Positions 1-64,000 of a DNA stretch of 64,000 bases are shown one piece after another. The position numbers and the translations under genes are program-made. The notes below the pieces were generated by a model that saw only the letters and a program-made list of their open reading frames with translations, was not told where the DNA came from and searched no databases. Position 1 is the stretch's first letter. Each line of letters starts with the position of its first letter. The stretch is taken from positions 1 to 64,000 of the forward strand of contig CAJXJR010000011.1 in assembly GCA_913055155.1 (NCBI GenBank), given 5' to 3'. Source of the stretch: an uncultured Erythrobacter sp. Lineage in GTDB: Bacteria > Pseudomonadota > Alphaproteobacteria > Sphingomonadales > Sphingomonadaceae.

Positions 1-111
1 TCCAGCGAAGCCTTCGGCGAAAGCATGCCCCGCGTGCCGACCGCCGACGGCGTGCGCGAGCTGCAGAACCGCCGCGTCGAAATCACCTACGGTCCAGGCT
101 CGGGCATGTAA
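1..111 (+). CDS. OmpA-family protein, C-terminal end only
   Basis: Only the last 36 codons and a TAA stop are in the window; the start lies to the left. The visible end contains LQNRRVEI followed by a short Gly/Pro tail. An N-R-R-V-E-I strand near the C-terminus is typical of the OmpA-C peptidoglycan-binding domain in OmpA and Pal proteins, so this is probably an outer-membrane or lipoprotein cell-wall anchor. The gene is followed at once by a strong terminator, so it ends its transcript. Family is inferred from this short segment only. Confidence 0.6.
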   Translation, partial: SSEAFGESMPRVPTADGVRELQNRRVEITYGPGSGM

Positions 112-138
112 GCGATTTCGCCCTGGCGAACACGAAAA

Positions 139-165
139 GGGCCGGGAGTGATCCCGGCCCTTTTT
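139..165 (+). terminator. Rho-independent terminator of the OmpA-type gene
   Basis: A perfect 9-bp GC-rich stem (GGGCCGGGA at 139-147, TCCCGGCCC at 152-160) closes a GTGA loop and is followed by TTTTT at 161-165. It lies 27 bases after the stop of the left-edge gene. Confidence 0.9.
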
Positions 166-245
166 CCATGCCCGGCACAACTACGCGCAATCGTGCTGCC
201 CCTGACAGTCGGTGTTCATCGGCCCTGCCCTAGGGCCGGCCTTCA

Positions 246-1064
246 ATGCTCCGGGATCCGCTCGCCATCGCCACTGCAGTTCCAGACATTGTCCCGCCGC
301 CATGGTGGCGCAGGCTGCCGGCGGACCTGTCGCGCCGCGGCGCAGGCCTTGGCCTGGCGATCGCGATCGAGCTGCTGATCGTGCTGCTGCTGTTGTCGCT
401 GGGCCTCGTGCGCGACGAGCCGGATAGGGAGACGGTGGCGATCAGCAGCTTCGACGTGGGTGAGCCGCCCGCCCCTGCCGAGGAGCAGGCCGACACCGCG
501 CCGCAGCAGGACCAGGCCGCGCCGCCAAGCGCCGTGGCCGACCAGCCGCCGCAACCGCAGGCCTACACGCCGCGCCCGCCTGCGCTCGACATCATGCCGC
601 TGCCCTACCGGCTGCCCGTGACCGAAGTACCCCCCGCGCCGGTGCCCACGCCCGCGCCGTCATCGCGCATCGGCGCGGTGGTGCGCGCGGATCGCAGCTA
701 TGGCCCGCCTGACACCGGCTCCAGCCGCGGCGAGGACAGTCCGGTTGTCGGCACGGCGCCCGACGGATCGCCGCTCTATGCGGCCAGCTGGTATCGTGAA
801 CCCACGCAAGACCAGCTGGCGGGCTATCTCTCCACCGCCAGCAGTGCGGGATGGGGCCTGATTGCCTGCAAGACAGCGCCAAACTGGCGCGTGGAGGACT
901 GCGAAATCGTGGGCGAAAGCCCGGCAAATTCCGGCATTGCGCGCGCCGTTCAGGCAGCCGCCTGGCAGTTCCGCGTGCGCCCGCCGCGCATTGGCGGGGA
1001 ATACCAGGTCGGCAGCTGGGTGCGGATCCGCATCGATTACCGCAACCAGTACGGGATTCGCTGA
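246..1064 (+). CDS. Single-span, proline-rich TonB-like protein of unknown function
   Basis: A 272-residue protein with a short cytoplasmic N-terminus, one strong hydrophobic segment at about residues 33-55, a Pro/Ala-rich spacer at about 73-150 and a compact C-terminal domain (about 175-272). This layout (membrane anchor, periplasmic proline spacer, folded C-terminus) is that of TonB and TonB-like energy transducers, and the end (AAWQFRVRPPRIGG) fits the final TonB-domain strands, but I do not see a secure TonB signature. The start is uncertain because the upstream Shine-Dalgarno match is weak. It stands alone, convergent with ferA (11 bases apart). Confidence 0.6.
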   Translation: MLRDPLAIATAVPDIVPPPWWRRLPADLSRRGAGLGLAIAIELLIVLLLLSLGLVRDEPDRETVAISSFDVGEPPAPAEEQADTAPQQDQAAPPSAVADQPPQPQAYTPRPPALDIMPLPYRLPVTEVPPAPVPTPAPSSRIGAVVRADRSYGPPDTGSSRGEDSPVVGTAPDGSPLYAASWYREPTQDQLAGYLSTASSAGWGLIACKTAPNWRVEDCEIVGESPANSGIARAVQAAAWQFRVRPPRIGGEYQVGSWVRIRIDYRNQYGIR

Positions 1065-1074
1065 GAGCGCGCGA

Positions 1075-3195
1075 TCAGTCCACCAGCATCAGCGCGTCGA
1101 GCGCGATCACGCCTTCACCCTTCGGATAGACGATCACCGGGTTGAGATCGACTTCGCGGATCGAGGGATTGCCTTCCATGATCCGGCCCATGGTCACGAT
1201 CATTTCGGCCAGGGCATCCACGTCGAGCGCGGGCGAACCGCGCCAGCCGGTGAGCAGCGGGGCCTGTTGCAGTTGCAGCAAGCCTTCTTTCACCTGCTCC
1301 ACGCCCAGGTCGGTGGTGAACAGCTTCACGTCCTTGAGGATTTCCGCGGTCACCCCGCCGAAACCAGCCAGGACCACCGGGCCCCACTGCGGATCGTGCT
1401 TGGCACCCACGATCATCTCGGTGCCCATGGTGCCCATCTTCTCGACCAGCACGCCATCGAGCGAAATGGAGGAATCGTAATTGGCGACATTGCCGTACAT
1501 GCGGGTGAAGGCCTCACGCACCTCGTCCGCCGACTTGAGGTTCAGGATCACCCCGCCCGCGTCGGACTTATGGCCCAGCGCGGCAGCCTGCGCCTTCATC
1601 ACCACCGGATAGCCCAGCGCATCGGCAGCCTTGGCGGCATCGTCGGCCGTGGCGGCAAAGGTGCTGTCGGGGAACGGCACGCCCAGCGGCCGCAGCAGGT
1701 CCTTGGCGCGGTATTCGGGAATCACGCCGTGTTCGTTTTCGATACCCGGCACCTTCAGCGGTTCGCCCGAACGGTCGGTCAGGTCGCGCTTGGAAAGGTC
1801 CGCCAGACGGGCGATCGCGCGATAGGCACGTTCGGTGCTGGCGAAATAGGGAATGCCCACGGCACGCAGGCCGTCGATATAGTCCTGCGGCACGGTGGCG
1901 CCTTCGTCGACACCGGCGAAGACCAGCGGCTTGCCAAGGTCGCCGCCTTCCAGCACCTTCTGGATCACTGGGAACTTGATCTTGCACGTAATCGGGTCGG
2001 ACTGGATGATCGAGGCGACCACGCTGCCCACGCGCTCGTCTTCCAGCAGCGCGGTAAGCAAATTGGTGTAGATCTCCGGCTCCGACAGGCCCAGCGCGGT
2101 TATGTCGGTGGGGTTCGAAACCGGCACGATATCGGGCAGCACGGCGCGCAGGTTGGGGCTGTTCTCGTCGTTCAGGTCGACCAGGTCCAGACCGACGTCC
2201 TCGGCCAGGTCGAACGCAAGGCCGCGCAGCGCGCCGCTTTCGCCCAGCACAGCCATGTTGGCGCCCGGCAGGCTGGAGCAGGTTACGGCGATGGTGGCGA
2301 TATCGGCCAGTTCTTCCAGCGTATCGGCAAAGATGATGCCTTCACGCGAAAGCTTGGCCTTCATCAGGGCATAGTCGCCGGCCATGGCACCCGTGTGCGT
2401 GGCGGCGCTTTCCTGCGCCTTGTCGCTCTTGCCCGGGTGCAGCATCACGATGGGCTTGCCCGCGGCGCGCGCACGGCGAGCGGCGGCGATGAAGGCCTGC
2501 GGGCGGCGCAGGTTCTCGACATACATGGCGATGACGTGGGTGGCGGGATCGTCCACCAGCCATTCAACGTAGTCTTCCACACCAGAGGCGGCTTCGTTGC
2601 CGGTGGACACCGACGTGGAAACATAGCAACCACGCGGGTGCAACGTGGTGGCGAGCACCGCGGCGAGAGCACCCGACTGGCTGGCGACGCCCACGGCGCG
2701 CGCGCCCTCGGGCGGGGTCTGCATGTTGGTTTCGACGAAGGTCAGCGGGATGCGCGCAACGTAGTTGGTGCAGCCCAGGCAATTGGGCCCTTCGATGATC
2801 ATGCCGTTATCTGCGGCGATCTTCGCCAGCTCGGCCTGGTCTCTGGCGCCTTCCTCGCCCGCTTCGGAGAAGCCGGCGGCATAGATCACCACGGCACCGC
2901 AACCCTTGGCGGCAAGGCCGCGCACGGTTTCGACCACGAACGGGCGCGGAATGGCCAGCACGGCGCAATCGATGTTGTCGGGCAGTTCGTCCACGCCCTT
3001 GTAGACCTTCAGGCCCTGCAACTCGTCGCGCTTGGGGTTTACCGGATAGATGTCGCCATCGAATTCATACTGCACCAGGTTGTTGAGCAGCGTGCAGCCG
3101 AGTGCACCGTGCCGATCCGAGGCGCCGATGACGGCAACCGACTTGGGGCGCAGCAGGCGATCGATCTGTTCGTTGGTGAAACGGCGGGTGGTCAT
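1075..3195 (-). CDS. ferA: Feruloyl-CoA synthetase, ADP-forming acyl-CoA synthetase family
   Basis: A 706-residue NDP-forming acyl-CoA synthetase. Order: N-terminal CoA-binding Rossmann domain (about 10-140, starting PKSVAVIGASDRHG), succinyl-CoA-ligase-like domain with the phosphorylated-histidine motif ATHTGAMAGD (His267), and a C-terminal ATP-grasp domain (about 480-706). Family members make an acyl-CoA from acid, CoA and ATP through acyl-phosphate and phospho-histidine. SYK-6 FerA belongs to this family rather than the AMP-forming one, and the neighbour ferB makes a ferulate, caffeate or p-coumarate substrate the best guess. The chosen ATG has a good GGAAGAGGA site; an in-frame start 18 codons upstream is less likely. 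It follows ferB with a hairpin in the gap. Confidence 0.85.
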   Translation of the reverse strand: MTTRRFTNEQIDRLLRPKSVAVIGASDRHGALGCTLLNNLVQYEFDGDIYPVNPKRDELQGLKVYKGVDELPDNIDCAVLAIPRPFVVETVRGLAAKGCGAVVIYAAGFSEAGEEGARDQAELAKIAADNGMIIEGPNCLGCTNYVARIPLTFVETNMQTPPEGARAVGVASQSGALAAVLATTLHPRGCYVSTSVSTGNEAASGVEDYVEWLVDDPATHVIAMYVENLRRPQAFIAAARRARAAGKPIVMLHPGKSDKAQESAATHTGAMAGDYALMKAKLSREGIIFADTLEELADIATIAVTCSSLPGANMAVLGESGALRGLAFDLAEDVGLDLVDLNDENSPNLRAVLPDIVPVSNPTDITALGLSEPEIYTNLLTALLEDERVGSVVASIIQSDPITCKIKFPVIQKVLEGGDLGKPLVFAGVDEGATVPQDYIDGLRAVGIPYFASTERAYRAIARLADLSKRDLTDRSGEPLKVPGIENEHGVIPEYRAKDLLRPLGVPFPDSTFAATADDAAKAADALGYPVVMKAQAAALGHKSDAGGVILNLKSADEVREAFTRMYGNVANYDSSISLDGVLVEKMGTMGTEMIVGAKHDPQWGPVVLAGFGGVTAEILKDVKLFTTDLGVEQVKEGLLQLQQAPLLTGWRGSPALDVDALAEMIVTMGRIMEGNPSIREVDLNPVIVYPKGEGVIALDALMLVD

Positions 3196-3253
3196 CGGGC
3201 AATCCTCTTCCCTTAAGAAACTCGCTGCGCCTCCTAGCGGGCAGCACAAAAGA

Positions 3254-3282
3254 CGTCACCCCCGCCTTAGGCAGGGGTGACG
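3254..3282. repeat. REP-like palindrome between ferB and ferA
   Basis: An inverted repeat with outer arms CGTCACCCC (3254-3262) and GGGGTGACG (3274-3282), an inner GCC/GGC pair and a TTA loop. In the ferBA direction it is followed by TCTTTT, so it could attenuate, terminate or stabilise the ferB message. Its CGTCAC...GTGACG ends resemble the REP arms at 21892-21967. Confidence 0.7.
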
Positions 3283-3301
3283 CATGTTGCTTTGATGGAA
3301 A

Positions 3302-4162
3302 TCAGTCCTTCTGGATCTTGGTCTTGTCGAAAGCGCCAAGACCCGGCTTGAAGGTCTTCTCGTCAAGGAACTGCTTGGTGGCTTCCTTGCGGGTTTCCCA
3401 GCCGCCAAAGTCGTTCAACGCTTCCTGCGCGCGGATCAGGTAATCCTCGGCATTGTCGTAGGTCATTTCCATCACGCGGCGCATGGCCCACTTGGTGGCA
3501 CGCAGCGCCTGGGTGTCCTTCTTCTTCAGGACATCGGCAATTTCCTGCACGCGGGCCTTGAGCTGATCATGCGGCACGCATTCGGTGACGAGGCCCTGGT
3601 CGGCGGCTTCCTGGCCCGACAGATTTTCGCCCATCATCGCGTGATACATGGCCTTGCGATAGGGCATCAGTTCTGCTGCCACCTTCGAGGCACCGCCGCC
3701 GGGCAGGATGGCCCAGTTGATTTCCGACAGGCCGAACTGGGCCTTGTCCGATGCCACCGCGATATCGCAGGCGAACAGCGGGCCGTAGCCACCGCCGAAG
3801 CACCAGCCGTTGATCATGCCGATGGTGGCCTTTTCGTACCAGCGCAGGCGTTCCCACCAGCCGTAGGCCTGACGCTGGTGCTCGCGGGTCTTGTGGATAC
3901 CCTGCTGCTCAGCTTCACGGAAGTATTCCAGCAGGTCCATGCCCGCCGACCACGCATCACCTTCACCGGTCAGCACCAGAACCTGCACGTCATCGCGGAA
4001 TTCCAGTTCCTCCAGCACGATCAGCATCTGCTTGTTGAGCTTGGGGCTCATGCAGTTGCGCTTGTCGGGACGGTTGAAATAGACCCAGGCGACACCATCG
4101 ATCACTTCGTACTTGACGGTTTCTTCCTGCGGACGGGGATCGGGTTGTGACGGCTTTGACAT
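3302..4162 (-). CDS. ferB: p-Hydroxycinnamoyl-CoA hydratase/lyase (feruloyl-CoA to vanillin and acetyl-CoA)
   Basis: A 286-residue crotonase-fold enzyme. It shows the family's oxyanion-hole region (TGEGDAWSAGMDLLEYF, about 65-81), GWCFGGGYGPLFACD (about 119-133) and the catalytic glutamate in LSEINW (Glu147, equivalent to Glu143 of Pseudomonas HCHL). The AGMDL and W-W-E-R-L-R-W patterns distinguish HCHL/FerB from ordinary enoyl-CoA hydratases. It hydrates the double bond of feruloyl-CoA and cleaves the product to vanillin and acetyl-CoA. First gene of ferB-ferA; the ATG follows a strong GAGGAGAAG site. The promoter lies beneath FerC-type inverted repeats. Confidence 0.9.
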   Translation of the reverse strand: MSKPSQPDPRPQEETVKYEVIDGVAWVYFNRPDKRNCMSPKLNKQMLIVLEELEFRDDVQVLVLTGEGDAWSAGMDLLEYFREAEQQGIHKTREHQRQAYGWWERLRWYEKATIGMINGWCFGGGYGPLFACDIAVASDKAQFGLSEINWAILPGGGASKVAAELMPYRKAMYHAMMGENLSGQEAADQGLVTECVPHDQLKARVQEIADVLKKKDTQALRATKWAMRRVMEMTYDNAEDYLIRAQEALNDFGGWETRKEATKQFLDEKTFKPGLGAFDKTKIQKD

Positions 4163-4205
4163 TGGCTCTTCTCCTCTTCGGGCGCGACTCGCACCCTTGC
4201 ATTAA

Positions 4206-4243
4206 TTGTTATCGCCTATAGCGATTCGGATTGCTATGGGCAA
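4206..4243 (-). promoter_or_regulatory. ferBA promoter with two overlapping inverted repeats (probable FerC operators)
   Basis: Read on the minus strand, TTGCCC (plus 4238-4243) and TATAGG (plus 4215-4220) are separated by exactly 17 bases, a good sigma-70 match. ATCGC-N5-GCGAT (4211-4225) is centred on the -10, and TTGC-N5-GCAA (4231-4243) covers the -35. A repressor at either site would block the promoter. MarR regulators bind such short palindromes and SYK-6 FerC is a MarR repressor released by hydroxycinnamoyl-CoA; assigning these sites to FerC is inference. Confidence 0.65.
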
Positions 4244-4266
4244 CAACAATCGCTAGGGTCTGCGGC

Positions 4267-4686
4267 ATGGACGATCCGCTTACCAAGTTCCCCGGCTATT
4301 CGCTGCGCCGTGCCGCCAGCGCGGCAGGGGCCGAACTGGCCGCCCGGCTCGCCGAACTGGACCTGCGACAGACCGACGCCTCGGCCCTGCTGCTGATCGG
4401 CGCGAACCCCGATATCACTGCCAGCGCGCTGGGCCGCCAGCTGGATATCCAGCGCGCCAACATGGTGCCGCTGCTTAAGCGGCTGGAAGCCGCCGGTCTG
4501 GTGGAGCGTCACGCCATCGACGGCAAGTCGCAGGGCCTGGTGCTGACGGCAAAGGGGGCCGACGCCAGGGCGAAGGCGCTGGCGGTGATCGAGCATTTCG
4601 AAGGCCAGCTGCTGGCCCGCGTGCCGGAGGAACACCGTGACCACCTGCTGCCGGCGCTCAACGCGCTGTGGCTAGGCGAGAGCTAG
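4267..4686 (+). CDS. ferC: MarR-family regulator, probable ferBA repressor
   Basis: A 139-residue winged-helix protein. The recognition region ALGRQLDIQRANMVPLLKRL (about 59-78) and wing (LVERHAIDGKSQGLVLTAKG) fit MarR. It is transcribed divergently from ferBA across a region with two palindromes. In SYK-6, FerC is a MarR regulator beside ferBA that releases DNA when feruloyl-CoA or related thioesters bind. I chose the ATG at 4267 because the alternative TTG at 4231 would place the protein start inside the operator region. Confidence 0.8.
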   Translation: MDDPLTKFPGYSLRRAASAAGAELAARLAELDLRQTDASALLLIGANPDITASALGRQLDIQRANMVPLLKRLEAAGLVERHAIDGKSQGLVLTAKGADARAKALAVIEHFEGQLLARVPEEHRDHLLPALNALWLGES

Positions 4687-4762
4687 CGCCCTTTCCATCG
4701 CCTCTGGCCATTGTCCGCGAAATTGATAAAGTCCGGGAAAAATGGCTGGGGGAGGAAAGCTG

Positions 4763-5782
4763 ATGATCCGGACAATTGCAGCCTTGGCTGGTGCAGCACT
4801 GCTGCCGCTTGCCGCACCCGCACACGCGCAGGTTGGCGGCGTGCCGCAGGAACAGCATGCCTGCCAGCGCGAATGCCTGGAAAGCTACGTCGAGCGTTAC
4901 CTGCAGGCGATGAGCGATGGCGAGGTGTCGGACGAACTGTTTGCCCGCCATGTGCGCTTTACCGAAAACGGCGTGGAAATGCCGCTGGGCAACGAAGGCA
5001 TGTGGGCCACCACTGTCTCTCCCGAAGGATACCGCCTGATCGTTCCCGACGTGGAAACGCAGCAGGTCGGCGCACTGGTGACGGTGCAGGAATCGGCCAC
5101 CACATCCGCCGCCGGCGCGCAGATGGAGCCCGAACCTGTTGGCCTGAGCCTGCGCCTGCGGATCGATGCCGATGGCCGGATCAGCGAAGTCGAACAGATC
5201 GCCGCGCGGCCCGAACGCGCGCTGGGCGGCGGCGAAGCCGATCCCGGCATCTTTGGCAACACCGGCGAGATGGTGGAAGCCATGGGCCAGCCGTGGGAAG
5301 GCTACCTGACGGCGATCCCCGAAGGCGAGCGCGCCAGCCGCGCCGAACTGGTGGAAGTCGCCAACGCCTATTTCGAGGCGATCCAGCGCAACGACGGCCA
5401 GGGCTACTACCCCTTCACCGACGATTGCCTGCGCTACGAGAACGGCATCATCGCCGCTGCGCCCGAAGGGGCACCGGTCGGCTCGCTCGGCCCGCGCCTT
5501 GGCTGCCGCGAACAGCTGGAAACCTCGCTGTATGACGTGGTGACCAGCATCCGCGACCGCCGCTTCGTGGCGGTGGACCGCGAGCGCGGGATCGTGTTCT
5601 CCTTCGCCTTCTTCGATCACCGTTCGATCAACTGGACCTGGCAGCTGGGCGAGCTGTTCAAGATCGAGAACGACCAGATCAGCCGGATCGAGGCGATCTT
5701 CATCCGCGGGCCCTACGGCATGTGTTCGGGCTGGAGCACTTACTCGCAATGCCGCAGCGAGGAGATCCAGGATGTTCGCTAA
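4763..5782 (+). CDS. Secreted tandem NTF2-like (DUF8021/SnoaL-type) protein
   Basis: A 339-residue exported protein: a signal peptide ends near APAHA (about residue 22), then two similar alpha+beta halves (about 30-165 and 190-330). Each opens with an amphipathic helix followed by a cystatin/NTF2-type sheet, as in E-L-V-E-V-A-N-A-Y-F-E-A-I-Q. No catalytic residues can be assigned. The ATG at 4763 has an excellent GGAGGAAA site. Its last 11 bases overlap the next gene, a single-domain relative, and that gene overlaps an alkyl sulfatase, so the three form one operon. A periplasmic substrate-binding or accessory role is inference. Confidence 0.6.
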   Translation: MIRTIAALAGAALLPLAAPAHAQVGGVPQEQHACQRECLESYVERYLQAMSDGEVSDELFARHVRFTENGVEMPLGNEGMWATTVSPEGYRLIVPDVETQQVGALVTVQESATTSAAGAQMEPEPVGLSLRLRIDADGRISEVEQIAARPERALGGGEADPGIFGNTGEMVEAMGQPWEGYLTAIPEGERASRAELVEVANAYFEAIQRNDGQGYYPFTDDCLRYENGIIAAAPEGAPVGSLGPRLGCREQLETSLYDVVTSIRDRRFVAVDRERGIVFSFAFFDHRSINWTWQLGELFKIENDQISRIEAIFIRGPYGMCSGWSTYSQCRSEEIQDVR

Positions 5783-6668
5783 GGCCCTGCCCGCCGCGCT
5801 GGCCGCGCTCGGCCTCGCCTGCGCTGCCTCATCTGCAACGGCGCAGGAAACCGTGGGCGAATCGCCCTATGCCGCGCGTGTCGATCGCCCCACCTGCACC
5901 CGCGAAGAGTTGCAACAACTGACCGACGCCTATGTCGAGGCGCAGCGCCGCGGCGACATTTCCGGCCTGCCGATCCTGGAAAACGCCCAGTTCCTAGAGA
6001 ATTTCGAGACGGTCGAGCGCGCGGACGGCATGTGGAACACCGCCCTGCCCGTCGCCCACGCGATGAGCTTTCACGACGATACCCGGTGCAAGACCTTTAC
6101 CGAGATCATCGTCACCGAAGGCGAGACGCCGCACGTCATCGGCACGCGGCTGTTCGTGCAAGAGGGGCAGATCCTGCGGGTCGATTCCATCGTCACCGCA
6201 CCGGGCGACTGGCTGTTCAACGCCAATGCCTACCTGCATTACACTCGCCAGGAGGACTGGAGCGAGCTGCACCCCTACCAGCGTACCGATCCGGCGGAAA
6301 TGATCCGCGGGGCGAATGCCTATCTCGATGCCTTTTCCGACAAGTTCACCGACATTCCCTGGGGCGTGCCCTGCGCGCGGCTGGAAGGCGGGGCCTATAC
6401 CAACCGCGATGGACGGCCCGATGCCTCTTGCGAAGTCGGCATTCCGCCGGGCGTACTCTACATCGTGGATCGCGATTACCTGATCGACGAGGAAATGGGC
6501 GTCATCAACGTGTTCTGCCGCTTCGGCAATTCGGACGGTGCGCCCGATTCGCATACCTTCCGCTATATCGACGGCAAGTTCCGGCTGATCCATACGCTGA
6601 ACCCCATCCCCGGCCCGCAAGCCGCAGACGATGGCAGCGTGCCGGGCTTCAACCCGAATGCCGGCTAG
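5772..6668 (+). CDS. Secreted NTF2-like (DUF8021-type) protein
   Basis: A 298-residue protein with a signal peptide ending near SSATA (about 24). The remainder shares with the upstream protein the R-x-E-L-x-x-L-x-D-A-Y-V-E-A-Q opening, a GMWNTALP-type turn and paired cysteines, so the two are probably paralogues. Start and stop overlap both neighbours by 11 bases, indicating translational coupling in a three-gene operon. I cannot assign a reaction; binding or processing of a periplasmic organic substrate together with the sulfatase is a guess. Confidence 0.6.
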   Translation: MFAKALPAALAALGLACAASSATAQETVGESPYAARVDRPTCTREELQQLTDAYVEAQRRGDISGLPILENAQFLENFETVERADGMWNTALPVAHAMSFHDDTRCKTFTEIIVTEGETPHVIGTRLFVQEGQILRVDSIVTAPGDWLFNANAYLHYTRQEDWSELHPYQRTDPAEMIRGANAYLDAFSDKFTDIPWGVPCARLEGGAYTNRDGRPDASCEVGIPPGVLYIVDRDYLIDEEMGVINVFCRFGNSDGAPDSHTFRYIDGKFRLIHTLNPIPGPQAADDGSVPGFNPNAG

Positions 6669-8613
6669 CTGGCGGCGGGCGCTGACCGCGGTCGTGGCGG
6701 CGCTGGCCGTGCCGGCTGCCGCCCAGGAAGTGCCCGCGCCCACCGCGCACACGCTGGAGGTCTACCGCAACGCGGGAAGCCAGCTGGACTGGACCGACGA
6801 ACGCGATTTCGACGCCGCCGAGCGCGGGCTGATCGCACGCTATCCGGACGCGCAGGTGCTGGCCGAAGACGGATCGGTGGTCTGGACCTTCCCCGACTAC
6901 GAGGCCTTGCGCAATGCGCCGCCGCCTGCCGGCGTGCACCCGGTGCTGTGGCGCCAATCGCGCCTGAACGCGGCGAACGGCCTGTTCGAAGTGGTGCCCG
7001 GCATCTACCAGCTGCGCGGGTTCGACCTGGCCAACATGACCGTGATCGAGGGCGAGAGCGGCGTGATCGTCGTCGACCCGCTTACCTCGGTGGAAATCGC
7101 CCGCGCCGCGCTGGAACTCTATTACGCCCACCGCCCGCGCCGCCCGGTCACGGCGGTGATCTACACCCACAGCCACATGGACCACTACGGCGGCGTGCGC
7201 GGCGTGGTGGACGAGGCAGACGTGCGCGCCGGCCGCGTGCAGATCGTCGCGCCCGCAAACTTCCTGCACGAAGCCGTCAGCGAGAACGTGACCGCCGGCA
7301 ACGCCATGCTGCGGCGCACGATCTATTATTCGGGCATCATGGTGCCACCGCAGCAGCGCGGGGCGACCGGCGCGGGGCTTGGCCCCGGTGTCTCCAATGG
7401 CGTGCAGAGCTTCATCGCCCCCACGCAGGAAATTCCCAAACCCGGCGCGACGCGGGAAATCGACGGCATCACCTTCGTCTTCCGCACCGCCAACGATACC
7501 GAAGCGCCGTCGGAAATGATGTTCTACCTGCCGCAGTTCGGCGTGCTCGACATTGCCGAAGTGGCCACGCGCACGGTGCACAACGTGCTGACCCCGCGCG
7601 GCGCGCAGGTGCGCGACACCGCGCGCTGGTGGCAGGCGATCGACGCCGTGCTGGCGGAATTCGGCGGCGAGGCAGACGTGATGATCGGCAGCCACCACTG
7701 GCCCAGCTGGGGCGAGGCGGCCATCCGCGAACAGCTGGACAACCAGCGCGACTTCTACAAGTTCGCGCACGACCGGGCACTGGCGCTGGCCAATCGCGGG
7801 GCCAACATGGACGAGATCGCCGCACAGATGCAGTTGCCGTCCAGCCTTGCCGGCCAGTGGACCCTGCAGGACTATTACGGCACGCTGGGCAGCGCGGGCC
7901 GCGCGGTGTTCCAGCGTTACCTCGGCTGGTACGACGGCAATCCCGCCAACCTCGATCCGCTGCCGCAGGTCGAGGCCGCGCAGCGCACGCTGGCCTACAT
8001 GGGCGGCGCCGATGCGGTGCTGGCGCGTGCGCGGCAGGACTATGCCGCAGGCGATTACCAATGGGTGGCGCAGGTGCTGAACACGCTGGTGTTTGCAGAG
8101 CCCGACAACGTAGAGGCGCGCGCCCTGCAGGCCGATGCGCTGACGCAGCTGGGCTACCAGCAGGTATCTGCCACCTGGCGCAACGTCTACCTCACCGCCG
8201 CGCGCGAATTGCGCCACGGCGTGGTGCCCATCCCCACCGGTGCTCGCTCGGGCGATTTCCTATCGCAGATGAGCGCGGCGATGCTGTTCGACTATGCCGG
8301 GATCGCGCTTTCGGCGGAACGCGCGGCAGGCGTGGACCTTGCGCTGGTGGTGGACCTCGCCGGGGAACAGCCGATGCTGGTGGAAGTGGACGACGGGCTG
8401 CTGCGCTATCGCGTTGCCGCCGGTGACGGTGACGATGCCACGACGATCGCGCTGTCCAAGACCACGCTCGATGCCCTGCTGTCACGCCAGACCTCGGTCG
8501 GCGAAGCGCTGGAGCGCGGCGAACTGACGGTGCGCGGCGATCCTGCGAAGGTGGAGAAGTTCTACGCCCTGTTCGATCCCTTCTCGCCCAATTTCAACCT
8601 TGTTACCCCCTGA
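6658..8613 (+). CDS. SdsA-type metallo-beta-lactamase-fold alkyl sulfatase, secreted
   Basis: A 651-residue protein, close to the roughly 660 of Pseudomonas SdsA1. A signal peptide (about 1-22, ending PAAAQ) precedes a metallo-beta-lactamase domain with THSHMDHYGG (His171, His173, Asp175, His176), which binds the zinc pair, and a distal GSHHWPSWG. A dimerisation domain (about 370-510) and an SCP2-like C-terminal domain (about 530-650) complete the family plan. Such enzymes hydrolyse primary or secondary alkyl sulfates and need no formylglycine. The ATG at 6658 overlaps the stop of the preceding gene; longer starts upstream lack support. Confidence 0.85.
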   Translation: MPASWRRALTAVVAALAVPAAAQEVPAPTAHTLEVYRNAGSQLDWTDERDFDAAERGLIARYPDAQVLAEDGSVVWTFPDYEALRNAPPPAGVHPVLWRQSRLNAANGLFEVVPGIYQLRGFDLANMTVIEGESGVIVVDPLTSVEIARAALELYYAHRPRRPVTAVIYTHSHMDHYGGVRGVVDEADVRAGRVQIVAPANFLHEAVSENVTAGNAMLRRTIYYSGIMVPPQQRGATGAGLGPGVSNGVQSFIAPTQEIPKPGATREIDGITFVFRTANDTEAPSEMMFYLPQFGVLDIAEVATRTVHNVLTPRGAQVRDTARWWQAIDAVLAEFGGEADVMIGSHHWPSWGEAAIREQLDNQRDFYKFAHDRALALANRGANMDEIAAQMQLPSSLAGQWTLQDYYGTLGSAGRAVFQRYLGWYDGNPANLDPLPQVEAAQRTLAYMGGADAVLARARQDYAAGDYQWVAQVLNTLVFAEPDNVEARALQADALTQLGYQQVSATWRNVYLTAARELRHGVVPIPTGARSGDFLSQMSAAMLFDYAGIALSAERAAGVDLALVVDLAGEQPMLVEVDDGLLRYRVAAGDGDDATTIALSKTTLDALLSRQTSVGEALERGELTVRGDPAKVEKFYALFDPFSPNFNLVTP

Positions 8614-8659
8614 GCCGCACTGGCTGCGTAGCACTGCCTAGGCCGCTGCTGGCAAAATC

Positions 8660-8675
8660 GACAGGCGCGCCTGTC
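8660..8675. promoter_or_regulatory. Perfect 16-bp palindrome ahead of the PilZ gene
   Basis: GACAGGCGCGCCTGTC reads identically on both strands and sits 8 bases before the PilZ start. Its lack of a loop suits a dimeric DNA-binding protein better than an RNA hairpin. No bound factor is known. Confidence 0.35.
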
Positions 8676-8682
8676 ATAGCCC

Positions 8683-10375
<1,693 letters not shown>

Positions 10376-10450
10376 ACCACTAAGGCAAGATTACAACATC
10401 ACGGGCCACGCTGCTCCAGCAGGCGCGGCCACCTTCAATCGAGGACGCAA

Positions 10451-11800
10451 ATGACCGACCAACCCACCGCCGCAGACCTTTCCGCCGATATCCAGCGCGT
10501 GTTCGAAGCGCAGCAGGCCAACCAGTGGAACGTGAAGGCCAGCGATGCCGCCACCCGCCGCGCCAAGCTGACGAAGCTTAAGGAAGCCGTTGAAAAGCAC
10601 GCCGACGATATCGTCGCCGCCGTGCTGAAGGATACGCGCAAGCCCGAAGGCGAGATCCGCGTGACCGAGGTGATGAACATCGTGGGCAATATCCAGCTCA
10701 ACATCGACAATGTCGAAGAGTGGATGAAGCCGGCCGAGGTCACCCCCACCAACAATCCCGACGACAAGGCGCGGATCGTACCCGAAGCGCGCGGCGTGTG
10801 CCTGATCCTTGGCCCGTGGAACTTCCCGCTGGGCCTGACGCTGGGCCCGGTCGCCGCGGCCGTGGCCGCCGGCAACACCTGCATGGTGAAGCTGACCGAC
10901 CTGTGCCCCAACGTTGCCAAGATCGCCAAGGTCATCATCGAGGAAGTCTTCGAGGAAAACGAAGTCGCGGTGTTCGAAGGCGACGTTTCGGTGGCCAAAG
11001 CACTGCTGGAACTGCCGTTCAACCACATCTTTTTCACCGGCTCCACGCGCGTGGGCAAGATCGTGATGGCGGCTGCTGCCAAGCACCTGGCCACCGTCAC
11101 GCTGGAACTGGGCGGCAAGAGCCCGGTGATCATCGACGAAGGCGCGGACATTGCTCCCATCGCCGCCGCGCTGGCGGGTGCCAAGCAGTTCAACGGCGGG
11201 CAGGCCTGCATCTGCCCGGACTATGTCTTCGTGCCGGAGGACAAGCAGGCCGAGCTGGTCGAAGGCTTCAAGGAGAATGTCCAGAAGAACCTCTATGACT
11301 CTGGCGAACTTGATAAATCTTCCATTGCGCAGATCGTCAACAAGTCGAACTTCGACCGCGTGAAGGGCATGGTGGACGATGCCATCGCGCAAGGGGCGAC
11401 CGTGGCCGTGGGCGGCGAGATGGACGAGGAAGACCTGACCATCCACCCCACCATGCTGACCGGCGTCACCCCGCAGATGAAGATCATGCAGGACGAGATC
11501 TTCGGCCCCGTGCTGCCGGTGATGACTTACGACACGCTGGACCAGGTGGTCGACTACATCGAGGCGCGCGACAAGCCGCTGGCGCTGTACATGTTCAGCC
11601 CCAGCGAAGAGCACATGGACAAGGTGCTCAAGCGCACGTCATCCGGTGGCACCACGCTGAACGGCGTGTTTTCGCACTACCTCGAAAACCGCCTGCCCTT
11701 CGGCGGCGTCAACGGCAGCGGCATGGGCAGCTATCACGGCTACTGGGGCTTCAAGGAATTCAGCCACCACCGCGCCGTGTACCAGCACATGGCAGCCTAG
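10451..11800 (+). CDS. Class 3-type NAD(P)-dependent aldehyde dehydrogenase (vanillin or coniferyl aldehyde candidate)
   Basis: A 449-residue ALDH, the length of class 3 and coniferyl aldehyde dehydrogenases rather than of the longer vanillin dehydrogenases. Key residues are the cofactor motif GPWNFPLGL (121-129), FTGSTRVGK (195-203), the general base in LELGGKSP (Glu219) and the nucleophile in GGQACICPDY (Cys253). The GVFSHYLENRLPFGGVNGSG end is typical of this subgroup. It follows ligAB by 75 bases. Oxidation of vanillin released by FerB, or of coniferaldehyde, is suggested by context; the substrate cannot be read from sequence. A nearby TTCAATCGAGGA gives the ribosome site. Confidence 0.8.
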   Translation: MTDQPTAADLSADIQRVFEAQQANQWNVKASDAATRRAKLTKLKEAVEKHADDIVAAVLKDTRKPEGEIRVTEVMNIVGNIQLNIDNVEEWMKPAEVTPTNNPDDKARIVPEARGVCLILGPWNFPLGLTLGPVAAAVAAGNTCMVKLTDLCPNVAKIAKVIIEEVFEENEVAVFEGDVSVAKALLELPFNHIFFTGSTRVGKIVMAAAAKHLATVTLELGGKSPVIIDEGADIAPIAAALAGAKQFNGGQACICPDYVFVPEDKQAELVEGFKENVQKNLYDSGELDKSSIAQIVNKSNFDRVKGMVDDAIAQGATVAVGGEMDEEDLTIHPTMLTGVTPQMKIMQDEIFGPVLPVMTYDTLDQVVDYIEARDKPLALYMFSPSEEHMDKVLKRTSSGGTTLNGVFSHYLENRLPFGGVNGSGMGSYHGYWGFKEFSHHRAVYQHMAA

Positions 11801-12063
11801 GTGGGACGCTGGCCGTCAAGCTGGCGAAACCTGATCTTGTCACCATCCTTCATGAACCGCGACGCATCGCCGTTCTCTCGAATGTCGCGCCATGCCATCT
11901 GGTAGCACTGAGGCTCGCGGTTGATGCGCACGGCAACCAATCGGCGCACAACGTCATCCGCAAAAATGAGGTCGTGTGCTCCCTGGATCGAAACGCCGAA
12001 CTTCTCACGCGTCCGCTTGACCAGCATGATCCAGTCCTGATTGCGGAAGTCGTCGTTCGTCAT
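11797..12063 (-). CDS. Small hypothetical protein (88 aa)
   Basis: Begins MTNDDFRNQDW and has no signal peptide or membrane segment. It is charged, with many Arg and Asp, and ends in a Lys/Asp/Arg-rich strand-turn-strand (MKDGDKIRFRQL). No family recognised. The ATG overlaps the TGA of the OsmC gene in an ATGA arrangement, so it is coupled as the last member of the amidohydrolase-CaiB-OsmC operon. It converges on the aldehyde dehydrogenase, sharing 4 bases. Confidence 0.65.
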   Translation of the reverse strand: MTNDDFRNQDWIMLVKRTREKFGVSIQGAHDLIFADDVVRRLVAVRINREPQCYQMAWRDIRENGDASRFMKDGDKIRFRQLDGQRPT

Positions 12064-13235
12064 TGTTGGGCTTTCACGACCTTTACCCGCGCCTTCAGGT
12101 CGGTGCGGCAGAAGGCGTGCAGGAAGCAGGTCTGTTCGCCCATGTCGAGCGCGGCGCGGGCGAATTCGGCGTTCTCTTCGCTGTGCAGGTAGACGTGGGT
12201 TTCCACCGGGTCGGCCTGCCCTGCCTCGCCCGTGCCGCCGCTGGCCCCGCCGCGCGAGAAGTGGATGTCCTGCACCACGTTGTAGGCGGCAAGGTGCTTC
12301 TTCGCGATCTTCGCATAGCGGCCCAGCTGGGTCATGAAGCAGAAGCCGATCCCTGCGGCCATGTAACTGACGGCATCGGGCGCGCGACCTTCCTCGTCGC
12401 ACAGGAAATGGAAGATCGATCCGTGCGGGTTGAACAACTGCTGCTCGACCTGCTTCACCCCGTCATCGCGCAGAGTGCAGATGCCGCGGATATGCAGCAC
12501 CCGGTCCTGCTCTTCGGCCAGAGAGGATCCTTGCGAACTGGTTGCCTCGTCGGTCAGCGGGCTCATCCCCGCGCGGCGGGGCATGGGCTCGGCGGCCAGC
12601 GGGCGGACCCCGTCGATCAGGTGCTCGGGGTCTGGCGGCGGATCGGACTGTACCGGCTTCGCCTTGTCGGGGATCACCTGCCGGTCCTTGTGCGTCAGCG
12701 TGAACAGCGAATCCCTTTCCCCGCGCATCAGGCCGTTTAGCGGCGAGGCTGCCACCGCATCGCAAACCAGCGCGCGCAGGGTCTCTGCATCGGCGGGACT
12801 GTCGATCCGCGCTTCCAGCTCGATATCCCTTGCGCCTCCGGTCATGGTGCCCTTCAGCGCGCTGCCCTTCATGGTGTAGAAATTGTCCTGCACCAGCTCG
12901 ACCCGGTCCAGCGCGATGCCGCGCTGCTGCGCCAGCGCCAGCAGCTCGGTCATGTAGCTGGAGACCATGCCCACGGTGAGGAAGCTCAAGGGACACGGCG
13001 CCTCGTTGAACCCGTCGAGATAGGCGCCCTCGTCCGAGACGACGCGCCAGACCTGCCCGCTGGCGGAACTGGCAACCAGCCCTTCCTTCTGCATGACCGA
13101 CAGGGAACGCGCGGCAAAGCGCACCGCCTGCCCCAGCCGGTCCGGCGGCGGGGCAAGCCGGTCGCTGCCGCTCTCGACCGGGAAGAACAACGGGCGTGCG
13201 TCCGCGCCCAGGATGTTGTCGTGCCCCGCCATCAT
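12060..13235 (-). CDS. Tandem OsmC-domain protein
   Basis: A 391-residue cytosolic protein that looks like two OsmC/Ohr-type domains in one chain. The first (about 60-175) has EAPCPLSFLTVGMVSSYMTE, the central-helix pattern of the family. The second (about 240-390) has a matching helix with GFCFMTQLGRYAKIAKKHL and ends in TCFLHAFCRTDLKAR. OsmC proteins use cysteine thiols to reduce organic peroxides; here single cysteines sit near both central helices, so activity is uncertain. Start and stop overlap caiB and the 88-residue gene. In this operon it might protect against, or act on, electrophilic or peroxidic aromatic intermediates (inference). Confidence 0.6.
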   Translation of the reverse strand: MMAGHDNILGADARPLFFPVESGSDRLAPPPDRLGQAVRFAARSLSVMQKEGLVASSASGQVWRVVSDEGAYLDGFNEAPCPLSFLTVGMVSSYMTELLALAQQRGIALDRVELVQDNFYTMKGSALKGTMTGGARDIELEARIDSPADAETLRALVCDAVAASPLNGLMRGERDSLFTLTHKDRQVIPDKAKPVQSDPPPDPEHLIDGVRPLAAEPMPRRAGMSPLTDEATSSQGSSLAEEQDRVLHIRGICTLRDDGVKQVEQQLFNPHGSIFHFLCDEEGRAPDAVSYMAAGIGFCFMTQLGRYAKIAKKHLAAYNVVQDIHFSRGGASGGTGEAGQADPVETHVYLHSEENAEFARAALDMGEQTCFLHAFCRTDLKARVKVVKAQQ

Positions 13236-14350
13236 GCCTCTCCCTTCGGCATCATCGGCGACGGCTTGCCCAGCACCAGCTCGGCATCGGAGAACCTGAT
13301 CGGCGTGCGCAGGCCCTTCAGGCCGGGTTCTTCAAGATCGATCACCATGCCGCGCGCCTGGATCTGCGGATCGTCCAGCGCTTGCCTCACCGTGTTTATG
13401 GGGCCCGCCGGAATACCGCGGTTTTCCATCTTCAGCAGCACCTCGTCACGCCTCATCGCGGCAATGCGCTTGGCGATCGAGGCCGACAGCGACTTGCGAT
13501 GGGTCACGCGGCGGGCATTGGTGCTCCACTCGTCGCGCAGCGGCAGGTCTAGTGTCTCGGCAAAGCGCGCGAACTGGCGATCATTGCCCACGGCCACCAC
13601 CAGCCAGCCGTCCGCTGCCTCGAACGCCTCGTAAGGCACGATGTTGGGATGGGCATTGCCCAGCCGTCTGGGGCTGCGGCCGGAGACGAGGAAGTTCATC
13701 GCCTGGTTCGCCAGCGTGCCCACCATCACATCGAGCAGCGCCATGTCGACCTGCTGCCCGCGCCCGGTCTTCTCGCGCTGGTGCAGCGCCGCCTGGATGC
13801 CGATCACGGCATAAAGCCCGGTCATGATGTCGGCATAGGCCATGCCGATCTTGGTCGGCGGGCCGTCGGGGAAGCCGGTCAGGTCCATGATCCCGCTCAT
13901 GCCCTGCACGATGAAATCGTATCCGGCACGCGGCGCATAGGGACCATCGTGGCCAAAGCCGGTGATGGAGCAGTAGACGAGGCGCGGATTGGCATCCTTC
14001 AGGCTATCGTAGTCGAGCCCGAACTTCGCCAGGCTGCCGGTCTTGAAATTCTCGATCACCACGTCGGCATCGGCGATCAACGCCTTCACCCGGTTCAGGT
14101 CGTCCACACGATTTAAATCGGCGACGACGCTGTCCTTGCCGCGATTGGCGGCGTGGAAATAGGCGGCATCCTTGCTGCCATCGGGCCGCGTGATGAACGG
14201 CGGGCCCCATTTTCGGGTGTCGTCGCCGTCGGGGCTTTCGACCTTGTGGACCTCTGCACCGAGATCGGCCAGCACCTGCCCGGCGAAGGGTCCGGCAAGG
14301 ATGCGCGCAAGTTCGACGACCTTGAGGCCTTTCAGGGGTGCTTCGCTCAT
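13232..14350 (-). CDS. CaiB/BaiF family (class III) CoA-transferase
   Basis: A 372-residue enzyme of the formyl-CoA transferase family. Visible hallmarks are LKGLKVVELARILAGPFAGQ at the N-terminus, DLGAEVHKVE, the conserved NRGKDS region, GYDFIVQGMSG and AYADIMTGLYAVIGIQAAL, where the catalytic aspartate lies in the ADIMTG segment. Such enzymes move CoA between carboxylic acids. I start at the ATG giving MSEAPLKG; 20 extra upstream codons are unlike the family. It lies 14 bases after the amidohydrolase and overlaps the OsmC gene, so it probably activates an acid used or made in that pathway. Substrate unknown. Confidence 0.85.
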   Translation of the reverse strand: MSEAPLKGLKVVELARILAGPFAGQVLADLGAEVHKVESPDGDDTRKWGPPFITRPDGSKDAAYFHAANRGKDSVVADLNRVDDLNRVKALIADADVVIENFKTGSLAKFGLDYDSLKDANPRLVYCSITGFGHDGPYAPRAGYDFIVQGMSGIMDLTGFPDGPPTKIGMAYADIMTGLYAVIGIQAALHQREKTGRGQQVDMALLDVMVGTLANQAMNFLVSGRSPRRLGNAHPNIVPYEAFEAADGWLVVAVGNDRQFARFAETLDLPLRDEWSTNARRVTHRKSLSASIAKRIAAMRRDEVLLKMENRGIPAGPINTVRQALDDPQIQARGMVIDLEEPGLKGLRTPIRFSDAELVLGKPSPMMPKGEA

Positions 14351-14364
14351 GCGAAGCGTCCTAC

Positions 14365-15402
14365 CTACTCCGGCGCGATATGGAACACCCGTTCGGCATT
14401 GCCGTGGCACAGCGCGTGCATTTCATCCTCGGTGCATTCGAAGCTTTCGATGAAATCCACGGCCGGTTTCATCGGCTGGTAGGGGTAATCGATCGCCCAG
14501 ATCACGTTGTCGATGCCCATGCGATCGATAGCGTAGCGCAGCGCCAGGTGGTCTTCCACGCCGCTGGTGGTGAAGACGAAATTGTCGCGGAAGTATTCCT
14601 CCATGCTGCGCTGCGTCTTCGGTGCCCGCCCCACCTTCTGGGCGCGGCTGTTCATGAAATTGATCCGCCAGATGAAGAACGGCACCATCTCGCCCATGTG
14701 CCCCACGCAGATCTTCAGGTTGGGGAAATGGTCGAAAACCCCGCCAGCCATCATGCGCAGCATGTTGGTACCCACTTCCACGCCGTAGGCCCACATGGCC
14801 GAGTCCATCGCATAGTCCATCAGCGGGCCTTTCAGCGTGTCCGAGGGCCCGCGCGGGTGGATGTAGATGGTGGCATCGTGTGCCTCTGCCGCTTCGAAGA
14901 TCGGCCAGAACTTGGGATCGTCGAAATACTCGCCATTGGTGTGGCTGTTGACCACCAGGCCGTTCAGCCCAAGCTCGGTCATCGCCCGCTGCACTTCCTT
15001 GGCGGCGCGCTTTGGGCTGTGCGGGGCGAAGCTGGCCAGCCCGGCGAACCGATTGGGATACTTGCGGCAGATTTCCGCCATCCGGTCATTGCTGAGCGCG
15101 GCGAGTTCGGTGGCGGTATCGGCATCGAACATCTGCACGCCCGGCGCCGTCAGCGTGAGCAGGTGCATGTCCACGCCGAACTCGTCCATCTGCGACAGGC
15201 GCTGGCCTTCCACATCCTTCAGCCCGTCGAGGAAGTTCATCTTGCCATAGCCGCTGGCGTCGTGATCGGCATCGTAGATCCCGCCCACCAGCAGCTTGTC
15301 CGAACTTTGCGAAGGGCCGCGCGCCACCTTGCGCAGTTCCTCGGCTACTTCGGGGATCGTCCAGGCTTCCTCGCAGGCGATCAGGCGGCACTTCTTTCCC
15401 AT
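14365..15402 (-). CDS. Amidohydrolase-2 family enzyme, LigW/gamma-resorcylate-decarboxylase-like
   Basis: A 345-residue TIM-barrel metal enzyme. Ligands line up with the decarboxylase branch of the family: Glu11 (ACEEAW), His182 (YIHPRG), His235 (CVGHMGE) and Asp305 (AIDYPYQ); the E-E-A-W start replaces the usual His-x-His, as in LigW and gamma-resorcylate decarboxylase. TAPGVQMFD and LVVNSHTNGEYFDD also match that branch. These enzymes remove CO2 from hydroxybenzoates such as 5-carboxyvanillate without oxidation. It heads an operon with a CoA-transferase and an OsmC protein. A related ring-product hydrolase is possible. Confidence 0.75.
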   Translation of the reverse strand: MGKKCRLIACEEAWTIPEVAEELRKVARGPSQSSDKLLVGGIYDADHDASGYGKMNFLDGLKDVEGQRLSQMDEFGVDMHLLTLTAPGVQMFDADTATELAALSNDRMAEICRKYPNRFAGLASFAPHSPKRAAKEVQRAMTELGLNGLVVNSHTNGEYFDDPKFWPIFEAAEAHDATIYIHPRGPSDTLKGPLMDYAMDSAMWAYGVEVGTNMLRMMAGGVFDHFPNLKICVGHMGEMVPFFIWRINFMNSRAQKVGRAPKTQRSMEEYFRDNFVFTTSGVEDHLALRYAIDRMGIDNVIWAIDYPYQPMKPAVDFIESFECTEDEMHALCHGNAERVFHIAPE

Positions 15403-15593
15403 GAAACTCTCCTCTCCCTTTGGCCTGCGTACCTAACGGGCAAGGACGCCGGGCGGCAAATATTTTCCGCGAACCGGGTAAAGACAGGCTAGCTTTTCGA
15501 GCGCCGCGGCTCACATGTCCTACCGCCCCGACGGTTTCCCGGCGCGATCGCCGCATCCAGCTTCGGCCCGGCTCCGCTCGGCCAGGCTGGCGA

Positions 15594-16352
15594 TCAGCCG
15601 GTCTGAACGGTGTCGCGATAATAGACGAGGTCGCCCAGCCAGTAGATGAAATCGGCCCACCCTTGGGTGGAGGAAACCGGCTGGTTGAACAGCTGCGGCA
15701 CCACGATCACCGCTGCGCCGATCCATGTCGCGCGGCTGATGCTGCCGGTCGTGCGCCACTCTTGCCACAGCACGGCGGCGAGGAAGGCGTTCATCGTCAT
15801 GTAGGTTTCCAGGAATGGCACGTAGTCCAGCCCCAGGCCCTGCATGTACACGCGGTTGATGCCCGGCATCAGGATGGCGATGGTTGCGATCAGCATCAGG
15901 TTGCGGTGCACCTGCGGCCTGCGTGCGGCGCGGATGGCCATGGCGAACAACACGGCAAAGCTGGGCGGCGCGATCACCGACAGGTAGAACACGCCCGGCC
16001 CGCTGCCCGACAGGTCGGTGGTGGAAGCGCCCACGATGGTGATGAAGCAGCCCATCGCCACCACCATGGTGCCCACGGCAATGCCGAACGTGCCCAGCGA
16101 ACGGTGCAGCTTTACCCGGCGCGCGTTCACCAGTGCCGATTGCACCACCAGCAATACCATCCAGCTGAAAAAGGTGATCCCGTGCAGGTGCACGATCGGC
16201 GGCGCCGGCGGAAAGGTTCCCGTCGCCAGCGGCCCGAGGTACGTCATGCCGAACCCGGTGAACACGAACGCGCTCATGCCCAGCGCCATCAGCAGGTGAA
16301 AGCTGGGCCTCCAGCGCGTGCGCGCGGCCTGTGGCGGTGCAGTGGTTGCCAT
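15594..16352 (-). CDS. Polytopic membrane protein of unknown function
   Basis: A 252-residue protein with about seven hydrophobic segments: FHLLMALGMSAFVFTGFG, then HLHGITFFSWMVLLVVQ, and further spans to the Trp/Tyr-rich end. Conserved-looking His residues (VHLHG, LHRSLG, VHRNLM) sit at segment ends, as in haem- or metal-associated membrane proteins, but I cannot name the family. The ATG was chosen for its strong GGGGAGAGGGA site; an upstream start is less likely. It is divergent from the AraC gene with 87 bases between. The 191 bases on its other side (15403-15593) show no gene or clear signal. Confidence 0.6.
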   Translation of the reverse strand: MATTAPPQAARTRWRPSFHLLMALGMSAFVFTGFGMTYLGPLATGTFPPAPPIVHLHGITFFSWMVLLVVQSALVNARRVKLHRSLGTFGIAVGTMVVAMGCFITIVGASTTDLSGSGPGVFYLSVIAPPSFAVLFAMAIRAARRPQVHRNLMLIATIAILMPGINRVYMQGLGLDYVPFLETYMTMNAFLAAVLWQEWRTTGSISRATWIGAAVIVVPQLFNQPVSSTQGWADFIYWLGDLVYYRDTVQTG

Positions 16353-16439
16353 GCGGTCCCTCTCCCCTTGAACCCTTTGCTGGCAGGTTAGCACGACACG
16401 GCGATTGCCAAATGAGATTTTTGCGCGTTAATTCGTCCT

Positions 16440-17411
16440 ATGGGAGAGCCGCGCAACACCGAAGACCAGAGCTGGACCTCTGCCGGGCTCGCCCGACCGG
16501 AGGCGCTGCGCGAATGGCGCGAGTGGGCCGCCAGCACCATCGCGCCGATCGAGGTGGAGGTGTTCGACACCGATGCCTTTGCCGCGCGCTGGATTTCCCA
16601 CGGCATCGGCCAGCTGCGGCTGCTGCACCTGCATGCTCCGGCCCAGCGGGTGACGCACACCGGCGCCGAAGGCAGCGCGGGCCGCGCCGCGCCATCGATC
16701 CAGCTGGTATGGTCGCGCCACGGGGCGATGAAAACGCAGATGCAGGGCAAGAGCTTTGTCATCGAACCCGGCCAGTTCGTGCTGCTCGACAACACCCGTT
16801 TCTACCAGATGGAGATGGACACCGAGCACGAGTGCCTCGACCTGATGATGCCGCACGGCTGGCTGGAGCGGCACCTGCCCGATCCCGGCGCCCTGCTGGC
16901 GCGTCCGATCGAAACGCGCGAAGGCTGGGGCAAGCCGCTGGGCGCGCTGCTGGAGACCATGCTGGACCGGCTGGACGAAGCGCCCCTGCCCCGCCCGCTG
17001 ATCGCCGAACAGGTGGGCACCCTGCTGTCACTGGCGACGGGGGTGGACGAGCCTGCGCAAGGCACGCGCCATCGCGGGCAGCTGGCGCGCCGCATCCTGC
17101 GCCGCATCGAAAGCGACTATGCCGACCCTTCGCTCTCGCCCGAGCGGGTGGCGGAGGATTGCGGTATCTCCAAGCGCTACCTGCAGACGCTGCTGGCAGG
17201 CAGCGGCACCAGCTTCGTGCAGGAGCTGAACGCGATGCGGCTGGACCGGGCAAGCGACATGCTGGCCGATCCGCGCGCGAACGGCCTGCCGGTGGCGGAC
17301 ATCGCCTTTCGCAACGGCTTCCTCGATCCCGGCTATTTCACCCGCCTGTTCCGCAAGCGCTTCGGCATCACCCCCAGCGCCTGGCGCGCCGGGCACGCAC
17401 CGCAAAGCTGA
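16440..17411 (+). CDS. AraC-family transcriptional activator
   Basis: A 323-residue regulator. The N-terminal part (about 30-190) is a cupin-like ligand domain of the AraC-binding-2 type. The C-terminal part (about 215-318) holds two helix-turn-helix units: LSPERVAEDCGISKRYLQTL and VADIAFRNGFLDPGYFTRLF, then RKRFGITPSAWR, the AraC signature. Such regulators usually activate aromatic or fatty-acid catabolic operons when a pathway compound binds. It is followed by an alpha/beta hydrolase 12 bases later and then the aryl-ketone-type cluster, its likeliest target. Divergent from a membrane protein. Confidence 0.85.
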   Translation: MGEPRNTEDQSWTSAGLARPEALREWREWAASTIAPIEVEVFDTDAFAARWISHGIGQLRLLHLHAPAQRVTHTGAEGSAGRAAPSIQLVWSRHGAMKTQMQGKSFVIEPGQFVLLDNTRFYQMEMDTEHECLDLMMPHGWLERHLPDPGALLARPIETREGWGKPLGALLETMLDRLDEAPLPRPLIAEQVGTLLSLATGVDEPAQGTRHRGQLARRILRRIESDYADPSLSPERVAEDCGISKRYLQTLLAGSGTSFVQELNAMRLDRASDMLADPRANGLPVADIAFRNGFLDPGYFTRLFRKRFGITPSAWRAGHAPQS

Positions 17412-17423
17412 GCGAGCACGGAG

Positions 17424-18308
17424 ATGAAGATCCTCCTCGCTCTTGGCGTTCTGGTGGTGCTGGCCGCAGTGGGCCTGGGGCTGGCTTACCTCGTCTCGCC
17501 CCTGCACACCTTCGATAAGCTGGTGCCCAAGGATGCCGGGGGCGAGAAGATTGCGGAAGGCCTGGCCTATGGCGATGGCGAGCGGCAGGCGCTGGATATC
17601 TATGCCCCTGTCGGCGACGGCGAGAGCCCGCGCCCGGTGGTTGTGTTCTTCTACGGCGGCAGCTGGAACAGCGGCACGCGCGAAGGCTATAACTTCGCCG
17701 GGCGCGCACTGGCTGCGCAGGGCTATATCGTGGTGGTGCCCGACTACCGGCTGGTGCCGCAGGTGCACTTCCCCGCCTTCGTGCAGGACGGCGCCGATGC
17801 CGTGCGCTGGGTGCGCGCGAACGTGGCCGATTACGGTGGCGATCCCGACCGGATCGTGCTGATGGGCCATTCCGCGGGCGCGCATATTGCCGCCATGCTG
17901 GCCAACGATCCGCAATGGCTGGGTGACGACCGCGCCGCGCTGCGCGGCCTCGTCGGGCTGGCCGGCCCCTATGACTTCGCCCCGTTCGATACCGCCGCCG
18001 CGATCGAGGCGTTCGGCGAATGGCCGCGCGTCGAGGAAACCCAGCCGGTCACCTTTGCCGGACCTGGCGCGCCGCCTGCCCTGCTGCTGACGGGCGAGGA
18101 CGATACCACGGTCAAGCCGCGCAACAGCCGGGCGCTTTCGGCGGCGTTGACGGCAGCGGGTGTATCGGCGCAGATGGTGACATATCCGGGCGTCGATCAC
18201 ATCAATGTGCTGATCGCGCTGTCCCGCCCGCTGCGCAGCCGCGCGCCGGTGCTGGCCGATGCCAGCGCCTTCATCGACCGGGTTACGCGCCGCGCCACGG
18301 CGAATTAG
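17424..18308 (+). CDS. Membrane-anchored alpha/beta hydrolase (BD-FAE/esterase type)
   Basis: A 294-residue hydrolase with one N-terminal hydrophobic segment (about 4-25) that anchors or exports it. The oxyanion-hole motif is FFYGGSWNSG (H-G-G type with Tyr for His), the nucleophile is Ser in MGHSAGAH, the acid is in GEDDTT and the base in GVDHIN. This set fits the bacterial feruloyl-esterase-like BD-FAE and carboxylesterase group. Release of hydroxycinnamates or other esters at the cell surface would suit the neighbouring ferulate genes, but the substrate is inferred only. It lies 12 bases after araC and is probably co-transcribed. Confidence 0.75.
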   Translation: MKILLALGVLVVLAAVGLGLAYLVSPLHTFDKLVPKDAGGEKIAEGLAYGDGERQALDIYAPVGDGESPRPVVVFFYGGSWNSGTREGYNFAGRALAAQGYIVVVPDYRLVPQVHFPAFVQDGADAVRWVRANVADYGGDPDRIVLMGHSAGAHIAAMLANDPQWLGDDRAALRGLVGLAGPYDFAPFDTAAAIEAFGEWPRVEETQPVTFAGPGAPPALLLTGEDDTTVKPRNSRALSAALTAAGVSAQMVTYPGVDHINVLIALSRPLRSRAPVLADASAFIDRVTRRATAN

Positions 18309-18467
18309 ACAAAACACCCTGCGCTTTTATCCCATTGCCCTTGCGCGCGAATCCTTTGCGCGGGGCGCGCTGCCGCGTAATCTCCAGCCTTTACCGCTGC
18401 ACGTGGACGAGCCCACACAACAAGGGACGCCGCGCCGTGGCCAGCATTTGAGAGGATGCGAAAAGCG

Positions 18468-20309
18468 ATGTCGGAAAAAGGTTTTCCCCTACCCAGCTCG
18501 ATCAAGGTGATTCCGGGCACGGAAGAGGCGCAGGCCGCCTATCCCTATTACACCCAGTTCGTGCCAGAGGACGACGAGAAGTTCTGGTTCTACAACTCGA
18601 TGCACTTCCCCGAGCCGATGCATCATTTCGACATGATCACGGCAGAAGCCGCCTATGTCGCCATGGGTGCCTTCAACACCCGCGTGCACGTGCTGCCCAC
18701 GGCCAAGGGGGTCGATCACCGCATCATCAACGGCCGCGTCTACATCGGCGGCGTGGTGGTGACCGATCCTGACGAGATTGCCGAGCGCACCGAGGAATTC
18801 CAGCAGCGCGCGTTCTATTACTACGAGCACTGGGAAGACCTCTACGCCCAGTGGAAGGACAAGATGAAGGCGCTGATCGCGGATGCGCAGGCGCTGCCCA
18901 GCCCTGCCCTGCCGAAGTACGAGCCGGTGGAGACCTTCAAGGAAGGCGACGCGGTGCCCGCTAGCCACGACCTGCTGAAGATTTACCAGCAGCAGGTGGA
19001 AGGCTACCACCGTATGTGGCACCACCACTTCGAGTTCCTGCTGCTGGGCTACGGCGCCTACATGACCTTCTTCGATTTCTGCAAGAAGGCCTTTCCGGAG
19101 ATTTCCGACCAGGCGATCAGCCGCATGGTCGCGGGCATGGAGGCGGAAATCTTCCGTCCCGACGAAGAGGTGAAACGCCTCGCTCGCCGCGCGGTGGAAC
19201 TGGGCGTGGACCACCACTTCACCGACGACATGAACATCGACCAGGTGCTGGCCGATCTCGATGCGCTGGGCGAACACGGCAAGCACTGGCTGGATGAACT
19301 GGAAACCAGCCGCAACCCGTGGTTCAACGTGTCCAGCGGCGACGGCTTCTACCACTATCACCGCAGCTGGAACGACGACCTGTCACTGCCTTTCGCCGCG
19401 CTTCCCGGCTATATCGAGAAAATCAAGGCGGGCGAGAATGTTACGCGCCCGACCGAACAATTGATCGAGGAACGCGAGCAACTTGTCGCCGACTATCGCG
19501 AACTGCTCGACACCGAGGAAGACAAGGCCACTTACGACCAGCTGATCGGCCTGGCGCACCGCGTGTTCCCCTATGTGGAGGGACACAAGTTCTATTGCGA
19601 GCACTGGTACACCAACCTGTTCTTCAACAAGATCCGCGAATTCGGCGCGCTGCTGGCGGAGCACGATTTCTTCGGCCCCGAAGGCGTGGAGGAAGACGTG
19701 TTCCACCTCACGCAATACGAGCTGGAAAGCGCGATCATCGACCTTATGCTGAGCTGGGGCGTAGGTGCGGAGCCGCGCGGGCCCAAGCACTGGCCTGCCC
19801 TGGTGGCACAGCGAAAGGCGGCGATTGCCGAGTGGGACAAGCATCCCACCCCGCCGGCGCTTGGCAACGTGCCCGATGCCATCGACGATCCGGCGATCAA
19901 CATGCTGTGGGGCATCACCCGGGAGAACCTCGATTCCTGGCTCGACGACGGGGCGGAGAACGAGAAGGAGCTGAAAGGCTTTGCCGCCTGCTCCGGCGTG
20001 GTCGAAGGCACGGCACGCGTGGTGAAGTCGGTTTCCGAAATCGGGCGCATCCAGCAGGGCGATATCCTGGTGTGCCAGGTGACGAACCCCACCTGGTCGC
20101 CGATCTTCCAGAAGATCGGGGCGGCTGTTTCCGATATCGGCGGCAGCATGAGCCACATGGCCATCGTGGCGCGCGAATACGGCCTGCCTGCCGTGGTCGG
20201 CACCGGCAAGGCCACCACCCGCATCAAGGACGGCCAGCGCATCCGCGTGGACGGTGGCAAGGGCACCGTCACCATTCTCGACGACGAACCCGTGCTCGAG
20301 GACGCATAG
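18468..20309 (+). CDS. Phosphohistidine-domain subunit of a PEP-synthase-like aryl dikinase (AcvA/HpeH or phenylphosphate-synthase type)
   Basis: A 613-residue protein. The last 90 residues form the swivelling phospho-His domain of PEP synthase: CSGVVEGTARVV, then GGSMSHMAIVARE with catalytic His563, then YGLPAVVGTG. The large N-terminal part (about 1-510), rich in His, Trp and Tyr (MWHHHFEFLLLGYG), is not PEP synthase and probably holds the phenolic substrate. Phenylphosphate synthase of Thauera and the acetovanillone kinases AcvAB/HpeHI have this split: a large swivel subunit beside a separate ATP-grasp subunit, the next gene here, 4 bases on. It should transfer a phosphoryl group from ATP to a phenol hydroxyl. 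ATG 18468 has AGAGG at proper spacing; the ATG at 18456 does not. Confidence 0.8.
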   Translation: MSEKGFPLPSSIKVIPGTEEAQAAYPYYTQFVPEDDEKFWFYNSMHFPEPMHHFDMITAEAAYVAMGAFNTRVHVLPTAKGVDHRIINGRVYIGGVVVTDPDEIAERTEEFQQRAFYYYEHWEDLYAQWKDKMKALIADAQALPSPALPKYEPVETFKEGDAVPASHDLLKIYQQQVEGYHRMWHHHFEFLLLGYGAYMTFFDFCKKAFPEISDQAISRMVAGMEAEIFRPDEEVKRLARRAVELGVDHHFTDDMNIDQVLADLDALGEHGKHWLDELETSRNPWFNVSSGDGFYHYHRSWNDDLSLPFAALPGYIEKIKAGENVTRPTEQLIEEREQLVADYRELLDTEEDKATYDQLIGLAHRVFPYVEGHKFYCEHWYTNLFFNKIREFGALLAEHDFFGPEGVEEDVFHLTQYELESAIIDLMLSWGVGAEPRGPKHWPALVAQRKAAIAEWDKHPTPPALGNVPDAIDDPAINMLWGITRENLDSWLDDGAENEKELKGFAACSGVVEGTARVVKSVSEIGRIQQGDILVCQVTNPTWSPIFQKIGAAVSDIGGSMSHMAIVAREYGLPAVVGTGKATTRIKDGQRIRVDGGKGTVTILDDEPVLEDA

Positions 20310-20313
20310 AGCC

Positions 20314-21366
20314 ATGACGCAAGCAGTTGCATGGTTTGCCGATGTCGGCATTGCCGATCGTCCCACCGTGGGCGGCAAGGGCGGCTCTCTGGGTGAACTG
20401 ACACAAGCCGGCATCGACGTGCCGCCCGGCTTTGTCGTCACCGTGGCCGCCTTCGAGGAATTCCTGGCGGCGCTGGAAGCCAGGGAGCCGATCCGCCCGC
20501 TGGTAGAGGCGCTCGATCCTACCGATCTGGGCGCGGCCACGAAGCTGTCCGAACAGCTGCGCGCCCGCGTGATGGAAGAGCCCATGCCCGCCAGCGTGCG
20601 CGAAGCCTTGAAAAGCGCCCACGCGCAGCTGTGCGAGGACGGCCAGCCCGTCGCCGTGCGCAGCTCTGCCACCACCGAGGATGCCGAGGACGCCAGCTTT
20701 GCCGGCTTGCAGGATACCTTCCTGTGGGTGCTCGATGCCGACGACATGCTGGAGCGGGTGCGCGAATGCTGGGCCTCGCTCTACTCGGTCGAATCGATGA
20801 CCTATCGCCGCAAGCAGGACTTTCCCGAAGATGGCGTGGCCATGGCCGTAGTGGTGCAGCGCATGGTCGATGCGAAATGCGCCGGCGTGATGTTCACCCG
20901 CAGCCCCACCAGCGGCGACAAGTCGGTCATCACCATCGAGGGTGCCTGGGGCCTTGGCAGCGCGGTCGTCTCTGGCGAAGTCACGCCCGACAAATGGGTG
21001 GTGGGCAAGATCACCGGCGAGATCAGCCAGCGCGACATTTCCGACAAGCACGCCCGGCAGGTGCCCGCCCCCGAAGGCGGCGGCATCGTGGAGGTAGAGA
21101 ACGAGGCGGACAGGCGTTCCGCTCCCTGTCTTACCGATGACGAGCTGATGGCGCTGCGCGAAGTGGGTCGCAAGATCGAGCGCCACTATGGCAAGCCGCA
21201 GGATATCGAATGGGCGCTGGACCAGGACGGCAAGGTCCTGCTGCTGCAATCGCGCCCCGAAACCGTGTGGGCCATGAAGGATGCCGAGGCCAAGCCGGTG
21301 GCAGAGCCGACCGGCAGCCCGCTTTCCCACGTAATGGGCATTTTCAGCGGAGGTCCGAAGAAGTGA
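20314..21366 (+). CDS. ATP-grasp (PEP-synthase N-domain) subunit of the aryl dikinase (AcvB/HpeI type)
   Basis: A 350-residue protein covering only the nucleotide-binding part of PEP synthase. It shows VGGKGGSLGEL (about 18-28), GIDVPPGFVVT, VAVRSSATTEDAEDASFAGL with the ATP-binding Arg, MVDAKCAGVMFTRSP, and the end DIEWALDQDGKVLLLQSRPE. It lacks the phospho-His and PEP domains, which are supplied in part by the upstream gene. It would pyrophosphorylate the partner's histidine using ATP. The start at 20314 lies 4 bases past the preceding stop, and its TGA overlaps the GTG of the biotin-carrier gene. Confidence 0.85.
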   Translation: MTQAVAWFADVGIADRPTVGGKGGSLGELTQAGIDVPPGFVVTVAAFEEFLAALEAREPIRPLVEALDPTDLGAATKLSEQLRARVMEEPMPASVREALKSAHAQLCEDGQPVAVRSSATTEDAEDASFAGLQDTFLWVLDADDMLERVRECWASLYSVESMTYRRKQDFPEDGVAMAVVVQRMVDAKCAGVMFTRSPTSGDKSVITIEGAWGLGSAVVSGEVTPDKWVVGKITGEISQRDISDKHARQVPAPEGGGIVEVENEADRRSAPCLTDDELMALREVGRKIERHYGKPQDIEWALDQDGKVLLLQSRPETVWAMKDAEAKPVAEPTGSPLSHVMGIFSGGPKK

Positions 21367-21872
21367 GCCTGACTGGCAAGGACGTCGCTGAAATCGCGCG
21401 GCTGCTGGCGGAGAGCCAGTTCTCCTCGCTCGACCTGAAAATGGGCGACTTCAAGTTGCGCATCCGCCGGGATGGCGCCGGCGGTGGTGGCCGCTGGGTA
21501 GCGGAAGAGGACGAGCCGCACGAAGACCAGCCGCAGCCGGCAGGCAATGCCGGTGTCGAACCGCCGCCCTCCCCGCCACCTGCGGGCAGTGCAGAGCACC
21601 CGAGCGCGGCTGACGCGGGCCCGGATGCTGGTGAAGTCGACGTGCCCGCCCCGCTGCTGGGTAACTACTACGCCGCTCCGCGCCCCGGCGAGGACCCCTT
21701 CGTGGCCGTGGGTGACCGGGTGGAGCCCGACACGGTGATCGCCATCATCGAGGTGATGAAGCTGATGAATTCCGTACGCGCGGGCGTTTCAGGCACGGTG
21801 ACTGCCGTGCTGCCCGAGAACGGCAGCGCCATCGAAAAGGGCCAGCCGATCATCCGGGTTAAGGTGGACTGA
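21363..21872 (+). CDS. Biotin carboxyl carrier protein of a dedicated carboxylase
   Basis: A 169-residue AccB-like protein. The N-terminal helix region (VAEIARLLAESQFSSLDLKM, then FKLRIRRDG) matches AccB; a Pro/Ala/Glu-rich linker follows (about 45-95); the C-terminal biotinyl domain carries the attachment lysine in IEVMKLMNS (most carriers have EAMKMMN). The GTG start overlaps the previous stop as GTGA. It should carry carboxybiotin to the carboxyltransferase encoded after the inserted repeat. No biotin carboxylase gene is present nearby, so it may rely on housekeeping AccC (inference). Confidence 0.85.
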   Translation: MSLTGKDVAEIARLLAESQFSSLDLKMGDFKLRIRRDGAGGGGRWVAEEDEPHEDQPQPAGNAGVEPPPSPPPAGSAEHPSAADAGPDAGEVDVPAPLLGNYYAAPRPGEDPFVAVGDRVEPDTVIAIIEVMKLMNSVRAGVSGTVTAVLPENGSAIEKGQPIIRVKVD

Positions 21873-21987
21873 TGTTGCATCATTTTTCCTTCGTCATTCC
21901 CGCGAAAGCGGGAATCCAGCGAGCGCGTCGTAAAAGTTTCTGGATCCCCGCCTTCGCGGGGATGACGAACAAGAGGGTGGACTGATG
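21863..21987. mobile_element. REPIN/MITE-like insertion with 12-bp direct repeats inside an operon
   Basis: Two 28-base arms (21892-21919 and 21940-21967) are reverse complements with three mismatches, and each folds on itself (CCCGC-GAAA-GCGGG and CCCCGC-CTTC-GCGGGG). This is the arrangement of paired REP sequences (REPIN) mobilised by RAYT transposases. The element is bordered by GGTGGACTGATG at 21863-21874 and again at 21976-21987, a probable 12-bp target duplication. The repeat contains the end of the carrier gene and the start of the next gene. Without the insert the two genes would join as TGATG. Confidence 0.75.
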
Positions 21988-23445
21988 GCCAATATCCAGA
22001 TCGTCGAAACGTCTCTCCGAGACGGTAACCAGTGCCTTTGGGGTGCCACCGGGATCGACACCGCGAAAACCCTCTCCATTGCGCCCGCGATGGAACGCGC
22101 AGGCTTCTCTGCCATCGATTTCACCACCTCAACCCATATGGGCGTGGCCGTGCGATACAAGCAGGAAGACCCGTGGGAACGCATTCGCGCCATGGCGAAT
22201 ATCTGCAAGACCACGCCGCTGCAGTTCCTTTCCACCGGCTTCCGCTTCATCGCCTGGGAAACCGCCACGCCCGATTTCATGGAGCTGGCCTTTGCCACGC
22301 TGGCGCGCAACGGCATCCGCCGCTTTGCCCTGGCAGACCCGATGAACGATGCGAAGTCGAACGTCGAAGTGGCCAGCATGGTAAAGCGCGCTGGCGGCGA
22401 GCAGGTGGTGGGCGCGCTGGTCTTCTCGATCAGCCCGATCCACGACGACGCGCACTATGCCGCAGCCGCGCGCACCATGGCCGCAAGCAAGGATATCGAC
22501 GCGCTCTACATCAAGGATCCAGGCGGGCTGCTCACCTCCAAGCGCGCGCAGACGCTGATCCCCGCGATCATGGCCGAGATCGGAGACAAGCCGCTGGAAT
22601 TGCATTCGCACTCCACCATCGGCCTTGCCGAGCAGGCCTATTGCGAAGCTGCCGACATGGGCATCACCGCACTGCAATGCGCCAGCGGCGGGCTGGCCAG
22701 CGGCACCTCGCACCCATCGGTGCGCGGCACGGTCGCCAACCTTCGCGCGCTGGGCCACACGGTCGATATCGATGACGAGGCTGTCGACGAAATCTCCGAC
22801 TGGTTCACCGCCATCGCCGATGCGGAAAACCTGCCCAAGGGCGAGCCGATGCATTTCGATGCCGCCTATTTCCAGCACAACCTGCCCGGCGGCATGGTCG
22901 GCACCATGCGCCGCCACCTGGCCGACCAGGGCGTGCCCGAACTGGAAGGCAAGGTGATCGAGGAAATGGGCCGCGTGCGCCAGGAACTGGGCTGGCCGAT
23001 CGTGATGACGCCGTTCGCGCAGATGCTGCAGACGCAAGCGGTGATGAACGTGACTTCGGACGAACGCTGGTCGGTCATTCCGGACGAGATCATCCGCTTC
23101 GCCATCGGCAAGTTCGGGCGGCCCAATGCGCCCGTCGATCCCGAGGTGATGGACCGCATCATGGCCAATCCGCGCACCAAGGAACTGGAAGCCGAAAAGG
23201 GCATGGCCGATGTCGCCATGCTCCGCAAGAAGCTTGGTGAGGACCTGTCGGACGAGGAATTCCTGCTGCGCGCCACCATGCCGCAGAACCTGGTCGACGC
23301 GATGCAGGCCGCCGGCCCCGCAGAGCGCGAGTACGATCCGAAAAAGGTGCCGCTGATGAACCTGCTGAGGGAGGTGCTGCAGCGCACGGACATCGACGAG
23401 TTCAGCTTCGAGAACGACGAAATCGCGGTAGATATCGAAAGCTAG
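21985..23445 (+). CDS. HMGL-like biotin-dependent carboxyltransferase subunit
   Basis: A 486-residue TIM-barrel protein of the pyruvate carboxylase / oxaloacetate decarboxylase alpha group. Signs are VETSLRDGNQCLWG (metal and substrate binding, usually D-x-T-x-R-D-x-x-Q-S), the carboxybiotin-site lysine in IDALYIKDPGGLL, and ELHSHSTIGLAEQ, whose His-x-His binds the metal. The C-terminal region (about 340-486) is the conserved PYC-OADA helical domain. It would carboxylate the methyl group of an aryl ketone after the dikinase has phosphorylated its phenol, as in Acv/Hpe carboxylases; ordinary pyruvate carboxylation is the main alternative. Its ATG lies in the second copy of the insertion's direct repeat. 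Confidence 0.8.
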   Translation: MANIQIVETSLRDGNQCLWGATGIDTAKTLSIAPAMERAGFSAIDFTTSTHMGVAVRYKQEDPWERIRAMANICKTTPLQFLSTGFRFIAWETATPDFMELAFATLARNGIRRFALADPMNDAKSNVEVASMVKRAGGEQVVGALVFSISPIHDDAHYAAAARTMAASKDIDALYIKDPGGLLTSKRAQTLIPAIMAEIGDKPLELHSHSTIGLAEQAYCEAADMGITALQCASGGLASGTSHPSVRGTVANLRALGHTVDIDDEAVDEISDWFTAIADAENLPKGEPMHFDAAYFQHNLPGGMVGTMRRHLADQGVPELEGKVIEEMGRVRQELGWPIVMTPFAQMLQTQAVMNVTSDERWSVIPDEIIRFAIGKFGRPNAPVDPEVMDRIMANPRTKELEAEKGMADVAMLRKKLGEDLSDEEFLLRATMPQNLVDAMQAAGPAEREYDPKKVPLMNLLREVLQRTDIDEFSFENDEIAVDIES

Positions 23446-23562
23446 CGCGCGCCAGCTTTCCTACCCGGCCCGCGCAAGCCCAGAACGCATCGATGCCGCC
23501 GCTCCAACCTCATGTTCTTTCGAATTTTTCTATCCATTTGCGCGCTGGCGCGATTCCTTCCC

Positions 23563-23592
23563 CAGGACAGTGCTCCATGTGCTCCAGATTAG
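23563..23592 (+). repeat. Dispersed intergenic repeat, copy 1
   Basis: A 30-base segment beginning CAGGACAG and containing two tandem GTGCTCCA units, matching 34615-34644 at 28 of 30 positions. It ends 10 bases before the HAD phosphatase ATG and replaces a clear ribosome site. I find no other copy in the window. Confidence 0.65.
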
Positions 23593-23602
23593 GTGACTGC
23601 CA

Positions 23603-24421
23603 ATGAGAACGCCCAAGGGTTTCATGTTCGACCTGGACGGGACGCTGATCCTGTCGAATCGCAAGCTGGGCAGCTATGACGCCATTCCCGGCGCGGCGGA
23701 GGCCTTGCAGGAACTGGACGCGCTGGACATTCCGTGGATCGCGCTGACTAACGGCAGCGCCTATGCCAGCCGCGTACAGGCGCCGCGCTTGCGGGCGGTC
23801 GGCTTGCCTGTACCCGACGAAAAGCTGTTCACGCCAAACTCCGTCGCAGCCAAGGTGATCGGCGATGTGGGGTACGAACGCGTGCTGGTGCTGGGCACCG
23901 ATGGCGTGACGCAGGCGCTGGAAGAGCTGGGCGTATCCTGCGTATCGGCCGATGCAGAGGATACCACTTGCGATGCCGTTTACGTCGCCTGGCATCCCGA
24001 TTGCACCATGCCGCATATCCATGCCGCCTGCGATGCGGTGATGGGCGGCGCGGCGTTCCTCTCCGCCTCCGACGTGCCCTTTTTCGCCACCAAGGAAGGC
24101 CGCAGCTTCGGCTATAGTTGCGCCATCAACGGCGCGGTGAGCCGCGTGACGGGGGTGGAACCCCAGCCCACCGGCAAGCCCAGCGCCCACGCGCTGGACT
24201 TCATCGCCAGCCAGCTGGGCGTGGCGAAGGAAGACGTTGGTGTGGTGGGCGACGATCCCACGGCGGAAATGCAGATGGCGCGCGAAGGCGGGGCGATCGG
24301 CATTGCCGTCACCAGCGGCTCTACCAGCGCGGAAGAGTGGGCCAGCCAGCCGCCGGGAAAGACGCCTGACGTGGTGCTTGGCGGGATTGCGGAGTTGGTG
24401 GACACCTTCGGCTTGCGCTAA
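23603..24421 (+). CDS. HAD-superfamily IIA phosphatase (AcvF/HpeD candidate)
   Basis: A 272-residue HAD phosphatase. Motif I is FDLDGTL (nucleophile and acid-base Asp), motif II is LTNGS, motif III the Lys in TGKPSAHAL and motif IV GDDPTAEM. A large cap between motifs II and III marks subclass IIA (NagD and 4-nitrophenyl phosphatase type). Acetovanillone pathways need a phosphatase to remove the aryl phosphate after carboxylation, which this could do; general phosphatase activity is the alternative. It is 157 bases after the carboxyltransferase, with a dispersed repeat in the gap, so it may have its own promoter. Confidence 0.8.
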   Translation: MRTPKGFMFDLDGTLILSNRKLGSYDAIPGAAEALQELDALDIPWIALTNGSAYASRVQAPRLRAVGLPVPDEKLFTPNSVAAKVIGDVGYERVLVLGTDGVTQALEELGVSCVSADAEDTTCDAVYVAWHPDCTMPHIHAACDAVMGGAAFLSASDVPFFATKEGRSFGYSCAINGAVSRVTGVEPQPTGKPSAHALDFIASQLGVAKEDVGVVGDDPTAEMQMAREGGAIGIAVTSGSTSAEEWASQPPGKTPDVVLGGIAELVDTFGLR

Positions 24422-24446
24422 GGGCGTGGGGCTAAGGAGATTCACC

Positions 24447-24899
24447 ATGCAGCTTGGCCGCTTCAACCACGTCGGCATTGCCGTGCCCGATCTAGCCTCT
24501 GCCATTGCGCACTACCGCGAGGTGCTTGGCGCGACCGACATTACCGAACCCTTCGACTTGCCCGAACAGGGCGTGAAGGTATGCTTCGTGAACACCCCGG
24601 GCCACGATGGCACCGAAGGCACGCAGGTTGAGCTGCTGGCCCCGCTGAGCGAGGAGTCGCCGGTGACCAACTTCCTCGCCAAGGAGCCGCTGGGCGGGCA
24701 GCACCACGTGTGCTTCGAAGTGCCCGATATCGAGGCCGCGCGGGCAGAGTTCGAGGGTATGGGCAAGCGTATCCTGGGCCCCACCCGCATCGGCGCGCAC
24801 GGCACGCCGATATTCTTCGTCCACCCCAAGGACATGATGGGCCAGCTGACCGAGATCATGGAAAGCCCGAAGGGTGACCGGGAGGGTCTTGGGCATTGA
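24447..24899 (+). CDS. VOC-family protein resembling methylmalonyl-CoA epimerase
   Basis: A 150-residue protein with two beta-alpha-beta-beta-beta modules. The metal ligands of methylmalonyl-CoA epimerase are apparent: His in FNHVGIAVPDL (about residue 7), His in QHHVCFEVPDI and Glu near the end in GQLTEIMES. The length and ends fit epimerases, but a VOC enzyme acting on another enolisable compound is equally compatible. No methylmalonyl-CoA mutase or propionyl-CoA carboxylase is in the window, while an aryl-ketone carboxylation cluster lies directly upstream. A strong AAGGAGA site precedes the ATG. The stop overlaps the next start. Confidence 0.75.
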   Translation: MQLGRFNHVGIAVPDLASAIAHYREVLGATDITEPFDLPEQGVKVCFVNTPGHDGTEGTQVELLAPLSEESPVTNFLAKEPLGGQHHVCFEVPDIEAARAEFEGMGKRILGPTRIGAHGTPIFFVHPKDMMGQLTEIMESPKGDREGLGH

Positions 24900-25711
24900 G
24901 CTTCGACTACCCCGCCTACCTCGACTGTTTCCTGAGCGGTGACGACGATGCGCTGGTGGCGCGCTTCTTCGCGCCGGATTGCGAAATGCGCTCTGCCAGC
25001 GGCGTGCGGCGCGGGCATGAAGGAATGCGCGAATTCCTGGCCTGGGCGCATGACGGGGTGCGCGAATGCCCGCGCGTGCAGCATTACCTGCAGGATGCCG
25101 ACACGGTTTTTGCCGATATCGACATGGATTTCCACGCGACCGCGCACCGCCCGGATTTCCCCTTCGGCGAAATGCATCCCGGCGACAGCCTGACGGTGAA
25201 ATTCCTCGCCCGCTACGACCTCGACGACAACGGGCGGGTCAAGGTCCTCACCACTGCCGCATGGCCGCCGGGCGTGGGCGTCACCACGCTGCCGCCGCTG
25301 GGCGGGCATCCCAGCCAGGTCGCCGCCTACCACGCCTATGCCGCCGCCTTTTCGGCCGGCGATCCCGCCCGCTACACCCGCTTCTACACCGACGACGTGG
25401 TGCTGGAACTGGGCTCCGTCCCGCGGATCGAAGGCGCTGCGGGGATCGCCGATTTCTACACGCGGATGTTCCAGACCGTGCGCGAGACGCTGACGATCCA
25501 CGATCTCGACGCGACCGACGAACACCTGGTGGTCGATTGCACCAGCCGCTTCACCGCCATTGCCGATGCGCCCGACTTCGTGGTTGCGCCGCTGGCCAAG
25601 GGCGATTTCGTCGAGGTGGGCGTGAAGGTCACATATACCCTGCGCGATGGATACGTGGCGCACATCGGCATCGAGCGCACCCGTGCGCCGCAGGTGACGC
25701 GCGCCGGGTGA
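24896..25711 (+). CDS. Tandem SnoaL/NTF2-like protein
   Basis: A 271-residue cytosolic protein made of two SnoaL-type cone domains (about 1-125 and 138-265). Both begin with a Y-x-x-Y-x-x-x-F-x-x-G-D helix and a G-x-x-G-I-x-x-F turn. Such domains serve as small-molecule isomerases, hydratases, decarboxylases or binding proteins. The start is TTG, overlapping the TGA of the VOC gene, with GGAGGGT upstream at good spacing. Coupling to the VOC gene and position after the aryl-ketone cluster suggest a part in processing its product. No catalytic residues can be named. Confidence 0.6.
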   Translation: MSFDYPAYLDCFLSGDDDALVARFFAPDCEMRSASGVRRGHEGMREFLAWAHDGVRECPRVQHYLQDADTVFADIDMDFHATAHRPDFPFGEMHPGDSLTVKFLARYDLDDNGRVKVLTTAAWPPGVGVTTLPPLGGHPSQVAAYHAYAAAFSAGDPARYTRFYTDDVVLELGSVPRIEGAAGIADFYTRMFQTVRETLTIHDLDATDEHLVVDCTSRFTAIADAPDFVVAPLAKGDFVEVGVKVTYTLRDGYVAHIGIERTRAPQVTRAG

Positions 25712-25770
25712 TACGGCTCAGCGCCGGTTCAGCCTTGCACGCGGATAGCATTGGCGCGAAAGGATAAATC

Positions 25771-26193
25771 ATGAGCCTTGCCTACATCCTGCTGCCCCTG
25801 CTTGCCCAATCGGGCGCCGAGGTCGATGCAGCCGAATTCGGCGGCAATCCGCCTGACTGCGCCGATCCGGTCACGCAGCAGGACATGAACTATTGCGCCG
25901 CGCTGGAGTGGGAAGCCGCCGACGCCGAGCTCAACCGGCAATGGCAGGAAACCGCCTCGGAAATGCGGCGGATGGACGCACAGGCAATGCCGGACGACGG
26001 CAGGCCGGGCTATTTCGAGCAGCTGCTGGAAGCCCAGCGTGCCTGGCTTACCTTCCGCGACGGTCACTGCGCCAGCGTGGGCTACCATGCGCGCGGCGGT
26101 TCGCTGGAACCGCTGCTGGTGGCCAATTGCCGGACCGCGCTGACGCGCGAACGCACGGAGCAGCTGCGCCAGTTGGAGCAGTGGCCGAACTAG
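25771..26193 (+). CDS. LprI-like (DUF1311) secreted protein
   Basis: A 140-residue protein with a short signal peptide (MSLAYILLPLLAQSG). The mature part has the LprI pattern of four cysteines and aromatic/charged helices: CADPVTQQDMNYCAALEW, then EAQRAWLTFRDGHC and VANCRTALTRERTEQL. The domain was named for a lysozyme inhibitor of Mycobacterium and is common in periplasmic proteins; inhibitor function here is unproven. It is convergent with mocA, the two stops sharing bases. Confidence 0.75.
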   Translation: MSLAYILLPLLAQSGAEVDAAEFGGNPPDCADPVTQQDMNYCAALEWEAADAELNRQWQETASEMRRMDAQAMPDDGRPGYFEQLLEAQRAWLTFRDGHCASVGYHARGGSLEPLLVANCRTALTRERTEQLRQLEQWPN

Positions 26194-26777
26194 GCCGTTT
26201 GACCGCGCAGCAGCTGCTCGACATGCGCCAGGTCTTCGGGCCGGTCGACATCGGCCAGCATGCCTTGCGGAGCGGTAACCGTTTCGAGCCGGTCCAGCGA
26301 CGCCAGCAGCGGGCCAGCGCCACGCTCTCCGGCAAGGTCGCGGAAGGCGGACAGGTCTTTGTTACGGATCAGCGCCGGTACACCAGGGCGGCCATCGGGA
26401 TACACGGTGGCGGCATTGCCGGCACTTAGCACAAGGCGGCTCAAGTGCGCAGGATCGAGCAAGGGCATGTCGGCCAGCAGCAGCAGCACGTCGCAGGCCA
26501 GCGCCTCGGCTTCGCGCACGGCCAGCGCGACCGACGTGCCCAGCCCCGCCTCGGGCGCGTCGTTCTCCAGCAATGCCCAGCCGTGCGCGGCATCGGCGAA
26601 GGCGGGCACGTCGGGCCCGACGACGATGAGGCCCGGCTCCAGCCCGGCAGTACTGACGGCGTCGAGCGTCCATTGCCCCAGCGGCTTTCCGCACAGGTCC
26701 GCATCCAGTTTGCCCCCGCCGAAGCGGCTGGCAAGCCCGGCGGCCAGAACCGCCACCAGCGGCTGGCCTTCAGGCAT
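26190..26777 (-). CDS. MobA/MocA-like molybdopterin nucleotidyltransferase
   Basis: A 195-residue Rossmann-type NTP transferase. VLAAGLASRFGGGK at the N-terminus is the nucleotide-binding loop; LLLLADMPLLD carries the metal-binding Asp typical of MocA (CTP to molybdopterin cytosine dinucleotide); GRPGVPALI also fits. It should load the cofactor of a xanthine-dehydrogenase-type hydroxylase. The ATG lies within the end of xdhC (8-base overlap), so the two are coupled. The longer upstream start is rejected because it would run deep into xdhC. Confidence 0.8.
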   Translation of the reverse strand: MPEGQPLVAVLAAGLASRFGGGKLDADLCGKPLGQWTLDAVSTAGLEPGLIVVGPDVPAFADAAHGWALLENDAPEAGLGTSVALAVREAEALACDVLLLLADMPLLDPAHLSRLVLSAGNAATVYPDGRPGVPALIRNKDLSAFRDLAGERGAGPLLASLDRLETVTAPQGMLADVDRPEDLAHVEQLLRGQTA

Positions 26778-27612
26778 GGTGCGGGTGGCGCAATTCGTAT
26801 TCACCGGCGATGCCCGCCAGCGCGGAAAGCGCAAGCGCCAGCGGCTCGCGGCTGTGCTTCACCGTGCCGATGGGGCTGGCAATGCGCGACACCTGTTCGG
26901 GCGCGAAACCTAGGTCCAGCAGCTGCGCCTCTCTCTGCGCCCTTGCAGGGGCCCCGCCCTGCGCGCCGATCAGGAAGGCGGGCGTCGTCAGCGCCCATTG
27001 CAGGATCGCGCGTTCCCACTCGTGGTCGTGGAACAGCAGCACCACGGCGGTCCAGCGGTCAGCCGACAGGTGATCGGGCACCCGGCCCAGCGCCATGTCG
27101 GTATCGTCGCGGGAATGGGCCTCCACCGCGATGCCCGCAGCCTGCGCCACATGCGCCATGGCGGCCAGTTCCGGCCCTTCGCCGAACAGCACCAGCCGCA
27201 GTTCGGGCACGTAGCGGCGGGTTGCCAGCAGGCTGGGCCGTGGCAAGGCGAGACGCGCTTCCTCGCGAGCCTCGAGCTGCGCCACTACGGCGCGGCAGGC
27301 CGCGCGATCGGGTGCGGGGTCGATCAGAATATCGAGGCCACCGCCGCACGGCAGGCGAAAGTCGATCTTGGGCGAGCCCGCGCCATAGCGGATCACGCGC
27401 CGGTCCCCGCCGCTGGCGATTTCGCGCGCAAGTTCCTTCTCCAGGCAGCCGTCGGCAAGGCTTCCGGTCACGCTGCCATCGGCATGCACCGCCAGTTGCG
27501 CACCGAGGCGGCGCGAGAAGCTGCCTTCGATGTTGACGATGGTGCACAGGCCGGTGCCATCCTGGCAGGCCGCGCGCAGGGCCGCCTGGTCGCCTGCCAG
27601 AGGAGCGCTCAT
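26770..27612 (-). CDS. XdhC-family molybdenum-hydroxylase maturation factor
   Basis: A 280-residue protein. The N-terminal XdhC/CoxI domain has LCTIVNIEGSFSRRLGAQLA and the Cys in LADGCLEKEL; a middle PCGGGLDILIDP strand follows; the C-terminal Rossmann domain has LVLFGEGPELAAMAHVA, VLLFHDHEWERAIL and FLIGAQGG, with IASPIGT at the end. XdhC binds the molybdenum cofactor and helps insert its terminal sulfur into xanthine-dehydrogenase-type enzymes. It sits 3 bases after the MBL gene and overlaps mocA. No hydroxylase subunits are in the window. Confidence 0.85.
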   Translation of the reverse strand: MSAPLAGDQAALRAACQDGTGLCTIVNIEGSFSRRLGAQLAVHADGSVTGSLADGCLEKELAREIASGGDRRVIRYGAGSPKIDFRLPCGGGLDILIDPAPDRAACRAVVAQLEAREEARLALPRPSLLATRRYVPELRLVLFGEGPELAAMAHVAQAAGIAVEAHSRDDTDMALGRVPDHLSADRWTAVVLLFHDHEWERAILQWALTTPAFLIGAQGGAPARAQREAQLLDLGFAPEQVSRIASPIGTVKHSREPLALALSALAGIAGEYELRHPHHA

Positions 27613-27615
27613 GCC

Positions 27616-28575
27616 CTACTGGGTGCGCGCGGGAATTTCCGCCGGGTCGATGCCCATGCGCAGTTCGGGCTCCTCGCCGCGCAGTTCCTCGAAGGCCACC
27701 ATCAGGTTGATGTAGGCGCGCCCGCGCGGGGTGCCGCCGTATTCGAGGCCGGGCAGCAGTTCGTCACCCATGAAGATGGCGAAGCTGGGAATCGCTTCCA
27801 GCCGGGCCAGCGCGTCTGCGGGCGTGCCGCCCATCTGCGCGGTCTCTTCCGCCACCTGCACCAGCCCGCGGTTGAAGGTCATGAAACTGCCGAATTCTTC
27901 CCAGGTACTGGTGCCGCCGTGGCCCTGGATCACGGTATCGATATCGTCGATGCCGTAATAGGCCGCGGTCAGTGTGGTGGGCGTGGCCAGGATCGAGCCG
28001 CCAGAGGACGGATCGATCAGCGGGCTCATGTGCCAGGCATAGATATCGCCTGCCATCAGCACGCGGTCTTCGGGGAAGGCGACGAAGGCATCGCCATCGG
28101 TGTGGCCGGCGCCGAAATAATAGAGATCGACCCGGTCTGCGCCCTCGCCGAGCTGGCGATAGTTGCTGAATTCGAGATCGACACGGTTGGGCGGGAACGG
28201 CCCGCCGCCTTCGCGCATGCGCGCCGCCGTGTTGGCCTGGGCCACCACCTGCACGCCGTCGTTCTCGGCGAAGAAGGCGTTGGACCCGACATGGTCGGGG
28301 TGCGAATGGGTGTTGATCAGCGTGGTCACCGGCTTGTCGGTGATCTTGCGGATTTCCGCCAGGATGGACTCGCCCGAATTGGGCAGCTTGGTATCCACCA
28401 GAACCACGTCGTCGGAACGGACAAAGACAACGCTGTTGCCGCCGTTGCCGGGGATGCGCCAGACGTTCTCGGAAACCTGTTCTGCATCGGCAATCGGAGG
28501 AAGGCCTTGTGCCAGGGCACCGGTTACGGCCACGCCGCCAAGAAGAATTGCCGAAAGGACTGCCACGCGTTGCAT
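27616..28575 (-). CDS. Secreted metallo-beta-lactamase-fold hydrolase
   Basis: A 319-residue protein with a signal peptide (about 1-22, ending GALAQ). The zinc motif NTHSHPDHVGSN and later GAGHTDGDA and QGHGGTS give a two-metal MBL site. It resembles the glyoxalase II-like periplasmic MBL hydrolases (quorum-quenching, quinoprotein-associated SoxH type) rather than beta-lactamases, but no substrate can be read. It lies 2 bases after the HupE gene and 3 bases before xdhC, so the four genes form one operon. Confidence 0.75.
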   Translation of the reverse strand: MQRVAVLSAILLGGVAVTGALAQGLPPIADAEQVSENVWRIPGNGGNSVVFVRSDDVVLVDTKLPNSGESILAEIRKITDKPVTTLINTHSHPDHVGSNAFFAENDGVQVVAQANTAARMREGGGPFPPNRVDLEFSNYRQLGEGADRVDLYYFGAGHTDGDAFVAFPEDRVLMAGDIYAWHMSPLIDPSSGGSILATPTTLTAAYYGIDDIDTVIQGHGGTSTWEEFGSFMTFNRGLVQVAEETAQMGGTPADALARLEAIPSFAIFMGDELLPGLEYGGTPRGRAYINLMVAFEELRGEEPELRMGIDPAEIPARTQ

Positions 28576-28577
28576 TG

Positions 28578-29666
28578 TTATCCGCTCCCCAGATTCAGGA
28601 CTCTGTCAACGAACCAATAGGCACCTGCGAGCACCACCGCAAGCGATCCGGCGATCGCGATACGCTTTGTTACCATTGGCGCACGCTTGCGCAGCCAGGC
28701 CAGCGCCACCGCGGCGGGCACGACGATGGCCAGCTGGCCGATCTCCACCCCTACGTTGAAGGACAGCAGCGCCCAGGTAAGATGCCCGGTGGGCAAGCCG
28801 AACTCGCGCAGCACGAAGGCAAAGCCGAAGCCGTGGATCAGGCCGAAGAACAGCGCGAAATACGGGCGCAGGTCGCGCTGACCAGGCTTGCGCAGCAGGT
28901 TGTCCGCCCCGACGATCACGATGGTCAGCGCGATCAGCGGCTCCACCAGCCATGCCGGCGGGGCAAAGGTGCCGGTGGCGGCCAGCGCCAGGGTGACGGA
29001 ATGGCCAAGCGTGAACATGGTGACGATCAGCGCCAGCCGCCGCAACGATCCGCCCATCAGGATCAGGCCCAGCACGAACAACACGTGGTCCGGCCCGATC
29101 AGCACGTGATGCGCGCCGGACGGCACGAAAGTGCCCAGCACCGCCATCACCCCCGCTGCCGTCCCCGCATAATGGGTCTGCGGGGGGCTCTCCTCGCCGA
29201 ACAGGAACTGCTGCTGCAGCTCGCCCCGTTCGTAGATGTTGACGAATGTCTGGTGCATCGGATCGTAGGGAAACAGGTGCGCATCCACCGTCAGCGCGGG
29301 CGGCGGCGGACCGACGGCGCGAAACGCCAGGTGCAGCGCGTCTTCGGCTTGGGCCGGCGAAATGTCTCCGAATTCCAGCGGGATGGCATTGCCATCGCTA
29401 TCCACAAGGCTGACCTTCGCGGCCAGCAGCGCCTTGATCTCACTGTATTGAGCCGATAACACACGTTCGTCGAAAAGGGTCGACGGTTCCTCGATACCCA
29501 GTTCGTGCGCAAGATCGATCGTGTGAACGCTCAACGTGCCTTGTATTTGATCCTCGTGGAGTTCGATATCGATATAGCTGAACGGGGCCGGATGCGCGTT
29601 TGCCGGAGTGGTAATCAAGGCAAGGGCCATCAGGAGGCAGGCAAGTATAGATCGAAAAGGATGCAT
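28578..29666 (-). CDS. HupE/UreJ-family membrane protein
   Basis: A 362-residue protein: signal peptide ending TTPANA, a periplasmic beta-rich domain (about 25-165), then a six- to seven-span membrane domain. The span with GPDHVLFVLGLILMGG, followed by VTMFTLGHSVTLALAA and GLIHGFGFAFVLR, carries the His residues that define HupE/UreJ, proposed nickel or cobalt permeases. I start at MHPFRSIL because it begins a proper signal peptide. First gene of the operon with MBL, xdhC and mocA. A metal link with molybdoenzyme maturation is possible but unproven. Confidence 0.8.
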   Translation of the reverse strand: MHPFRSILACLLMALALITTPANAHPAPFSYIDIELHEDQIQGTLSVHTIDLAHELGIEEPSTLFDERVLSAQYSEIKALLAAKVSLVDSDGNAIPLEFGDISPAQAEDALHLAFRAVGPPPPALTVDAHLFPYDPMHQTFVNIYERGELQQQFLFGEESPPQTHYAGTAAGVMAVLGTFVPSGAHHVLIGPDHVLFVLGLILMGGSLRRLALIVTMFTLGHSVTLALAATGTFAPPAWLVEPLIALTIVIVGADNLLRKPGQRDLRPYFALFFGLIHGFGFAFVLREFGLPTGHLTWALLSFNVGVEIGQLAIVVPAAVALAWLRKRAPMVTKRIAIAGSLAVVLAGAYWFVDRVLNLGSG

Positions 29667-29782
29667 CGTTAATACTTTGTTGCGCGAATAACACGGCAAG
29701 GCGACGGAATACCAATTGTTACAAGCACCGGCTTGGAACGCGGAAGTTGTGGGCTTAAGAGATTGTTGGAATTGGGGATTTG

Positions 29783-31249
29783 ATGGACGGGGTCGGGAAC
29801 ATGGCAGGCATTGCAAAGGCGCGGCGTGGCCTCTGGGTCGCGGTATCGCTAGTGGCTGTGTCGGCCTGCGCAACCCCCAATGTCGATATCGCCCAGCCCG
29901 AAGTGGTGGTGCCGGCCGAATGGCAGATTGCCCAGCCCGCTCCCGTCAGCACCGACCTGACGCAATACTGGACGATGCTGGGCGATCCGCTGCTCACCGG
30001 TTTCGTGGAGCAGGCGATCGTCGAAAACCGCGACCTTGCGCAAAGCACCGCCCGGCTGGAGCAGGCGCGCGCCTCGCTGGTACAGGTCCGCGCCGGCTAC
30101 CTTCCTTCGCTTTCCGCCAGCGGCGGGGTGAACCGCGACGTGGGCGACTTTGCCCGCGACGGCGTGCAGTTCAACCTGGGCGCGGATGCGTCGTGGGAAA
30201 TGGACCTGTTCGGGCAGATCAGCGGCAATGTCGCCGCTGCCGAGGGTGACCTTGCGGCGCAAGGATACGCCCTGGCAGACTTGCAGCGGCTGATCGTCGG
30301 GCAAGTCGCCATTGCCACCATCAACGCCCGCAGCCTGGCAGCGCAGCTGGCGATTGCCCGCTCCACCCTCTCCTACCAGGACGACAACCTGCAGATCGCA
30401 CGCTGGCGCAACCAGGCGGGCCTGGTCTCCAGCCTGGACGTGGAGCAGGCGCGCACCCAGCGGGCGCAGACCGCAGCCACCATCCCGCTGCTGGAAAGCA
30501 GCCTGACCGCGACCGCCAATTCGATCAGCACGCTGATCGGTGAAGCGCCGGGCCGCGTGCTGGACGAAATCATGGCCGATACGCCGGAACCCGTGCCCGC
30601 CCCGCCCATGCTTGCCGGGTTCGAGGCACCGGCCGAAGTGCTGCGCCGCCGGCCGGACGTACGCGCGGCAGAGGCCAGCCTTGTCTCCAGCACGGCTCGC
30701 ATCGGCGTGGCGCGGGCGCAATTGCTGCCGCTGGTGCGCCTTTCGGGCAGCATCGGCACCGGCCCCGTCACCGCGGGCAACCTGTTCGACGTTGTAACCG
30801 GCGGCCTGTTCGCCGGGGTCAGCCAGCTGATCTTCGACGGCGGGCGCACCGCAGCGCAGGTGGACAGCGCCGAAGCTGGCGCGCAGGCATCGCTCGCGGC
30901 GTGGGAGCAGTCGATCCTGGGCGCGCTGGAAGATGTCGAGACAGCCGCAGTCGACCAGCGCACCGCAGGCCAGCGCGTTGCCATCAGCCAGGAAGCGTTG
31001 GACGCGGCCAACAATTCCGCCTTGCTGGCGCGCAGCCAGTACCAGGCCGGCCTTACCGATTTCCGCACCCTGCTGACCGCCGAGAACCAGCTGCTTTCGG
31101 CGCGCAACCAGCTTGTCTCCGCCCAGGCCGACCGGGCCACCGCCTTCGTTCGCCTGACGCAGGCGCTGGGCGGCGGATGGAGCATTTCCGATTACGACCT
31201 CCCGCCGGTGGCTGCTGCCGCCGCGGATAGCGACAGGACCGCCCGATGA
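29783..31249 (+). CDS. Outer-membrane efflux lipoprotein (OprM/NodT/TolC family)
   Basis: A 488-residue factor. The signal peptide ends at a lipobox (LVAVSAC), so the protein is lipid-anchored. Two repeated TolC-type coiled-coil/beta-barrel halves follow: LAQSTARLEQARASL, then RPDVRAAEASLVSSTARIGV and QYQAGLTDFRTLLTAENQLL, the usual signature of the second half. It should be the outer-membrane channel for the MacAB-type pump in the next three genes, overlapping the adaptor by 4 bases. A TTG directly before the ATG is a less likely start. Confidence 0.85.
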   Translation: MDGVGNMAGIAKARRGLWVAVSLVAVSACATPNVDIAQPEVVVPAEWQIAQPAPVSTDLTQYWTMLGDPLLTGFVEQAIVENRDLAQSTARLEQARASLVQVRAGYLPSLSASGGVNRDVGDFARDGVQFNLGADASWEMDLFGQISGNVAAAEGDLAAQGYALADLQRLIVGQVAIATINARSLAAQLAIARSTLSYQDDNLQIARWRNQAGLVSSLDVEQARTQRAQTAATIPLLESSLTATANSISTLIGEAPGRVLDEIMADTPEPVPAPPMLAGFEAPAEVLRRRPDVRAAEASLVSSTARIGVARAQLLPLVRLSGSIGTGPVTAGNLFDVVTGGLFAGVSQLIFDGGRTAAQVDSAEAGAQASLAAWEQSILGALEDVETAAVDQRTAGQRVAISQEALDAANNSALLARSQYQAGLTDFRTLLTAENQLLSARNQLVSAQADRATAFVRLTQALGGGWSISDYDLPPVAAAAADSDRTAR

Positions 31250-32541
31250 GCCAGACCGACACCGCTGCCGAACAGGATATCGGCGAATACCTGGAAAGCG
31301 GGAAACCGCGCAAATGGTACAAGCGCCGCTGGATCTGGCTGCTCGCCGCGCTGGTGCTGCTGCTGGTGCTGTTCTTCACCGTCTTTTCGGGCGGTGACGA
31401 TGGCCCCGATTACATCACCACCCCGGTGGAGGAACGCTCGCTCGACCTGTCGGTGACGGCGACCGGGAACCTGCGCCCCACCAACCAGGTGGAAGTCGGC
31501 TCCGAAGTATCGGGCCGGATCGACGACGTGCTGGTGGACGTGAACGACGTGGTCACGCGCGGGCAGGTGCTGGCGCGCATCAACACCGACGTGATCGAGG
31601 ACCAGATCACGCAAGGCCGCGCCAACCTCAATGCCGCGCGCGCTGCCGTGCTGCAGGCGCAGGCGACGTTGCAGGCCGATGCGGCGCAGCTGGAACGGCT
31701 GCGCGAAGTGCGCCGCCTGTCCGATGGCCGCGTGCCCAGCCAGGCCGAAATGGAACAGGCAGAGGCCGCCGTCAGCCGCGGTGAAGCCGCCGTCGCCAGC
31801 GCCCGCGCCAATGTCTCAAGCGCGCAGGCGCAGCTTTCCAGCGCCCAGACCAACCGCGACCGCGCCGTGATCCGCTCGCCCGTATCGGGCGTGGTACTGG
31901 CGCGGCAGGTGGAGCCGGGGCAGACCGTGGCCGCCAGCTTCAACACGCCCACGCTGTTCGTGCTGGCGGAAGACCTTTCCACCATGCAACTGCGCGTCGA
32001 TATCGACGAGGCCGACGTGGGCCAGGTGCAGCCGAACCAGGAAGCCACCTTTACTGTCGACGCCTATCCCGGTCGCCGTTTCCCGGCCACGGTGGAGCGA
32101 GTGGACCTTGCTTCCAACAACATCGCCCTTTCCACCCAGCAGCAACAGCAGGGCCAGCAGGTGGTGAGCTACGAAGCGCGCCTGATCGTGGGCAACGACG
32201 AAGGGCTGCTGCGCCCCGGCATGACCGCCACGGCCACCATCGCCACCACCAGCACCGGCACGGCCATGCTGGTGCCCAACGGCGCGCTGCGCTTCGATCC
32301 GGGCGAGGAAGAGGAAGGCGGCAGTATCTTCGGCAACCAGCAGTTCGGCCTCGATGACGAGGACGAAGCCAGCATCGGCGTGGGCAGCCGCCAGACGGTG
32401 TATGTGGTCGACGAAGACGGATCCCTGCGCGAGATCGAGGTCGTCACCGGCCAGAGCGACGGGCGCATGACCGTCGTCACTTCGGACGAACTGGACGTGG
32501 GCATGGAAGTTGTCACCGGCGTAAGGGCCGGCGGCGCGTGA
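31246..32541 (+). CDS. MacA-type periplasmic adaptor (HlyD family)
   Basis: A 431-residue protein: cytoplasmic tail, one membrane span (about 27-46, IWLLAALVLLLVLFFTVF), then lipoyl halves around a coiled-coil hairpin (about 120-205, rich in Ala/Gln/Glu) and beta-barrel and membrane-proximal domains (GRIDDVLVDVNDVVTRGQVL, IRSPVSGVVLARQVEPGQTV). It bridges the inner-membrane ABC pump and the outer-membrane channel. Both ends overlap neighbours by 4 bases. Confidence 0.85.
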   Translation: MSQTDTAAEQDIGEYLESGKPRKWYKRRWIWLLAALVLLLVLFFTVFSGGDDGPDYITTPVEERSLDLSVTATGNLRPTNQVEVGSEVSGRIDDVLVDVNDVVTRGQVLARINTDVIEDQITQGRANLNAARAAVLQAQATLQADAAQLERLREVRRLSDGRVPSQAEMEQAEAAVSRGEAAVASARANVSSAQAQLSSAQTNRDRAVIRSPVSGVVLARQVEPGQTVAASFNTPTLFVLAEDLSTMQLRVDIDEADVGQVQPNQEATFTVDAYPGRRFPATVERVDLASNNIALSTQQQQQGQQVVSYEARLIVGNDEGLLRPGMTATATIATTSTGTAMLVPNGALRFDPGEEEEGGSIFGNQQFGLDDEDEASIGVGSRQTVYVVDEDGSLREIEVVTGQSDGRMTVVTSDELDVGMEVVTGVRAGGA

Positions 32542-33272
32542 GCGAGCCCCCCCTCATCGAACTGGAAGGCATCACCAAGACCTTCGGCGAGGGCGCAGCC
32601 GCGTTCCAGGCGCTGAAGGGCGTGAACCTGACCATCGATCGCGGCGATTTCGTCGCCGTCATGGGCCCCTCGGGCTCGGGCAAGTCCACCACCATGAACA
32701 TCCTGGGCTGCCTGGACGTGCCCACCAGCGGGCGGTTCCGTTTTCGCGGGGTGGAGGTGCAGGACCTGACCCGCGACCAGCGCTCGCTCTTGCGGCGGCG
32801 CTACCTCGGCTTCGTGTTCCAGGGCTTCAACCTGCTGGCCCGCACCAGCGCGCTGGAGAACGTGGAACTGCCGCTGCTCTATCGCGGCGAAAGCAAGAAG
32901 CTGCGGCGCGAGGCGGCAGAGCGTTCGCTGGACCTGGTCGGCCTGCTGCCCTGGGCGCACCATACCCCGGCAGAGCTTTCCGGCGGCCAGCAGCAGCGCG
33001 TGGCCATTGCCCGCGCGCTGGTGACCGACCCCGACGTGCTGCTGGCGGACGAGCCGACCGGCAACCTCGATACCGAACGTTCGCTGGAAATCATGGAACT
33101 GCTTACCGATCTCAACAAGACCGGCATCACCATCCTGATGGTCACGCACGAGGAAGAGATGGCGGAATACGCCAAGACCATCGTGCATTTCCGTGACGGT
33201 CTGGTGGAACGCATAGAGAGCGGGCTGAAGAATGGCGGCAGCGCCGCTTCGGCAAGCGAGGAGCACGCCTGA
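32538..33272 (+). CDS. MacB/LolD-type ABC transporter ATPase
   Basis: A 244-residue ATPase. Walker A is GPSGSGKST (about 40-48), the signature [15 protein letters not shown], Walker [13 protein letters not shown], and the switch histidine in VTHEEE. The subfamily (MacB/LolD, with [21 protein letters not shown]) energises efflux of large substrates such as macrolides, peptides, lipids or protoporphyrin-like compounds. It overlaps the adaptor by 4 bases and the permease by 1. Confidence 0.9.
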
Positions 33273-34483
33273 TGCTGGGCATGATCGGCGCCACCATGCT
33301 ACTGGCCCTGCGCGAGATCAGGCGCCACCTGCTGCGCAGCTTCCTGACCACCCTGGGCATCATCATCGGCGTGGCCGCCGTCATCACCATGGTGACGCTG
33401 GGCCGCGGCCTGACGGCAGACGTGCAGGAGGAAATCTCCGGACTTGGCTCCGATGTGTTCATCGTCTTCCCGCAGCGGGCCGACCCCAACGTGCCCGCCC
33501 CGCCCTTCGACGATGCCGATATTCGCGCCGTGGAAAACCAGATTGCGGGCGTCGAGGGCACTGCAGGTTCGGTCAATGCCAACGCCACCGCATTCCACAA
33601 CGGGCAGGACTGGACCACCAGCGTGCAGGGCGCGGACAGTGAATTCTTCACTGCGCAGTCGATCGACGTGGTGCAGGGCCGCGGCTTCAACGAGCAGGAG
33701 GAAGCGCGCGGCGAAAGCGTGTGCATACTCGGCCCCAAGATCGCAGAGGAGATCTTCCAGGCCGACCAGATCCTGGGCGAGCAAATGCGCGTCGGCAATG
33801 TCTCGTGCCGGGTGATCGGCGTGATCGACGAGCGCAGCAATTCCGTAGGCGGCGGCAACGATGCCGACGATGTCGTGTTCATGCCGCTCAAGACCGTGCA
33901 GCGCCGCTTCATCGGCGATGCCGACAACGTGCAGTTCTTTGTCGTCAAATACGACCCCGCCTACCAGACCACGGTGATTCAGCAGCAGCTGATCGACCTG
34001 CTGCGCGAGCGGCGCGTGATCCAGGATGGCGAAGACAACAATTTCAACATCGTCGACACTGCCGAGATCAACGACACGGTGAACACCATCACCGGCACGA
34101 TGACCGCCGTGGTCACCATGATCGCGGCGATCAGCCTGCTGGTGGGCGGCATCGGCATCATGAACATCATGCTGGTTTCGGTGACAGAGCGCACGCGCGA
34201 GATCGGCATCCGCCTGGCCATCGGCGCGCTGGCGCGCGAGGTGCGCCTGCAGTTCCTGACAGAGGCCGTGGTGCTGTGCTGTTTCGGCGGGCTGATCGGT
34301 ATCCTGCTGGCGCTGGGCCTGTCGATCCTGCTGTCCAGCGCGGCTGACCTGCCCTTCGTTTTCGATCCGGTGGTCAACGTGCTCAGCTTCGTGTTCAGCG
34401 CGGTGATGGGGGTGATCTTCGGCTACTACCCCGCCCACCGCGCCAGTCGCCTCGACCCGATCGACGCGCTGCGCCACGAGTAG
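33272..34483 (+). CDS. MacB-type ABC transporter permease
   Basis: A 403-residue permease in the FtsX/MacB fold. An N-terminal span ([18 protein letters not shown], about 26-43) precedes a MacB periplasmic core domain (about 50-250), then three C-terminal spans with [20 protein letters not shown] and the end [17 protein letters not shown]. This mechanotransmitting half pairs with the separate ATPase upstream. Start and stop overlap as TGATG. Last gene of the efflux operon. Confidence 0.9.
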
Positions 34484-34548
34484 GCGCCGGCAGGCGCTGT
34501 CCTACACCGCCCAGCTCGCGGCAAGACGTGAGCGATGGCCAAGCCCTG

Positions 34549-34644
34549 CCCCTGCGATCAGGCCGTAAAGGCCCGTTTCGGCAAAGACCTCGCGCAGGGG
34601 CGGTCCTTTGCCTTCAGGACAGTGCTCCACGTGCTCCACATTAG
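34549..34644 (+). repeat. Intergenic inverted repeat and dispersed repeat, copy 2
   Basis: Two elements fill the gap after the permease. GCCCCTGCG (34549-34557) and CGCAGGGGC (34593-34601) are a 9-base inverted pair around a 35-base loop. Then 34615-34644 repeats the segment found at 23563-23592 with two differences, including tandem GTGCTCCA units. No gene is evident. Convergent genes (permease and pirin) face it from both sides. Confidence 0.55.
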
Positions 34645-34660
34645 CACGCGCCGGAGTGGG

Positions 34661-35356
34661 TCAGGCGGTGTCCACCAGCACCACTTCGCTGTCTTCCAGC
34701 GCCGTAACCTTCAGCGTCTCGATATCGGCAATCGCAACCCCGTCGCGCGCCTCTGCCACCTCGCCGTCGATCTCCAGCTTGCCGGTGGCAGGCACGAGGT
34801 AGCCCTTGCGCCCGCCCAGCGCGTATTCCACGGTTTCACCCGCCGCGATGGTGGTGCCCAGCACGCGGGCATCGGCATGGATCCGCAGCGCGTCTGCGTC
34901 GCCCTCGCGCCCGCTGGCCAGCACGTCGAACCGTCCTGCGCGGGCATCGCGCGGAAAGCGCTTAGTCCCCCAGCTGGGCTGGTGGCCCTGCCGGTCGGGC
35001 AGGATCCACAGCTGGAAGCTGTGCGTCTCCTCGTCGTCGATGTTGTATTCGGCGTGCTGGATGCCTGTGCCCGCGCTCATCACCTGCACGTCACCCGCCT
35101 CGGTGCGGCCTTCGTTGCCGAGGCTGTCCTTGTGGGTGATCGCCCCTTTGCGCACGTAGGTGATGATCTCCATGTTCTCGTGCGGGTGCGGCGGGAAGCC
35201 GGAACGCGGGGCGATGATATCGTCGTTCCACACCCGCAGCTTGCCCCAGTGCATGCGGCGCTGGTCGAAATACTGCGCGAACGAGAAGTGGAAATTGGCA
35301 TCGAGCCAGCCGTGGTTGGCCTTGCCGAGGCTGTCGAACTTGCGGACTTCGATCAT
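34661..35356 (-). CDS. Pirin-family bicupin protein
   Basis: A 231-residue protein of the YhhW/pirin group. The metal-binding cupin pattern is FPPHPHENMEIITYV (about 53-67), followed by GDVQVMSAGTGIQHAEYN, whose His and Glu complete the site. Relatives have quercetin 2,3-dioxygenase activity or act as redox sensors. The start MIEVRKFDS with its GGAG-type site is standard; an upstream in-frame start adds 48 residues unlike the family. It is monocistronic. Confidence 0.85.
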   Translation of the reverse strand: MIEVRKFDSLGKANHGWLDANFHFSFAQYFDQRRMHWGKLRVWNDDIIAPRSGFPPHPHENMEIITYVRKGAITHKDSLGNEGRTEAGDVQVMSAGTGIQHAEYNIDDEETHSFQLWILPDRQGHQPSWGTKRFPRDARAGRFDVLASGREGDADALRIHADARVLGTTIAAGETVEYALGGRKGYLVPATGKLEIDGEVAEARDGVAIADIETLKVTALEDSEVVLVDTA

Positions 35357-35438
35357 GGCGTTTCTCCTTTGCACAGGAGATGGGAAGCAGGGGCGAGCCC
35401 GCAATATGGCCAGTTCTTGAGCGCGCCCAAGCCGGGCT

Positions 35439-37406
35439 TTAGTCTGCCTGCAAGCGGTAGCCGAGCGGGTAGAGCGGGTCTGCGCTGTCGGCCGGGGCAC
35501 CGGGGCGCTGGGCTTCTACCGCCGCCATCGAACGGGGCAGTTCGAACGGCAGGCGACCGCGCGGGCTTGCCTTGCCGGTCAGCACGTCGAGCAGTGCGGC
35601 ATCGCTGGCGCCGAAGCTGGCGAGCAGCGTGCTGGCGCGATCCTTCAGCGGGGTCACGATGGCGGGACGGTCAAGCTGCACGTCGACGGTCGCCGGCAAG
35701 TCCTCGGGAAGGCTGCGCAGGAAAGCCAGCGCCGGGTAGTCAGCCGCGAAGGCAAGGCTGCCTTCCTGGTGCATCGAGCCGAACATGTATTGCGGGTGCA
35801 GCAGTTCGTGCGGCGAGCGGGTGCGCACCACGGCCAGCTCTGCATCGGCGGGATCATCCACCGGGACAAGGCCTGCCGCGCGCGCTGCATCGGCCTCAAC
35901 ACCGAACAGCGCCACGCGCGTGCCCTCCGACACCTGCCAGTCATCTCCGGCTTCCAGCAGCACCATGGATTCGGCCATCGCCCGGCGGCCCATGGCGATC
36001 TCGTCTGCCGTGCCGATCTCCGCCCCGGCAGCAGCGGGATCGACGAAGGGGTTGTCGAACAGGCCCAGCGCGAAGACCTGCGTCAGGATGCGGGTGACGG
36101 CGGCGTCGATCTGTGCCTCGGAGACCAGGCCCTGCTCCACCGCCTCGATGATCGGCTGCGGATCGTCCTCGCCGCCGAAGATATCCAGCCCCGCCTCGAT
36201 CCCCCTGGCAAAGCGCTCCACCCGCGAAAGGTCGCGCACGCCCCAGGCGGTGGAGACGGTGGCAAAGCTGGGCGGCTCACCTTCGGGATGGCCCTCGATA
36301 CATTCCTGTGAACAATCCTTGGTGATTGCCCAGTCGGACAGGATGACCCCGTCGAAACCCAGCTGCCCGCGCAGCACGTCGGTCAGGAGGTAGCGATTAT
36401 AGCCCACGCCCACCTGCTCCAGCGGCTGCCCGTCCAGCTCCAGTTCCTGCAGGATCGAATAGGCGGGCATTACCCCGGCGGGTTGGGCTTGCAACGCGCC
36501 TTCGAAGGGGCGGATATGCTGCTGCCACTCCTCTTCGTTCAGGCGCGAGTGGCGGCCATAGAAGTTGTGCGCGTCGAACCCGGTTGCCGAAGCGGAATAG
36601 CCGGCAAAGTGCTTGATGACGGCAGCGATGGAGCCGGGATGCACGCCATCCGCCCTGCCCTGCAGCCCGCGCACGAAGGCCTCTGCCGTGCGGGCCGAGA
36701 TCTCGGCATCTTCGCCGTAGGTATCGAAATTGCGCGGCCACCGCGGTTCGCTGGCGAGGTCGATCTGCGGCCCCAGCAGCATGGCGAAACCGGTGGCACG
36801 CAGGTCTTCGCGGACGAGTTCGCCATAGCGTTCGGCGAAGTCGGGATCGTCCAGCGCGGCAATGCCAACGCCGTTGGGAAACTGCGCGAACTGCCCGCCT
36901 TCCACGCTGGCACCGGCCAGCTCTGTATAGCCGTGGCGCGGGTCTGTCATGACCAGCGCGGGGATGCCGAGGCGCCCACCTTCGGCCACTTCCTGCACCG
37001 CATTGTTGGCTTCGGCGAGGCCGGCATTGGTGGTGGCAAGGCGCGAGATCAGGTGCGTGACGCCCTTGCCGACCACAAGCGCCTCTACGGCTTCAAGGTC
37101 GTAACCGGTGGCAGGCTCTCCCAGCGGCGCATTGCCCGGCAGCGAACCGACAACCATCAGCCCTGCCTTTTCCGCCAGCGTCATGCGCGCCAGCAGGTCC
37201 GCCGCGCGTTCGGCAGGCGACAGGCGCCAGTCTTCGTAGGGAGTCAGCGCGCCATTACGGTCGAGGTCGCGGAACTCCAGCTCGTCCTGGGTGATGAGCG
37301 GGATGGTGCGCGTGGAAATCTCCACAGAGGGCGCATCCGCGCCATTGCACCCGACCAGCACCAACGAGCCGCCCAGCAGCGCGGCAAGACCCGGAAACTT
37401 CGCCAT
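35439..37406 (-). CDS. Glycoside hydrolase family 3 lipoprotein (beta-glucosidase/xylosidase type)
   Basis: A 655-residue GH3 enzyme with a lipobox (LVLVGC, Cys20). An EF-hand-like loop (Asp47-x-Asp49-x-Asn51-Gly52 to Glu58) follows. The TIM-barrel domain has TDPRHGY, VIKHFAGYS and nucleophile Asp358 in GFDGVILSDW. A shorter C-terminal alpha/beta domain (about 470-650) closes the chain. It would release sugar from beta-glycosides, xylosides or aryl glycosides in the periplasm or at the outer membrane. Glucose-linked phenolics fit the neighbours, but the substrate is not evident. It is separated from fahA by 21 bases and may share its transcript. Confidence 0.85.
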   Translation of the reverse strand: MAKFPGLAALLGGSLVLVGCNGADAPSVEISTRTIPLITQDELEFRDLDRNGALTPYEDWRLSPAERAADLLARMTLAEKAGLMVVGSLPGNAPLGEPATGYDLEAVEALVVGKGVTHLISRLATTNAGLAEANNAVQEVAEGGRLGIPALVMTDPRHGYTELAGASVEGGQFAQFPNGVGIAALDDPDFAERYGELVREDLRATGFAMLLGPQIDLASEPRWPRNFDTYGEDAEISARTAEAFVRGLQGRADGVHPGSIAAVIKHFAGYSASATGFDAHNFYGRHSRLNEEEWQQHIRPFEGALQAQPAGVMPAYSILQELELDGQPLEQVGVGYNRYLLTDVLRGQLGFDGVILSDWAITKDCSQECIEGHPEGEPPSFATVSTAWGVRDLSRVERFARGIEAGLDIFGGEDDPQPIIEAVEQGLVSEAQIDAAVTRILTQVFALGLFDNPFVDPAAAGAEIGTADEIAMGRRAMAESMVLLEAGDDWQVSEGTRVALFGVEADAARAAGLVPVDDPADAELAVVRTRSPHELLHPQYMFGSMHQEGSLAFAADYPALAFLRSLPEDLPATVDVQLDRPAIVTPLKDRASTLLASFGASDAALLDVLTGKASPRGRLPFELPRSMAAVEAQRPGAPADSADPLYPLGYRLQAD

Positions 37407-37427
37407 GATCCCTCCCGAAACGAAGGA

Positions 37428-38726
37428 TCAGCCTACAATCACAGCCCGGCATTCGCCAAGCCCGATGCGGGCAAAGCCTTCCTTTTCGGCATAGGCGGTC
37501 ATGATGACCTCGTCACCGTCTTCCAGGAAGGTGCGGGTCTCGCCATTGGGCAGCTCGATCGGCTGCTTGCCGCCGCGCGTCAGCTCGATCAGGCTGCCTT
37601 CGCCGCCCTCCTTGCCGCTGGTCAGCGTGCCGGTGCCGAGCAGGTCTCCCGGTCGCAGGTTGCAGCCGCCCACGGCGTGGTGCGTCACCAGCTGTGCGGC
37701 GGTCCAGTACATCGCCGTCATCGGGCCGGTGCTGAGGCGGTGCGGCGCCGCGCCATCCTCGCGCATCTTCGCGGTGCTGATGAACACGTCCATGGTCACA
37801 CCCAGCGCGCCGGTTGCCTGGTCGTGCTCGTCATAGAGGTATTCCAGCGGCGCGGGATCGCCCTCGGGCCGCGCAGGCTGGGCGACGCGGAAGGGGGCCA
37901 GTGCATCCATGGTGACGATCCACGGCGAAATCGTGGAGTGGAAATTCTTGGCCAGGAACGGGCCCAGCGGCTGGTATTCCCACGCCTGGATATCACGCGC
38001 GGACCAGTCGTTGAGGATGGAAATCCCGGCGATGTGCTCCTCCGCCTCGCCGATCGGGATGGGATGGCCCAGCGCGTTGCCCTTGCCGACCCAGATTCCC
38101 ATTTCCAGTTCGTAGTCGAGGCGCTTCGACGGGCCGAAGCTGGGAGCATCGGCATCGGGCGCCTTGGTCTGGCCGCTGGGTCGCTTCACATCAACGCCGG
38201 ACAGGCGGATCGAAGACGAACGGCCGTGATAGCCGATGGGAACGTACTTGTAGTTGGGCAGCAGCGGATTGTCCGGGCGGAACAGGCTGCCGATGTTCTC
38301 GGCATGGTGGATGCCGGTGTAGAAATCGGTGTAGTCGCCAACGGTCACCGGCAGGTAGAGATCGCAGTCCGCCGCCTTGTGCAGCGCCGGGCCGATCGCG
38401 CGCTTGTTGCCCTCCTCGGTCAGCAGTTTGAAGACCCCCTGGCGCAAGGCGCGCAGGCTGTCGCTGCCGCGCGCCAGCAGGTCGTTGAGCGTGGCACCCC
38501 CGGCCAGGCGCGCGGCATTGGCCGCTTCCAGTTCCAGCAGCCCGGCGATATCGCCAAGGTCCAGGATCATGTCGCCGATGGCCATGCCGCCGCGCGGGTC
38601 TCCGCCGCCGGGCGGCGAAAACACGCCCAGCGGCAGGTTCTGCACCGGGAAGTGCGGATGCCCGTTGGCGCTGTCCACCCAGCTGGTGGCGGAGGGGTCG
38701 TGCGTGAAGTCGGTCTCTACGGTCAT
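37428..38726 (-). CDS. fahA: Fumarylacetoacetase
   Basis: A 432-residue hydrolase of the FAH family. The N-terminal SH3-like domain (about 15-120) precedes the catalytic fold with DYTDFYTGIHHAENIG (catalytic His within), YHGRSSSIRLSG and ELEMGIWVGKGNALG, whose Glu and Asp bind calcium, and later GGCNLRPGDLLGTGTLTSG. It hydrolyses fumarylacetoacetate to fumarate and acetoacetate, the last step of homogentisate breakdown. It starts right after the hmgA stop with no gap, in one operon. Confidence 0.92.
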   Translation of the reverse strand: MTVETDFTHDPSATSWVDSANGHPHFPVQNLPLGVFSPPGGGDPRGGMAIGDMILDLGDIAGLLELEAANAARLAGGATLNDLLARGSDSLRALRQGVFKLLTEEGNKRAIGPALHKAADCDLYLPVTVGDYTDFYTGIHHAENIGSLFRPDNPLLPNYKYVPIGYHGRSSSIRLSGVDVKRPSGQTKAPDADAPSFGPSKRLDYELEMGIWVGKGNALGHPIPIGEAEEHIAGISILNDWSARDIQAWEYQPLGPFLAKNFHSTISPWIVTMDALAPFRVAQPARPEGDPAPLEYLYDEHDQATGALGVTMDVFISTAKMREDGAAPHRLSTGPMTAMYWTAAQLVTHHAVGGCNLRPGDLLGTGTLTSGKEGGEGSLIELTRGGKQPIELPNGETRTFLEDGDEVIMTAYAEKEGFARIGLGECRAVIVG

Positions 38727-39989
38727 CTAGGGCAATTTCGCTTTCTCGAAGCCTGTCCAACAGGCGTCGTAATCGTCTTGCAGCAGTCCGCCGGTCATGG
38801 CGAACTGGCTGGTGTGGATGATGGCGCGGCTTTCGAACATGAAGGCCAGCGTGTCGTCGATCTTGGTGGGTTTCAGGTCGGCTTCCATTGCCTTGCGCGT
38901 GCTGTCGGCATCGGGCCCGTGGCCGTTGTGCTGGTCGTGCAGGCTCGCCCCGCCGGGCACGAAGCCGCCTCCTTCCTTGGCGTCGTAGACGCCGTGGATC
39001 AGGCCCATGAACTCGCTCATCACGTTCCGGTGGAACCACGGCGGCCGGAAGGTATCCTCGCCCACCATCCAGCGCGGCGGAAAAATCACGAAGTCGCAAT
39101 TGGCCGTGCCCGGCGTGTCGCTGGGGCTGGTGAGCACGGTAAAGATCGACGGATCCGGGTGGTCGAAGCTGACCGTGCCGATGGTGTTGAAGCGCGAAAG
39201 GTCATAGCGGCAGGGAGCGGAATTGCCGTGCCAGGCCACCACGTCGAACGGCGAATGGTCGATATGGGTGGTCCACAGCTTGCCGCCAAACTTCTGCACG
39301 ATCTCGAAGCTTTCGTCGCGGTCCTCGAACCAGGCGACGGGCGTTTCGAAATCGCGCGGGTTGGCAAGGCCATTCGCGCCGATGGGGCCAAGGTCGGGCA
39401 AGCGGAAGGCCGCGCCCATGTTCTCGCAGATATAGCCGCGCGCGGGCCCTTCGCGCAGTTCGACGCGAAAGCGCAGGCCGGCCGGGATCAGCGCCAGGAA
39501 GCCGGGCGCCACGTCCATGCAGCCCAGTTCGGTGACGATATGCAGTGCGCCCTGCTGTGGCAGCACCAGCATCTCGCCATCGCTGTTCTGGAAGGCGCGC
39601 CGGTCCATGCTGGTGTTGGCGGCATAGAGGTGGATGCCGATGCCGGCGTTGCCGCCGTAGGTGACCATGCCGTCGATGAAATCGACCTCGCCATCAGGCA
39701 GCGGCAGTGGATCCCAACGCAGGCGGTTGGGCGTGGTGTGGCTGCCGTCGGGCGCACCCAGCAATTTCGCCCCGCCATAAGGCTGGAACGCCCCGTGCGC
39801 GGTGGTGGGTCGCATACGGTAGAGCCAGCTGCGGCGGTTCTCTGCCCGCGGCGCGGTGAAGGCAGTGCTGCTGAACTGCTCTGCATAGAGACCGAACGCG
39901 GGGCGTTGCGGGCTGTTGCGCCCTTCGGGCAAGGCCCCTGCAACCGCCTCGGTGGCGAAATGATTGAGGAATCCCGTCTGGTAGCTCAT
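38727..39989 (-). CDS. hmgA: Homogentisate 1,2-dioxygenase
   Basis: A 420-residue enzyme. The iron site is recognisable in [19 protein letters not shown] (His and Glu ligands) with a third His further on in [27 protein letters not shown] and [16 protein letters not shown] are family blocks. It opens homogentisate, from tyrosine, phenylalanine or 4-hydroxyphenylacetate, to maleylacetoacetate. The ATG at 39989 gives MSYQTGFLN, the usual start; a TTG two codons upstream is less likely. It leads the hmgA-fahA operon, divergent from maiA. Confidence 0.95.
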
Positions 39990-40080
39990 GCCCAATTAGT
40001 ATCACCTGAAACTTTATTGCACAATGCCTCACATACGGGCATGGTATAGCGCACAACGATCCAGCACGCAGGAGGTGCCG

Positions 40081-40713
40081 ATGAAACTCTATGGCTATTG
40101 GCGAAGCTCGACCAGCTATCGCTTGCGCATCGCGCTGGAACTGAAGGGCCTGGCTTACGAACAAGACCCGGTAAACCTGCTGGAAAGCGCCCAGCGCGCC
40201 GACAGCTTTACCGCGCGCAATCCCTTTGCCGGCGTACCCATGCTGGAGGCTGACGGGCGCGACCGGGCGCAGAGCATGGCGATCATCGCCTGGCTGGACG
40301 AGCGTTATCCCGATGCGCCGCTGCTGCCTGCGGACATCGAAAAACGCTTCACCGCGCGCGAGCTGGCCTATGCCATCGCCACCGAACTGCACGCCCCACT
40401 GAACCTGCCTGTGCTGAAGTACCTGAAGAACGAGCTGGGCCATTCGCAGGACGAGATCGACACCTGGTATCGCCACTGGCTGGCGAAGACGCTGGTTCCG
40501 GTGGAGCGGCGGCTGGCGCAGCTGGGTACGGGCGATTTCCTGTTCGATGCGCCCGGCCTGTTCGAGACGGTGCTTATCCCACAGCTCTACAACGCGCGGC
40601 GGTTCGATTACGACCTGTCGGCCAGCCCGCACATGGTGCGGATAGAGCAGGCCTGCCTTGCCCTGCCCGCTTTTCAGCGAGCCCATCCCGACAGCCAGCC
40701 CGACGCGCCCTGA
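40081..40713 (+). CDS. maiA: Maleylacetoacetate isomerase (zeta-class GST)
   Basis: A 210-residue GST-fold enzyme. The glutathione site YWRSSTSYRLRIALELKG (about 6-23) carries the zeta-class S-S-x-x-x-R motif; NPFAGVPMLEADG and QSMAIIAWLDERYP follow. It isomerises maleylacetoacetate to fumarylacetoacetate, between HmgA and FahA. It is divergent from hmgA with 91 bases between; AGGAGG lies directly ahead of the ATG. No HPPD gene or HmgR-type regulator is in the window. Confidence 0.9.
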   Translation: MKLYGYWRSSTSYRLRIALELKGLAYEQDPVNLLESAQRADSFTARNPFAGVPMLEADGRDRAQSMAIIAWLDERYPDAPLLPADIEKRFTARELAYAIATELHAPLNLPVLKYLKNELGHSQDEIDTWYRHWLAKTLVPVERRLAQLGTGDFLFDAPGLFETVLIPQLYNARRFDYDLSASPHMVRIEQACLALPAFQRAHPDSQPDAP

Positions 40714-40773
40714 CTTGCGGCCTTGCCCCACCTGCCACGCCCGTTAGATAGACAGGCAAAGGAGAGGCCGCAT

Positions 40774-42708
40774 ATGCAAGACATCGTCCGCAACCCCGCC
40801 AATTCGCCCGATCCGCACTGCACGCCGGAGGAATACGAAGCGCTCTACCGGCGCTCTGTCGAGGATGCCGACGCCTTCTGGCTGGAAGAGGCGCAGAAGC
40901 GGCTGGACTGGTACACAAGGCCGACCAAGGCGGGCGAATGGTCGTTCGACCCGGTGGATATCAAGTGGTTTGCCGACGGGTCGCTGAACCTGTGCCACAA
41001 CTGCGTGGATCGCCACCTGCCCGACCATGCGGAGCGCACCGCGCTGATCTTCGAGCCTGACGATCCTTCCTCGCCCGGCCGCACGCTCACCTACGCCCAG
41101 CTTCACGGCGAGGTGGTGCAGATGGCCAATGCGCTCAAAGCCATGGGCGTGAGAAAGGGCGACCGTGTCACGCTGTACATGCCGATGGTGATCGAGGGGC
41201 TGCTCGCCATGCTCGCCTGCGCGCGCATCGGGGCGATCCATTCGGTGGTGTTCGGCGGCTTCTCCCCGGAATCGCTGGCGGGCCGGATCGAGGCTTGCGA
41301 AAGCCGCTTCGTCGTCACCGCCGACGAGGGGCTGCGCGGCACCAAGAAGATCCCGCTCAAGGCCAATGTCGATGCCGCCCTGGAAGAGCCGGATCACGAT
41401 CTGCATGTCGAAGGCGTGCTGGTGGTTCGCCACACAGGTGGCGACGTGGCCATGACAAAAGGGCGCGACCACTGGTATCACGAGATCGCCAGCGACGAAG
41501 ATTGCCCGTGCGAGGAAATGGGTGCGGAAGACCCGCTGTTCATCCTCTACACCAGTGGTTCCACCGGCAAGCCGAAGGGCGTGCTGCACACCACCGGCGG
41601 CTATGCCCTGTGGGCGGCGGCCACCTTCCATTACACCTTCGACTACCAGCCGGGCGAAGTGTTCTGGTGCAGCGCCGATATCGGCTGGGTCACCGGGCAC
41701 AGCTATGTCACCTACGGACCGCTGCTGAACGCGGGCACCAGCGTGGTGTTCGAAGGGGTGCCCAACTACCCCGACTATGGCCGGTTCTGGGAAGTGGTGG
41801 CCAAGCACAAGGTCAACATCTTCTACACCGCCCCCACCGCCATTCGCGCGCTGATGCGCGAGCATGACGAATGGGTGTTGAAGCACGACCGTTCTTCGCT
41901 GCGCATCCTCGGCACGGTGGGCGAGCCGATCAATCCGGAAGCCTGGCGCTGGTATTACGAAGTGGTGGGCGAAAGCCGCTGCCCGATTGTCGACACCTGG
42001 TGGCAGACCGAAACCGGCGGCCACATGATCACCACCCTGCCCTATGCCCACGACATGAAGCCGGGCAGCGCGGGCAAGCCGTTCTTCGGCGTGCAGCCGC
42101 TGCTTGTCGATAACGAAGGCCACCCCCTTGAAGGCGCAACGGAAGGCAACCTGTGCATCACCGCCAGCTGGCCGGGCCAGGCGCGCACCGTCTACGGCGA
42201 CCACGATCGCTTTATCGAGGCCTATTTCAGCACCTTCCCCGGCAAGTACTTCACCGGCGACGGCTGCCGCCGCGATGCGGACGACTATTACTGGATTACC
42301 GGGCGCGTGGACGACGTGATCAACGTCTCCGGCCACCGCATGGGCACCGCCGAAGTGGAAAGCGCCCTGGTGCTGCACCCGCAGGTTTCCGAAGCCGCGG
42401 TGGTCGGTTACCCGCACGACGTGAAGGGCCAGGGCATCTACTGCTACGTCACGCTGATGGAAGGCGAGGAACCCTCGGACGAACTCTACGCCGACCTGAA
42501 GCAGCAGGTGCGCAAGGAAATCGGCCCCGTGGCAACGCCCGACCAAATCCATTTCACCGATGACCTGCCCAAGACCCGTTCGGGCAAGATCATGCGTCGC
42601 ATCCTGCGCAAGATCGCCGAGAACGACTACGGCTCCTTGGGTGACACCTCGACACTGGCAGACCCCTCGCTGGTGGATCGGCTGATCGAGGGGCGGCAGA
42701 ACAAGTGA
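40774..42708 (+). CDS. acs: Acetyl-CoA synthetase (AMP-forming)
   Basis: A 644-residue ANL-superfamily enzyme, the standard length for Acs. The phosphate loop is [11 protein letters not shown]; then [25 protein letters not shown] (the Trp limiting the acyl pocket to acetate), the hinge [13 protein letters not shown] and the catalytic lysine in [10 protein letters not shown] (about Lys605), normally controlled by acetylation. It turns acetate, CoA and ATP into acetyl-CoA. ATG 40774 has an AAAGGAGAGG site. Convergent with the symporter genes, 4 bases apart; together they handle acetate. Confidence 0.95.
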
Positions 42709-42712
42709 GGCC

Positions 42713-44488
42713 CTAGTGCATGTGCGGGGTCTCCGCCCCGCGCGGCACGCGGATATTGTCGACCAGCTTGCGAATATCGGCAGGCGGCGCCTTGGTCAGC
42801 GCCGCCACGGTGATCGCCACGGCGAAGTTCAGCACCATGCCGACAACGCCGATGCCTTCGGGTGAAATGCCCAGCAACCAGTTCGCCTCCACGTTCGCGG
42901 CAGGCTCCCACAGCTTGAAATACGCGATGTAGAGGAAGGTAAAGCCGAGGCCGCTCACCATCCCGGCAATCGCGCCTTCGCGGTTCATTCGCATGGAGAA
43001 GATGCCCATGACGATGGCCGGGAACAGGCTCGCCGCCGCCAACCCGAAGGCAAAGGCCACCACCTGCGCCACCCAACCGGGCGGATAGACGCCGAGGTAT
43101 CCCGCCACCACGATCGCCGCCGTTGCCGCGATACGCGCGGCGCGCAGTTCGCCCTTCTCGGTGATCTTCGGGCGGAAGGTCTGCTTCAGCAGGTCGTGGC
43201 TGACGCTGGAGGAGATTACCAGCAGCAGGCCCGCTGCCGTCGATAGCGCGGCGGCCAGCCCGCCTGCCGCCACCAGCGCGATCACCCAGCCGGGCAACTG
43301 GGCGATCTCCGGGTTGGCAAGCACCATGATGTCACGGTCGACATAGACCTCGTTATCGTTGGCGGTGGTGGGGTTTTCCGTCAGCCGCTCGCCCGAAAGG
43401 CCCGTCTCGCCTTCGACAAACACCGGCGCGCCTTCGAAGGGATCGCCGGGGCGATACTGCATGCGCCCGTCGAAATTCTTGTCGCGCCAGGCGATCAGGT
43501 CGTTGGCTTCCCAGTTGGTGAACCACTCGGGCGCCTGCGCATATTCCTGCTCGTTCACGGTATCGATGAAATTGAGCCGCGCAAAGGCGCCGACCGGCCC
43601 GGCCGTGGTGTAGAGCAGCGCGATGAACACCAGTGCCCAGAAGGCCGACTTGCGCGCATCGCTGGCCTTGGGAACGGTGAAGAAGCGCACGATCACGTGC
43701 GGGAGCCCCGCCGTGCCCACCATCAGCGCCATGGTGATGCAGAACACGTCGATCATCGACTTGGAACCGTCCGTGTAGGCGGCAAAGCCGAGGTCGGTCA
43801 GCACCATGTCGAGCTTTTGCAGCACGTACATGCCGCTGCCGTCGCTGACCTCGCTGCCCAGCCCCAGCGCCGGTACCGGGTTGCCCGTCAGCATGAAGCT
43901 GATGAAGAAGGCCGGCACCATGTACGCGAAGATCAGCACGCAATACTGTGCAACCTGGGTGTAGGTGATGCCCTTCATCCCGCCCAGCACGGCGTAGATG
44001 AACACGATGCCCATGCCGATCACCACGCCCCACAGGATCGGCACGTCCAGGAACCGGCTGAACACGATGCCCACCCCGCGCATCTGCCCGGCGATATAGG
44101 TGAAGCTGATGAAGATCAGGCACACCACCGCCACCACCCGGGCCGCTTTCGAGTAGTACCGCGTGCCGATGAAGTCGGGCACGGTGAACTCGCCGAACTT
44201 GCGCAGGTACGGGGCCAGCAACAGCGCCAGCAGCACATAGCCACCGGTCCAGCCCATCAGGTAGACGCTGGCATCGTAACCGAGGAAGGCGATCAGGCCC
44301 GCCATGGAGAGGAAGCTGGCCGCGCTCATCCAGTCGGCGGCCGTCGCCATGCCGTTCACCACCGGGTTCACCCCGCCGCCCGCGACGTAGAACTCGCTGG
44401 TGGAACCCGCACGGCTCCAGATAGCGATGGCGATGTAGAGCGCGAAGCTCAGCCCGACGAACAGGTAGATCAGCGTCTGCGTTTCCAT
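42713..44488 (-). CDS. Sodium/solute symporter, large subunit (ActP-like acetate permease)
   Basis: A 591-residue SSS-family transporter with about 13 membrane spans. Landmarks are STSEFYVAGGGVNPVVNGMA, the substrate and sodium region ADWMSAASFLSMAGLIAF, VPDFIGTRY and AAALSTAAGLLLVISSSVSHD. A hydrophilic insert (about 320-385) separates spans, as in the DUF4212-associated branch. It should import acetate or a related small acid with sodium. It overlaps no neighbour but follows the small subunit by 15 bases, facing acs. Confidence 0.85.
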   Translation of the reverse strand: METQTLIYLFVGLSFALYIAIAIWSRAGSTSEFYVAGGGVNPVVNGMATAADWMSAASFLSMAGLIAFLGYDASVYLMGWTGGYVLLALLLAPYLRKFGEFTVPDFIGTRYYSKAARVVAVVCLIFISFTYIAGQMRGVGIVFSRFLDVPILWGVVIGMGIVFIYAVLGGMKGITYTQVAQYCVLIFAYMVPAFFISFMLTGNPVPALGLGSEVSDGSGMYVLQKLDMVLTDLGFAAYTDGSKSMIDVFCITMALMVGTAGLPHVIVRFFTVPKASDARKSAFWALVFIALLYTTAGPVGAFARLNFIDTVNEQEYAQAPEWFTNWEANDLIAWRDKNFDGRMQYRPGDPFEGAPVFVEGETGLSGERLTENPTTANDNEVYVDRDIMVLANPEIAQLPGWVIALVAAGGLAAALSTAAGLLLVISSSVSHDLLKQTFRPKITEKGELRAARIAATAAIVVAGYLGVYPPGWVAQVVAFAFGLAAASLFPAIVMGIFSMRMNREGAIAGMVSGLGFTFLYIAYFKLWEPAANVEANWLLGISPEGIGVVGMVLNFAVAITVAALTKAPPADIRKLVDNIRVPRGAETPHMH

Positions 44489-44503
44489 GCCCCGTAGCGC
44501 CCC

Positions 44504-44836
44504 TCAGCCCCGCCCGCCGTTGTCGTCGTCGTCGAGATCGAACTTGCGGTCGATCCGGTGCATGGCGACCACGTAGACCGCGATCAGCAGCAGGAAGACG
44601 TAGATCGATCCCTGCTGCGCGAACCAGAAGCCCAGCGGGTATCCGCCGAGGTGGAACTGGTCGAGGAAGGGGCGGAAGAGGATGCCCGCGCCGAACGAAA
44701 CGGCGAACCACACCGCCATGAGCGTGCCCAGCAGCCGCAGGTTGGCGCGCCAGTATGCCCTGTGAGATTCGATTTCCGAATCAGGCTCCCCGGTCGTCTG
44801 CCCCTCGTCAGGCCCCTTGCCATCCGGCTGGTCCAT
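44504..44836 (-). CDS. Sodium/solute symporter small subunit (DUF4212)
   Basis: A 110-residue protein with an acidic N-terminus (about 1-25), two membrane spans (LLGTLMAVWFAVSFGAGILF and GSIYVFLLLIAVYVVAMHRI) and an acidic C-terminus (KFDLDDDDN). The HLGGYPLGFWFAQQGS linker is the DUF4212 signature. Its partner is the SSS transporter 15 bases downstream. The small subunit is probably needed for assembly or transport. Confidence 0.9.
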   Translation of the reverse strand: MDQPDGKGPDEGQTTGEPDSEIESHRAYWRANLRLLGTLMAVWFAVSFGAGILFRPFLDQFHLGGYPLGFWFAQQGSIYVFLLLIAVYVVAMHRIDRKFDLDDDDNGGRG

Positions 44837-45044
44837 TGCATCCTCCCTGCTTGCGCCTCTGCATGGGCGCCGGGGCTAGGCTATCGCATCTGCACCACGC
44901 CTGCCAGCCGTTTAGGCGGCGTATTTCCGGCATTCTCGCGCCTGCGTCGACTGCCGGAAGCCTCGCACGCCATTTTTGATTTCGCACAATGCGTGACCGC
45001 CACGGGTCCGGCAGAAAAGGATAGGCAACCTAAGGAGACCTGAA

Positions 45045-45452
45045 ATGCTTCCGTTTTCGAAGCTCGTCAGAGAGGGGAAACGCGCGATCCCGGGCACGCT
45101 GGTGTTCGATGGAGACGCTGCGCAGGCCGGCTATGCCATCAACGCCATGTGCTATTCCTTCAACAACGCCGAAAACCGCGCGAAGTTCGTGGAGGACGAA
45201 GAGGCCTACATGGAAAGCTATGGCCTGAGCGAGGACCAGCGCAAGGCCGTGCGCGATCGCGACGTGCTGGCCATGCTGGCAGCCGGCGGCAACGTCTACT
45301 ACCTCGCCAAGCTGGCCGGCATCCTCGGCCTCAACGTGCAGGACCTGGGCGCCTTGCAGACCGGCATGTCGCTGGAAGATTTCAAGGCCAACCTGATGAG
45401 CCACGGGATGACCGAAACCCATGTGGCCGACGATGAAAGGATCGTGGCATGA
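45045..45452 (+). CDS. LigA-like dioxygenase alpha subunit (second, divergent pair)
   Basis: A 135-residue protein of the protocatechuate 4,5-dioxygenase alpha family. GTLVFDGDAAQAGYAIN, MCYSFNNAENRAKFVED and LAAGGNVYYLAKLAGILG follow the LigA pattern, but its end (FKANLMSHGMTETHVAD) lacks the GGRSPxGxRS tail of the first pair, so it has a different partner and probably a different substrate range. Its stop overlaps the beta-subunit ATG by 4 bases. A clean AAGGAGACC site precedes it. The 208 bases upstream (44837-45044) hold no gene; I see no clear promoter or operator there. Confidence 0.85.
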   Translation: MLPFSKLVREGKRAIPGTLVFDGDAAQAGYAINAMCYSFNNAENRAKFVEDEEAYMESYGLSEDQRKAVRDRDVLAMLAAGGNVYYLAKLAGILGLNVQDLGALQTGMSLEDFKANLMSHGMTETHVADDERIVA

Positions 45453-46303
45453 GCCAGATTATCGGAGGCATCTTCACCAGCCACGTTCCCGGCATCGGCA
45501 ATGCCATCGCCAAGGGGGTGCAGCAGGATCCGTACTGGAAGCCGTTCTTCGACGGGTTCGATCCGGTGCACAGGTTCCTGGCTGCAGAAAAGCCCGATGT
45601 CGCCGTGGTGTTCTACAACGACCACGGCCTCAACTTCTTCCTCGACAAGATGCCGACCTTCGCCATCGGCGCCGCGCCGGAATACCGCCACGAAGACGAA
45701 GGCTGGGGCATTGCCTTCCAGCGTCCCTATCCGGGCCATACGGACCTGTCGTGGCACATCATCGAACAGGTGGTGGAAAACGAATTCGACCCGGTAACCT
45801 GCCAGTCGATGCTGGTGGATCACGCGGTGGCCGTGCCGTTCGAACTATGCTGGCCGGGTGACGAGCCGTTCACCACCAAGCTGGTGCCCATCGCCATCAA
45901 CACCGTGCAGCACCCGCTGCCCAGCCCCAAGCGCTGTTATGACCTGGGCAAGGCCGTGGGCAATGCGATCGAAAGCTATGGCAGCGACGAGAAGGTCGTG
46001 GTGTTCGGCACCGGTGGCCTGTCGCACCAGCTGGAGGGCGAACGTGCGGGCCATATCAATGTCGACTACGACAAGTTCTGCCTGCGCAACCTTGCGCCCG
46101 ATCCCGAAGCCCTGCTGCAGCACGACACGCTCGACATCGTCGAGCTGGCCGGAAGCCAGGGGGTCGAAATCCTCAACTGGATTGCCGCACGCGGTGCCCT
46201 GCATGGCAGCGTGCGCGAACTTGCCAGCAACTACCACGTGCCGATCTCCAACACGGCAGCGGCCACGGTATTGCTGGAGAACCGGGCGACGGTCGGCGCC
46301 TGA
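45449..46303 (+). CDS. LigB-like extradiol dioxygenase beta subunit (second, divergent pair)
   Basis: A 284-residue class III extradiol dioxygenase. Ligands are preserved: His12 (TSHVPG), His59 (YNDHGL), Glu240 (GVEILNW) and base His193 (GTGGLSHQLEG). Outside these it departs clearly from the first LigB: the PCKVIP block reads TKLVPIAINTV, and a YRHEDEGWGIAFQRPYPG segment lines the substrate side. The enzyme should cut a catechol-type ring, perhaps a methoxylated acid such as 3-O-methylgallate, gallate or another protocatechuate relative; the sequence does not decide. A terminator follows. Confidence 0.85.
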   Translation: MSQIIGGIFTSHVPGIGNAIAKGVQQDPYWKPFFDGFDPVHRFLAAEKPDVAVVFYNDHGLNFFLDKMPTFAIGAAPEYRHEDEGWGIAFQRPYPGHTDLSWHIIEQVVENEFDPVTCQSMLVDHAVAVPFELCWPGDEPFTTKLVPIAINTVQHPLPSPKRCYDLGKAVGNAIESYGSDEKVVVFGTGGLSHQLEGERAGHINVDYDKFCLRNLAPDPEALLQHDTLDIVELAGSQGVEILNWIAARGALHGSVRELASNYHVPISNTAAATVLLENRATVGA

Positions 46304-46330
46304 CAATTACCGACCCTCCCTGACCTACTT

Positions 46331-46365
46331 GGGCCTCGCAAGGTAAGTGCGGGGCCCTTTCTTTT
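46331..46365 (+). terminator. Rho-independent terminator of the second dioxygenase pair
   Basis: A 10-bp stem (46331-46340 with 46348-46357, one G-T pair) closes a 7-base loop and is followed by TTTCTTTT at 46358-46365, 27 bases after the beta-subunit stop. Confidence 0.88.
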
Positions 46366-46428
46366 GGACGGTCGGGATTTCCAGTCAGGCAATGGGGCGG
46401 CAGGCTGCGCGCCGCCCAGCCCGGGCGA

Positions 46429-47778
46429 TCAGATCGCGGAACTGAACTTGCGCGCGCTCTGCTGGCGATAGGGATCGAAAGCGGCCGCAATGCTGCGCGC
46501 ATAAGGCACGGCATGGTCGCCAATCACGACATAGCCGTTGTCGAGCGAGCACAGCCCGGCCTCCAGATAGGGTGTCAGCCTTTCGCGCGCGGCAGCCAGC
46601 GTAGGCTCGTCGACGCGGGCGCGGCCCCGGCACAGCAGTTCCTCGATAATCGCACCGCAGCGACGATCCTCGATGCTGCGGCGCTTGCCGCGCACGGCTG
46701 TCAGGCTGTCTTGCGACAAAAGCATCCGATAGCGGCCCGAATTCTTCTCGTTCTGCGCCAGCAGGGTGGGGAACGAACTGATGGCAGAGGCGCCCAGCCC
46801 GATCAGCGCAGGCGCCTGGTCTTCGGTGAAGCCCTGGAAGTTGCGGCGCAGCTTGCCTTCGCGTGCAGCCACGGCCAGCGGATCGCCCGGCAAGGCGAAA
46901 TGGTCGAAGCCGATGGCCTGGTAACCGGCCTCGGTCAGCTGGCGATGGCCTTCTGCGGCCATGTAGAAGCGCGCCTCGTTGCCGGGCAGGTTGCTGTCGT
47001 CGATCTGCCGCTGGCGCGGGAACATGCCGGGTACGTGGGCATAGCCGAACAGCGCCACGCGATCGGCGGCGAACTTGCAGGCATAGTCCAGCGACCCGGT
47101 CAGGTCGTCCATCGTCTGGCCCGGCAGGCCGTACATCAGGTCGAAATTCATCGAAGTGATCCCGGCACCGCGCAGGATCTCCACGCCGCGCTCGATCATC
47201 TCCATCGGCTGCACCCGGCCAATCGCCTGCTGCAGGCGCGGGGCGAAAGTCTGCACGCCCATGCTGGCGTGGGTAGCACCGACGCCAGACAGGACCGCTG
47301 TCCATTCCTCTGTAAGGGTGCGCGGATCGAGCTCTATCGAAACGGTGGGCGTATCCAGCGGGAATTTCAGCACCAGCTGGTTGAACAGGCGCACGAAGTC
47401 GACCGGTGCCAGCGCATTGGGGCTGCCTCCGCCAAAGGCGATGCGGGTAACGCGGGCGTTGGCCGGCAGCAGGGCGGCGACCAGCGAAATCTCTCTGTGC
47501 AAGGCGTCGAGATAGCTGTCCAGCCGCTGCTTGCGGTTGGCAGCCGCAGTGTTGCAGCCGCAGTACCAGCAGATCTTCTCGCAGAAGGGGATGTGGACAT
47601 ACAGCGACACCTCGCCCGAGGCGGTGGAAATCGCATCGGCAAGGTCCGCCGGACCGATGTCGTCGGCAAATTCAGCCGCGGTCGGATAGCTCGTGTAGCG
47701 CGGCACGGGCACTTCGAGCAGTCGGGGGTGATAAGGCCACATGCGAGCCTGACTAGGGAACCCGCGGGCAACGATCAT
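46429..47778 (-). CDS. hemN: Oxygen-independent coproporphyrinogen III oxidase
   Basis: A 449-residue radical SAM enzyme. The cluster motif is CEKICWYCGC, preceded by VPRYTSYPTA and YVHIPF, and followed by RIAFGGGSPNAL, GVQTF and FDLMYGLPGQT, all HemN hallmarks. It makes protoporphyrinogen IX when oxygen is scarce, supplying haem for the cbb3 oxidase. The ATG at 47778 overlaps the upstream stop as ATGA, which I follow; the ATG at 47742 gives the more usual N-terminus (MWPYHPRLL) and may be the true start. Last gene of the ccoN-hemN transcript. Confidence 0.92.
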   Translation of the reverse strand: MIVARGFPSQARMWPYHPRLLEVPVPRYTSYPTAAEFADDIGPADLADAISTASGEVSLYVHIPFCEKICWYCGCNTAAANRKQRLDSYLDALHREISLVAALLPANARVTRIAFGGGSPNALAPVDFVRLFNQLVLKFPLDTPTVSIELDPRTLTEEWTAVLSGVGATHASMGVQTFAPRLQQAIGRVQPMEMIERGVEILRGAGITSMNFDLMYGLPGQTMDDLTGSLDYACKFAADRVALFGYAHVPGMFPRQRQIDDSNLPGNEARFYMAAEGHRQLTEAGYQAIGFDHFALPGDPLAVAAREGKLRRNFQGFTEDQAPALIGLGASAISSFPTLLAQNEKNSGRYRMLLSQDSLTAVRGKRRSIEDRRCGAIIEELLCRGRARVDEPTLAAARERLTPYLEAGLCSLDNGYVVIGDHAVPYARSIAAAFDPYRQQSARKFSSAI

Positions 47779-48011
47779 TGTTCTGGATCAACGTTTCCCC
47801 GCTTGTCGCGCCGGTGACACCCCTTGGCGCAGCACACGGTGGCAGGCGCAGCGGGGGTGCCGTCGTTGTTGACCGGGATAACGAAGCTGCCGCCCTGGCA
47901 CAGCGCCACGATCAGCTCTGCCGGGCCGCCTTCCGCTTCGGGCAGGCTGACCGATCCGGCCATGGCCGGCACAAGCGCGGTAATGCCGATCGCTTCGGCC
48001 AACAGGTTCAT
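47775..48011 (-). CDS. Small cysteine-rich protein (78 aa) between ccoS and hemN
   Basis: Hydrophobic N-terminus (MNLLAEAIGITALVPAMAG), then a short extracytoplasmic-looking stretch with Cys in ALCQGGS and the C-terminal CCAKGCHRRDK, a plausible metal-binding group. It resembles DUF2946-type small proteins only loosely. The start overlaps the ccoS stop (ATGA), and its own stop overlaps the hemN start the same way, which argues that it is a real gene of the cco operon. A role in copper handling or oxidase assembly is inference. Confidence 0.6.
   Translation of the reverse strand: MNLLAEAIGITALVPAMAGSVSLPEAEGGPAELIVALCQGGSFVIPVNNDGTPAAPATVCCAKGCHRRDKRGNVDPEQ
47778..47791 (-). promoter_or_regulatory. 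Possible FNR box at the hemN start
   Basis: TTGTT-CTGG-ATCAA on the plus strand differs at one position from TTGAT-N4-ATCAA. It lies inside the end of the 78-residue gene and would serve an internal hemN promoter. From its centre, -41.5 places the RNA start near 47743, next to the alternative ATG 47742. Because it is inside coding sequence the match may be chance. Confidence 0.35.
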
Positions 48012-48172
48012 GCGTCCTCGTCCTTTGGCTCGTCTTCATCGTCGATCAGGATGCGCGCGGCGGCGCCATCGGGATCGTCGAACTGGTTGTTGCGCAGCGC
48101 CCAGAAGAACGCCGCCAGGCCAAGTGCCCCCAGCAGCAGCGCAATGGGCAGGAGGAACAGCACGCCGTTCAT
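48008..48172 (-). CDS. ccoS: cbb3 oxidase maturation protein CcoS
   Basis: A 54-residue protein with one N-terminal membrane span (LFLLPIALLLGALGLAAFFW) then NNQFDDPDGAAARIL, the CcoS signature, and an acidic tail. It is required for inserting cofactors into CcoN. The ATG overlaps the ccoI stop as ATGA. Confidence 0.92.
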   Translation of the reverse strand: MNGVLFLLPIALLLGALGLAAFFWALRNNQFDDPDGAAARILIDDEDEPKDEDA

Positions 48173-50283
48173 CTGGCAGCTCTTGCAAGGCGCAGCGAAT
48201 TGGCGACCACCAGCAGCGAGCTGGCCGACATGGCAATGGCGGCGATCAGCGGCGTCACCAGGCCGGCAATCGCCAGCGGCACGGCAAACATGTTGTAGAC
48301 GATGGCCAGGCCGAAGTTCTGCTTCACCACCTGCATCGTCTTGCGCGCGGCGCGCACGGTGCGCGGCAGGGCGGACAGCGAATCCTGCACGAACACGAAG
48401 TCTGCCGCCTGCAGCCCCACGTCGCTGGCAGAGCCCGGCGCGATGGAGGCATCGGCGGCGGCCAGCGCGGGGCCATCGTTCAGCCCATCCCCCACCATCA
48501 GCACCTTGCGGCCGGAACCGCGCAACTGCGCCACCATCGCCTGCTTCTCTTCCGGGCGGACACCGGCCTTTGCAGGCAAGTCCGCCTGCCGGGCGACTTC
48601 GGCCACGGCCTTTTCGCTGTCGCCGGAGAGGATGGAACACTCGATGCCCTGCGCCTCCAGCGCGGCAATCGCCTCGCGCGCATCGGGGCGAAGCGCGTCG
48701 GTAATGGGGATCAAGCGATCCGGGCCTTCCCCGGTCTGCAGCAGGACCGCGGTCGTGGCGCTGCCCTCGGGCCGCTTCAGCGCGACGGCTCGGCCTGCGA
48801 AGGTGCCGAACACACCCTCGCCCGGGCGCTCTTGCACGTCTGCCAGCGATGCCGCTGCCACACCCTTGGCCGACAGCGCCCGTTCCATGGCGCGCGAGAG
48901 TGGGTGGCGGCTGTGCGAGGCCAGCGCGAGGGCAATGCCCGCCTCCTCCGCCGAAAGCGCGGCCAGCGCAATGGCATCGGGCACCGGGCGCCCCATGGTA
49001 AGCGTGCCGGTCTTGTCGAGCAGCGCGCGGTCGACCGAAGCAATGCGTTCGAAGGCGGAACCGTCCTTCACCATGATGCCGGCACGCATCAGGGCGCCGC
49101 TGGCCACCACCTGCGCCACCGGCACGGCAAGGCCCAGCGCGCAGGGGCAGGTGATGATGAGCACGGCCACGCCGATGACCAGCGCCTCGTACACCGTCGC
49201 CCCGGCGATCAGCCAGCCCACCACAGTGAGGAAGGCCAGCGAATGGACAGCCGGCGCATAGAGCCGCGCCGCGCGATCGGCGATGCGGACATAGCGGCTG
49301 CGATCCTGCGTGCTGGCTTCCATCAGCCGGGCGATTTCCGCCAGCGTGGTGTCGCGTCCGGCATTGCTGACGCGCACGTCCACCGGCGCTTCCAGGTTGA
49401 GCGTGCCTGCCAGCGCCTCATCGCCCTTGCCCAGCGCCACCGGGTGGCTTTCGCCCGTCAGCAACGACTGGTCGAAGGCGCTGCGCCCGGAAACGATCTC
49501 GCCATCGGCGGCAAGGCGCTCGCCGGTCGCCACCCGCATCACCATGCCCGGCTGCAAGTCTTCCGCAGCGACGTAGGAAAGCTTGCCGTCCGGGCCCAGC
49601 ACCTGTGCGCCGCGTGCGGCCTGGCTCACCAGCGCCTCCACCCCGCTGCGCGCCTTGTCGCGCATCATGGCATCGAGCACGCGGCCCGCCAGCAGGAAGG
49701 TGAGCAGCATCAGCGCGCCGTCGAACCAGGCGTGCGCGCCGCCGACCCAGGTTTCGTACAGGCTCAGCGCCGCCGCGATGATGACGCCCAGTGAAATCGG
49801 CACGTCCATGTTGGTGGTGCCGTGCTTCAGTGCGCCCCAGGCCGACCTGAAGAAGGGCTGCCCGGCAAAGCCGATGGCAGGCAGGGCGATCAGCGCGGAG
49901 ATCCAGTGGAACAGCTCGCGCGTGGAGCCTTCCGCGCCCGACCAAACGCTGACCGACAGCAGCATCACGTTCATCGCGGCAAAGGCTGCCACGGCCAGCG
50001 GTGCGAGCAGCGGCTTCACCGCGCTGTAGGGCTTTTGCGCCTGGTTACGGCGCGGCTGCGCCTCGAACCCGACAGCGCCGATGAAACGCGTAAGGTCGTC
50101 CTCGCCCACGCTATCGTCATGGGTGACGGTGACCATGCGCGAGGACAGGTTCACGCGCGCGGCGATCACGCCGTCGTGCTGCAGCAGCCCACGCTCGACC
50201 TTGCTCATGCACCCGGCGCAGTGCATCCCCGGCACCGCGAGAACACAGGTCCGTTCCTCGACGATGCCGGGCTGTGCGTTCAC
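48169..50283 (-). CDS. ccoI: Copper-translocating P-type ATPase CcoI/FixI
   Basis: A 704-residue P1B ATPase. The N-terminal metal-binding domain has GMHCAGC (Cys22, Cys25). Membrane spans surround the CPC transport motif (IITCPCALGLA). The phosphorylation site is DKTGTLTMG, the His-Pro motif SRHPLSRAM and the hinge GDGLNDGPAL. CcoI delivers copper across the inner membrane for the CcoN CuB centre. The start is GTG, overlapping the ccoH stop as GTGA. Confidence 0.93.
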   Translation of the reverse strand: MNAQPGIVEERTCVLAVPGMHCAGCMSKVERGLLQHDGVIAARVNLSSRMVTVTHDDSVGEDDLTRFIGAVGFEAQPRRNQAQKPYSAVKPLLAPLAVAAFAAMNVMLLSVSVWSGAEGSTRELFHWISALIALPAIGFAGQPFFRSAWGALKHGTTNMDVPISLGVIIAAALSLYETWVGGAHAWFDGALMLLTFLLAGRVLDAMMRDKARSGVEALVSQAARGAQVLGPDGKLSYVAAEDLQPGMVMRVATGERLAADGEIVSGRSAFDQSLLTGESHPVALGKGDEALAGTLNLEAPVDVRVSNAGRDTTLAEIARLMEASTQDRSRYVRIADRAARLYAPAVHSLAFLTVVGWLIAGATVYEALVIGVAVLIITCPCALGLAVPVAQVVASGALMRAGIMVKDGSAFERIASVDRALLDKTGTLTMGRPVPDAIALAALSAEEAGIALALASHSRHPLSRAMERALSAKGVAAASLADVQERPGEGVFGTFAGRAVALKRPEGSATTAVLLQTGEGPDRLIPITDALRPDAREAIAALEAQGIECSILSGDSEKAVAEVARQADLPAKAGVRPEEKQAMVAQLRGSGRKVLMVGDGLNDGPALAAADASIAPGSASDVGLQAADFVFVQDSLSALPRTVRAARKTMQVVKQNFGLAIVYNMFAVPLAIAGLVTPLIAAIAMSASSLLVVANSLRLARAAR

Positions 50284-50741
50284 GACAAGTCGTCTTCCCG
50301 TCGCCAGGTGGCGCTGCCATTGGTCAGTTCCAGCCGCACGGTCCAGCGCCCTTCGGGCAGCGGATCATGCGAAAGGTAGGTGTGTTCGTCGATGCGATAG
50401 AAGCTCAGCGCCTGGTCCGGCAGGCGGCCCAGCGGATGCCGCGCGGTCGCCTCTGCCTGCAGGTAGTCCGGCGCATCGCTTGTCGACAGCACCAGTCGCC
50501 CGTCAGGCCGCCAGGTGGTGACGACATTCCAGCCGAGCTGGTCGCTCTCGCGCGCATCTTCCAGCCAGCCGTTGAATTCCTGGCTGGCGACATAGGAATT
50601 TTCCACCACCACGCCGCCAAAGGTGGAGGTGGCGAAACCCGCCATGGTGACATTGACCGCCGCCACCGTGCCGAAAAAGGCCACGAGGATGCCGGTCATG
50701 TGCCAGCCGGTGAAACGCCTGGGGGACTTCTGGCCCATCAT
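50280..50741 (-). CDS. ccoH: cbb3 oxidase assembly protein CcoH/FixH
   Basis: A 153-residue protein with one N-terminal membrane span (MTGILVAFFGTVAAVNVTMA, about 15-34) and a periplasmic FixH domain containing VVENSYVASQEFNGWLEDA. It binds early oxidase subunits and CcoI during assembly. Two adjacent Met codons open the frame; the first overlaps the ccoG stop in an ATGA arrangement. Confidence 0.88.
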   Translation of the reverse strand: MMGQKSPRRFTGWHMTGILVAFFGTVAAVNVTMAGFATSTFGGVVVENSYVASQEFNGWLEDARESDQLGWNVVTTWRPDGRLVLSTSDAPDYLQAEATARHPLGRLPDQALSFYRIDEHTYLSHDPLPEGRWTVRLELTNGSATWRREDDLS

Positions 50742-52192
50742 TCTTCTCCCGGTGTCACGAAGCGGGTTTCGACGGCATCGGTTTCCGCCTGTTCGTCCAG
50801 CGAGACGACCGAGAGGCTGAAATCCTGCGCCGCGGTGCCTTTCGGTGCCTGCACATAGATGCGCACGGTCTGCGTTGCATCGGCCGGCACGTCGACGTCG
50901 ATGGTGCGGGCCGCATCCTCGTTCGCCATGGTGTCGGACCACATGGTGGCGCCTTCCAGCCCTTCGATCCCCACACGCATCTCGCGCGGGCGTGCTTCCA
51001 TGTTGCGCAGCTTGACCGTGTAGTTGTTGCGCACCGAACCATCGCTCATCAGCATGTAGGGCGGATTGCGATCAGGCGCAGCGTTGATTTCGGTATGGCT
51101 GCGCGCGCCAAGGGCAAACAGCAGGCCAAGGCCGATGCCGGCCCAGACGAAGAAATACAGCACAGAGCGCGGACGCAGGATCTTCTTCCACGTCGGGCGA
51201 TGGTCCTGGCCTCTTTTCTCGCCTTCGGAATCCTCCAAGGTTAGATAGTCGATCAGCCCGCGCGGACGGCCGACCTCGTCCATCACCCGGTCGCAGGCAT
51301 CGATGCACAACGCACAGGTGATGCAGGAAATGTCGGGGCCCTTGCGGATGTCCCACCCGGTGGGGCACACGGCCACGCACTGGTTGCAGTCGATGCAGTC
51401 GCCGTATTCGCCGGGATTCTTCTCTGCCTTCTTCACGCTGCCGCGCGGTTCGCCGCGCCAGTCCTTGTAGGTGACGGTCAGCGACTTTTCGTCCATCATT
51501 GCGGTCTGGATGCGCGGCCAGGGGCACATGTAGATGCACACCTGTTCGCGCATGAAGCCGCCGAAGATGAAGGTGGTGGCCGTCAGGATGCCCACCGTGG
51601 CATAGGCGACGAAGGGCGCCTGGAGCGACCAGAATTCGCGCACCAGCGTTGGAGCATCGGCGAAGTACATGATCCACGCGCCGCCGGTCCAGAAGGCGAT
51701 GACGAGGTAGATCGCCCACTTGAACAGCCGCCGCGCGATCTTGCCTGCCGTCCACGGCGCAGCATCCAGCCGCATGCGCTTGTTGCGATCACCGTCCACG
51801 AAACGGTCGACGTGCTGAAACAGGTCGGTCCACACCGTCTGCGGACAGGCGTAGCCGCACCAGGCACGACCCACCATGGAGGTGACGAGGAAGAGCCCAA
51901 TCCCGGCCATGATCAGCAATCCGGCGACGAAATAGAATTCGTGCGGCCAGATCTCGATGTTGAACATGTAGAACCGCCGATTGGCCAGGTCGATCAGCAC
52001 CGCCTGGTCGGGCGCATAGGGCCCACGGTCCCAGCGAATCCATGGCGTACCGTAGTAGATCGCCAGCGTGACGATCATGATAAGCCACTTGAACCGACGG
52101 TAGAAGCCGTCGATGCGCTGGGGGTGGACCTTCTTGCGGGCCTGGTAGGTGCCTAAAAGGCTGTGGTGCAGTTCAGGATCAGGACTGTTCAT
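50738..52192 (-). CDS. ccoG: cbb3 oxidase accessory ferredoxin CcoG/RdxA
   Basis: A 484-residue polytopic iron-sulfur protein. Four to five membrane spans precede two 4Fe-4S clusters: CIDCNQCVAVCPTGWDIRKG and CITCALCIDACDRVM. A periplasmic immunoglobulin-like domain (about 360-484) ends the chain. The WCGYACPQTVWTDLF motif is typical. It reduces copper for CuB assembly. It starts 14 bases inside ccoP's end. Confidence 0.92.
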   Translation of the reverse strand: MNSPDPELHHSLLGTYQARKKVHPQRIDGFYRRFKWLIMIVTLAIYYGTPWIRWDRGPYAPDQAVLIDLANRRFYMFNIEIWPHEFYFVAGLLIMAGIGLFLVTSMVGRAWCGYACPQTVWTDLFQHVDRFVDGDRNKRMRLDAAPWTAGKIARRLFKWAIYLVIAFWTGGAWIMYFADAPTLVREFWSLQAPFVAYATVGILTATTFIFGGFMREQVCIYMCPWPRIQTAMMDEKSLTVTYKDWRGEPRGSVKKAEKNPGEYGDCIDCNQCVAVCPTGWDIRKGPDISCITCALCIDACDRVMDEVGRPRGLIDYLTLEDSEGEKRGQDHRPTWKKILRPRSVLYFFVWAGIGLGLLFALGARSHTEINAAPDRNPPYMLMSDGSVRNNYTVKLRNMEARPREMRVGIEGLEGATMWSDTMANEDAARTIDVDVPADATQTVRIYVQAPKGTAAQDFSLSVVSLDEQAETDAVETRFVTPGEE

Positions 52193-53090
52193 CGACTTGT
52201 ACCTCGGGTTCTACGGCGACCTCTGCAAGGTCTTCGCCTCCCCCGAGCGAGTGGACATAGGCGGCCAGCATCTTGATGGTGACCGGATCCAGGCGATCCT
52301 CCCACTTGGGCATCATGCCCATGCGCGGGTTGAGGATCTGGCTGGCGATGGCTTCACGGCTGCTCCCCCGCAGCCAGATCGCATCGGAAAGGTTGGGCGC
52401 GCCGAATTCGCGCAGGCCGGTACCATCGGTGCCGTGGCAGATGGCGCAGTTCTGCGCGAACAGTTCCGCACCCTGGGCATTCGGCTGGGCCTGACCGCTG
52501 AGCGACAGCACGTGATCGATCGTAGCCTCCACTTGCCCGGCATCGAGGATGCCATCGAAGCTGGGCATGGCGCTGGTGCGCGTTTCGGGATCGCCCTGCT
52601 GGCGGATGCCGTGGACCAGCGTGTACTGGATGGCGTCGATATCGCCGCCCCACAGCCAGTCGTCGTCGTTGAGGTTGGGATAGCCCAGTTCCTGGCTGCC
52701 CGCAGCGCCCGAGCCGTGGCACTGGATGCAATTAACCTGGAAGGCGGCGCGGCCACCGGCAACCGCCTGCTGCATCAGGCCAGGGTTGTCGACGAGCTGG
52801 TTCAGCGGCGTGGCAGCGATTTCCTCGCGCACGGCGGCGCGCGATTCATCGGCAAGGCGCATTTCCTCGGCCAGCTGGCCGCGGCTGGTCCAGCCGAGCA
52901 CACCTTCGGTTCCCTTCTCGATCAGCGGCCAGGCCGGGAACAGGATGACGTAGCCAAGCGCCCAGATGACGGTGGCATAGAAGGTCCACAGCCACCAGCG
53001 GGGCAGCGGCGTGTTAAGCTCCTCGATGCCGTCCCATTCGTGGCCGACAAATTCGGTGCCAGTGGGTTCGTCGACGCGCTTGTTACCCAT
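52179..53090 (-). CDS. ccoP: cbb3 oxidase dihaem cytochrome c subunit
   Basis: A 303-residue subunit with an N-terminal span (WWLWTFYATVIWALGYVILF, preceded by LNTPLPRWW) and two haem c sites, CIQCH and CAICH, with axial methionines in SAMPSF and GMMPKW. It accepts electrons and passes them to CcoO/CcoN. The ATG overlaps the ccoQ end. Confidence 0.94.
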   Translation of the reverse strand: MGNKRVDEPTGTEFVGHEWDGIEELNTPLPRWWLWTFYATVIWALGYVILFPAWPLIEKGTEGVLGWTSRGQLAEEMRLADESRAAVREEIAATPLNQLVDNPGLMQQAVAGGRAAFQVNCIQCHGSGAAGSQELGYPNLNDDDWLWGGDIDAIQYTLVHGIRQQGDPETRTSAMPSFDGILDAGQVEATIDHVLSLSGQAQPNAQGAELFAQNCAICHGTDGTGLREFGAPNLSDAIWLRGSSREAIASQILNPRMGMMPKWEDRLDPVTIKMLAAYVHSLGGGEDLAEVAVEPEVQVDEQS

Positions 53091-53253
53091 CGTTCTCGTC
53101 CTTGAAAATCATGTTTGCAGCATCGCGGTGGTGGCGCCTTGCGCTGGGGCGGAATGCCCAGAGCGCAAACCCCAGCCACAGCAGCACCATGGCCAGCAGG
53201 CCCCAGCTGTCGGCCAGTTCCCGCATGAAGTGGTAGATCTCGGGATCGTTCAC
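53083..53253 (-). CDS. ccoQ: cbb3 oxidase small subunit CcoQ
   Basis: A 56-residue protein in the short interval between ccoO and ccoP. It starts with GTG (GTGAACGATCCC), overlapping the ccoO stop as GTGA. The sequence has one hydrophobic segment ([20 protein letters not shown]) followed by a basic stretch, the CcoQ layout. It stabilises the oxidase. Its last 8 bases overlap ccoP. Confidence 0.85.
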
Positions 53254-54071
53254 CGGCCGGTCTCCGTTGCCAGCTCTTCCTGCGCGGCGGCACTGTTCAC
53301 GTCGACCAGCGTGCCGAGCATCTGGAGGTAGGCGACAAGCGCGTCCATTTCCGTGATGCGGGACGGGTCGCCATCGAAATCACGCACCTGCGCGCCGGGA
53401 TAGCGTTCCTCCAGGTCTCCTGCCGCCACGTCCGGATCGGCCTGGGCGACTAGGTCCTGCTCGGCCAGCTCCACGTCTTCATCCGAATAGGGGACACCGA
53501 CGATCTGCAACGTGCGCAGGGTTTCCTCCACGTCAGGCACGTGCAGTGTGTTGTCGGCCAGGAAACCGTACTGCGGCATGATGCTTTCGGGCACCACGGC
53601 CTGCGGATTGGTCAGATGCTGCACGTGCCATTCGTCCGAATAGCGACCGCCCACGCGCGCCAGGTCGGGCCCGGTACGCTTGGAACCCCACTGGAACGGG
53701 TGGTCGTACATGCTTTCCGCTGCCAGCGAGTAGTGGCCATAGCGCTCCACCTCGTCGCGGAACGGACGGATCATCTGGCTGTGGCAGACATAGCAACCTT
53801 CGCGGATGTAGATGTCGCGCCCGGCCTGTTCCAGCGGAGTGTAGGGGCGCATGCCCTCCACTTCCTCGATCGTGTTGTCGATCCAGAACAGCGGAGCGAT
53901 TTCGACGATCCCGCCGATCGCCACCGTCACCAGCGCCGCAGCGCCCAGCAGGGTTATGTTGCGTTCCAGCTTGGCATGGCCCTTCACCGTTGCTGCGACA
54001 TCGGGCGGCGTTTCGGAGAGCGGCGGTGCGGACTTGGGTTCGTTTTCAGTAGTCATGTCCGTAGCTTTCAT
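53250..54071 (-). CDS. ccoO: cbb3 oxidase monohaem cytochrome c subunit
   Basis: A 273-residue subunit. An N-terminal span ([20 protein letters not shown]) is followed by the haem site [20 protein letters not shown], the most recognisable CcoO block, and an axial Met in ESIMPQYG. The first ATG overlaps the ccoN stop as ATGA; a second ATG lies five codons later. Last bases overlap ccoQ. Confidence 0.94.
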
Positions 54072-55726
54072 TCGGCGGGAACGGCGACGGCGGGGCGATC
54101 GGCCTCTTCGTCGTACGGAGTTTCGGTCATCGGGGCTTCGCTGCGCAGCTTGCCGGCGATGGTCATCCAGACGTTGACCACCATGATGACGGCACCCGAC
54201 AGGTAGAGCACGCCGCCGAGGGCACGCAGCATGTACATCGGGTGCAGTGCGGCGACGGTGTCGACGAAGCTGTTCACCAGGTAGCCGGTGTTGGGGTCGT
54301 ATTCGCGCCACATCAGGCCCTGGGTCACGCCCGCCACCCACATGCTGGCAGCGTAGAACACGATGCCCACGGTCGCGAGCCAGAAGTGCCAGTTGACCAT
54401 GCGCAGGCTGTAGAGACGCTCACGCTTCCACAGGCGCGGAACGAGGAAGTAGACTGCGGCAAAGGTGATCATGCCGTTCCAGCCCAGTGCGCCGGAGTGC
54501 ACGTGGCCAATGGTCCAGTCGGTGTAGTGCGAGAGGCTGTTCACGCTCTTGATCGACAGCATCGGTCCTTCGAAGGTGCTCATGCCGTAGAAGGCCAGCG
54601 CCATCACCATCATGCGGATGATCGGATCGGTGCGGATCTTGTCCCAAGCGCCGTTCAGCGTCATCAGGCCGTTGATCATGCCGCCCCAGCTGGGCATCCA
54701 CAGCATGATCGAGAAGACCATGCCCAGCGTCTGCGCCCAGTCGGGCAGCGCGGTATAGTGCAGGTGGTGCGGCCCCGCCCAGATGTACAGGAAGATCAGC
54801 GACCAGAAGTGGATGATCGACAGCCGGTAGGAATAGACCGGGCGTTCGGCCTGTTTCGGGACGAAGTAGTACATCATGGCAAGGAAGCCGGCGGTCAGGA
54901 AAAAGCCCACCGCATTGTGGCCGTACCACCACTGCGTCAGCGCGTCCTGCACGCCGGAGAACAGCGAATAGCTCTTCGCGCCGAGGAAGCTGACCGGCAC
55001 CGCCAGGTTGTTGACGATGTGCAGCATGGCAATGGTCAGGATGAAGGCGAGGTAGAACCAGTTGGCCACGTAGATGTGCGGTTCCTTGCGCTTCACGATG
55101 GTGCCCACGAACACCAGCAGGTAGGCCACCCAGACGATGGTCAGCCACAGGTCCACGTACCATTCGGGCTCGGCATATTCGCGGCTCTGCGTGACGCCCA
55201 GCAGGTAACCGGTGGCCGCCAGCACGATGAACAGCTGGTAGCCCCAGAACACGAAGCGGGCGAGGCCTGGAAAAGCCAGCCGCGCGCGGCAGGTGCGCTG
55301 CACGACATAGAAGCTGGTGGCGATCAGCGCGTTGCCGCCAAAGGCAAAGATCACCGCGCTGGTGTGCAGCGGGCGGACGCGACCGAAGTTCAGGTAGGGT
55401 TCGAAGTTCAGCTCCGGCCAGACCAGCTGCAGGGCGATGAACAGGCCCGCGGCGAAGCCGGCGATGCCCCAGAACACGGTGGCGATAACGCCCCAGCGTA
55501 CCGGATCATCGTCATACCGCGATTCATCCGCCGGCATGCGCAGCACGTCGCGCGTCCTGGCGTCGAATTCGGTGGTCCACACCGATGCGACCAAGCCGAT
55601 GAAGGCAGCGATCGAAACGATCAGCATGTGTACGGAGAATAAACTGTCATGCGCATTGGCCAGCGCGGCCAGGCAGAACAGGAGGATGGCGAACCAGATA
55701 CCGGTCCTAGTGAGTGTTGCGTCCAT
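54068..55726 (-). CDS. ccoN: cbb3 oxidase catalytic subunit I
   Basis: A 552-residue haem-copper oxidase subunit with about 13 spans. Haem b and b3/CuB histidines fall in [33 protein letters not shown] and [13 protein letters not shown], and [11 protein letters not shown] is near the end. It reduces O2 to water with high affinity and pumps protons. MDATLTRTG has an AAGGGAT site. An FNR box lies 54 bases upstream of the start. It leads ten overlapping genes to hemN. Confidence 0.96.
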
Positions 55727-55779
55727 GATTCGATCCCTTGAGAACGGCCCGTCTCTGCGTCGGTTCAGCATGGGACGCG

Positions 55780-55793
55780 TTGATCCACGTCAA
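55780..55793 (-). promoter_or_regulatory. FNR box upstream of ccoN
   Basis: TTGAT-CCAC-GTCAA differs at one position from TTGAT-N4-ATCAA and matches the alphaproteobacterial FnrL variant TTGAT-N4-(A/G)TCAA. A start of RNA at 41.5 bases downstream of the box centre falls near 55745, 19 bases before the ccoN ATG, as expected for class II activation. fnr is 1.6 kb away. Confidence 0.75.
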
Positions 55794-55833
55794 AAACAAC
55801 ATTTCCGTGAAAAGAAATATTAGTTCGCGAAAA

Positions 55834-55847
55834 TTGCGTTCGATCAA
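55834..55847 (+). promoter_or_regulatory. Weak FNR-like site ahead of ompW
   Basis: TTGCG-TTCG-ATCAA keeps 8 of 10 consensus bases; the left half is degraded. It is 92 bases before the ompW ATG. In Escherichia coli ompW is FNR-dependent, which makes the site worth noting. Confidence 0.25.
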
Positions 55848-55939
55848 AGCCCCCAAACCGGGATGCTCGCACATATCCTCCCGCCGCGAAAGGGGTCACG
55901 AATCGGACGGACCGCCGCGGCGATGATGGAGAAGTTTAA

Positions 55940-56620
55940 ATGAAGAATGCTATGGTTTCGAAGGCGTGTGGAGTTGCCATCGCCGCTGCTGCCGGACTGG
56001 CTGCGCTGCCTGCCGCTGCGCAGGAAGCCGGAGATATCCAGGTAAAGGTGCTGGCCACTGCCGTGCTGCCCGATGGTGAAATCGACCAGGTCAACCTGGA
56101 TCTCGTCGGCCTTCCCGCAGGCACCCAGACCGAAGCGAACGACAATGTCGTGCCGACGGTTGCGATCGAGTACTTCGTCGCCGACAATTTCTCGATCGAG
56201 ACGATCTGCTGCGTAACCCAGCACGATGTCGATGCGGTTGCCGGCGCACCGGGCGCGGAGCTCGTTTCCGACGCCCTGTTGCTGCCTGCCACCGTGACCG
56301 GCAAGCTGCACATCGATGCCGGCGGCATTCGCCCCTATGTCGGCGCAGGCGTCGCCTACTTCATCTGGCTGGATGACGAACCGGGCGCCGCCGCCGTTGC
56401 CCTTGGTGCCGACGACTTCTCTCTCAGCGACGAATTCGGCTTCGTGCTGCAGGCCGGTGTCGACGTGCCGGTCAGCGAAAGCCTGTTCCTGTCGGCCGAT
56501 GCCAAGCGCTACTTCATCGGCACCACGGCGACCTGGTTCGCCAACGGCACGCCGGTGATCCAGACCGAACACAACCTCGATCCGTGGGTTGTCAGCGCAG
56601 GCGTTGGCTTCCGCTTCTGA
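55940..56620 (+). CDS. ompW: OmpW-family outer-membrane protein
   Basis: A 226-residue protein with a signal peptide ending PAAAQ (about 28). The remainder is an eight-stranded barrel pattern with NVVPTVAIEYFVADNFSIET, GGIRPYVGAGVAYFIWLD, LQAGVDVPV and the terminal VVSAGVGFRF, ending in Phe as required for barrel insertion. OmpW allows small hydrophobic molecules across the outer membrane. It is divergent from ccoN and convergent with fnr. Confidence 0.88.
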   Translation: MKNAMVSKACGVAIAAAAGLAALPAAAQEAGDIQVKVLATAVLPDGEIDQVNLDLVGLPAGTQTEANDNVVPTVAIEYFVADNFSIETICCVTQHDVDAVAGAPGAELVSDALLLPATVTGKLHIDAGGIRPYVGAGVAYFIWLDDEPGAAAVALGADDFSLSDEFGFVLQAGVDVPVSESLFLSADAKRYFIGTTATWFANGTPVIQTEHNLDPWVVSAGVGFRF

Positions 56621-56630
56621 TGAAGGTGGC

Positions 56631-56650
56631 GGGCCGGGTTCACCCGGCCC
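56631..56650. terminator. Hairpin between convergent ompW and fnr genes
   Basis: GGGCCGGGT (56631-56639) and ACCCGGCCC (56642-56650) pair fully. There is no T-run on either side, so classical termination is doubtful, but position between two convergent stops suits a transcript end. Confidence 0.45.
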
Positions 56651-56668
56651 CGTCGCCAATCTGGCCGG

Positions 56669-57367
56669 TCAGCCGGCAATATCCTGCAGCGCCGTTCGGT
56701 CGATGATGTCGACCGAGCGGCGCGTCGGCAATCCGATCACGCCATCGCGCTTGAGCATGGTCATCTGGCGGCTGACCGTTTCGATCGTAAGCCCCAGAAC
56801 ATCGGCAATCTGCTGGCGAGAGAACGGGAGGTCGAAGGACTTGAGCGGCATTCCCGGCACGTGATCGCAGCCGGTTTCCACCAGCCTGTCGGACATTTCC
56901 AGCAGGAAGGTCGCGACCTTCTCCTGCGCGGTCTTGCGCGACAGCAGCACCATCCATTTGCGCGTCCGGTCCAGTTCACCCAGCGTGCGTTCCAGCAGCT
57001 TGTGCTCCAGCTTGGGATGCTCCGAAGCGAAGCGGTCGAAATCGGCCCTGGCGAACACGCAGACGCGGGCTTCGGTCAACGCGGTAACCGAATGGCCCGC
57101 AGCCCCGGCAAACGGCCTGCCGATGAAATCCGCCGGATAGACCACGCCGACGATCTGCTCGCGCCCGTCCTCGGTGGCAGACGACAGCTTCAGCACGCCT
57201 TCGATCACGTTGGCGACGAGAACCGATTCGTCCCCTTCCCAGATCAGCGCCTCCCCCGGCTGCAGGGTACGGCGACGGCCCATCGTGTTGAGCGTCTCAA
57301 GCTCGCTGGATTCGAGCCCGGCACAGATCGCACGGTTGCGAACAAGACATGTGTCACACGCAGACAT
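56669..57367 (-). CDS. fnr: Crp/Fnr-family oxygen-sensing regulator with four cluster cysteines
   Basis: A 232-residue regulator. Cys4, Cys7, Cys15 (C-x2-C-x7-C) and Cys103 make the set that holds the oxygen-labile 4Fe-4S cluster in FnrL-type proteins. A cyclic-nucleotide-like sensory fold (about 25-135), dimer helix (about 135-160) and C-terminal helix-turn-helix (FSRQQIADVLGLTIETVSRQ, about 180-199) follow; the E-x-x-S-R recognition residues fit the TTGAT half-site. It should switch on ccoNOQP and haem synthesis when oxygen drops. It stands alone, divergent from the FGE-like gene. No FNR box in its own upstream region. Confidence 0.9.
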   Translation of the reverse strand: MSACDTCLVRNRAICAGLESSELETLNTMGRRRTLQPGEALIWEGDESVLVANVIEGVLKLSSATEDGREQIVGVVYPADFIGRPFAGAAGHSVTALTEARVCVFARADFDRFASEHPKLEHKLLERTLGELDRTRKWMVLLSRKTAQEKVATFLLEMSDRLVETGCDHVPGMPLKSFDLPFSRQQIADVLGLTIETVSRQMTMLKRDGVIGLPTRRSVDIIDRTALQDIAG

Positions 57368-57519
57368 TCGCTCTCGGTAACACTTGCTTCGCCATGCCTC
57401 AATCGCTGAAAATGCGTCGCAAGGGCAATTTTTCGCTGCATTCTCGTCTTGCGAACTTGGCTTGGCCTTCCTTCATCCGCAGGATGCGCGGGTAGCAACC
57501 AAGGGAGAGAGATGGCAGC

Positions 57520-58566
57520 ATGAACCGGATTGGTCCGCCGCGAATGAAGCCTTGGGCATTTCCGGCCGCCGGCTTGCTTGTGCTTGTCGCCTGTGCGGAG
57601 CAGCCTTCCGGAGCCGACGGCACGGCACCTGCCGCCCAGCGCCAATGCGGCGTAGCGGACGACAGACCCGTGGCGCTGCCCGGCGGCACTTTCCCGATGG
57701 GGCAGATGGACGTCTATCCGGGCGAGGAAGGTCCCGTGCGCACAACAACGGTGGGCGCATTCTGGATCGACCCGTACGAAGTCACCAATCGCCAGTTCGC
57801 GCAGTTCGTGGAGGCGACGGGCCATGTCACGCTGGCGGAAAAGCCCGTCGATCCGGCGCTGTTCGCCGTGCCCGAGGACCAGATCCCGCCTGACATGCTG
57901 CTGCCGGGTTCTGCCGTGTTCGTGGCGCCTGAATCGCCGAGCAGTCGCTACGCCGACTGGTGGCAATACCTGCCCGGCGCCAACTGGATGAAGCCCTACG
58001 GTCCAGAAGGCCCCGATTTCGAGCCGGAAGAGCCTGTCGTCCACCTCGCCTACGCGGACATGGAAGCCTATGCCCGGTGGCGCGGCGGGCGCCTGCCGAC
58101 CGAAGCCGAGTGGGAATACGCCGCCCGCGCCGGGCAGGACAACTATACCGACCAGCCGACCGAGGCGAACAGCTGGCAGGGTGTGTTCCCCACCTTCAAC
58201 GACGAAAGCGACGGCTACCGCGATATCGCCCCTGTCGGCTGCTACCGGCCCAATGCCTTTGGCCTTTACGACATGATCGGCAACGTCTGGGAAATGACCA
58301 GCGACTTCTACCGCCCCGGCCACGACCCCGACGATACCGACAATCCGCGCGGCCCCGGCGAAAACGCCGCCTACGATCCGCTAAACCCCGATTTCCCGTC
58401 ACGCGTTACCAAGGGCGGCAGCTACCTGTGCGCGCCCAACTATTGCCGCCGCTATCGCCCGGCTGCGCGGATCGGGCGCGAGCCGGCGCTGGGCGCCAGC
58501 AATGTCGGCTTTCGCCTGGTCTACGACGAAGCGCCTGCAGGTTCGCCGGATTCACCCGCAGGCTGA
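57520..58566 (+). CDS. Formylglycine-generating-enzyme-like lipoprotein
   Basis: A 348-residue protein with a lipobox (LVLVAC, about residues 20-25). The FGE-sulfatase fold is clear: GGTFPMGQMDVYPGEEGP, YEVTNRQFAQFVEATGH, RLPTEAEWEYAARAG, GNVWEMTSDF and the active site GGSYLCAPNYCRRYRPAAR. Both redox/copper cysteines of true FGE are kept (the pair in L-C-A-P-N-Y-C), unlike many inert relatives. FGE converts a Cys or Ser of sulfatases into formylglycine. A lipid-anchored copy is odd because the substrate is usually unfolded. No formylglycine sulfatase is in the window. The end overlaps the RND gene by 46 bases on the other strand. Confidence 0.8.
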   Translation: MNRIGPPRMKPWAFPAAGLLVLVACAEQPSGADGTAPAAQRQCGVADDRPVALPGGTFPMGQMDVYPGEEGPVRTTTVGAFWIDPYEVTNRQFAQFVEATGHVTLAEKPVDPALFAVPEDQIPPDMLLPGSAVFVAPESPSSRYADWWQYLPGANWMKPYGPEGPDFEPEEPVVHLAYADMEAYARWRGGRLPTEAEWEYAARAGQDNYTDQPTEANSWQGVFPTFNDESDGYRDIAPVGCYRPNAFGLYDMIGNVWEMTSDFYRPGHDPDDTDNPRGPGENAAYDPLNPDFPSRVTKGGSYLCAPNYCRRYRPAARIGREPALGASNVGFRLVYDEAPAGSPDSPAG

Positions 58567-61500
58567 TCCGCGCCTTCGTCTCCACCGCGTCCGAACCAGC
58601 GCTTGATCCGGTCCACGGCACGCATCTGCAGGATAGCAAGCGCGGGCACCAGCAGCTGCTGCATCACCGTGCCGAACAGGATGCCGAAACCCAGGCTGGC
58701 CGACATCGGGATCAGGAACTGGGCCTGCAGGTTGGTCTCGAACGTGATCGGCGCCACGCCCAGGAAGGTGGTGATCGCGGTCAGGATGATCGGGCGGAAA
58801 CGCGACTTGGCGGCATCGATGATGGCGGCCTTGCGCTCCATCCCGTTGCCGAGGTTCTCGTTCATGAAGTCGATCATCACGAGGCCACCGTTCACCACCA
58901 CGCCCGACAGCGCAATGACACCGAACAGCGATACCAGACCCAGCGGGATGCCCAGCAAGAGGTGGCCGATCAGCGCACCGATCATGCCAAAGGGGATCGC
59001 CGCCATGATGATGAAGGGTTGCACATAGGATCGGAACGGGATCGCCAGCAGGGCATAGATGCCCGCCAGCGCCAGCACGAACGCGCTGCCGATATCGCCG
59101 AAGCTTTCCTGCTGCTGTTCCTGCTCGCCGCCGAATGCGAACTGCAGGCCGGGATAGTCGGCAGCGATGCCGGGCAGAACCTCATTCGACAGCAGGGTGG
59201 CCATTTCCTGGCTGGTGACGACATCGGTATCGAGATCGGCCGTGACCGTGTGGATGCGGAAGCCGTCCTCGCGCTGGATCGAGGTGGGGGCGTTGGAGAT
59301 CGAAATGTCGGCCAGGCTGGACAGCGGCACCTGCCCACCGGGTACGCGCACCCGGTAATTGCCGATATCAGGCAGCGAATTGCGTTGTTCCTCCGGAAGG
59401 CGGACGTAGATGCGCACGTCCTCGCGCCCACGCTGCACGCGCACCGCCTCTGCGCCGAAGAAGGCGGCGCGCACCTGCGCGGCCAGGTCCTGCAAGGTAA
59501 TGCCCAGCGTGCGCGCCGAGGGCTTGAGGACCAGGTCGACCTGGCGCACGCCGTCGTCCTGGTCGCTTTCGATGTCATAGGTACCTGCGACCCGACCAAG
59601 TTCCGCCATCAACCGGTCGGTCGCCTCTTCCAGCACCTCACGATCGGGATGCGAAACGCGCACGTTCACCGGCGCGCCGGCGGAAATCAGGCTGGTGCTG
59701 ATGGAGATCGAACGCGCTTCGGTCACCTGGCCCATTTCCTCGCGCCAGGCCTGCTCGAAATCGGTCGCGGTAAAGTCGCGGTCTGCCGAGGCGATCAGGC
59801 CGATCTGCACGTTGGCGACATTGGGTTGCAGCGTCTGGCTGCTGTTGATCGGGTTGGCGCCCGAGGCGATCAGGCCAATGGTGGTGTAGGAGGATTCGAA
59901 GATATCGTCGTAGCCCTCCTCCTCGTCGGAGAAGCGCTCGAGCGCGCGCTCGGCCGCGGCTTCGATCCGCCCCGTCACCACCGCCGTACGCTCGATCGAG
60001 GTGCCAGCGGGCATTTCGATGGAGGCAGAGACCACGTCGGCCTCGATCTCGGGGAAGAAGGCCACCTTGATGATGCCGCCCGGCACCAGTGCCACGATCA
60101 CGATCAGCAAGGCGACCGCGCCCGACAGAACCAGATAGGGCATGTCGACGGCGAAGTTGAGCCCGCGATCCAGCGGCCCGTCGATAAAGGCCTGCAAGCG
60201 GCGATCGAAACCCCTTTGCACCTTTTCGAAGGCGGCCAGCACGCGGTTTGTCGTATGCGTGCCGGCGGCAGGCAGGTGGCTGAGGTGGAAAGGCAGGATC
60301 AGCAGCGCCTCGACCAGCGACAGGCCAAGCACGGCAATCACCACCAGCGGAATGTCGGCAAGCACCTTGCCGATCACGCCGCCCACGACCAGCAGTGGCG
60401 AGAACGCGACAATGGTGGTGGCGACCGCGAAGATTACCGGCACCCTCACCCGCTGCGCCCCGGCAATAGCAGCGCCAAGGCCGGATCGGCCACGCTCGCG
60501 TTCGGAATAGATGTTCTCGCCCACCACCACGGCATCGTCGACCACCAGGCCCAGTGCCACGATGAAGCCGAACAGTGAGAACATGTTGATGCTGGTGCCC
60601 ATGAGCGCGATGACATAGATCGCGCCGACAAAGGTCGCGCCAATGCCGATGGCCGTCCAGAAGGCCAGCCGCACGTCGAGGAACAGCGTAAGCGCGGCCA
60701 GCACCAGCACCAGGCCGATAGCGGCGTTCTTCAACAGCAGCGACAGGCGATCGTTGAACAGTTCGGAACTGTCGTCCCAGATGGCATAGCTGACACCGGG
60801 TGGCAGGACGCGCGCGGAATCCTCCTCCAGATAGGTCATTGCCGCTTCGGCCACGTCCAGCACGCGTTCGTCGGACGTACGGTAGACATCGACGAAGGCG
60901 GCAGGCTGGCCGTTGAAGCGGGTGATAAGATCGTTGTCCTCGAACCCGTCGGTGATCGTCGCCACGTCACCCAGACGCAGGATCGTGCCATCGGGCCGGG
61001 TGCGCAGGACGATGTTCTCGAAATCCTGCTGGTCGTAATTCTGCCCCACGGTGCGCACGCGCACCTGTTCCTGCTCGGTCTCCACCGATCCGGCCGGACT
61101 GTCGAGGCTGCTTTGCGCGACGATGCGGGAAACGTCGGTCAGCGACAGGCCCAGTGCCTGCAGGCGTTCCTGCGGCACGTCGATAAAAACCTGGTACTGC
61201 CGCACCGCGCTGGTCTCGACATAGCTGATCTCGGGCAAGGCCGAGAGCGCGTCTTCCAGCTGGTAGGCAGTTTCCTTCAGCGTGCGCTCGGGCACCTCGC
61301 CATACAGGGCGATGCGCATCACGCTCTGGCGCGTGGTGTTCTCGCGGATGTCGGGCTCCTCGGCATCCAGCGGGAAGGTCTGGATCTGGTCGACTTCGCT
61401 TTTCACGTCGTCCAGCGCGCGGTCGATATCGGCCCCGGTTTCCAGCTCCACGCGCACGGTGCCCACGCCCTCTGCGGCGATGCCGACCACCTTCTTCACG

Positions 61501-61817
61501 TCGTCGATGGCCTGCACCGATTCCTCGATCTTCTGGACGATCGATTCCTCGACTTCCTCGGGCGTGGCGCCGGGATAGGCCACGGTGACAGTGATGGTGT
61601 CCTGGCTGATCTCGGGGAACACCTCCTGCGCGATGCGGGTGTAGGCGGCGTATCCGGCCACCAGCATGAACACCATCAGCAGGTTCGCTGCCACGCCGTT
61701 GCGCGCCATGAAGGCGATCACGCCCTTACGGTCGCGGGCACGCTCCTGCGTCGGGTGGCCGAACCGGTCGCGCGGCGCCTCTTCGCCCGAACCTGGGGGG
61801 AAGGCTCCCTCGGTCAC
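58521..61817 (-). CDS. RND multidrug efflux permease (HAE1 family)
   Basis: A 1098-residue inner-membrane pump. An N-terminal cytoplasmic tail (about 1-35) precedes TM1 and the porter region with EVFPEISQDTITVTVAYPGA. The charged TM4 motif is in VALGLVVDDAVVVGENIY, which carries the proton-relay Asp pair. A second repeat follows, with GVVVNGGLVMIDFMNENLG. It exports hydrophobic compounds with proton drive. The start is GTG, overlapping the adaptor stop as GTGA. Its C-terminus runs antisense to the FGE-like gene's last codons. Confidence 0.93.
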   Translation of the reverse strand: MTEGAFPPGSGEEAPRDRFGHPTQERARDRKGVIAFMARNGVAANLLMVFMLVAGYAAYTRIAQEVFPEISQDTITVTVAYPGATPEEVEESIVQKIEESVQAIDDVKKVVGIAAEGVGTVRVELETGADIDRALDDVKSEVDQIQTFPLDAEEPDIRENTTRQSVMRIALYGEVPERTLKETAYQLEDALSALPEISYVETSAVRQYQVFIDVPQERLQALGLSLTDVSRIVAQSSLDSPAGSVETEQEQVRVRTVGQNYDQQDFENIVLRTRPDGTILRLGDVATITDGFEDNDLITRFNGQPAAFVDVYRTSDERVLDVAEAAMTYLEEDSARVLPPGVSYAIWDDSSELFNDRLSLLLKNAAIGLVLVLAALTLFLDVRLAFWTAIGIGATFVGAIYVIALMGTSINMFSLFGFIVALGLVVDDAVVVGENIYSERERGRSGLGAAIAGAQRVRVPVIFAVATTIVAFSPLLVVGGVIGKVLADIPLVVIAVLGLSLVEALLILPFHLSHLPAAGTHTTNRVLAAFEKVQRGFDRRLQAFIDGPLDRGLNFAVDMPYLVLSGAVALLIVIVALVPGGIIKVAFFPEIEADVVSASIEMPAGTSIERTAVVTGRIEAAAERALERFSDEEEGYDDIFESSYTTIGLIASGANPINSSQTLQPNVANVQIGLIASADRDFTATDFEQAWREEMGQVTEARSISISTSLISAGAPVNVRVSHPDREVLEEATDRLMAELGRVAGTYDIESDQDDGVRQVDLVLKPSARTLGITLQDLAAQVRAAFFGAEAVRVQRGREDVRIYVRLPEEQRNSLPDIGNYRVRVPGGQVPLSSLADISISNAPTSIQREDGFRIHTVTADLDTDVVTSQEMATLLSNEVLPGIAADYPGLQFAFGGEQEQQQESFGDIGSAFVLALAGIYALLAIPFRSYVQPFIIMAAIPFGMIGALIGHLLLGIPLGLVSLFGVIALSGVVVNGGLVMIDFMNENLGNGMERKAAIIDAAKSRFRPIILTAITTFLGVAPITFETNLQAQFLIPMSASLGFGILFGTVMQQLLVPALAILQMRAVDRIKRWFGRGGDEGADQPAGESGEPAGASS

Positions 61818-63145
61818 TGCGCGTCGCCCTCGCCCTCACCTTCGCCCTGGCCGGCATCGGCACCCTCGCCTTCGCGGCGTAGCGGCATGCCATCCACCGG
61901 CGTGCGCAGCGGGCTGGTGATCACACGGCCGCCCGCGCCCAGATCGCTAGCCGTGACATAGGCAAAGGCGTCCGTTCGCTGGAGCACGTCTACCGGCACG
62001 ATCTGCAACTTGCCGCCGCGCAGCACCCAGACCTGGTTATCGGGCCGCAGGGCTTGCAGCGGAATGCGGGCGAACGGCTGGGCACTGCCGCCGGTAATGG
62101 CGGCGCTGACGAAGCTGCCCAGCAGCAGCGGCGGTGGCGCGGCGGTCGCCGCATCGCCGTTGGCAGCGGGCTCGCCGCCGCTCATCGGGTTGGGCACCCG
62201 CAGGAAAACGTCGATGGTGCGCGTTTCGGGATCGAGGATGGGGTCTACGCGGTCGACATAGGCGCTCCAGCGATAGGCATGGCCGCCATAGTCCAGCGTG
62301 ACTTCGGCAGGCACGCGCGTACGCCCGGCTTCGAACAGCGCGGGCACCAGCACGGCTTCGGCCTCCGTCAGCGAAATGCGCACTTCGTAACTGGCACTGG
62401 CCACCAGCGAGCCGAGCGACTGGCCCGGCTGCACCAGCGTACCAACAGAGGCGCTTTCGCTGCGCACGATCCCGGCGAAGGGCGAGCGAACGACGGTGCG
62501 CGACAGCGCCAGCCGGGCATCGGCCAGCTGCGCCTCGGCCCGTTCGCGCGCGGCCTGGGCGGATCGCAATTGCGGCTCACGCGTAGCCAGCACGTTGGCA
62601 TCCGCACTTTCGGGAGAGACGGATTCGGGCGCGGCGCTGCCCAGCCCCTCGGGCGGCAGGATGCGCGCGGCATAGTCGTTGGCGTCGATCGAACGACTCA
62701 GCTCGGCGCGCGTGGCCTGGCGATCGGCGAAACGCTCCAGCTCGGCAGCGGCGATCGCCATTTCTTCCTGCGCCTGCAGCACGGCGACATCCTGCGCGGC
62801 GATATCGGCCTGCGCGCTGCGCACGCGGTTGTTGTAATCGGACGGGTCGATGCGGAACAGCACGGCGCCGGACGGAACGCGGTTGCCTTCCTTGAAGGCC
62901 GGATTGACGTAGACGAGCCTGCCGGAAACCTCCGCCCCCAGCGTCACCTCCTCCAGCGGCTGGACCGTGCCCGTACCGAAGACCTCGATCGCCCCGGCGG
63001 AAACTTCGTATGGCACCGTCTGCACCAGCGGCACGATCTCGGGCGCCTCCTGTTCTTCCGGCTGGGGCCGCAGGACGATCATCAGCGCGGCAACCGCAAT
63101 TGCACCGACCAGGAGCAGGATCGCCCACTTTGCCTGCTTGCTCAT
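61814..63145 (-). CDS. RND periplasmic adaptor (HlyD/MFP family)
   Basis: A 443-residue protein with one N-terminal anchor (AILLLVGAIAVAALMIVLRP, about 8-27). The lipoyl domain has VTLGAEVSGRLVYVNPAFKE, a long coiled coil (about 100-205) and the returning half VRSPFAGIVRSESASVGTLV. C-terminal barrel domains lie about 230-410, followed by a Gly/Glu/Asp-rich tail. It links the RND pump with the outer-membrane channel. Overlaps both neighbours. Confidence 0.9.
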   Translation of the reverse strand: MSKQAKWAILLLVGAIAVAALMIVLRPQPEEQEAPEIVPLVQTVPYEVSAGAIEVFGTGTVQPLEEVTLGAEVSGRLVYVNPAFKEGNRVPSGAVLFRIDPSDYNNRVRSAQADIAAQDVAVLQAQEEMAIAAAELERFADRQATRAELSRSIDANDYAARILPPEGLGSAAPESVSPESADANVLATREPQLRSAQAARERAEAQLADARLALSRTVVRSPFAGIVRSESASVGTLVQPGQSLGSLVASASYEVRISLTEAEAVLVPALFEAGRTRVPAEVTLDYGGHAYRWSAYVDRVDPILDPETRTIDVFLRVPNPMSGGEPAANGDAATAAPPPLLLGSFVSAAITGGSAQPFARIPLQALRPDNQVWVLRGGKLQIVPVDVLQRTDAFAYVTASDLGAGGRVITSPLRTPVDGMPLRREGEGADAGQGEGEGEGDAQ

Positions 63146-64000
63146 TCGCTCATGTCCTCTTCGGTTTGGCTGAACCAGTCGCCGCCCAGCGCGCGGTGTA
63201 CGCCCAGCCGCGCCAGGGCGACGTCGCGCCCGGCTGACGACAGGCTGCTTTCCACCTGCAGGTAGCTGCGCAGGGCATCGAGATAGCCGGTGTAGTCGCC
63301 CACGCCCGATCGATACCGGCGTGCCTGCAGGTCCAGCGTGGCGCGCGCTTCCTCGGCTTGCGCGGCAATCAGGCGATATCGCTGGCGTTGTTCCTCGTAG
63401 GCGTCGATGGCAACCGTGGCTTCGCGATAGGCGCCCAGCACGGCGTTGCCATAGGCTGCCGCCGCCTCGTCATAGGTCGCGCGCGCTGCCGCGACATTGG
63501 CGGAAATGCGCCCGCCATCGAAAATCGGCGCGACAAGGTTGGAGGCGAGCGAGAGCAGCCAGTTCTGGCCTACATCGAAGGCAGCGCCGGGATTGGCCCC
63601 TTGCGTGCCGGTGCTGGACGACAGGCGCAGCGCGGGGAATCGCTCCGCCCGGCGCGCACCGATGCGCAGCCGCGCAGCCTCCAACCTTTGCCAGCTGGCA
63701 GCGACATCCGGGCGCTGAGCCAGCAGGTCCGCCGGCAAGCCTGCAGGAACCGGATCGAACACCAGCTGTGGCAGCAACGGCCGGTCGAGCGAGACGGACA
63801 GGCCTTCGGGATATTCCGCCAGCAGCACTGCCAGCCGCCCTTCGGCATTGCTCAGCGCCACTTCGCGCTGCGGCAGGCTGGCCTCCAGGCTGCGCAGCTG
63901 CTCGCGCACCTGGTAGAGCTCGAAACTCTGCGCCAGCCCGCGCAGGTAGCGGTCTTCGGTGCGGTCCGCACGCTCGCTCAGCACGTCGACGCTTTGCAGC
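63142..64000 (-). CDS. Outer-membrane efflux channel (TolC/NodT family), partial
   Basis: The C-terminal part of a TolC-family protein; the reading frame stays open to the right edge, so the start lies beyond. RPDVAASWQRLEAARLRIGA, NLVAPIFDGGRISANVAAA and RYRSGVGDYTGYLDALRSYL are the standard second-half blocks. It is upstream in the operon: channel, adaptor, RND pump, joined by short overlaps. Confidence 0.88.
   Translation of the reverse strand, partial: LQSVDVLSERADRTEDRYLRGLAQSFELYQVREQLRSLEASLPQREVALSNAEGRLAVLLAEYPEGLSVSLDRPLLPQLVFDPVPAGLPADLLAQRPDVAASWQRLEAARLRIGARRAERFPALRLSSSTGTQGANPGAAFDVGQNWLLSLASNLVAPIFDGGRISANVAAARATYDEAAAAYGNAVLGAYREATVAIDAYEEQRQRYRLIAAQAEEARATLDLQARRYRSGVGDYTGYLDALRSYLQVESSLSSAGRDVALARLGVHRALGGDWFSQTEEDMSE

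Follow-up and report, generated by a model that had tools for sequence, protein, structure and literature searches.

A candidate aryl methyl ketone operon with its own biotin carrier and no biotin carboxylase gene in an uncultured Erythrobacter

Gene content and conservation of the operon

The window analysed here is a 64-kb (64,000 nt) stretch of genomic DNA from an uncultured Erythrobacter sp. Five genes lie together on its plus strand (18456-24421). Pfam searches recovered, in order, a swivelling phospho-histidine protein, an ATP-grasp protein, a biotin carrier, a carboxyltransferase (CT) and a HAD phosphatase, as the initial annotation had described for five co-directional genes. The locus is organised as follows (percentages are identities to Sphingobium SYK-6; BC, biotin carboxylase).

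13232..14410, minus strand: class III CoA-transferase adjoining the amidohydrolase gene (CoA_transf_3, 408 bits)
14365..15402, minus strand: Amidohydrolase 2 protein, 5-carboxyvanillate-decarboxylase-like (4icm, 381.8 bits, residues 5-342)
16440..17411, plus strand: AraC-family regulator upstream of the operon (HTH_18, AraC_binding_2; 75 %)
17424..18308, plus strand: alpha/beta hydrolase (BD-FAE), operon membership uncertain
18456..20309, plus strand: dikinase alpha, substrate-binding and swivel domains, AcvA/HpeH orthologue (79 %)
20314..21366, plus strand: dikinase beta, ATP-grasp, AcvB/HpeI orthologue (PPDK_N, 348.5 bits; 71 %)
21363..21872, plus strand: biotin carrier of the BC-less type, for which we coin the name BCCP-b (Biotin_lipoyl, 60.8 bits; GTG start; EVMKLMN)
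21873..21984, no strand: 112-bp spacer between carrier and CT, at the position of the SYK-6 BC gene; long inverted repeat
21985..23445, plus strand: CT, orthologue of the SYK-6 Acv CT (PYC_OADA, 77.8 bits; HMGL-like, 53.0 bits; 73 %)
23603..24421, plus strand: HAD-IIA phosphatase, AcvF/HpeD orthologue (HAD Hydrolase_6, 66.3 bits; 61 %)
24447..24899, plus strand: VOC protein, methylmalonyl-CoA epimerase family (TIGR03081, 129.5 bits over a cut-off of 114.95)
24896..25711, plus strand: SnoaL/NTF2-like protein, a neighbour (Pfam)

The dikinase is of the two-component kind seen in the Acv and Hpe systems, with the swivel histidine and the ATP-grasp domain on separate proteins. Dikinase alpha carries a PEP-utilizers swivel domain (Pfam, 83.4 bits) and the phospho-histidine motif SDIGGSMSH, which at least 59 of 61 homologues share. 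The last residue of the motif is His567 when counted from the ATG at 18456, and corresponds to the His563 of the initial annotation, numbered from the in-frame ATG at 18468. The linked carrier and CT genes, together with the 79 % identity to SYK-6 AcvA, argue against a phenylphosphate synthase or CreHI kinase.

The nearest characterised relative compared is AcvABCDEF of Sphingobium sp. (lignivorans) SYK-6, with an AraC-type regulator likewise upstream (75 %). The five window genes match five of the six acv genes in the same order, at 79, 71, 43, 73 and 61 % identity. The comparison with HpeHICBADEF of Rhodococcus rhodochrous GD02 used a homologous cluster on a plasmid of Rhodococcus sp. JS3073 (L165), which follows the same logic (dikinase 46 and 44 %, CT 44 %, HAD 34 % to the window). 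Unlike the window operon, the Rhodococcus cluster includes a BC, a CoA ligase (HpeE) and an amidohydrolase (HpeF). A second kind of carboxylase operon shares homologues of the carrier, CT (46-51 %) and HAD phosphatase. It differs in having a BC and in that a UPF0261 (Tm-1-like) ATP-binding protein replaces the kinase; the stretches read contain no swivel/ATP-grasp dikinase. It was found on pBAR1 of Sphingomonas bisphenolicum, on a plasmid of Pseudomonas putida YC-AE1 and at five Sphingomonadaceae loci (L133, L135-L138).

The five full loci closest to the window (L009-L013; 62-94 % identity per gene) share its gene order, and dN/dS across the five genes is 0.08-0.26; the cluster is therefore not a chance arrangement, and its genes are under purifying selection. 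Among the 74 related loci, the AraC regulator has matches in 42, part of them distant. The alpha/beta hydrolase occupies the same position in only five, namely L009-L013.

Absence of a biotin carboxylase gene

The initial annotation's five-gene list stands, but it passed over the BC that is part of both the GD02 and SYK-6 systems and is absent here. Searching the 64-kb window with two BC proteins (tblastn) gave no significant match (best E 0.14). The operon thus has the biotin carrier and pyruvate-carboxylase-type CT of the Acv/Hpe systems, as well as the HAD phosphatase (HpeD/AcvF), while the BC subunit that would complete a three-component carboxylase is lacking. In SYK-6 the BC gene lies between carrier and CT (L049, 6633-7997); no BC remnant was seen in the corresponding 112-bp spacer of the window. 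The spacer has an RNA fold z of -6.54. Its repeat was considered as a cause of BC loss and rejected, as by pattern it recurs in only 3 of 32 other BC-less gaps and also in BC-bearing SYK-6.

The window is one of many such cases. A BC gene is present between carrier and CT in 37 of the 74 loci and absent in 32, with 5 not judgeable. A missing subunit of the GD02 and SYK-6 systems could mean that the carboxylase is dead and that kinase and phosphatase now serve elsewhere, for example in detoxification by phosphorylation, and one BC-less locus (L036) has in addition no HAD phosphatase gene. We consider such decay or repurposing very unlikely. The five genes stay together in 27 of 30 BC-less loci (L066 and L074 left out), the exceptions being L036 and two loci cut by contig ends (L015, L024). 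Furthermore, the CT has the lowest dN/dS of the five genes (0.08-0.12), its residues R12DGNQ16, K177, H207, H209 and T342 are unchanged in 33/33 BC-less rows, and the EVMKLM motif is found in all 67 carriers compared.

The initial annotation had held that best matches to pyruvate or glycolytic carboxylases, together with no phosphorylation of phenolic ketones, would speak against its reading. The first of these objections does not apply, as the models for pyruvate carboxylase and oxaloacetate decarboxylase all stay below cut-off on the CT (best 294.3 vs 402 bits). In the PDB the CT matches the transcarboxylase 5S subunit (1s3h, E 6.6e-46), and a methylmalonyl-CoA epimerase-family gene directly follows the operon. 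Carrier and CT might then take the carboxyl group of some other carboxylated metabolite and pass it to the phospho-ketone, saving ATP, as the Propionibacterium 5S/1.3S/12S transcarboxylase does. This is highly improbable, given that 5S is a poorer match than the CTs of pyruvate carboxylase (E 2.6e-54) and oxaloacetate decarboxylase (E 6.6e-54), that the five genes include only one carboxyltransferase, and that the epimerase homologue occurs in only 12 of the 74 loci. The VOC protein was rejected as a pathway enzyme, on its score as methylmalonyl-CoA epimerase and on this narrow distribution, and kept as a neighbour.

As the carboxylase is encoded without a BC, this subunit must come from elsewhere. 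The SYK-6 BC protein finds no match above 60 % in any of 31 BC-less genomes, while all 8 BC-bearing control genomes match at 71-100 %. An AccC-type BC is found in 29 of the 31; of the other two, G004 has no BC whatever and G012 long ones only, and we would guess that incomplete data account for both. A further, non-AccC BC occurs in 4 of the 31. The window's own genome has three BC domains, none of them closely related to the operon BC; the best match (50 %) is AccC, whose gene adjoins accB. The other two domains are parts of longer open frames (707 and 668 aa), whose length suggests fused alpha subunits.

We therefore weighed two sources of carboxybiotin. A fused alpha subunit of the propionyl-CoA or methylcrotonyl-CoA carboxylase type could charge the carrier through its BC domain; the two longer proteins would be examples. 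Four loci (L017, L020, L022, L044) have a BC-domain gene (43-46 % to the SYK-6 BC) some 4-6 kb downstream, separated from the operon by a stretch that includes a methylmalonyl-CoA epimerase homologue. Yet this linkage holds for just 4 of 32 BC-less loci, although many loci end short of that distance; fused alpha subunits usually bear their own biotin domain, and the operon carrier is AccB-like along its length. Charging by a fused subunit thus appears improbable. The reading we favour, with reasonable though not high confidence, is a functional acetovanillone/4-hydroxyacetophenone operon of the Acv/Hpe type with an incomplete carboxylase, whose BCCP-b would be charged by the housekeeping AccC. 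That one BC serves several carboxyltransferases is familiar from acetyl-CoA carboxylase (AccB/AccC) and from the shared alpha subunits of actinobacteria. In those systems the carrier is shared as well, whereas the window operon has its own.

Two carrier types and the carboxyltransferase tree

The carrier gene starts at a GTG (21363) that overlaps the stop of the ATP-grasp gene. The AccB model TIGR00531 aligns with residues 7-167 at 95.7 bits, under its cut-off of 115.2, and the alignment reveals an extra loop shared with AccB, the so-called 'thumb'. In the carrier tree, a branch of length 0.75 with 100/100 support separates 32 BC-less rows from 33 BC-bearing rows and L074. This last locus lacks a BC, yet has a carrier of the ordinary, BC-bearing type; 32 of 33 BC-less carriers are therefore on one side. 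The SYK-6 carrier (43 % to the window carrier) belongs to the BC-bearing group, in contrast to that of the window. Four genomes outside the 74 loci fit the same rule by identity to the window carrier, at 66 and 60 % for BC-less L140 and L143 and 46 and 45 % for BC-bearing L144 and L145. BCCP-b and BC absence go together, in a rule made imperfect by L074.

When type-2 carriers are included, they are the closest to BCCP-b (91/93). Type-2 carriers come with their own BC, and carrier type alone is therefore no proof of AccC use. BCCP-b resembles AccB only modestly (mean bits 68.4 against 61.3), with overlapping ranges and confounding by ancestry. With AccB rows added to the tree, the BC-less carrier group becomes weak (79/42) and AccB is distant. 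An origin of BCCP-b as a copy of AccB is unsupported, as the AccB rows form a separate group on a very long branch.

In the CT tree the BC label changes four times, with three of the changes forced by supported branches. A CT tree constrained to a single BC-less group is rejected (p-AU 0.000186; L074 outside the constrained group, 51 rows left after thinning). The rejection depends on one Novosphingobium operon, L066, in which the CT falls among BC-bearing rows and the carrier is of the BC-less type. Without L066 the single group is not rejected (p-AU 0.123), so that most of the BC-less pattern could be one old inherited event. An evenly balanced proposition is that the carrier sets which BC is used, with BCCP-a plus a dedicated BC and BCCP-b alone with host AccC as exchangeable cassettes, and that BCCP-b moved laterally into the acv lineage of Novosphingobium sp. 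B 225, also BC-less.

Predicted pathway and its implications

The initial annotation proposed the same chemistry as Acv/Hpe; gene order and identities to SYK-6 uphold the pathway, while the lack of a BC tells against a complete carboxylase. The two-part dikinase (18456-21366) would pass the ATP beta-phosphate via His567 to the phenol, and the CT would transfer CO2 from carboxybiotin on the operon carrier to the methyl ketone. The HAD phosphatase would then remove the phosphate, yielding an aryl beta-keto acid destined for vanillate or 4-hydroxybenzoate. For want of a BC in the operon, BCCP-b would be recharged by the AccC of fatty-acid synthesis. The sequences themselves establish the genes and their orthology, the missing BC, the carrier grouping, selection and the intact active-site residues, whereas the substrate, the order of reactions, the partnership with AccC and the terminal CoA steps are inferred.

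In SYK-6, Acv is reported to be essential for growth on acetovanillone (PMC9618137). The window itself includes ferulate-pathway-like genes and ligAB, and pobA, VanA-like and GcvT-like genes elsewhere in the genome provide a vanillate/protocatechuate context. As pobA is also present, 4-hydroxyacetophenone is an equally possible substrate. The same logic might act on another phenolic methyl ketone, such as acetosyringone, on which SYK-6 also grows (PMC13101465), or 4-hydroxyacetophenone from bisphenol-type compounds, related carboxylase operons being found on plasmids of S. bisphenolicum AO1 and P. putida YC-AE1. Set against this is the guaiacyl-lignin context of the ferulate-type genes, ligAB and the carboxyvanillate-decarboxylase-like gene, and we regard such a substrate in place of acetovanillone as rather unlikely. 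The SnoaL/NTF2-like neighbour shares 38 % identity over 138 aa with the NTF2-like product of a gene upstream of the pBAR1 carboxylase operon.

The amidohydrolase (14365-15402) co-occurs with the operon: of 21 genomes that have an acv-type CT, 18 also have this gene, vs 1 of 178 without such a CT. It was examined as an HpeF analogue acting on the beta-keto acid. The idea was dropped because, among solved structures, the protein comes closest to 5-carboxyvanillate decarboxylase, and because it hardly aligns with the HpeF-like protein of P. putida (20 % over ~150 aa); the co-occurrence more likely reflects shared guaiacyl-lignin catabolism. An HpeF-like amidohydrolase (61 % to the P. putida homologue) is encoded on another contig of the genome (G000:C18:1680-2534). 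HpeE-like CoA ligases were found in 0 of 11 genomes at E 1e-100, in a search without a positive control. The CoA-transferase (13232..14410) next to the amidohydrolase of the window, with homologues at 15 of 25 amidohydrolase loci compared (window included), is a candidate for CoA activation. BKACE (PF05853), a conjectural terminal enzyme made more plausible by its location on pBAR1, has no match in the window's own genome and is present in 8 of 12 genomes.

A variant of the Acv/Hpe pathway with a distinct carrier charged by AccC would, on our best reading of the sequences, be new. Only four strains or their mutants are reported to grow on such lignin ketones (PMC13101465), and we found no report of their use by Erythrobacteraceae in the open-licence literature. 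The BC-less operon is kept in many Erythrobacteraceae-type genomes, and members of this family are predicted to be able to use acetovanillone-type ketones. If the proposal is correct, the carrier would be the part of a multi-subunit carboxylase that sets partner choice, and a smaller gene set would be available for engineering. A single subunit in common would connect lignin breakdown with fatty-acid synthesis, and perhaps with its control.

The acv-type operon and its relatives

The five domain-bearing proteins that the initial annotation had read as an aryl-ketone activation operon were confirmed by their Pfam domains at 18456-24421, in the window formed by bases 1-64000 of contig C11 of a 3.10 Mb source genome. 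They comprise a two-part dikinase (swivel and ATP-grasp proteins), a biotin carrier, a carboxyltransferase (CT) and a HAD phosphatase, with the following starts:

18456, + strand, swivel protein (ATG)
20314, + strand, ATP-grasp protein (ATG)
21363, + strand, carrier (GTG)
21985, + strand, CT (ATG)
23603, + strand, phosphatase (ATG)

The swivel start annotated initially (ATG 18468) is the second in-frame ATG, and the residue numbered His563 from it is His567 from ATG 18456. The swivel protein contains the T/S-x-x-G-G-x-x-x-H motif given, along with the His581 mechanism, in PMC12167813.

A CT-based scan of GTDB species genomes yielded 74 loci, the closest in Aurantiacibacter (91-94 %) and one in Sphingobium sp. 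SYK-6. Identities to the SYK-6 acetovanillone (acv) proteins were 79 % (swivel), 71 % (ATP-grasp), 43 % (carrier), 73 % (CT) and 61 % (phosphatase), compared with 46, 44, 60 (70 aa only), 44 and 34 % for the hpe-type cluster on a plasmid of Rhodococcus sp. JS3073. In the latter, matches were ordered swivel, ATP-grasp, carrier, biotin carboxylase (BC), CT, HAD, CoA ligase and amidohydrolase. For the Hpe system, passages of PMC9618137 describe phosphorylation of acetovanillone and 4-hydroxyacetophenone by HpeHI, carboxylation of the phosphate esters by HpeCBA (with free ketones not detectably carboxylated; HpeB is printed as the CT and HpeA as the BC) and dephosphorylation by HpeD. The same passages describe acvABCDEF as homologous and syntenic to the hpe genes and as essential for growth of SYK-6 on acetovanillone. 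Identities and gene order relative to SYK-6 acv bear out the pathway originally assigned, and the operon very probably has an Acv/Hpe-type function.

Homologues of the swivel protein (55 %) and CT (51 %) also lie ~3 kb apart on Rhizobium leguminosarum plasmid NZ_CP125638.1 (~602-608 kb), likely another acv-type operon. In carboxylase operons of S. bisphenolicum pBAR1 (2856-10357 of the locus) and a P. putida YC-AE1 plasmid (2635-11225), the dikinase is replaced by a UPF0261 (Tm-1-like) ATP-binding protein. These operons also carry BKACE and thioesterase, or CoA ligase and amidohydrolase, and may activate 4-hydroxyacetophenone by another route. The P. putida HpeF-like amidohydrolase is 53 % identical to that of the JS3073 cluster and has a 63 % homologue in SYK-6 (C1:1379912-1380757), in contrast to the absence of HpeE/HpeF homologues from SYK-6 stated in a passage of PMC9618137.

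Lignin-related gene context

Further genes were located upstream of the operon:

1075-3249, NDP-forming acyl-CoA synthetase
3302-4162, hydroxycinnamoyl-CoA hydratase/lyase (score 421.5, cut-off 276)
4231-4686, MarR gene
9129-10375, ligAB
10451-11800, aldehyde dehydrogenase

The first three (1075-4686) presumably correspond to ferBA/ferC of SYK-6. Elsewhere in the genome, PobA was found on C10 (619.8, cut-off 538.7), and C18 encodes an HpeF-like amidohydrolase (61 % to its YC-AE1 counterpart), with genes for a VanA-type Rieske oxygenase and a GcvT-like protein close by. An amidohydrolase at 14365-15402, resembling 5-carboxyvanillate decarboxylase, occurs in 18 of 21 genomes with an acv-type CT (72 % or more) versus 1 of 178 without; the p value of 1.5e-21 is overstated, as the genomes compared are related. 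Together, the fer-type genes, ligAB, PobA, the C18 genes and this amidohydrolase point to guaiacyl-lignin catabolism as the predicted context.

A second ligAB-like pair (45045-46303) belongs to another, PRK13364-type subfamily (472.9 bits, cut-off 290), and the genome holds five LigB matches. A 266-aa open frame (15594-16394) between the amidohydrolase and an AraC regulator gave no Pfam match; of the loci compared, only L041 has a homologue (67 %). On the minus strand, XdhC/CoxI-like, metallo-beta-lactamase and HupE/UreJ-like genes (26770-29873) lie downstream of the operon, an arrangement conserved across 12-14 loci.

The missing biotin carboxylase

While SYK-6 and JS3073 share the order carrier, BC, CT, the window's carrier and CT are only 112 bp apart, and no significant BC match was found within the 64 kb (best E 0.14). 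The spacer (21873-21984) consists of a long inverted repeat with a predicted RNA fold of -58.6 kcal/mol (z -6.54). Pattern matching placed a related element in 3 of 32 BC-less gaps, and SYK-6 has one between its carrier and BC genes. A BC between carrier and CT was present in 37 of the 74 loci, absent from 32 and not judgeable in 5. BC-less loci are mostly Erythrobacteraceae, some being labelled only as Sphingomonadales or Alphaproteobacteria and one (L032) being a Novosphingobium MAG. In the CT tree, L066 (Novosphingobium sp. B 225) and L074 (from a gammaproteobacterial MAG) are separate from the other BC-less loci. BC-bearing loci include SYK-6 and other Sphingobium, three Altericroceibacterium, Croceibacterium xixiisoli, Acidobacteriota and the remaining judged Gammaproteobacteria. 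Passages of PMC13101465 and PMC9618137 note that hpe homologues cluster in 'various combinations'; searches of main texts in an open-licence library turned up no account of operons lacking BC, of AccC (the BC of fatty-acid synthesis) as partner, or of Acv/Hpe-type operons in Erythrobacteraceae.

The SYK-6 BC protein was searched against 39 genomes. All eight BC-bearing controls matched at 71-100 %, versus no match above 60 % in the 31 BC-less genomes, our own included. In 25 of these the best match was of AccC type (49-52 %); G003, G017, G030 and G040 gave best matches of 54-60 % and an AccC-type match too, so that 29 of 31 have an AccC-type BC. G012 has long BC proteins only, and G004 no match to the query. 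In G003, G017 (the best match) and G030 the extra BC lies within a second carboxylase operon that has a separate carrier and CT (46-48 %), and in G040 within a more distant carboxylase operon (CT 34 %). G017 has another two BCs besides. In the source genome AccB, the fatty-acid-synthesis carrier, adjoins AccC, and an AccB-type frame is present in 18/18 loci L095-L112.

The BC-less operon looks functional, judging by sequence conservation. Against five relatives, dN/dS was 0.08-0.12 (CT), 0.13-0.19 (carrier), 0.13-0.26 (ATP-grasp) and 0.15-0.26 (swivel, and likewise phosphatase). CT residues R12-Q16, K177, H207, H209 and T342, whose roles we take from pyruvate carboxylase, are invariant in 33/33 BC-less rows; EVMKLM is present in 67/67 carriers and the swivel motif in 59/61 homologues. 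The full five-gene set occurs in 27 of 30 BC-less loci (L066 and L074 excluded); contig ends interrupt the operon in L015 and L024, and no HAD gene was seen in L036.

Carrier types and possible exchange

On the CT tree (70 rows) the BC label needs four changes, three of them forced by supported branches, and L066 is sister to the BC-bearing L072 (100/97). The carrier tree, built from 66 rows (the window's carrier plus 65 of 67 others, keeping only those longer than 130 aa), separates 32 BC-less rows, L066 included, from 33 BC-bearing rows plus L074 (100/100, branch 0.75). Outside the 74 loci, carrier identity to the window's was 66 % and 60 % in BC-less L140 and L143, and 46 % and 45 % in BC-bearing L144 and L145. 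With carriers of the second type of carboxylase operon (type 2) added, the BC-less carriers remain one group (15/15 chosen rows, 97/96). Their closest neighbours are these type-2 carriers (91/93), which come with a BC of their own; in that tree a single group of BC-bearing acv carriers was not rejected (p-AU 0.381). Support for the BC-less group is weak (79/42) once AccB rows are added.

Forcing the BC-less CT rows together was rejected (p-AU 0.000186; 51 rows after thinning, L074 outside the group). Without L066 (and L074) the same constraint was not rejected (p-AU 0.123), so it is L066 that makes a firm case for exchange, its CT being the only gene of that operon treed against the carrier; a single old event is possible for the other BC-less loci. 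We consider it evenly balanced whether carrier and BC form an exchangeable unit.

An HMM of 18 AccB domains scored BC-less carriers at a mean of 68.4 bits (sd 6.8) and BC-bearing ones at 61.3 (sd 5.3), with overlap; the AccB letter equals the BC-less consensus at alignment columns 52, 53, 60 and 76, and the BC-bearing consensus at column 11. This greater AccB likeness of the BC-less carriers is suggestive only. Overall, an Acv/Hpe-type function in which AccC would serve as the BC partner seems probable.
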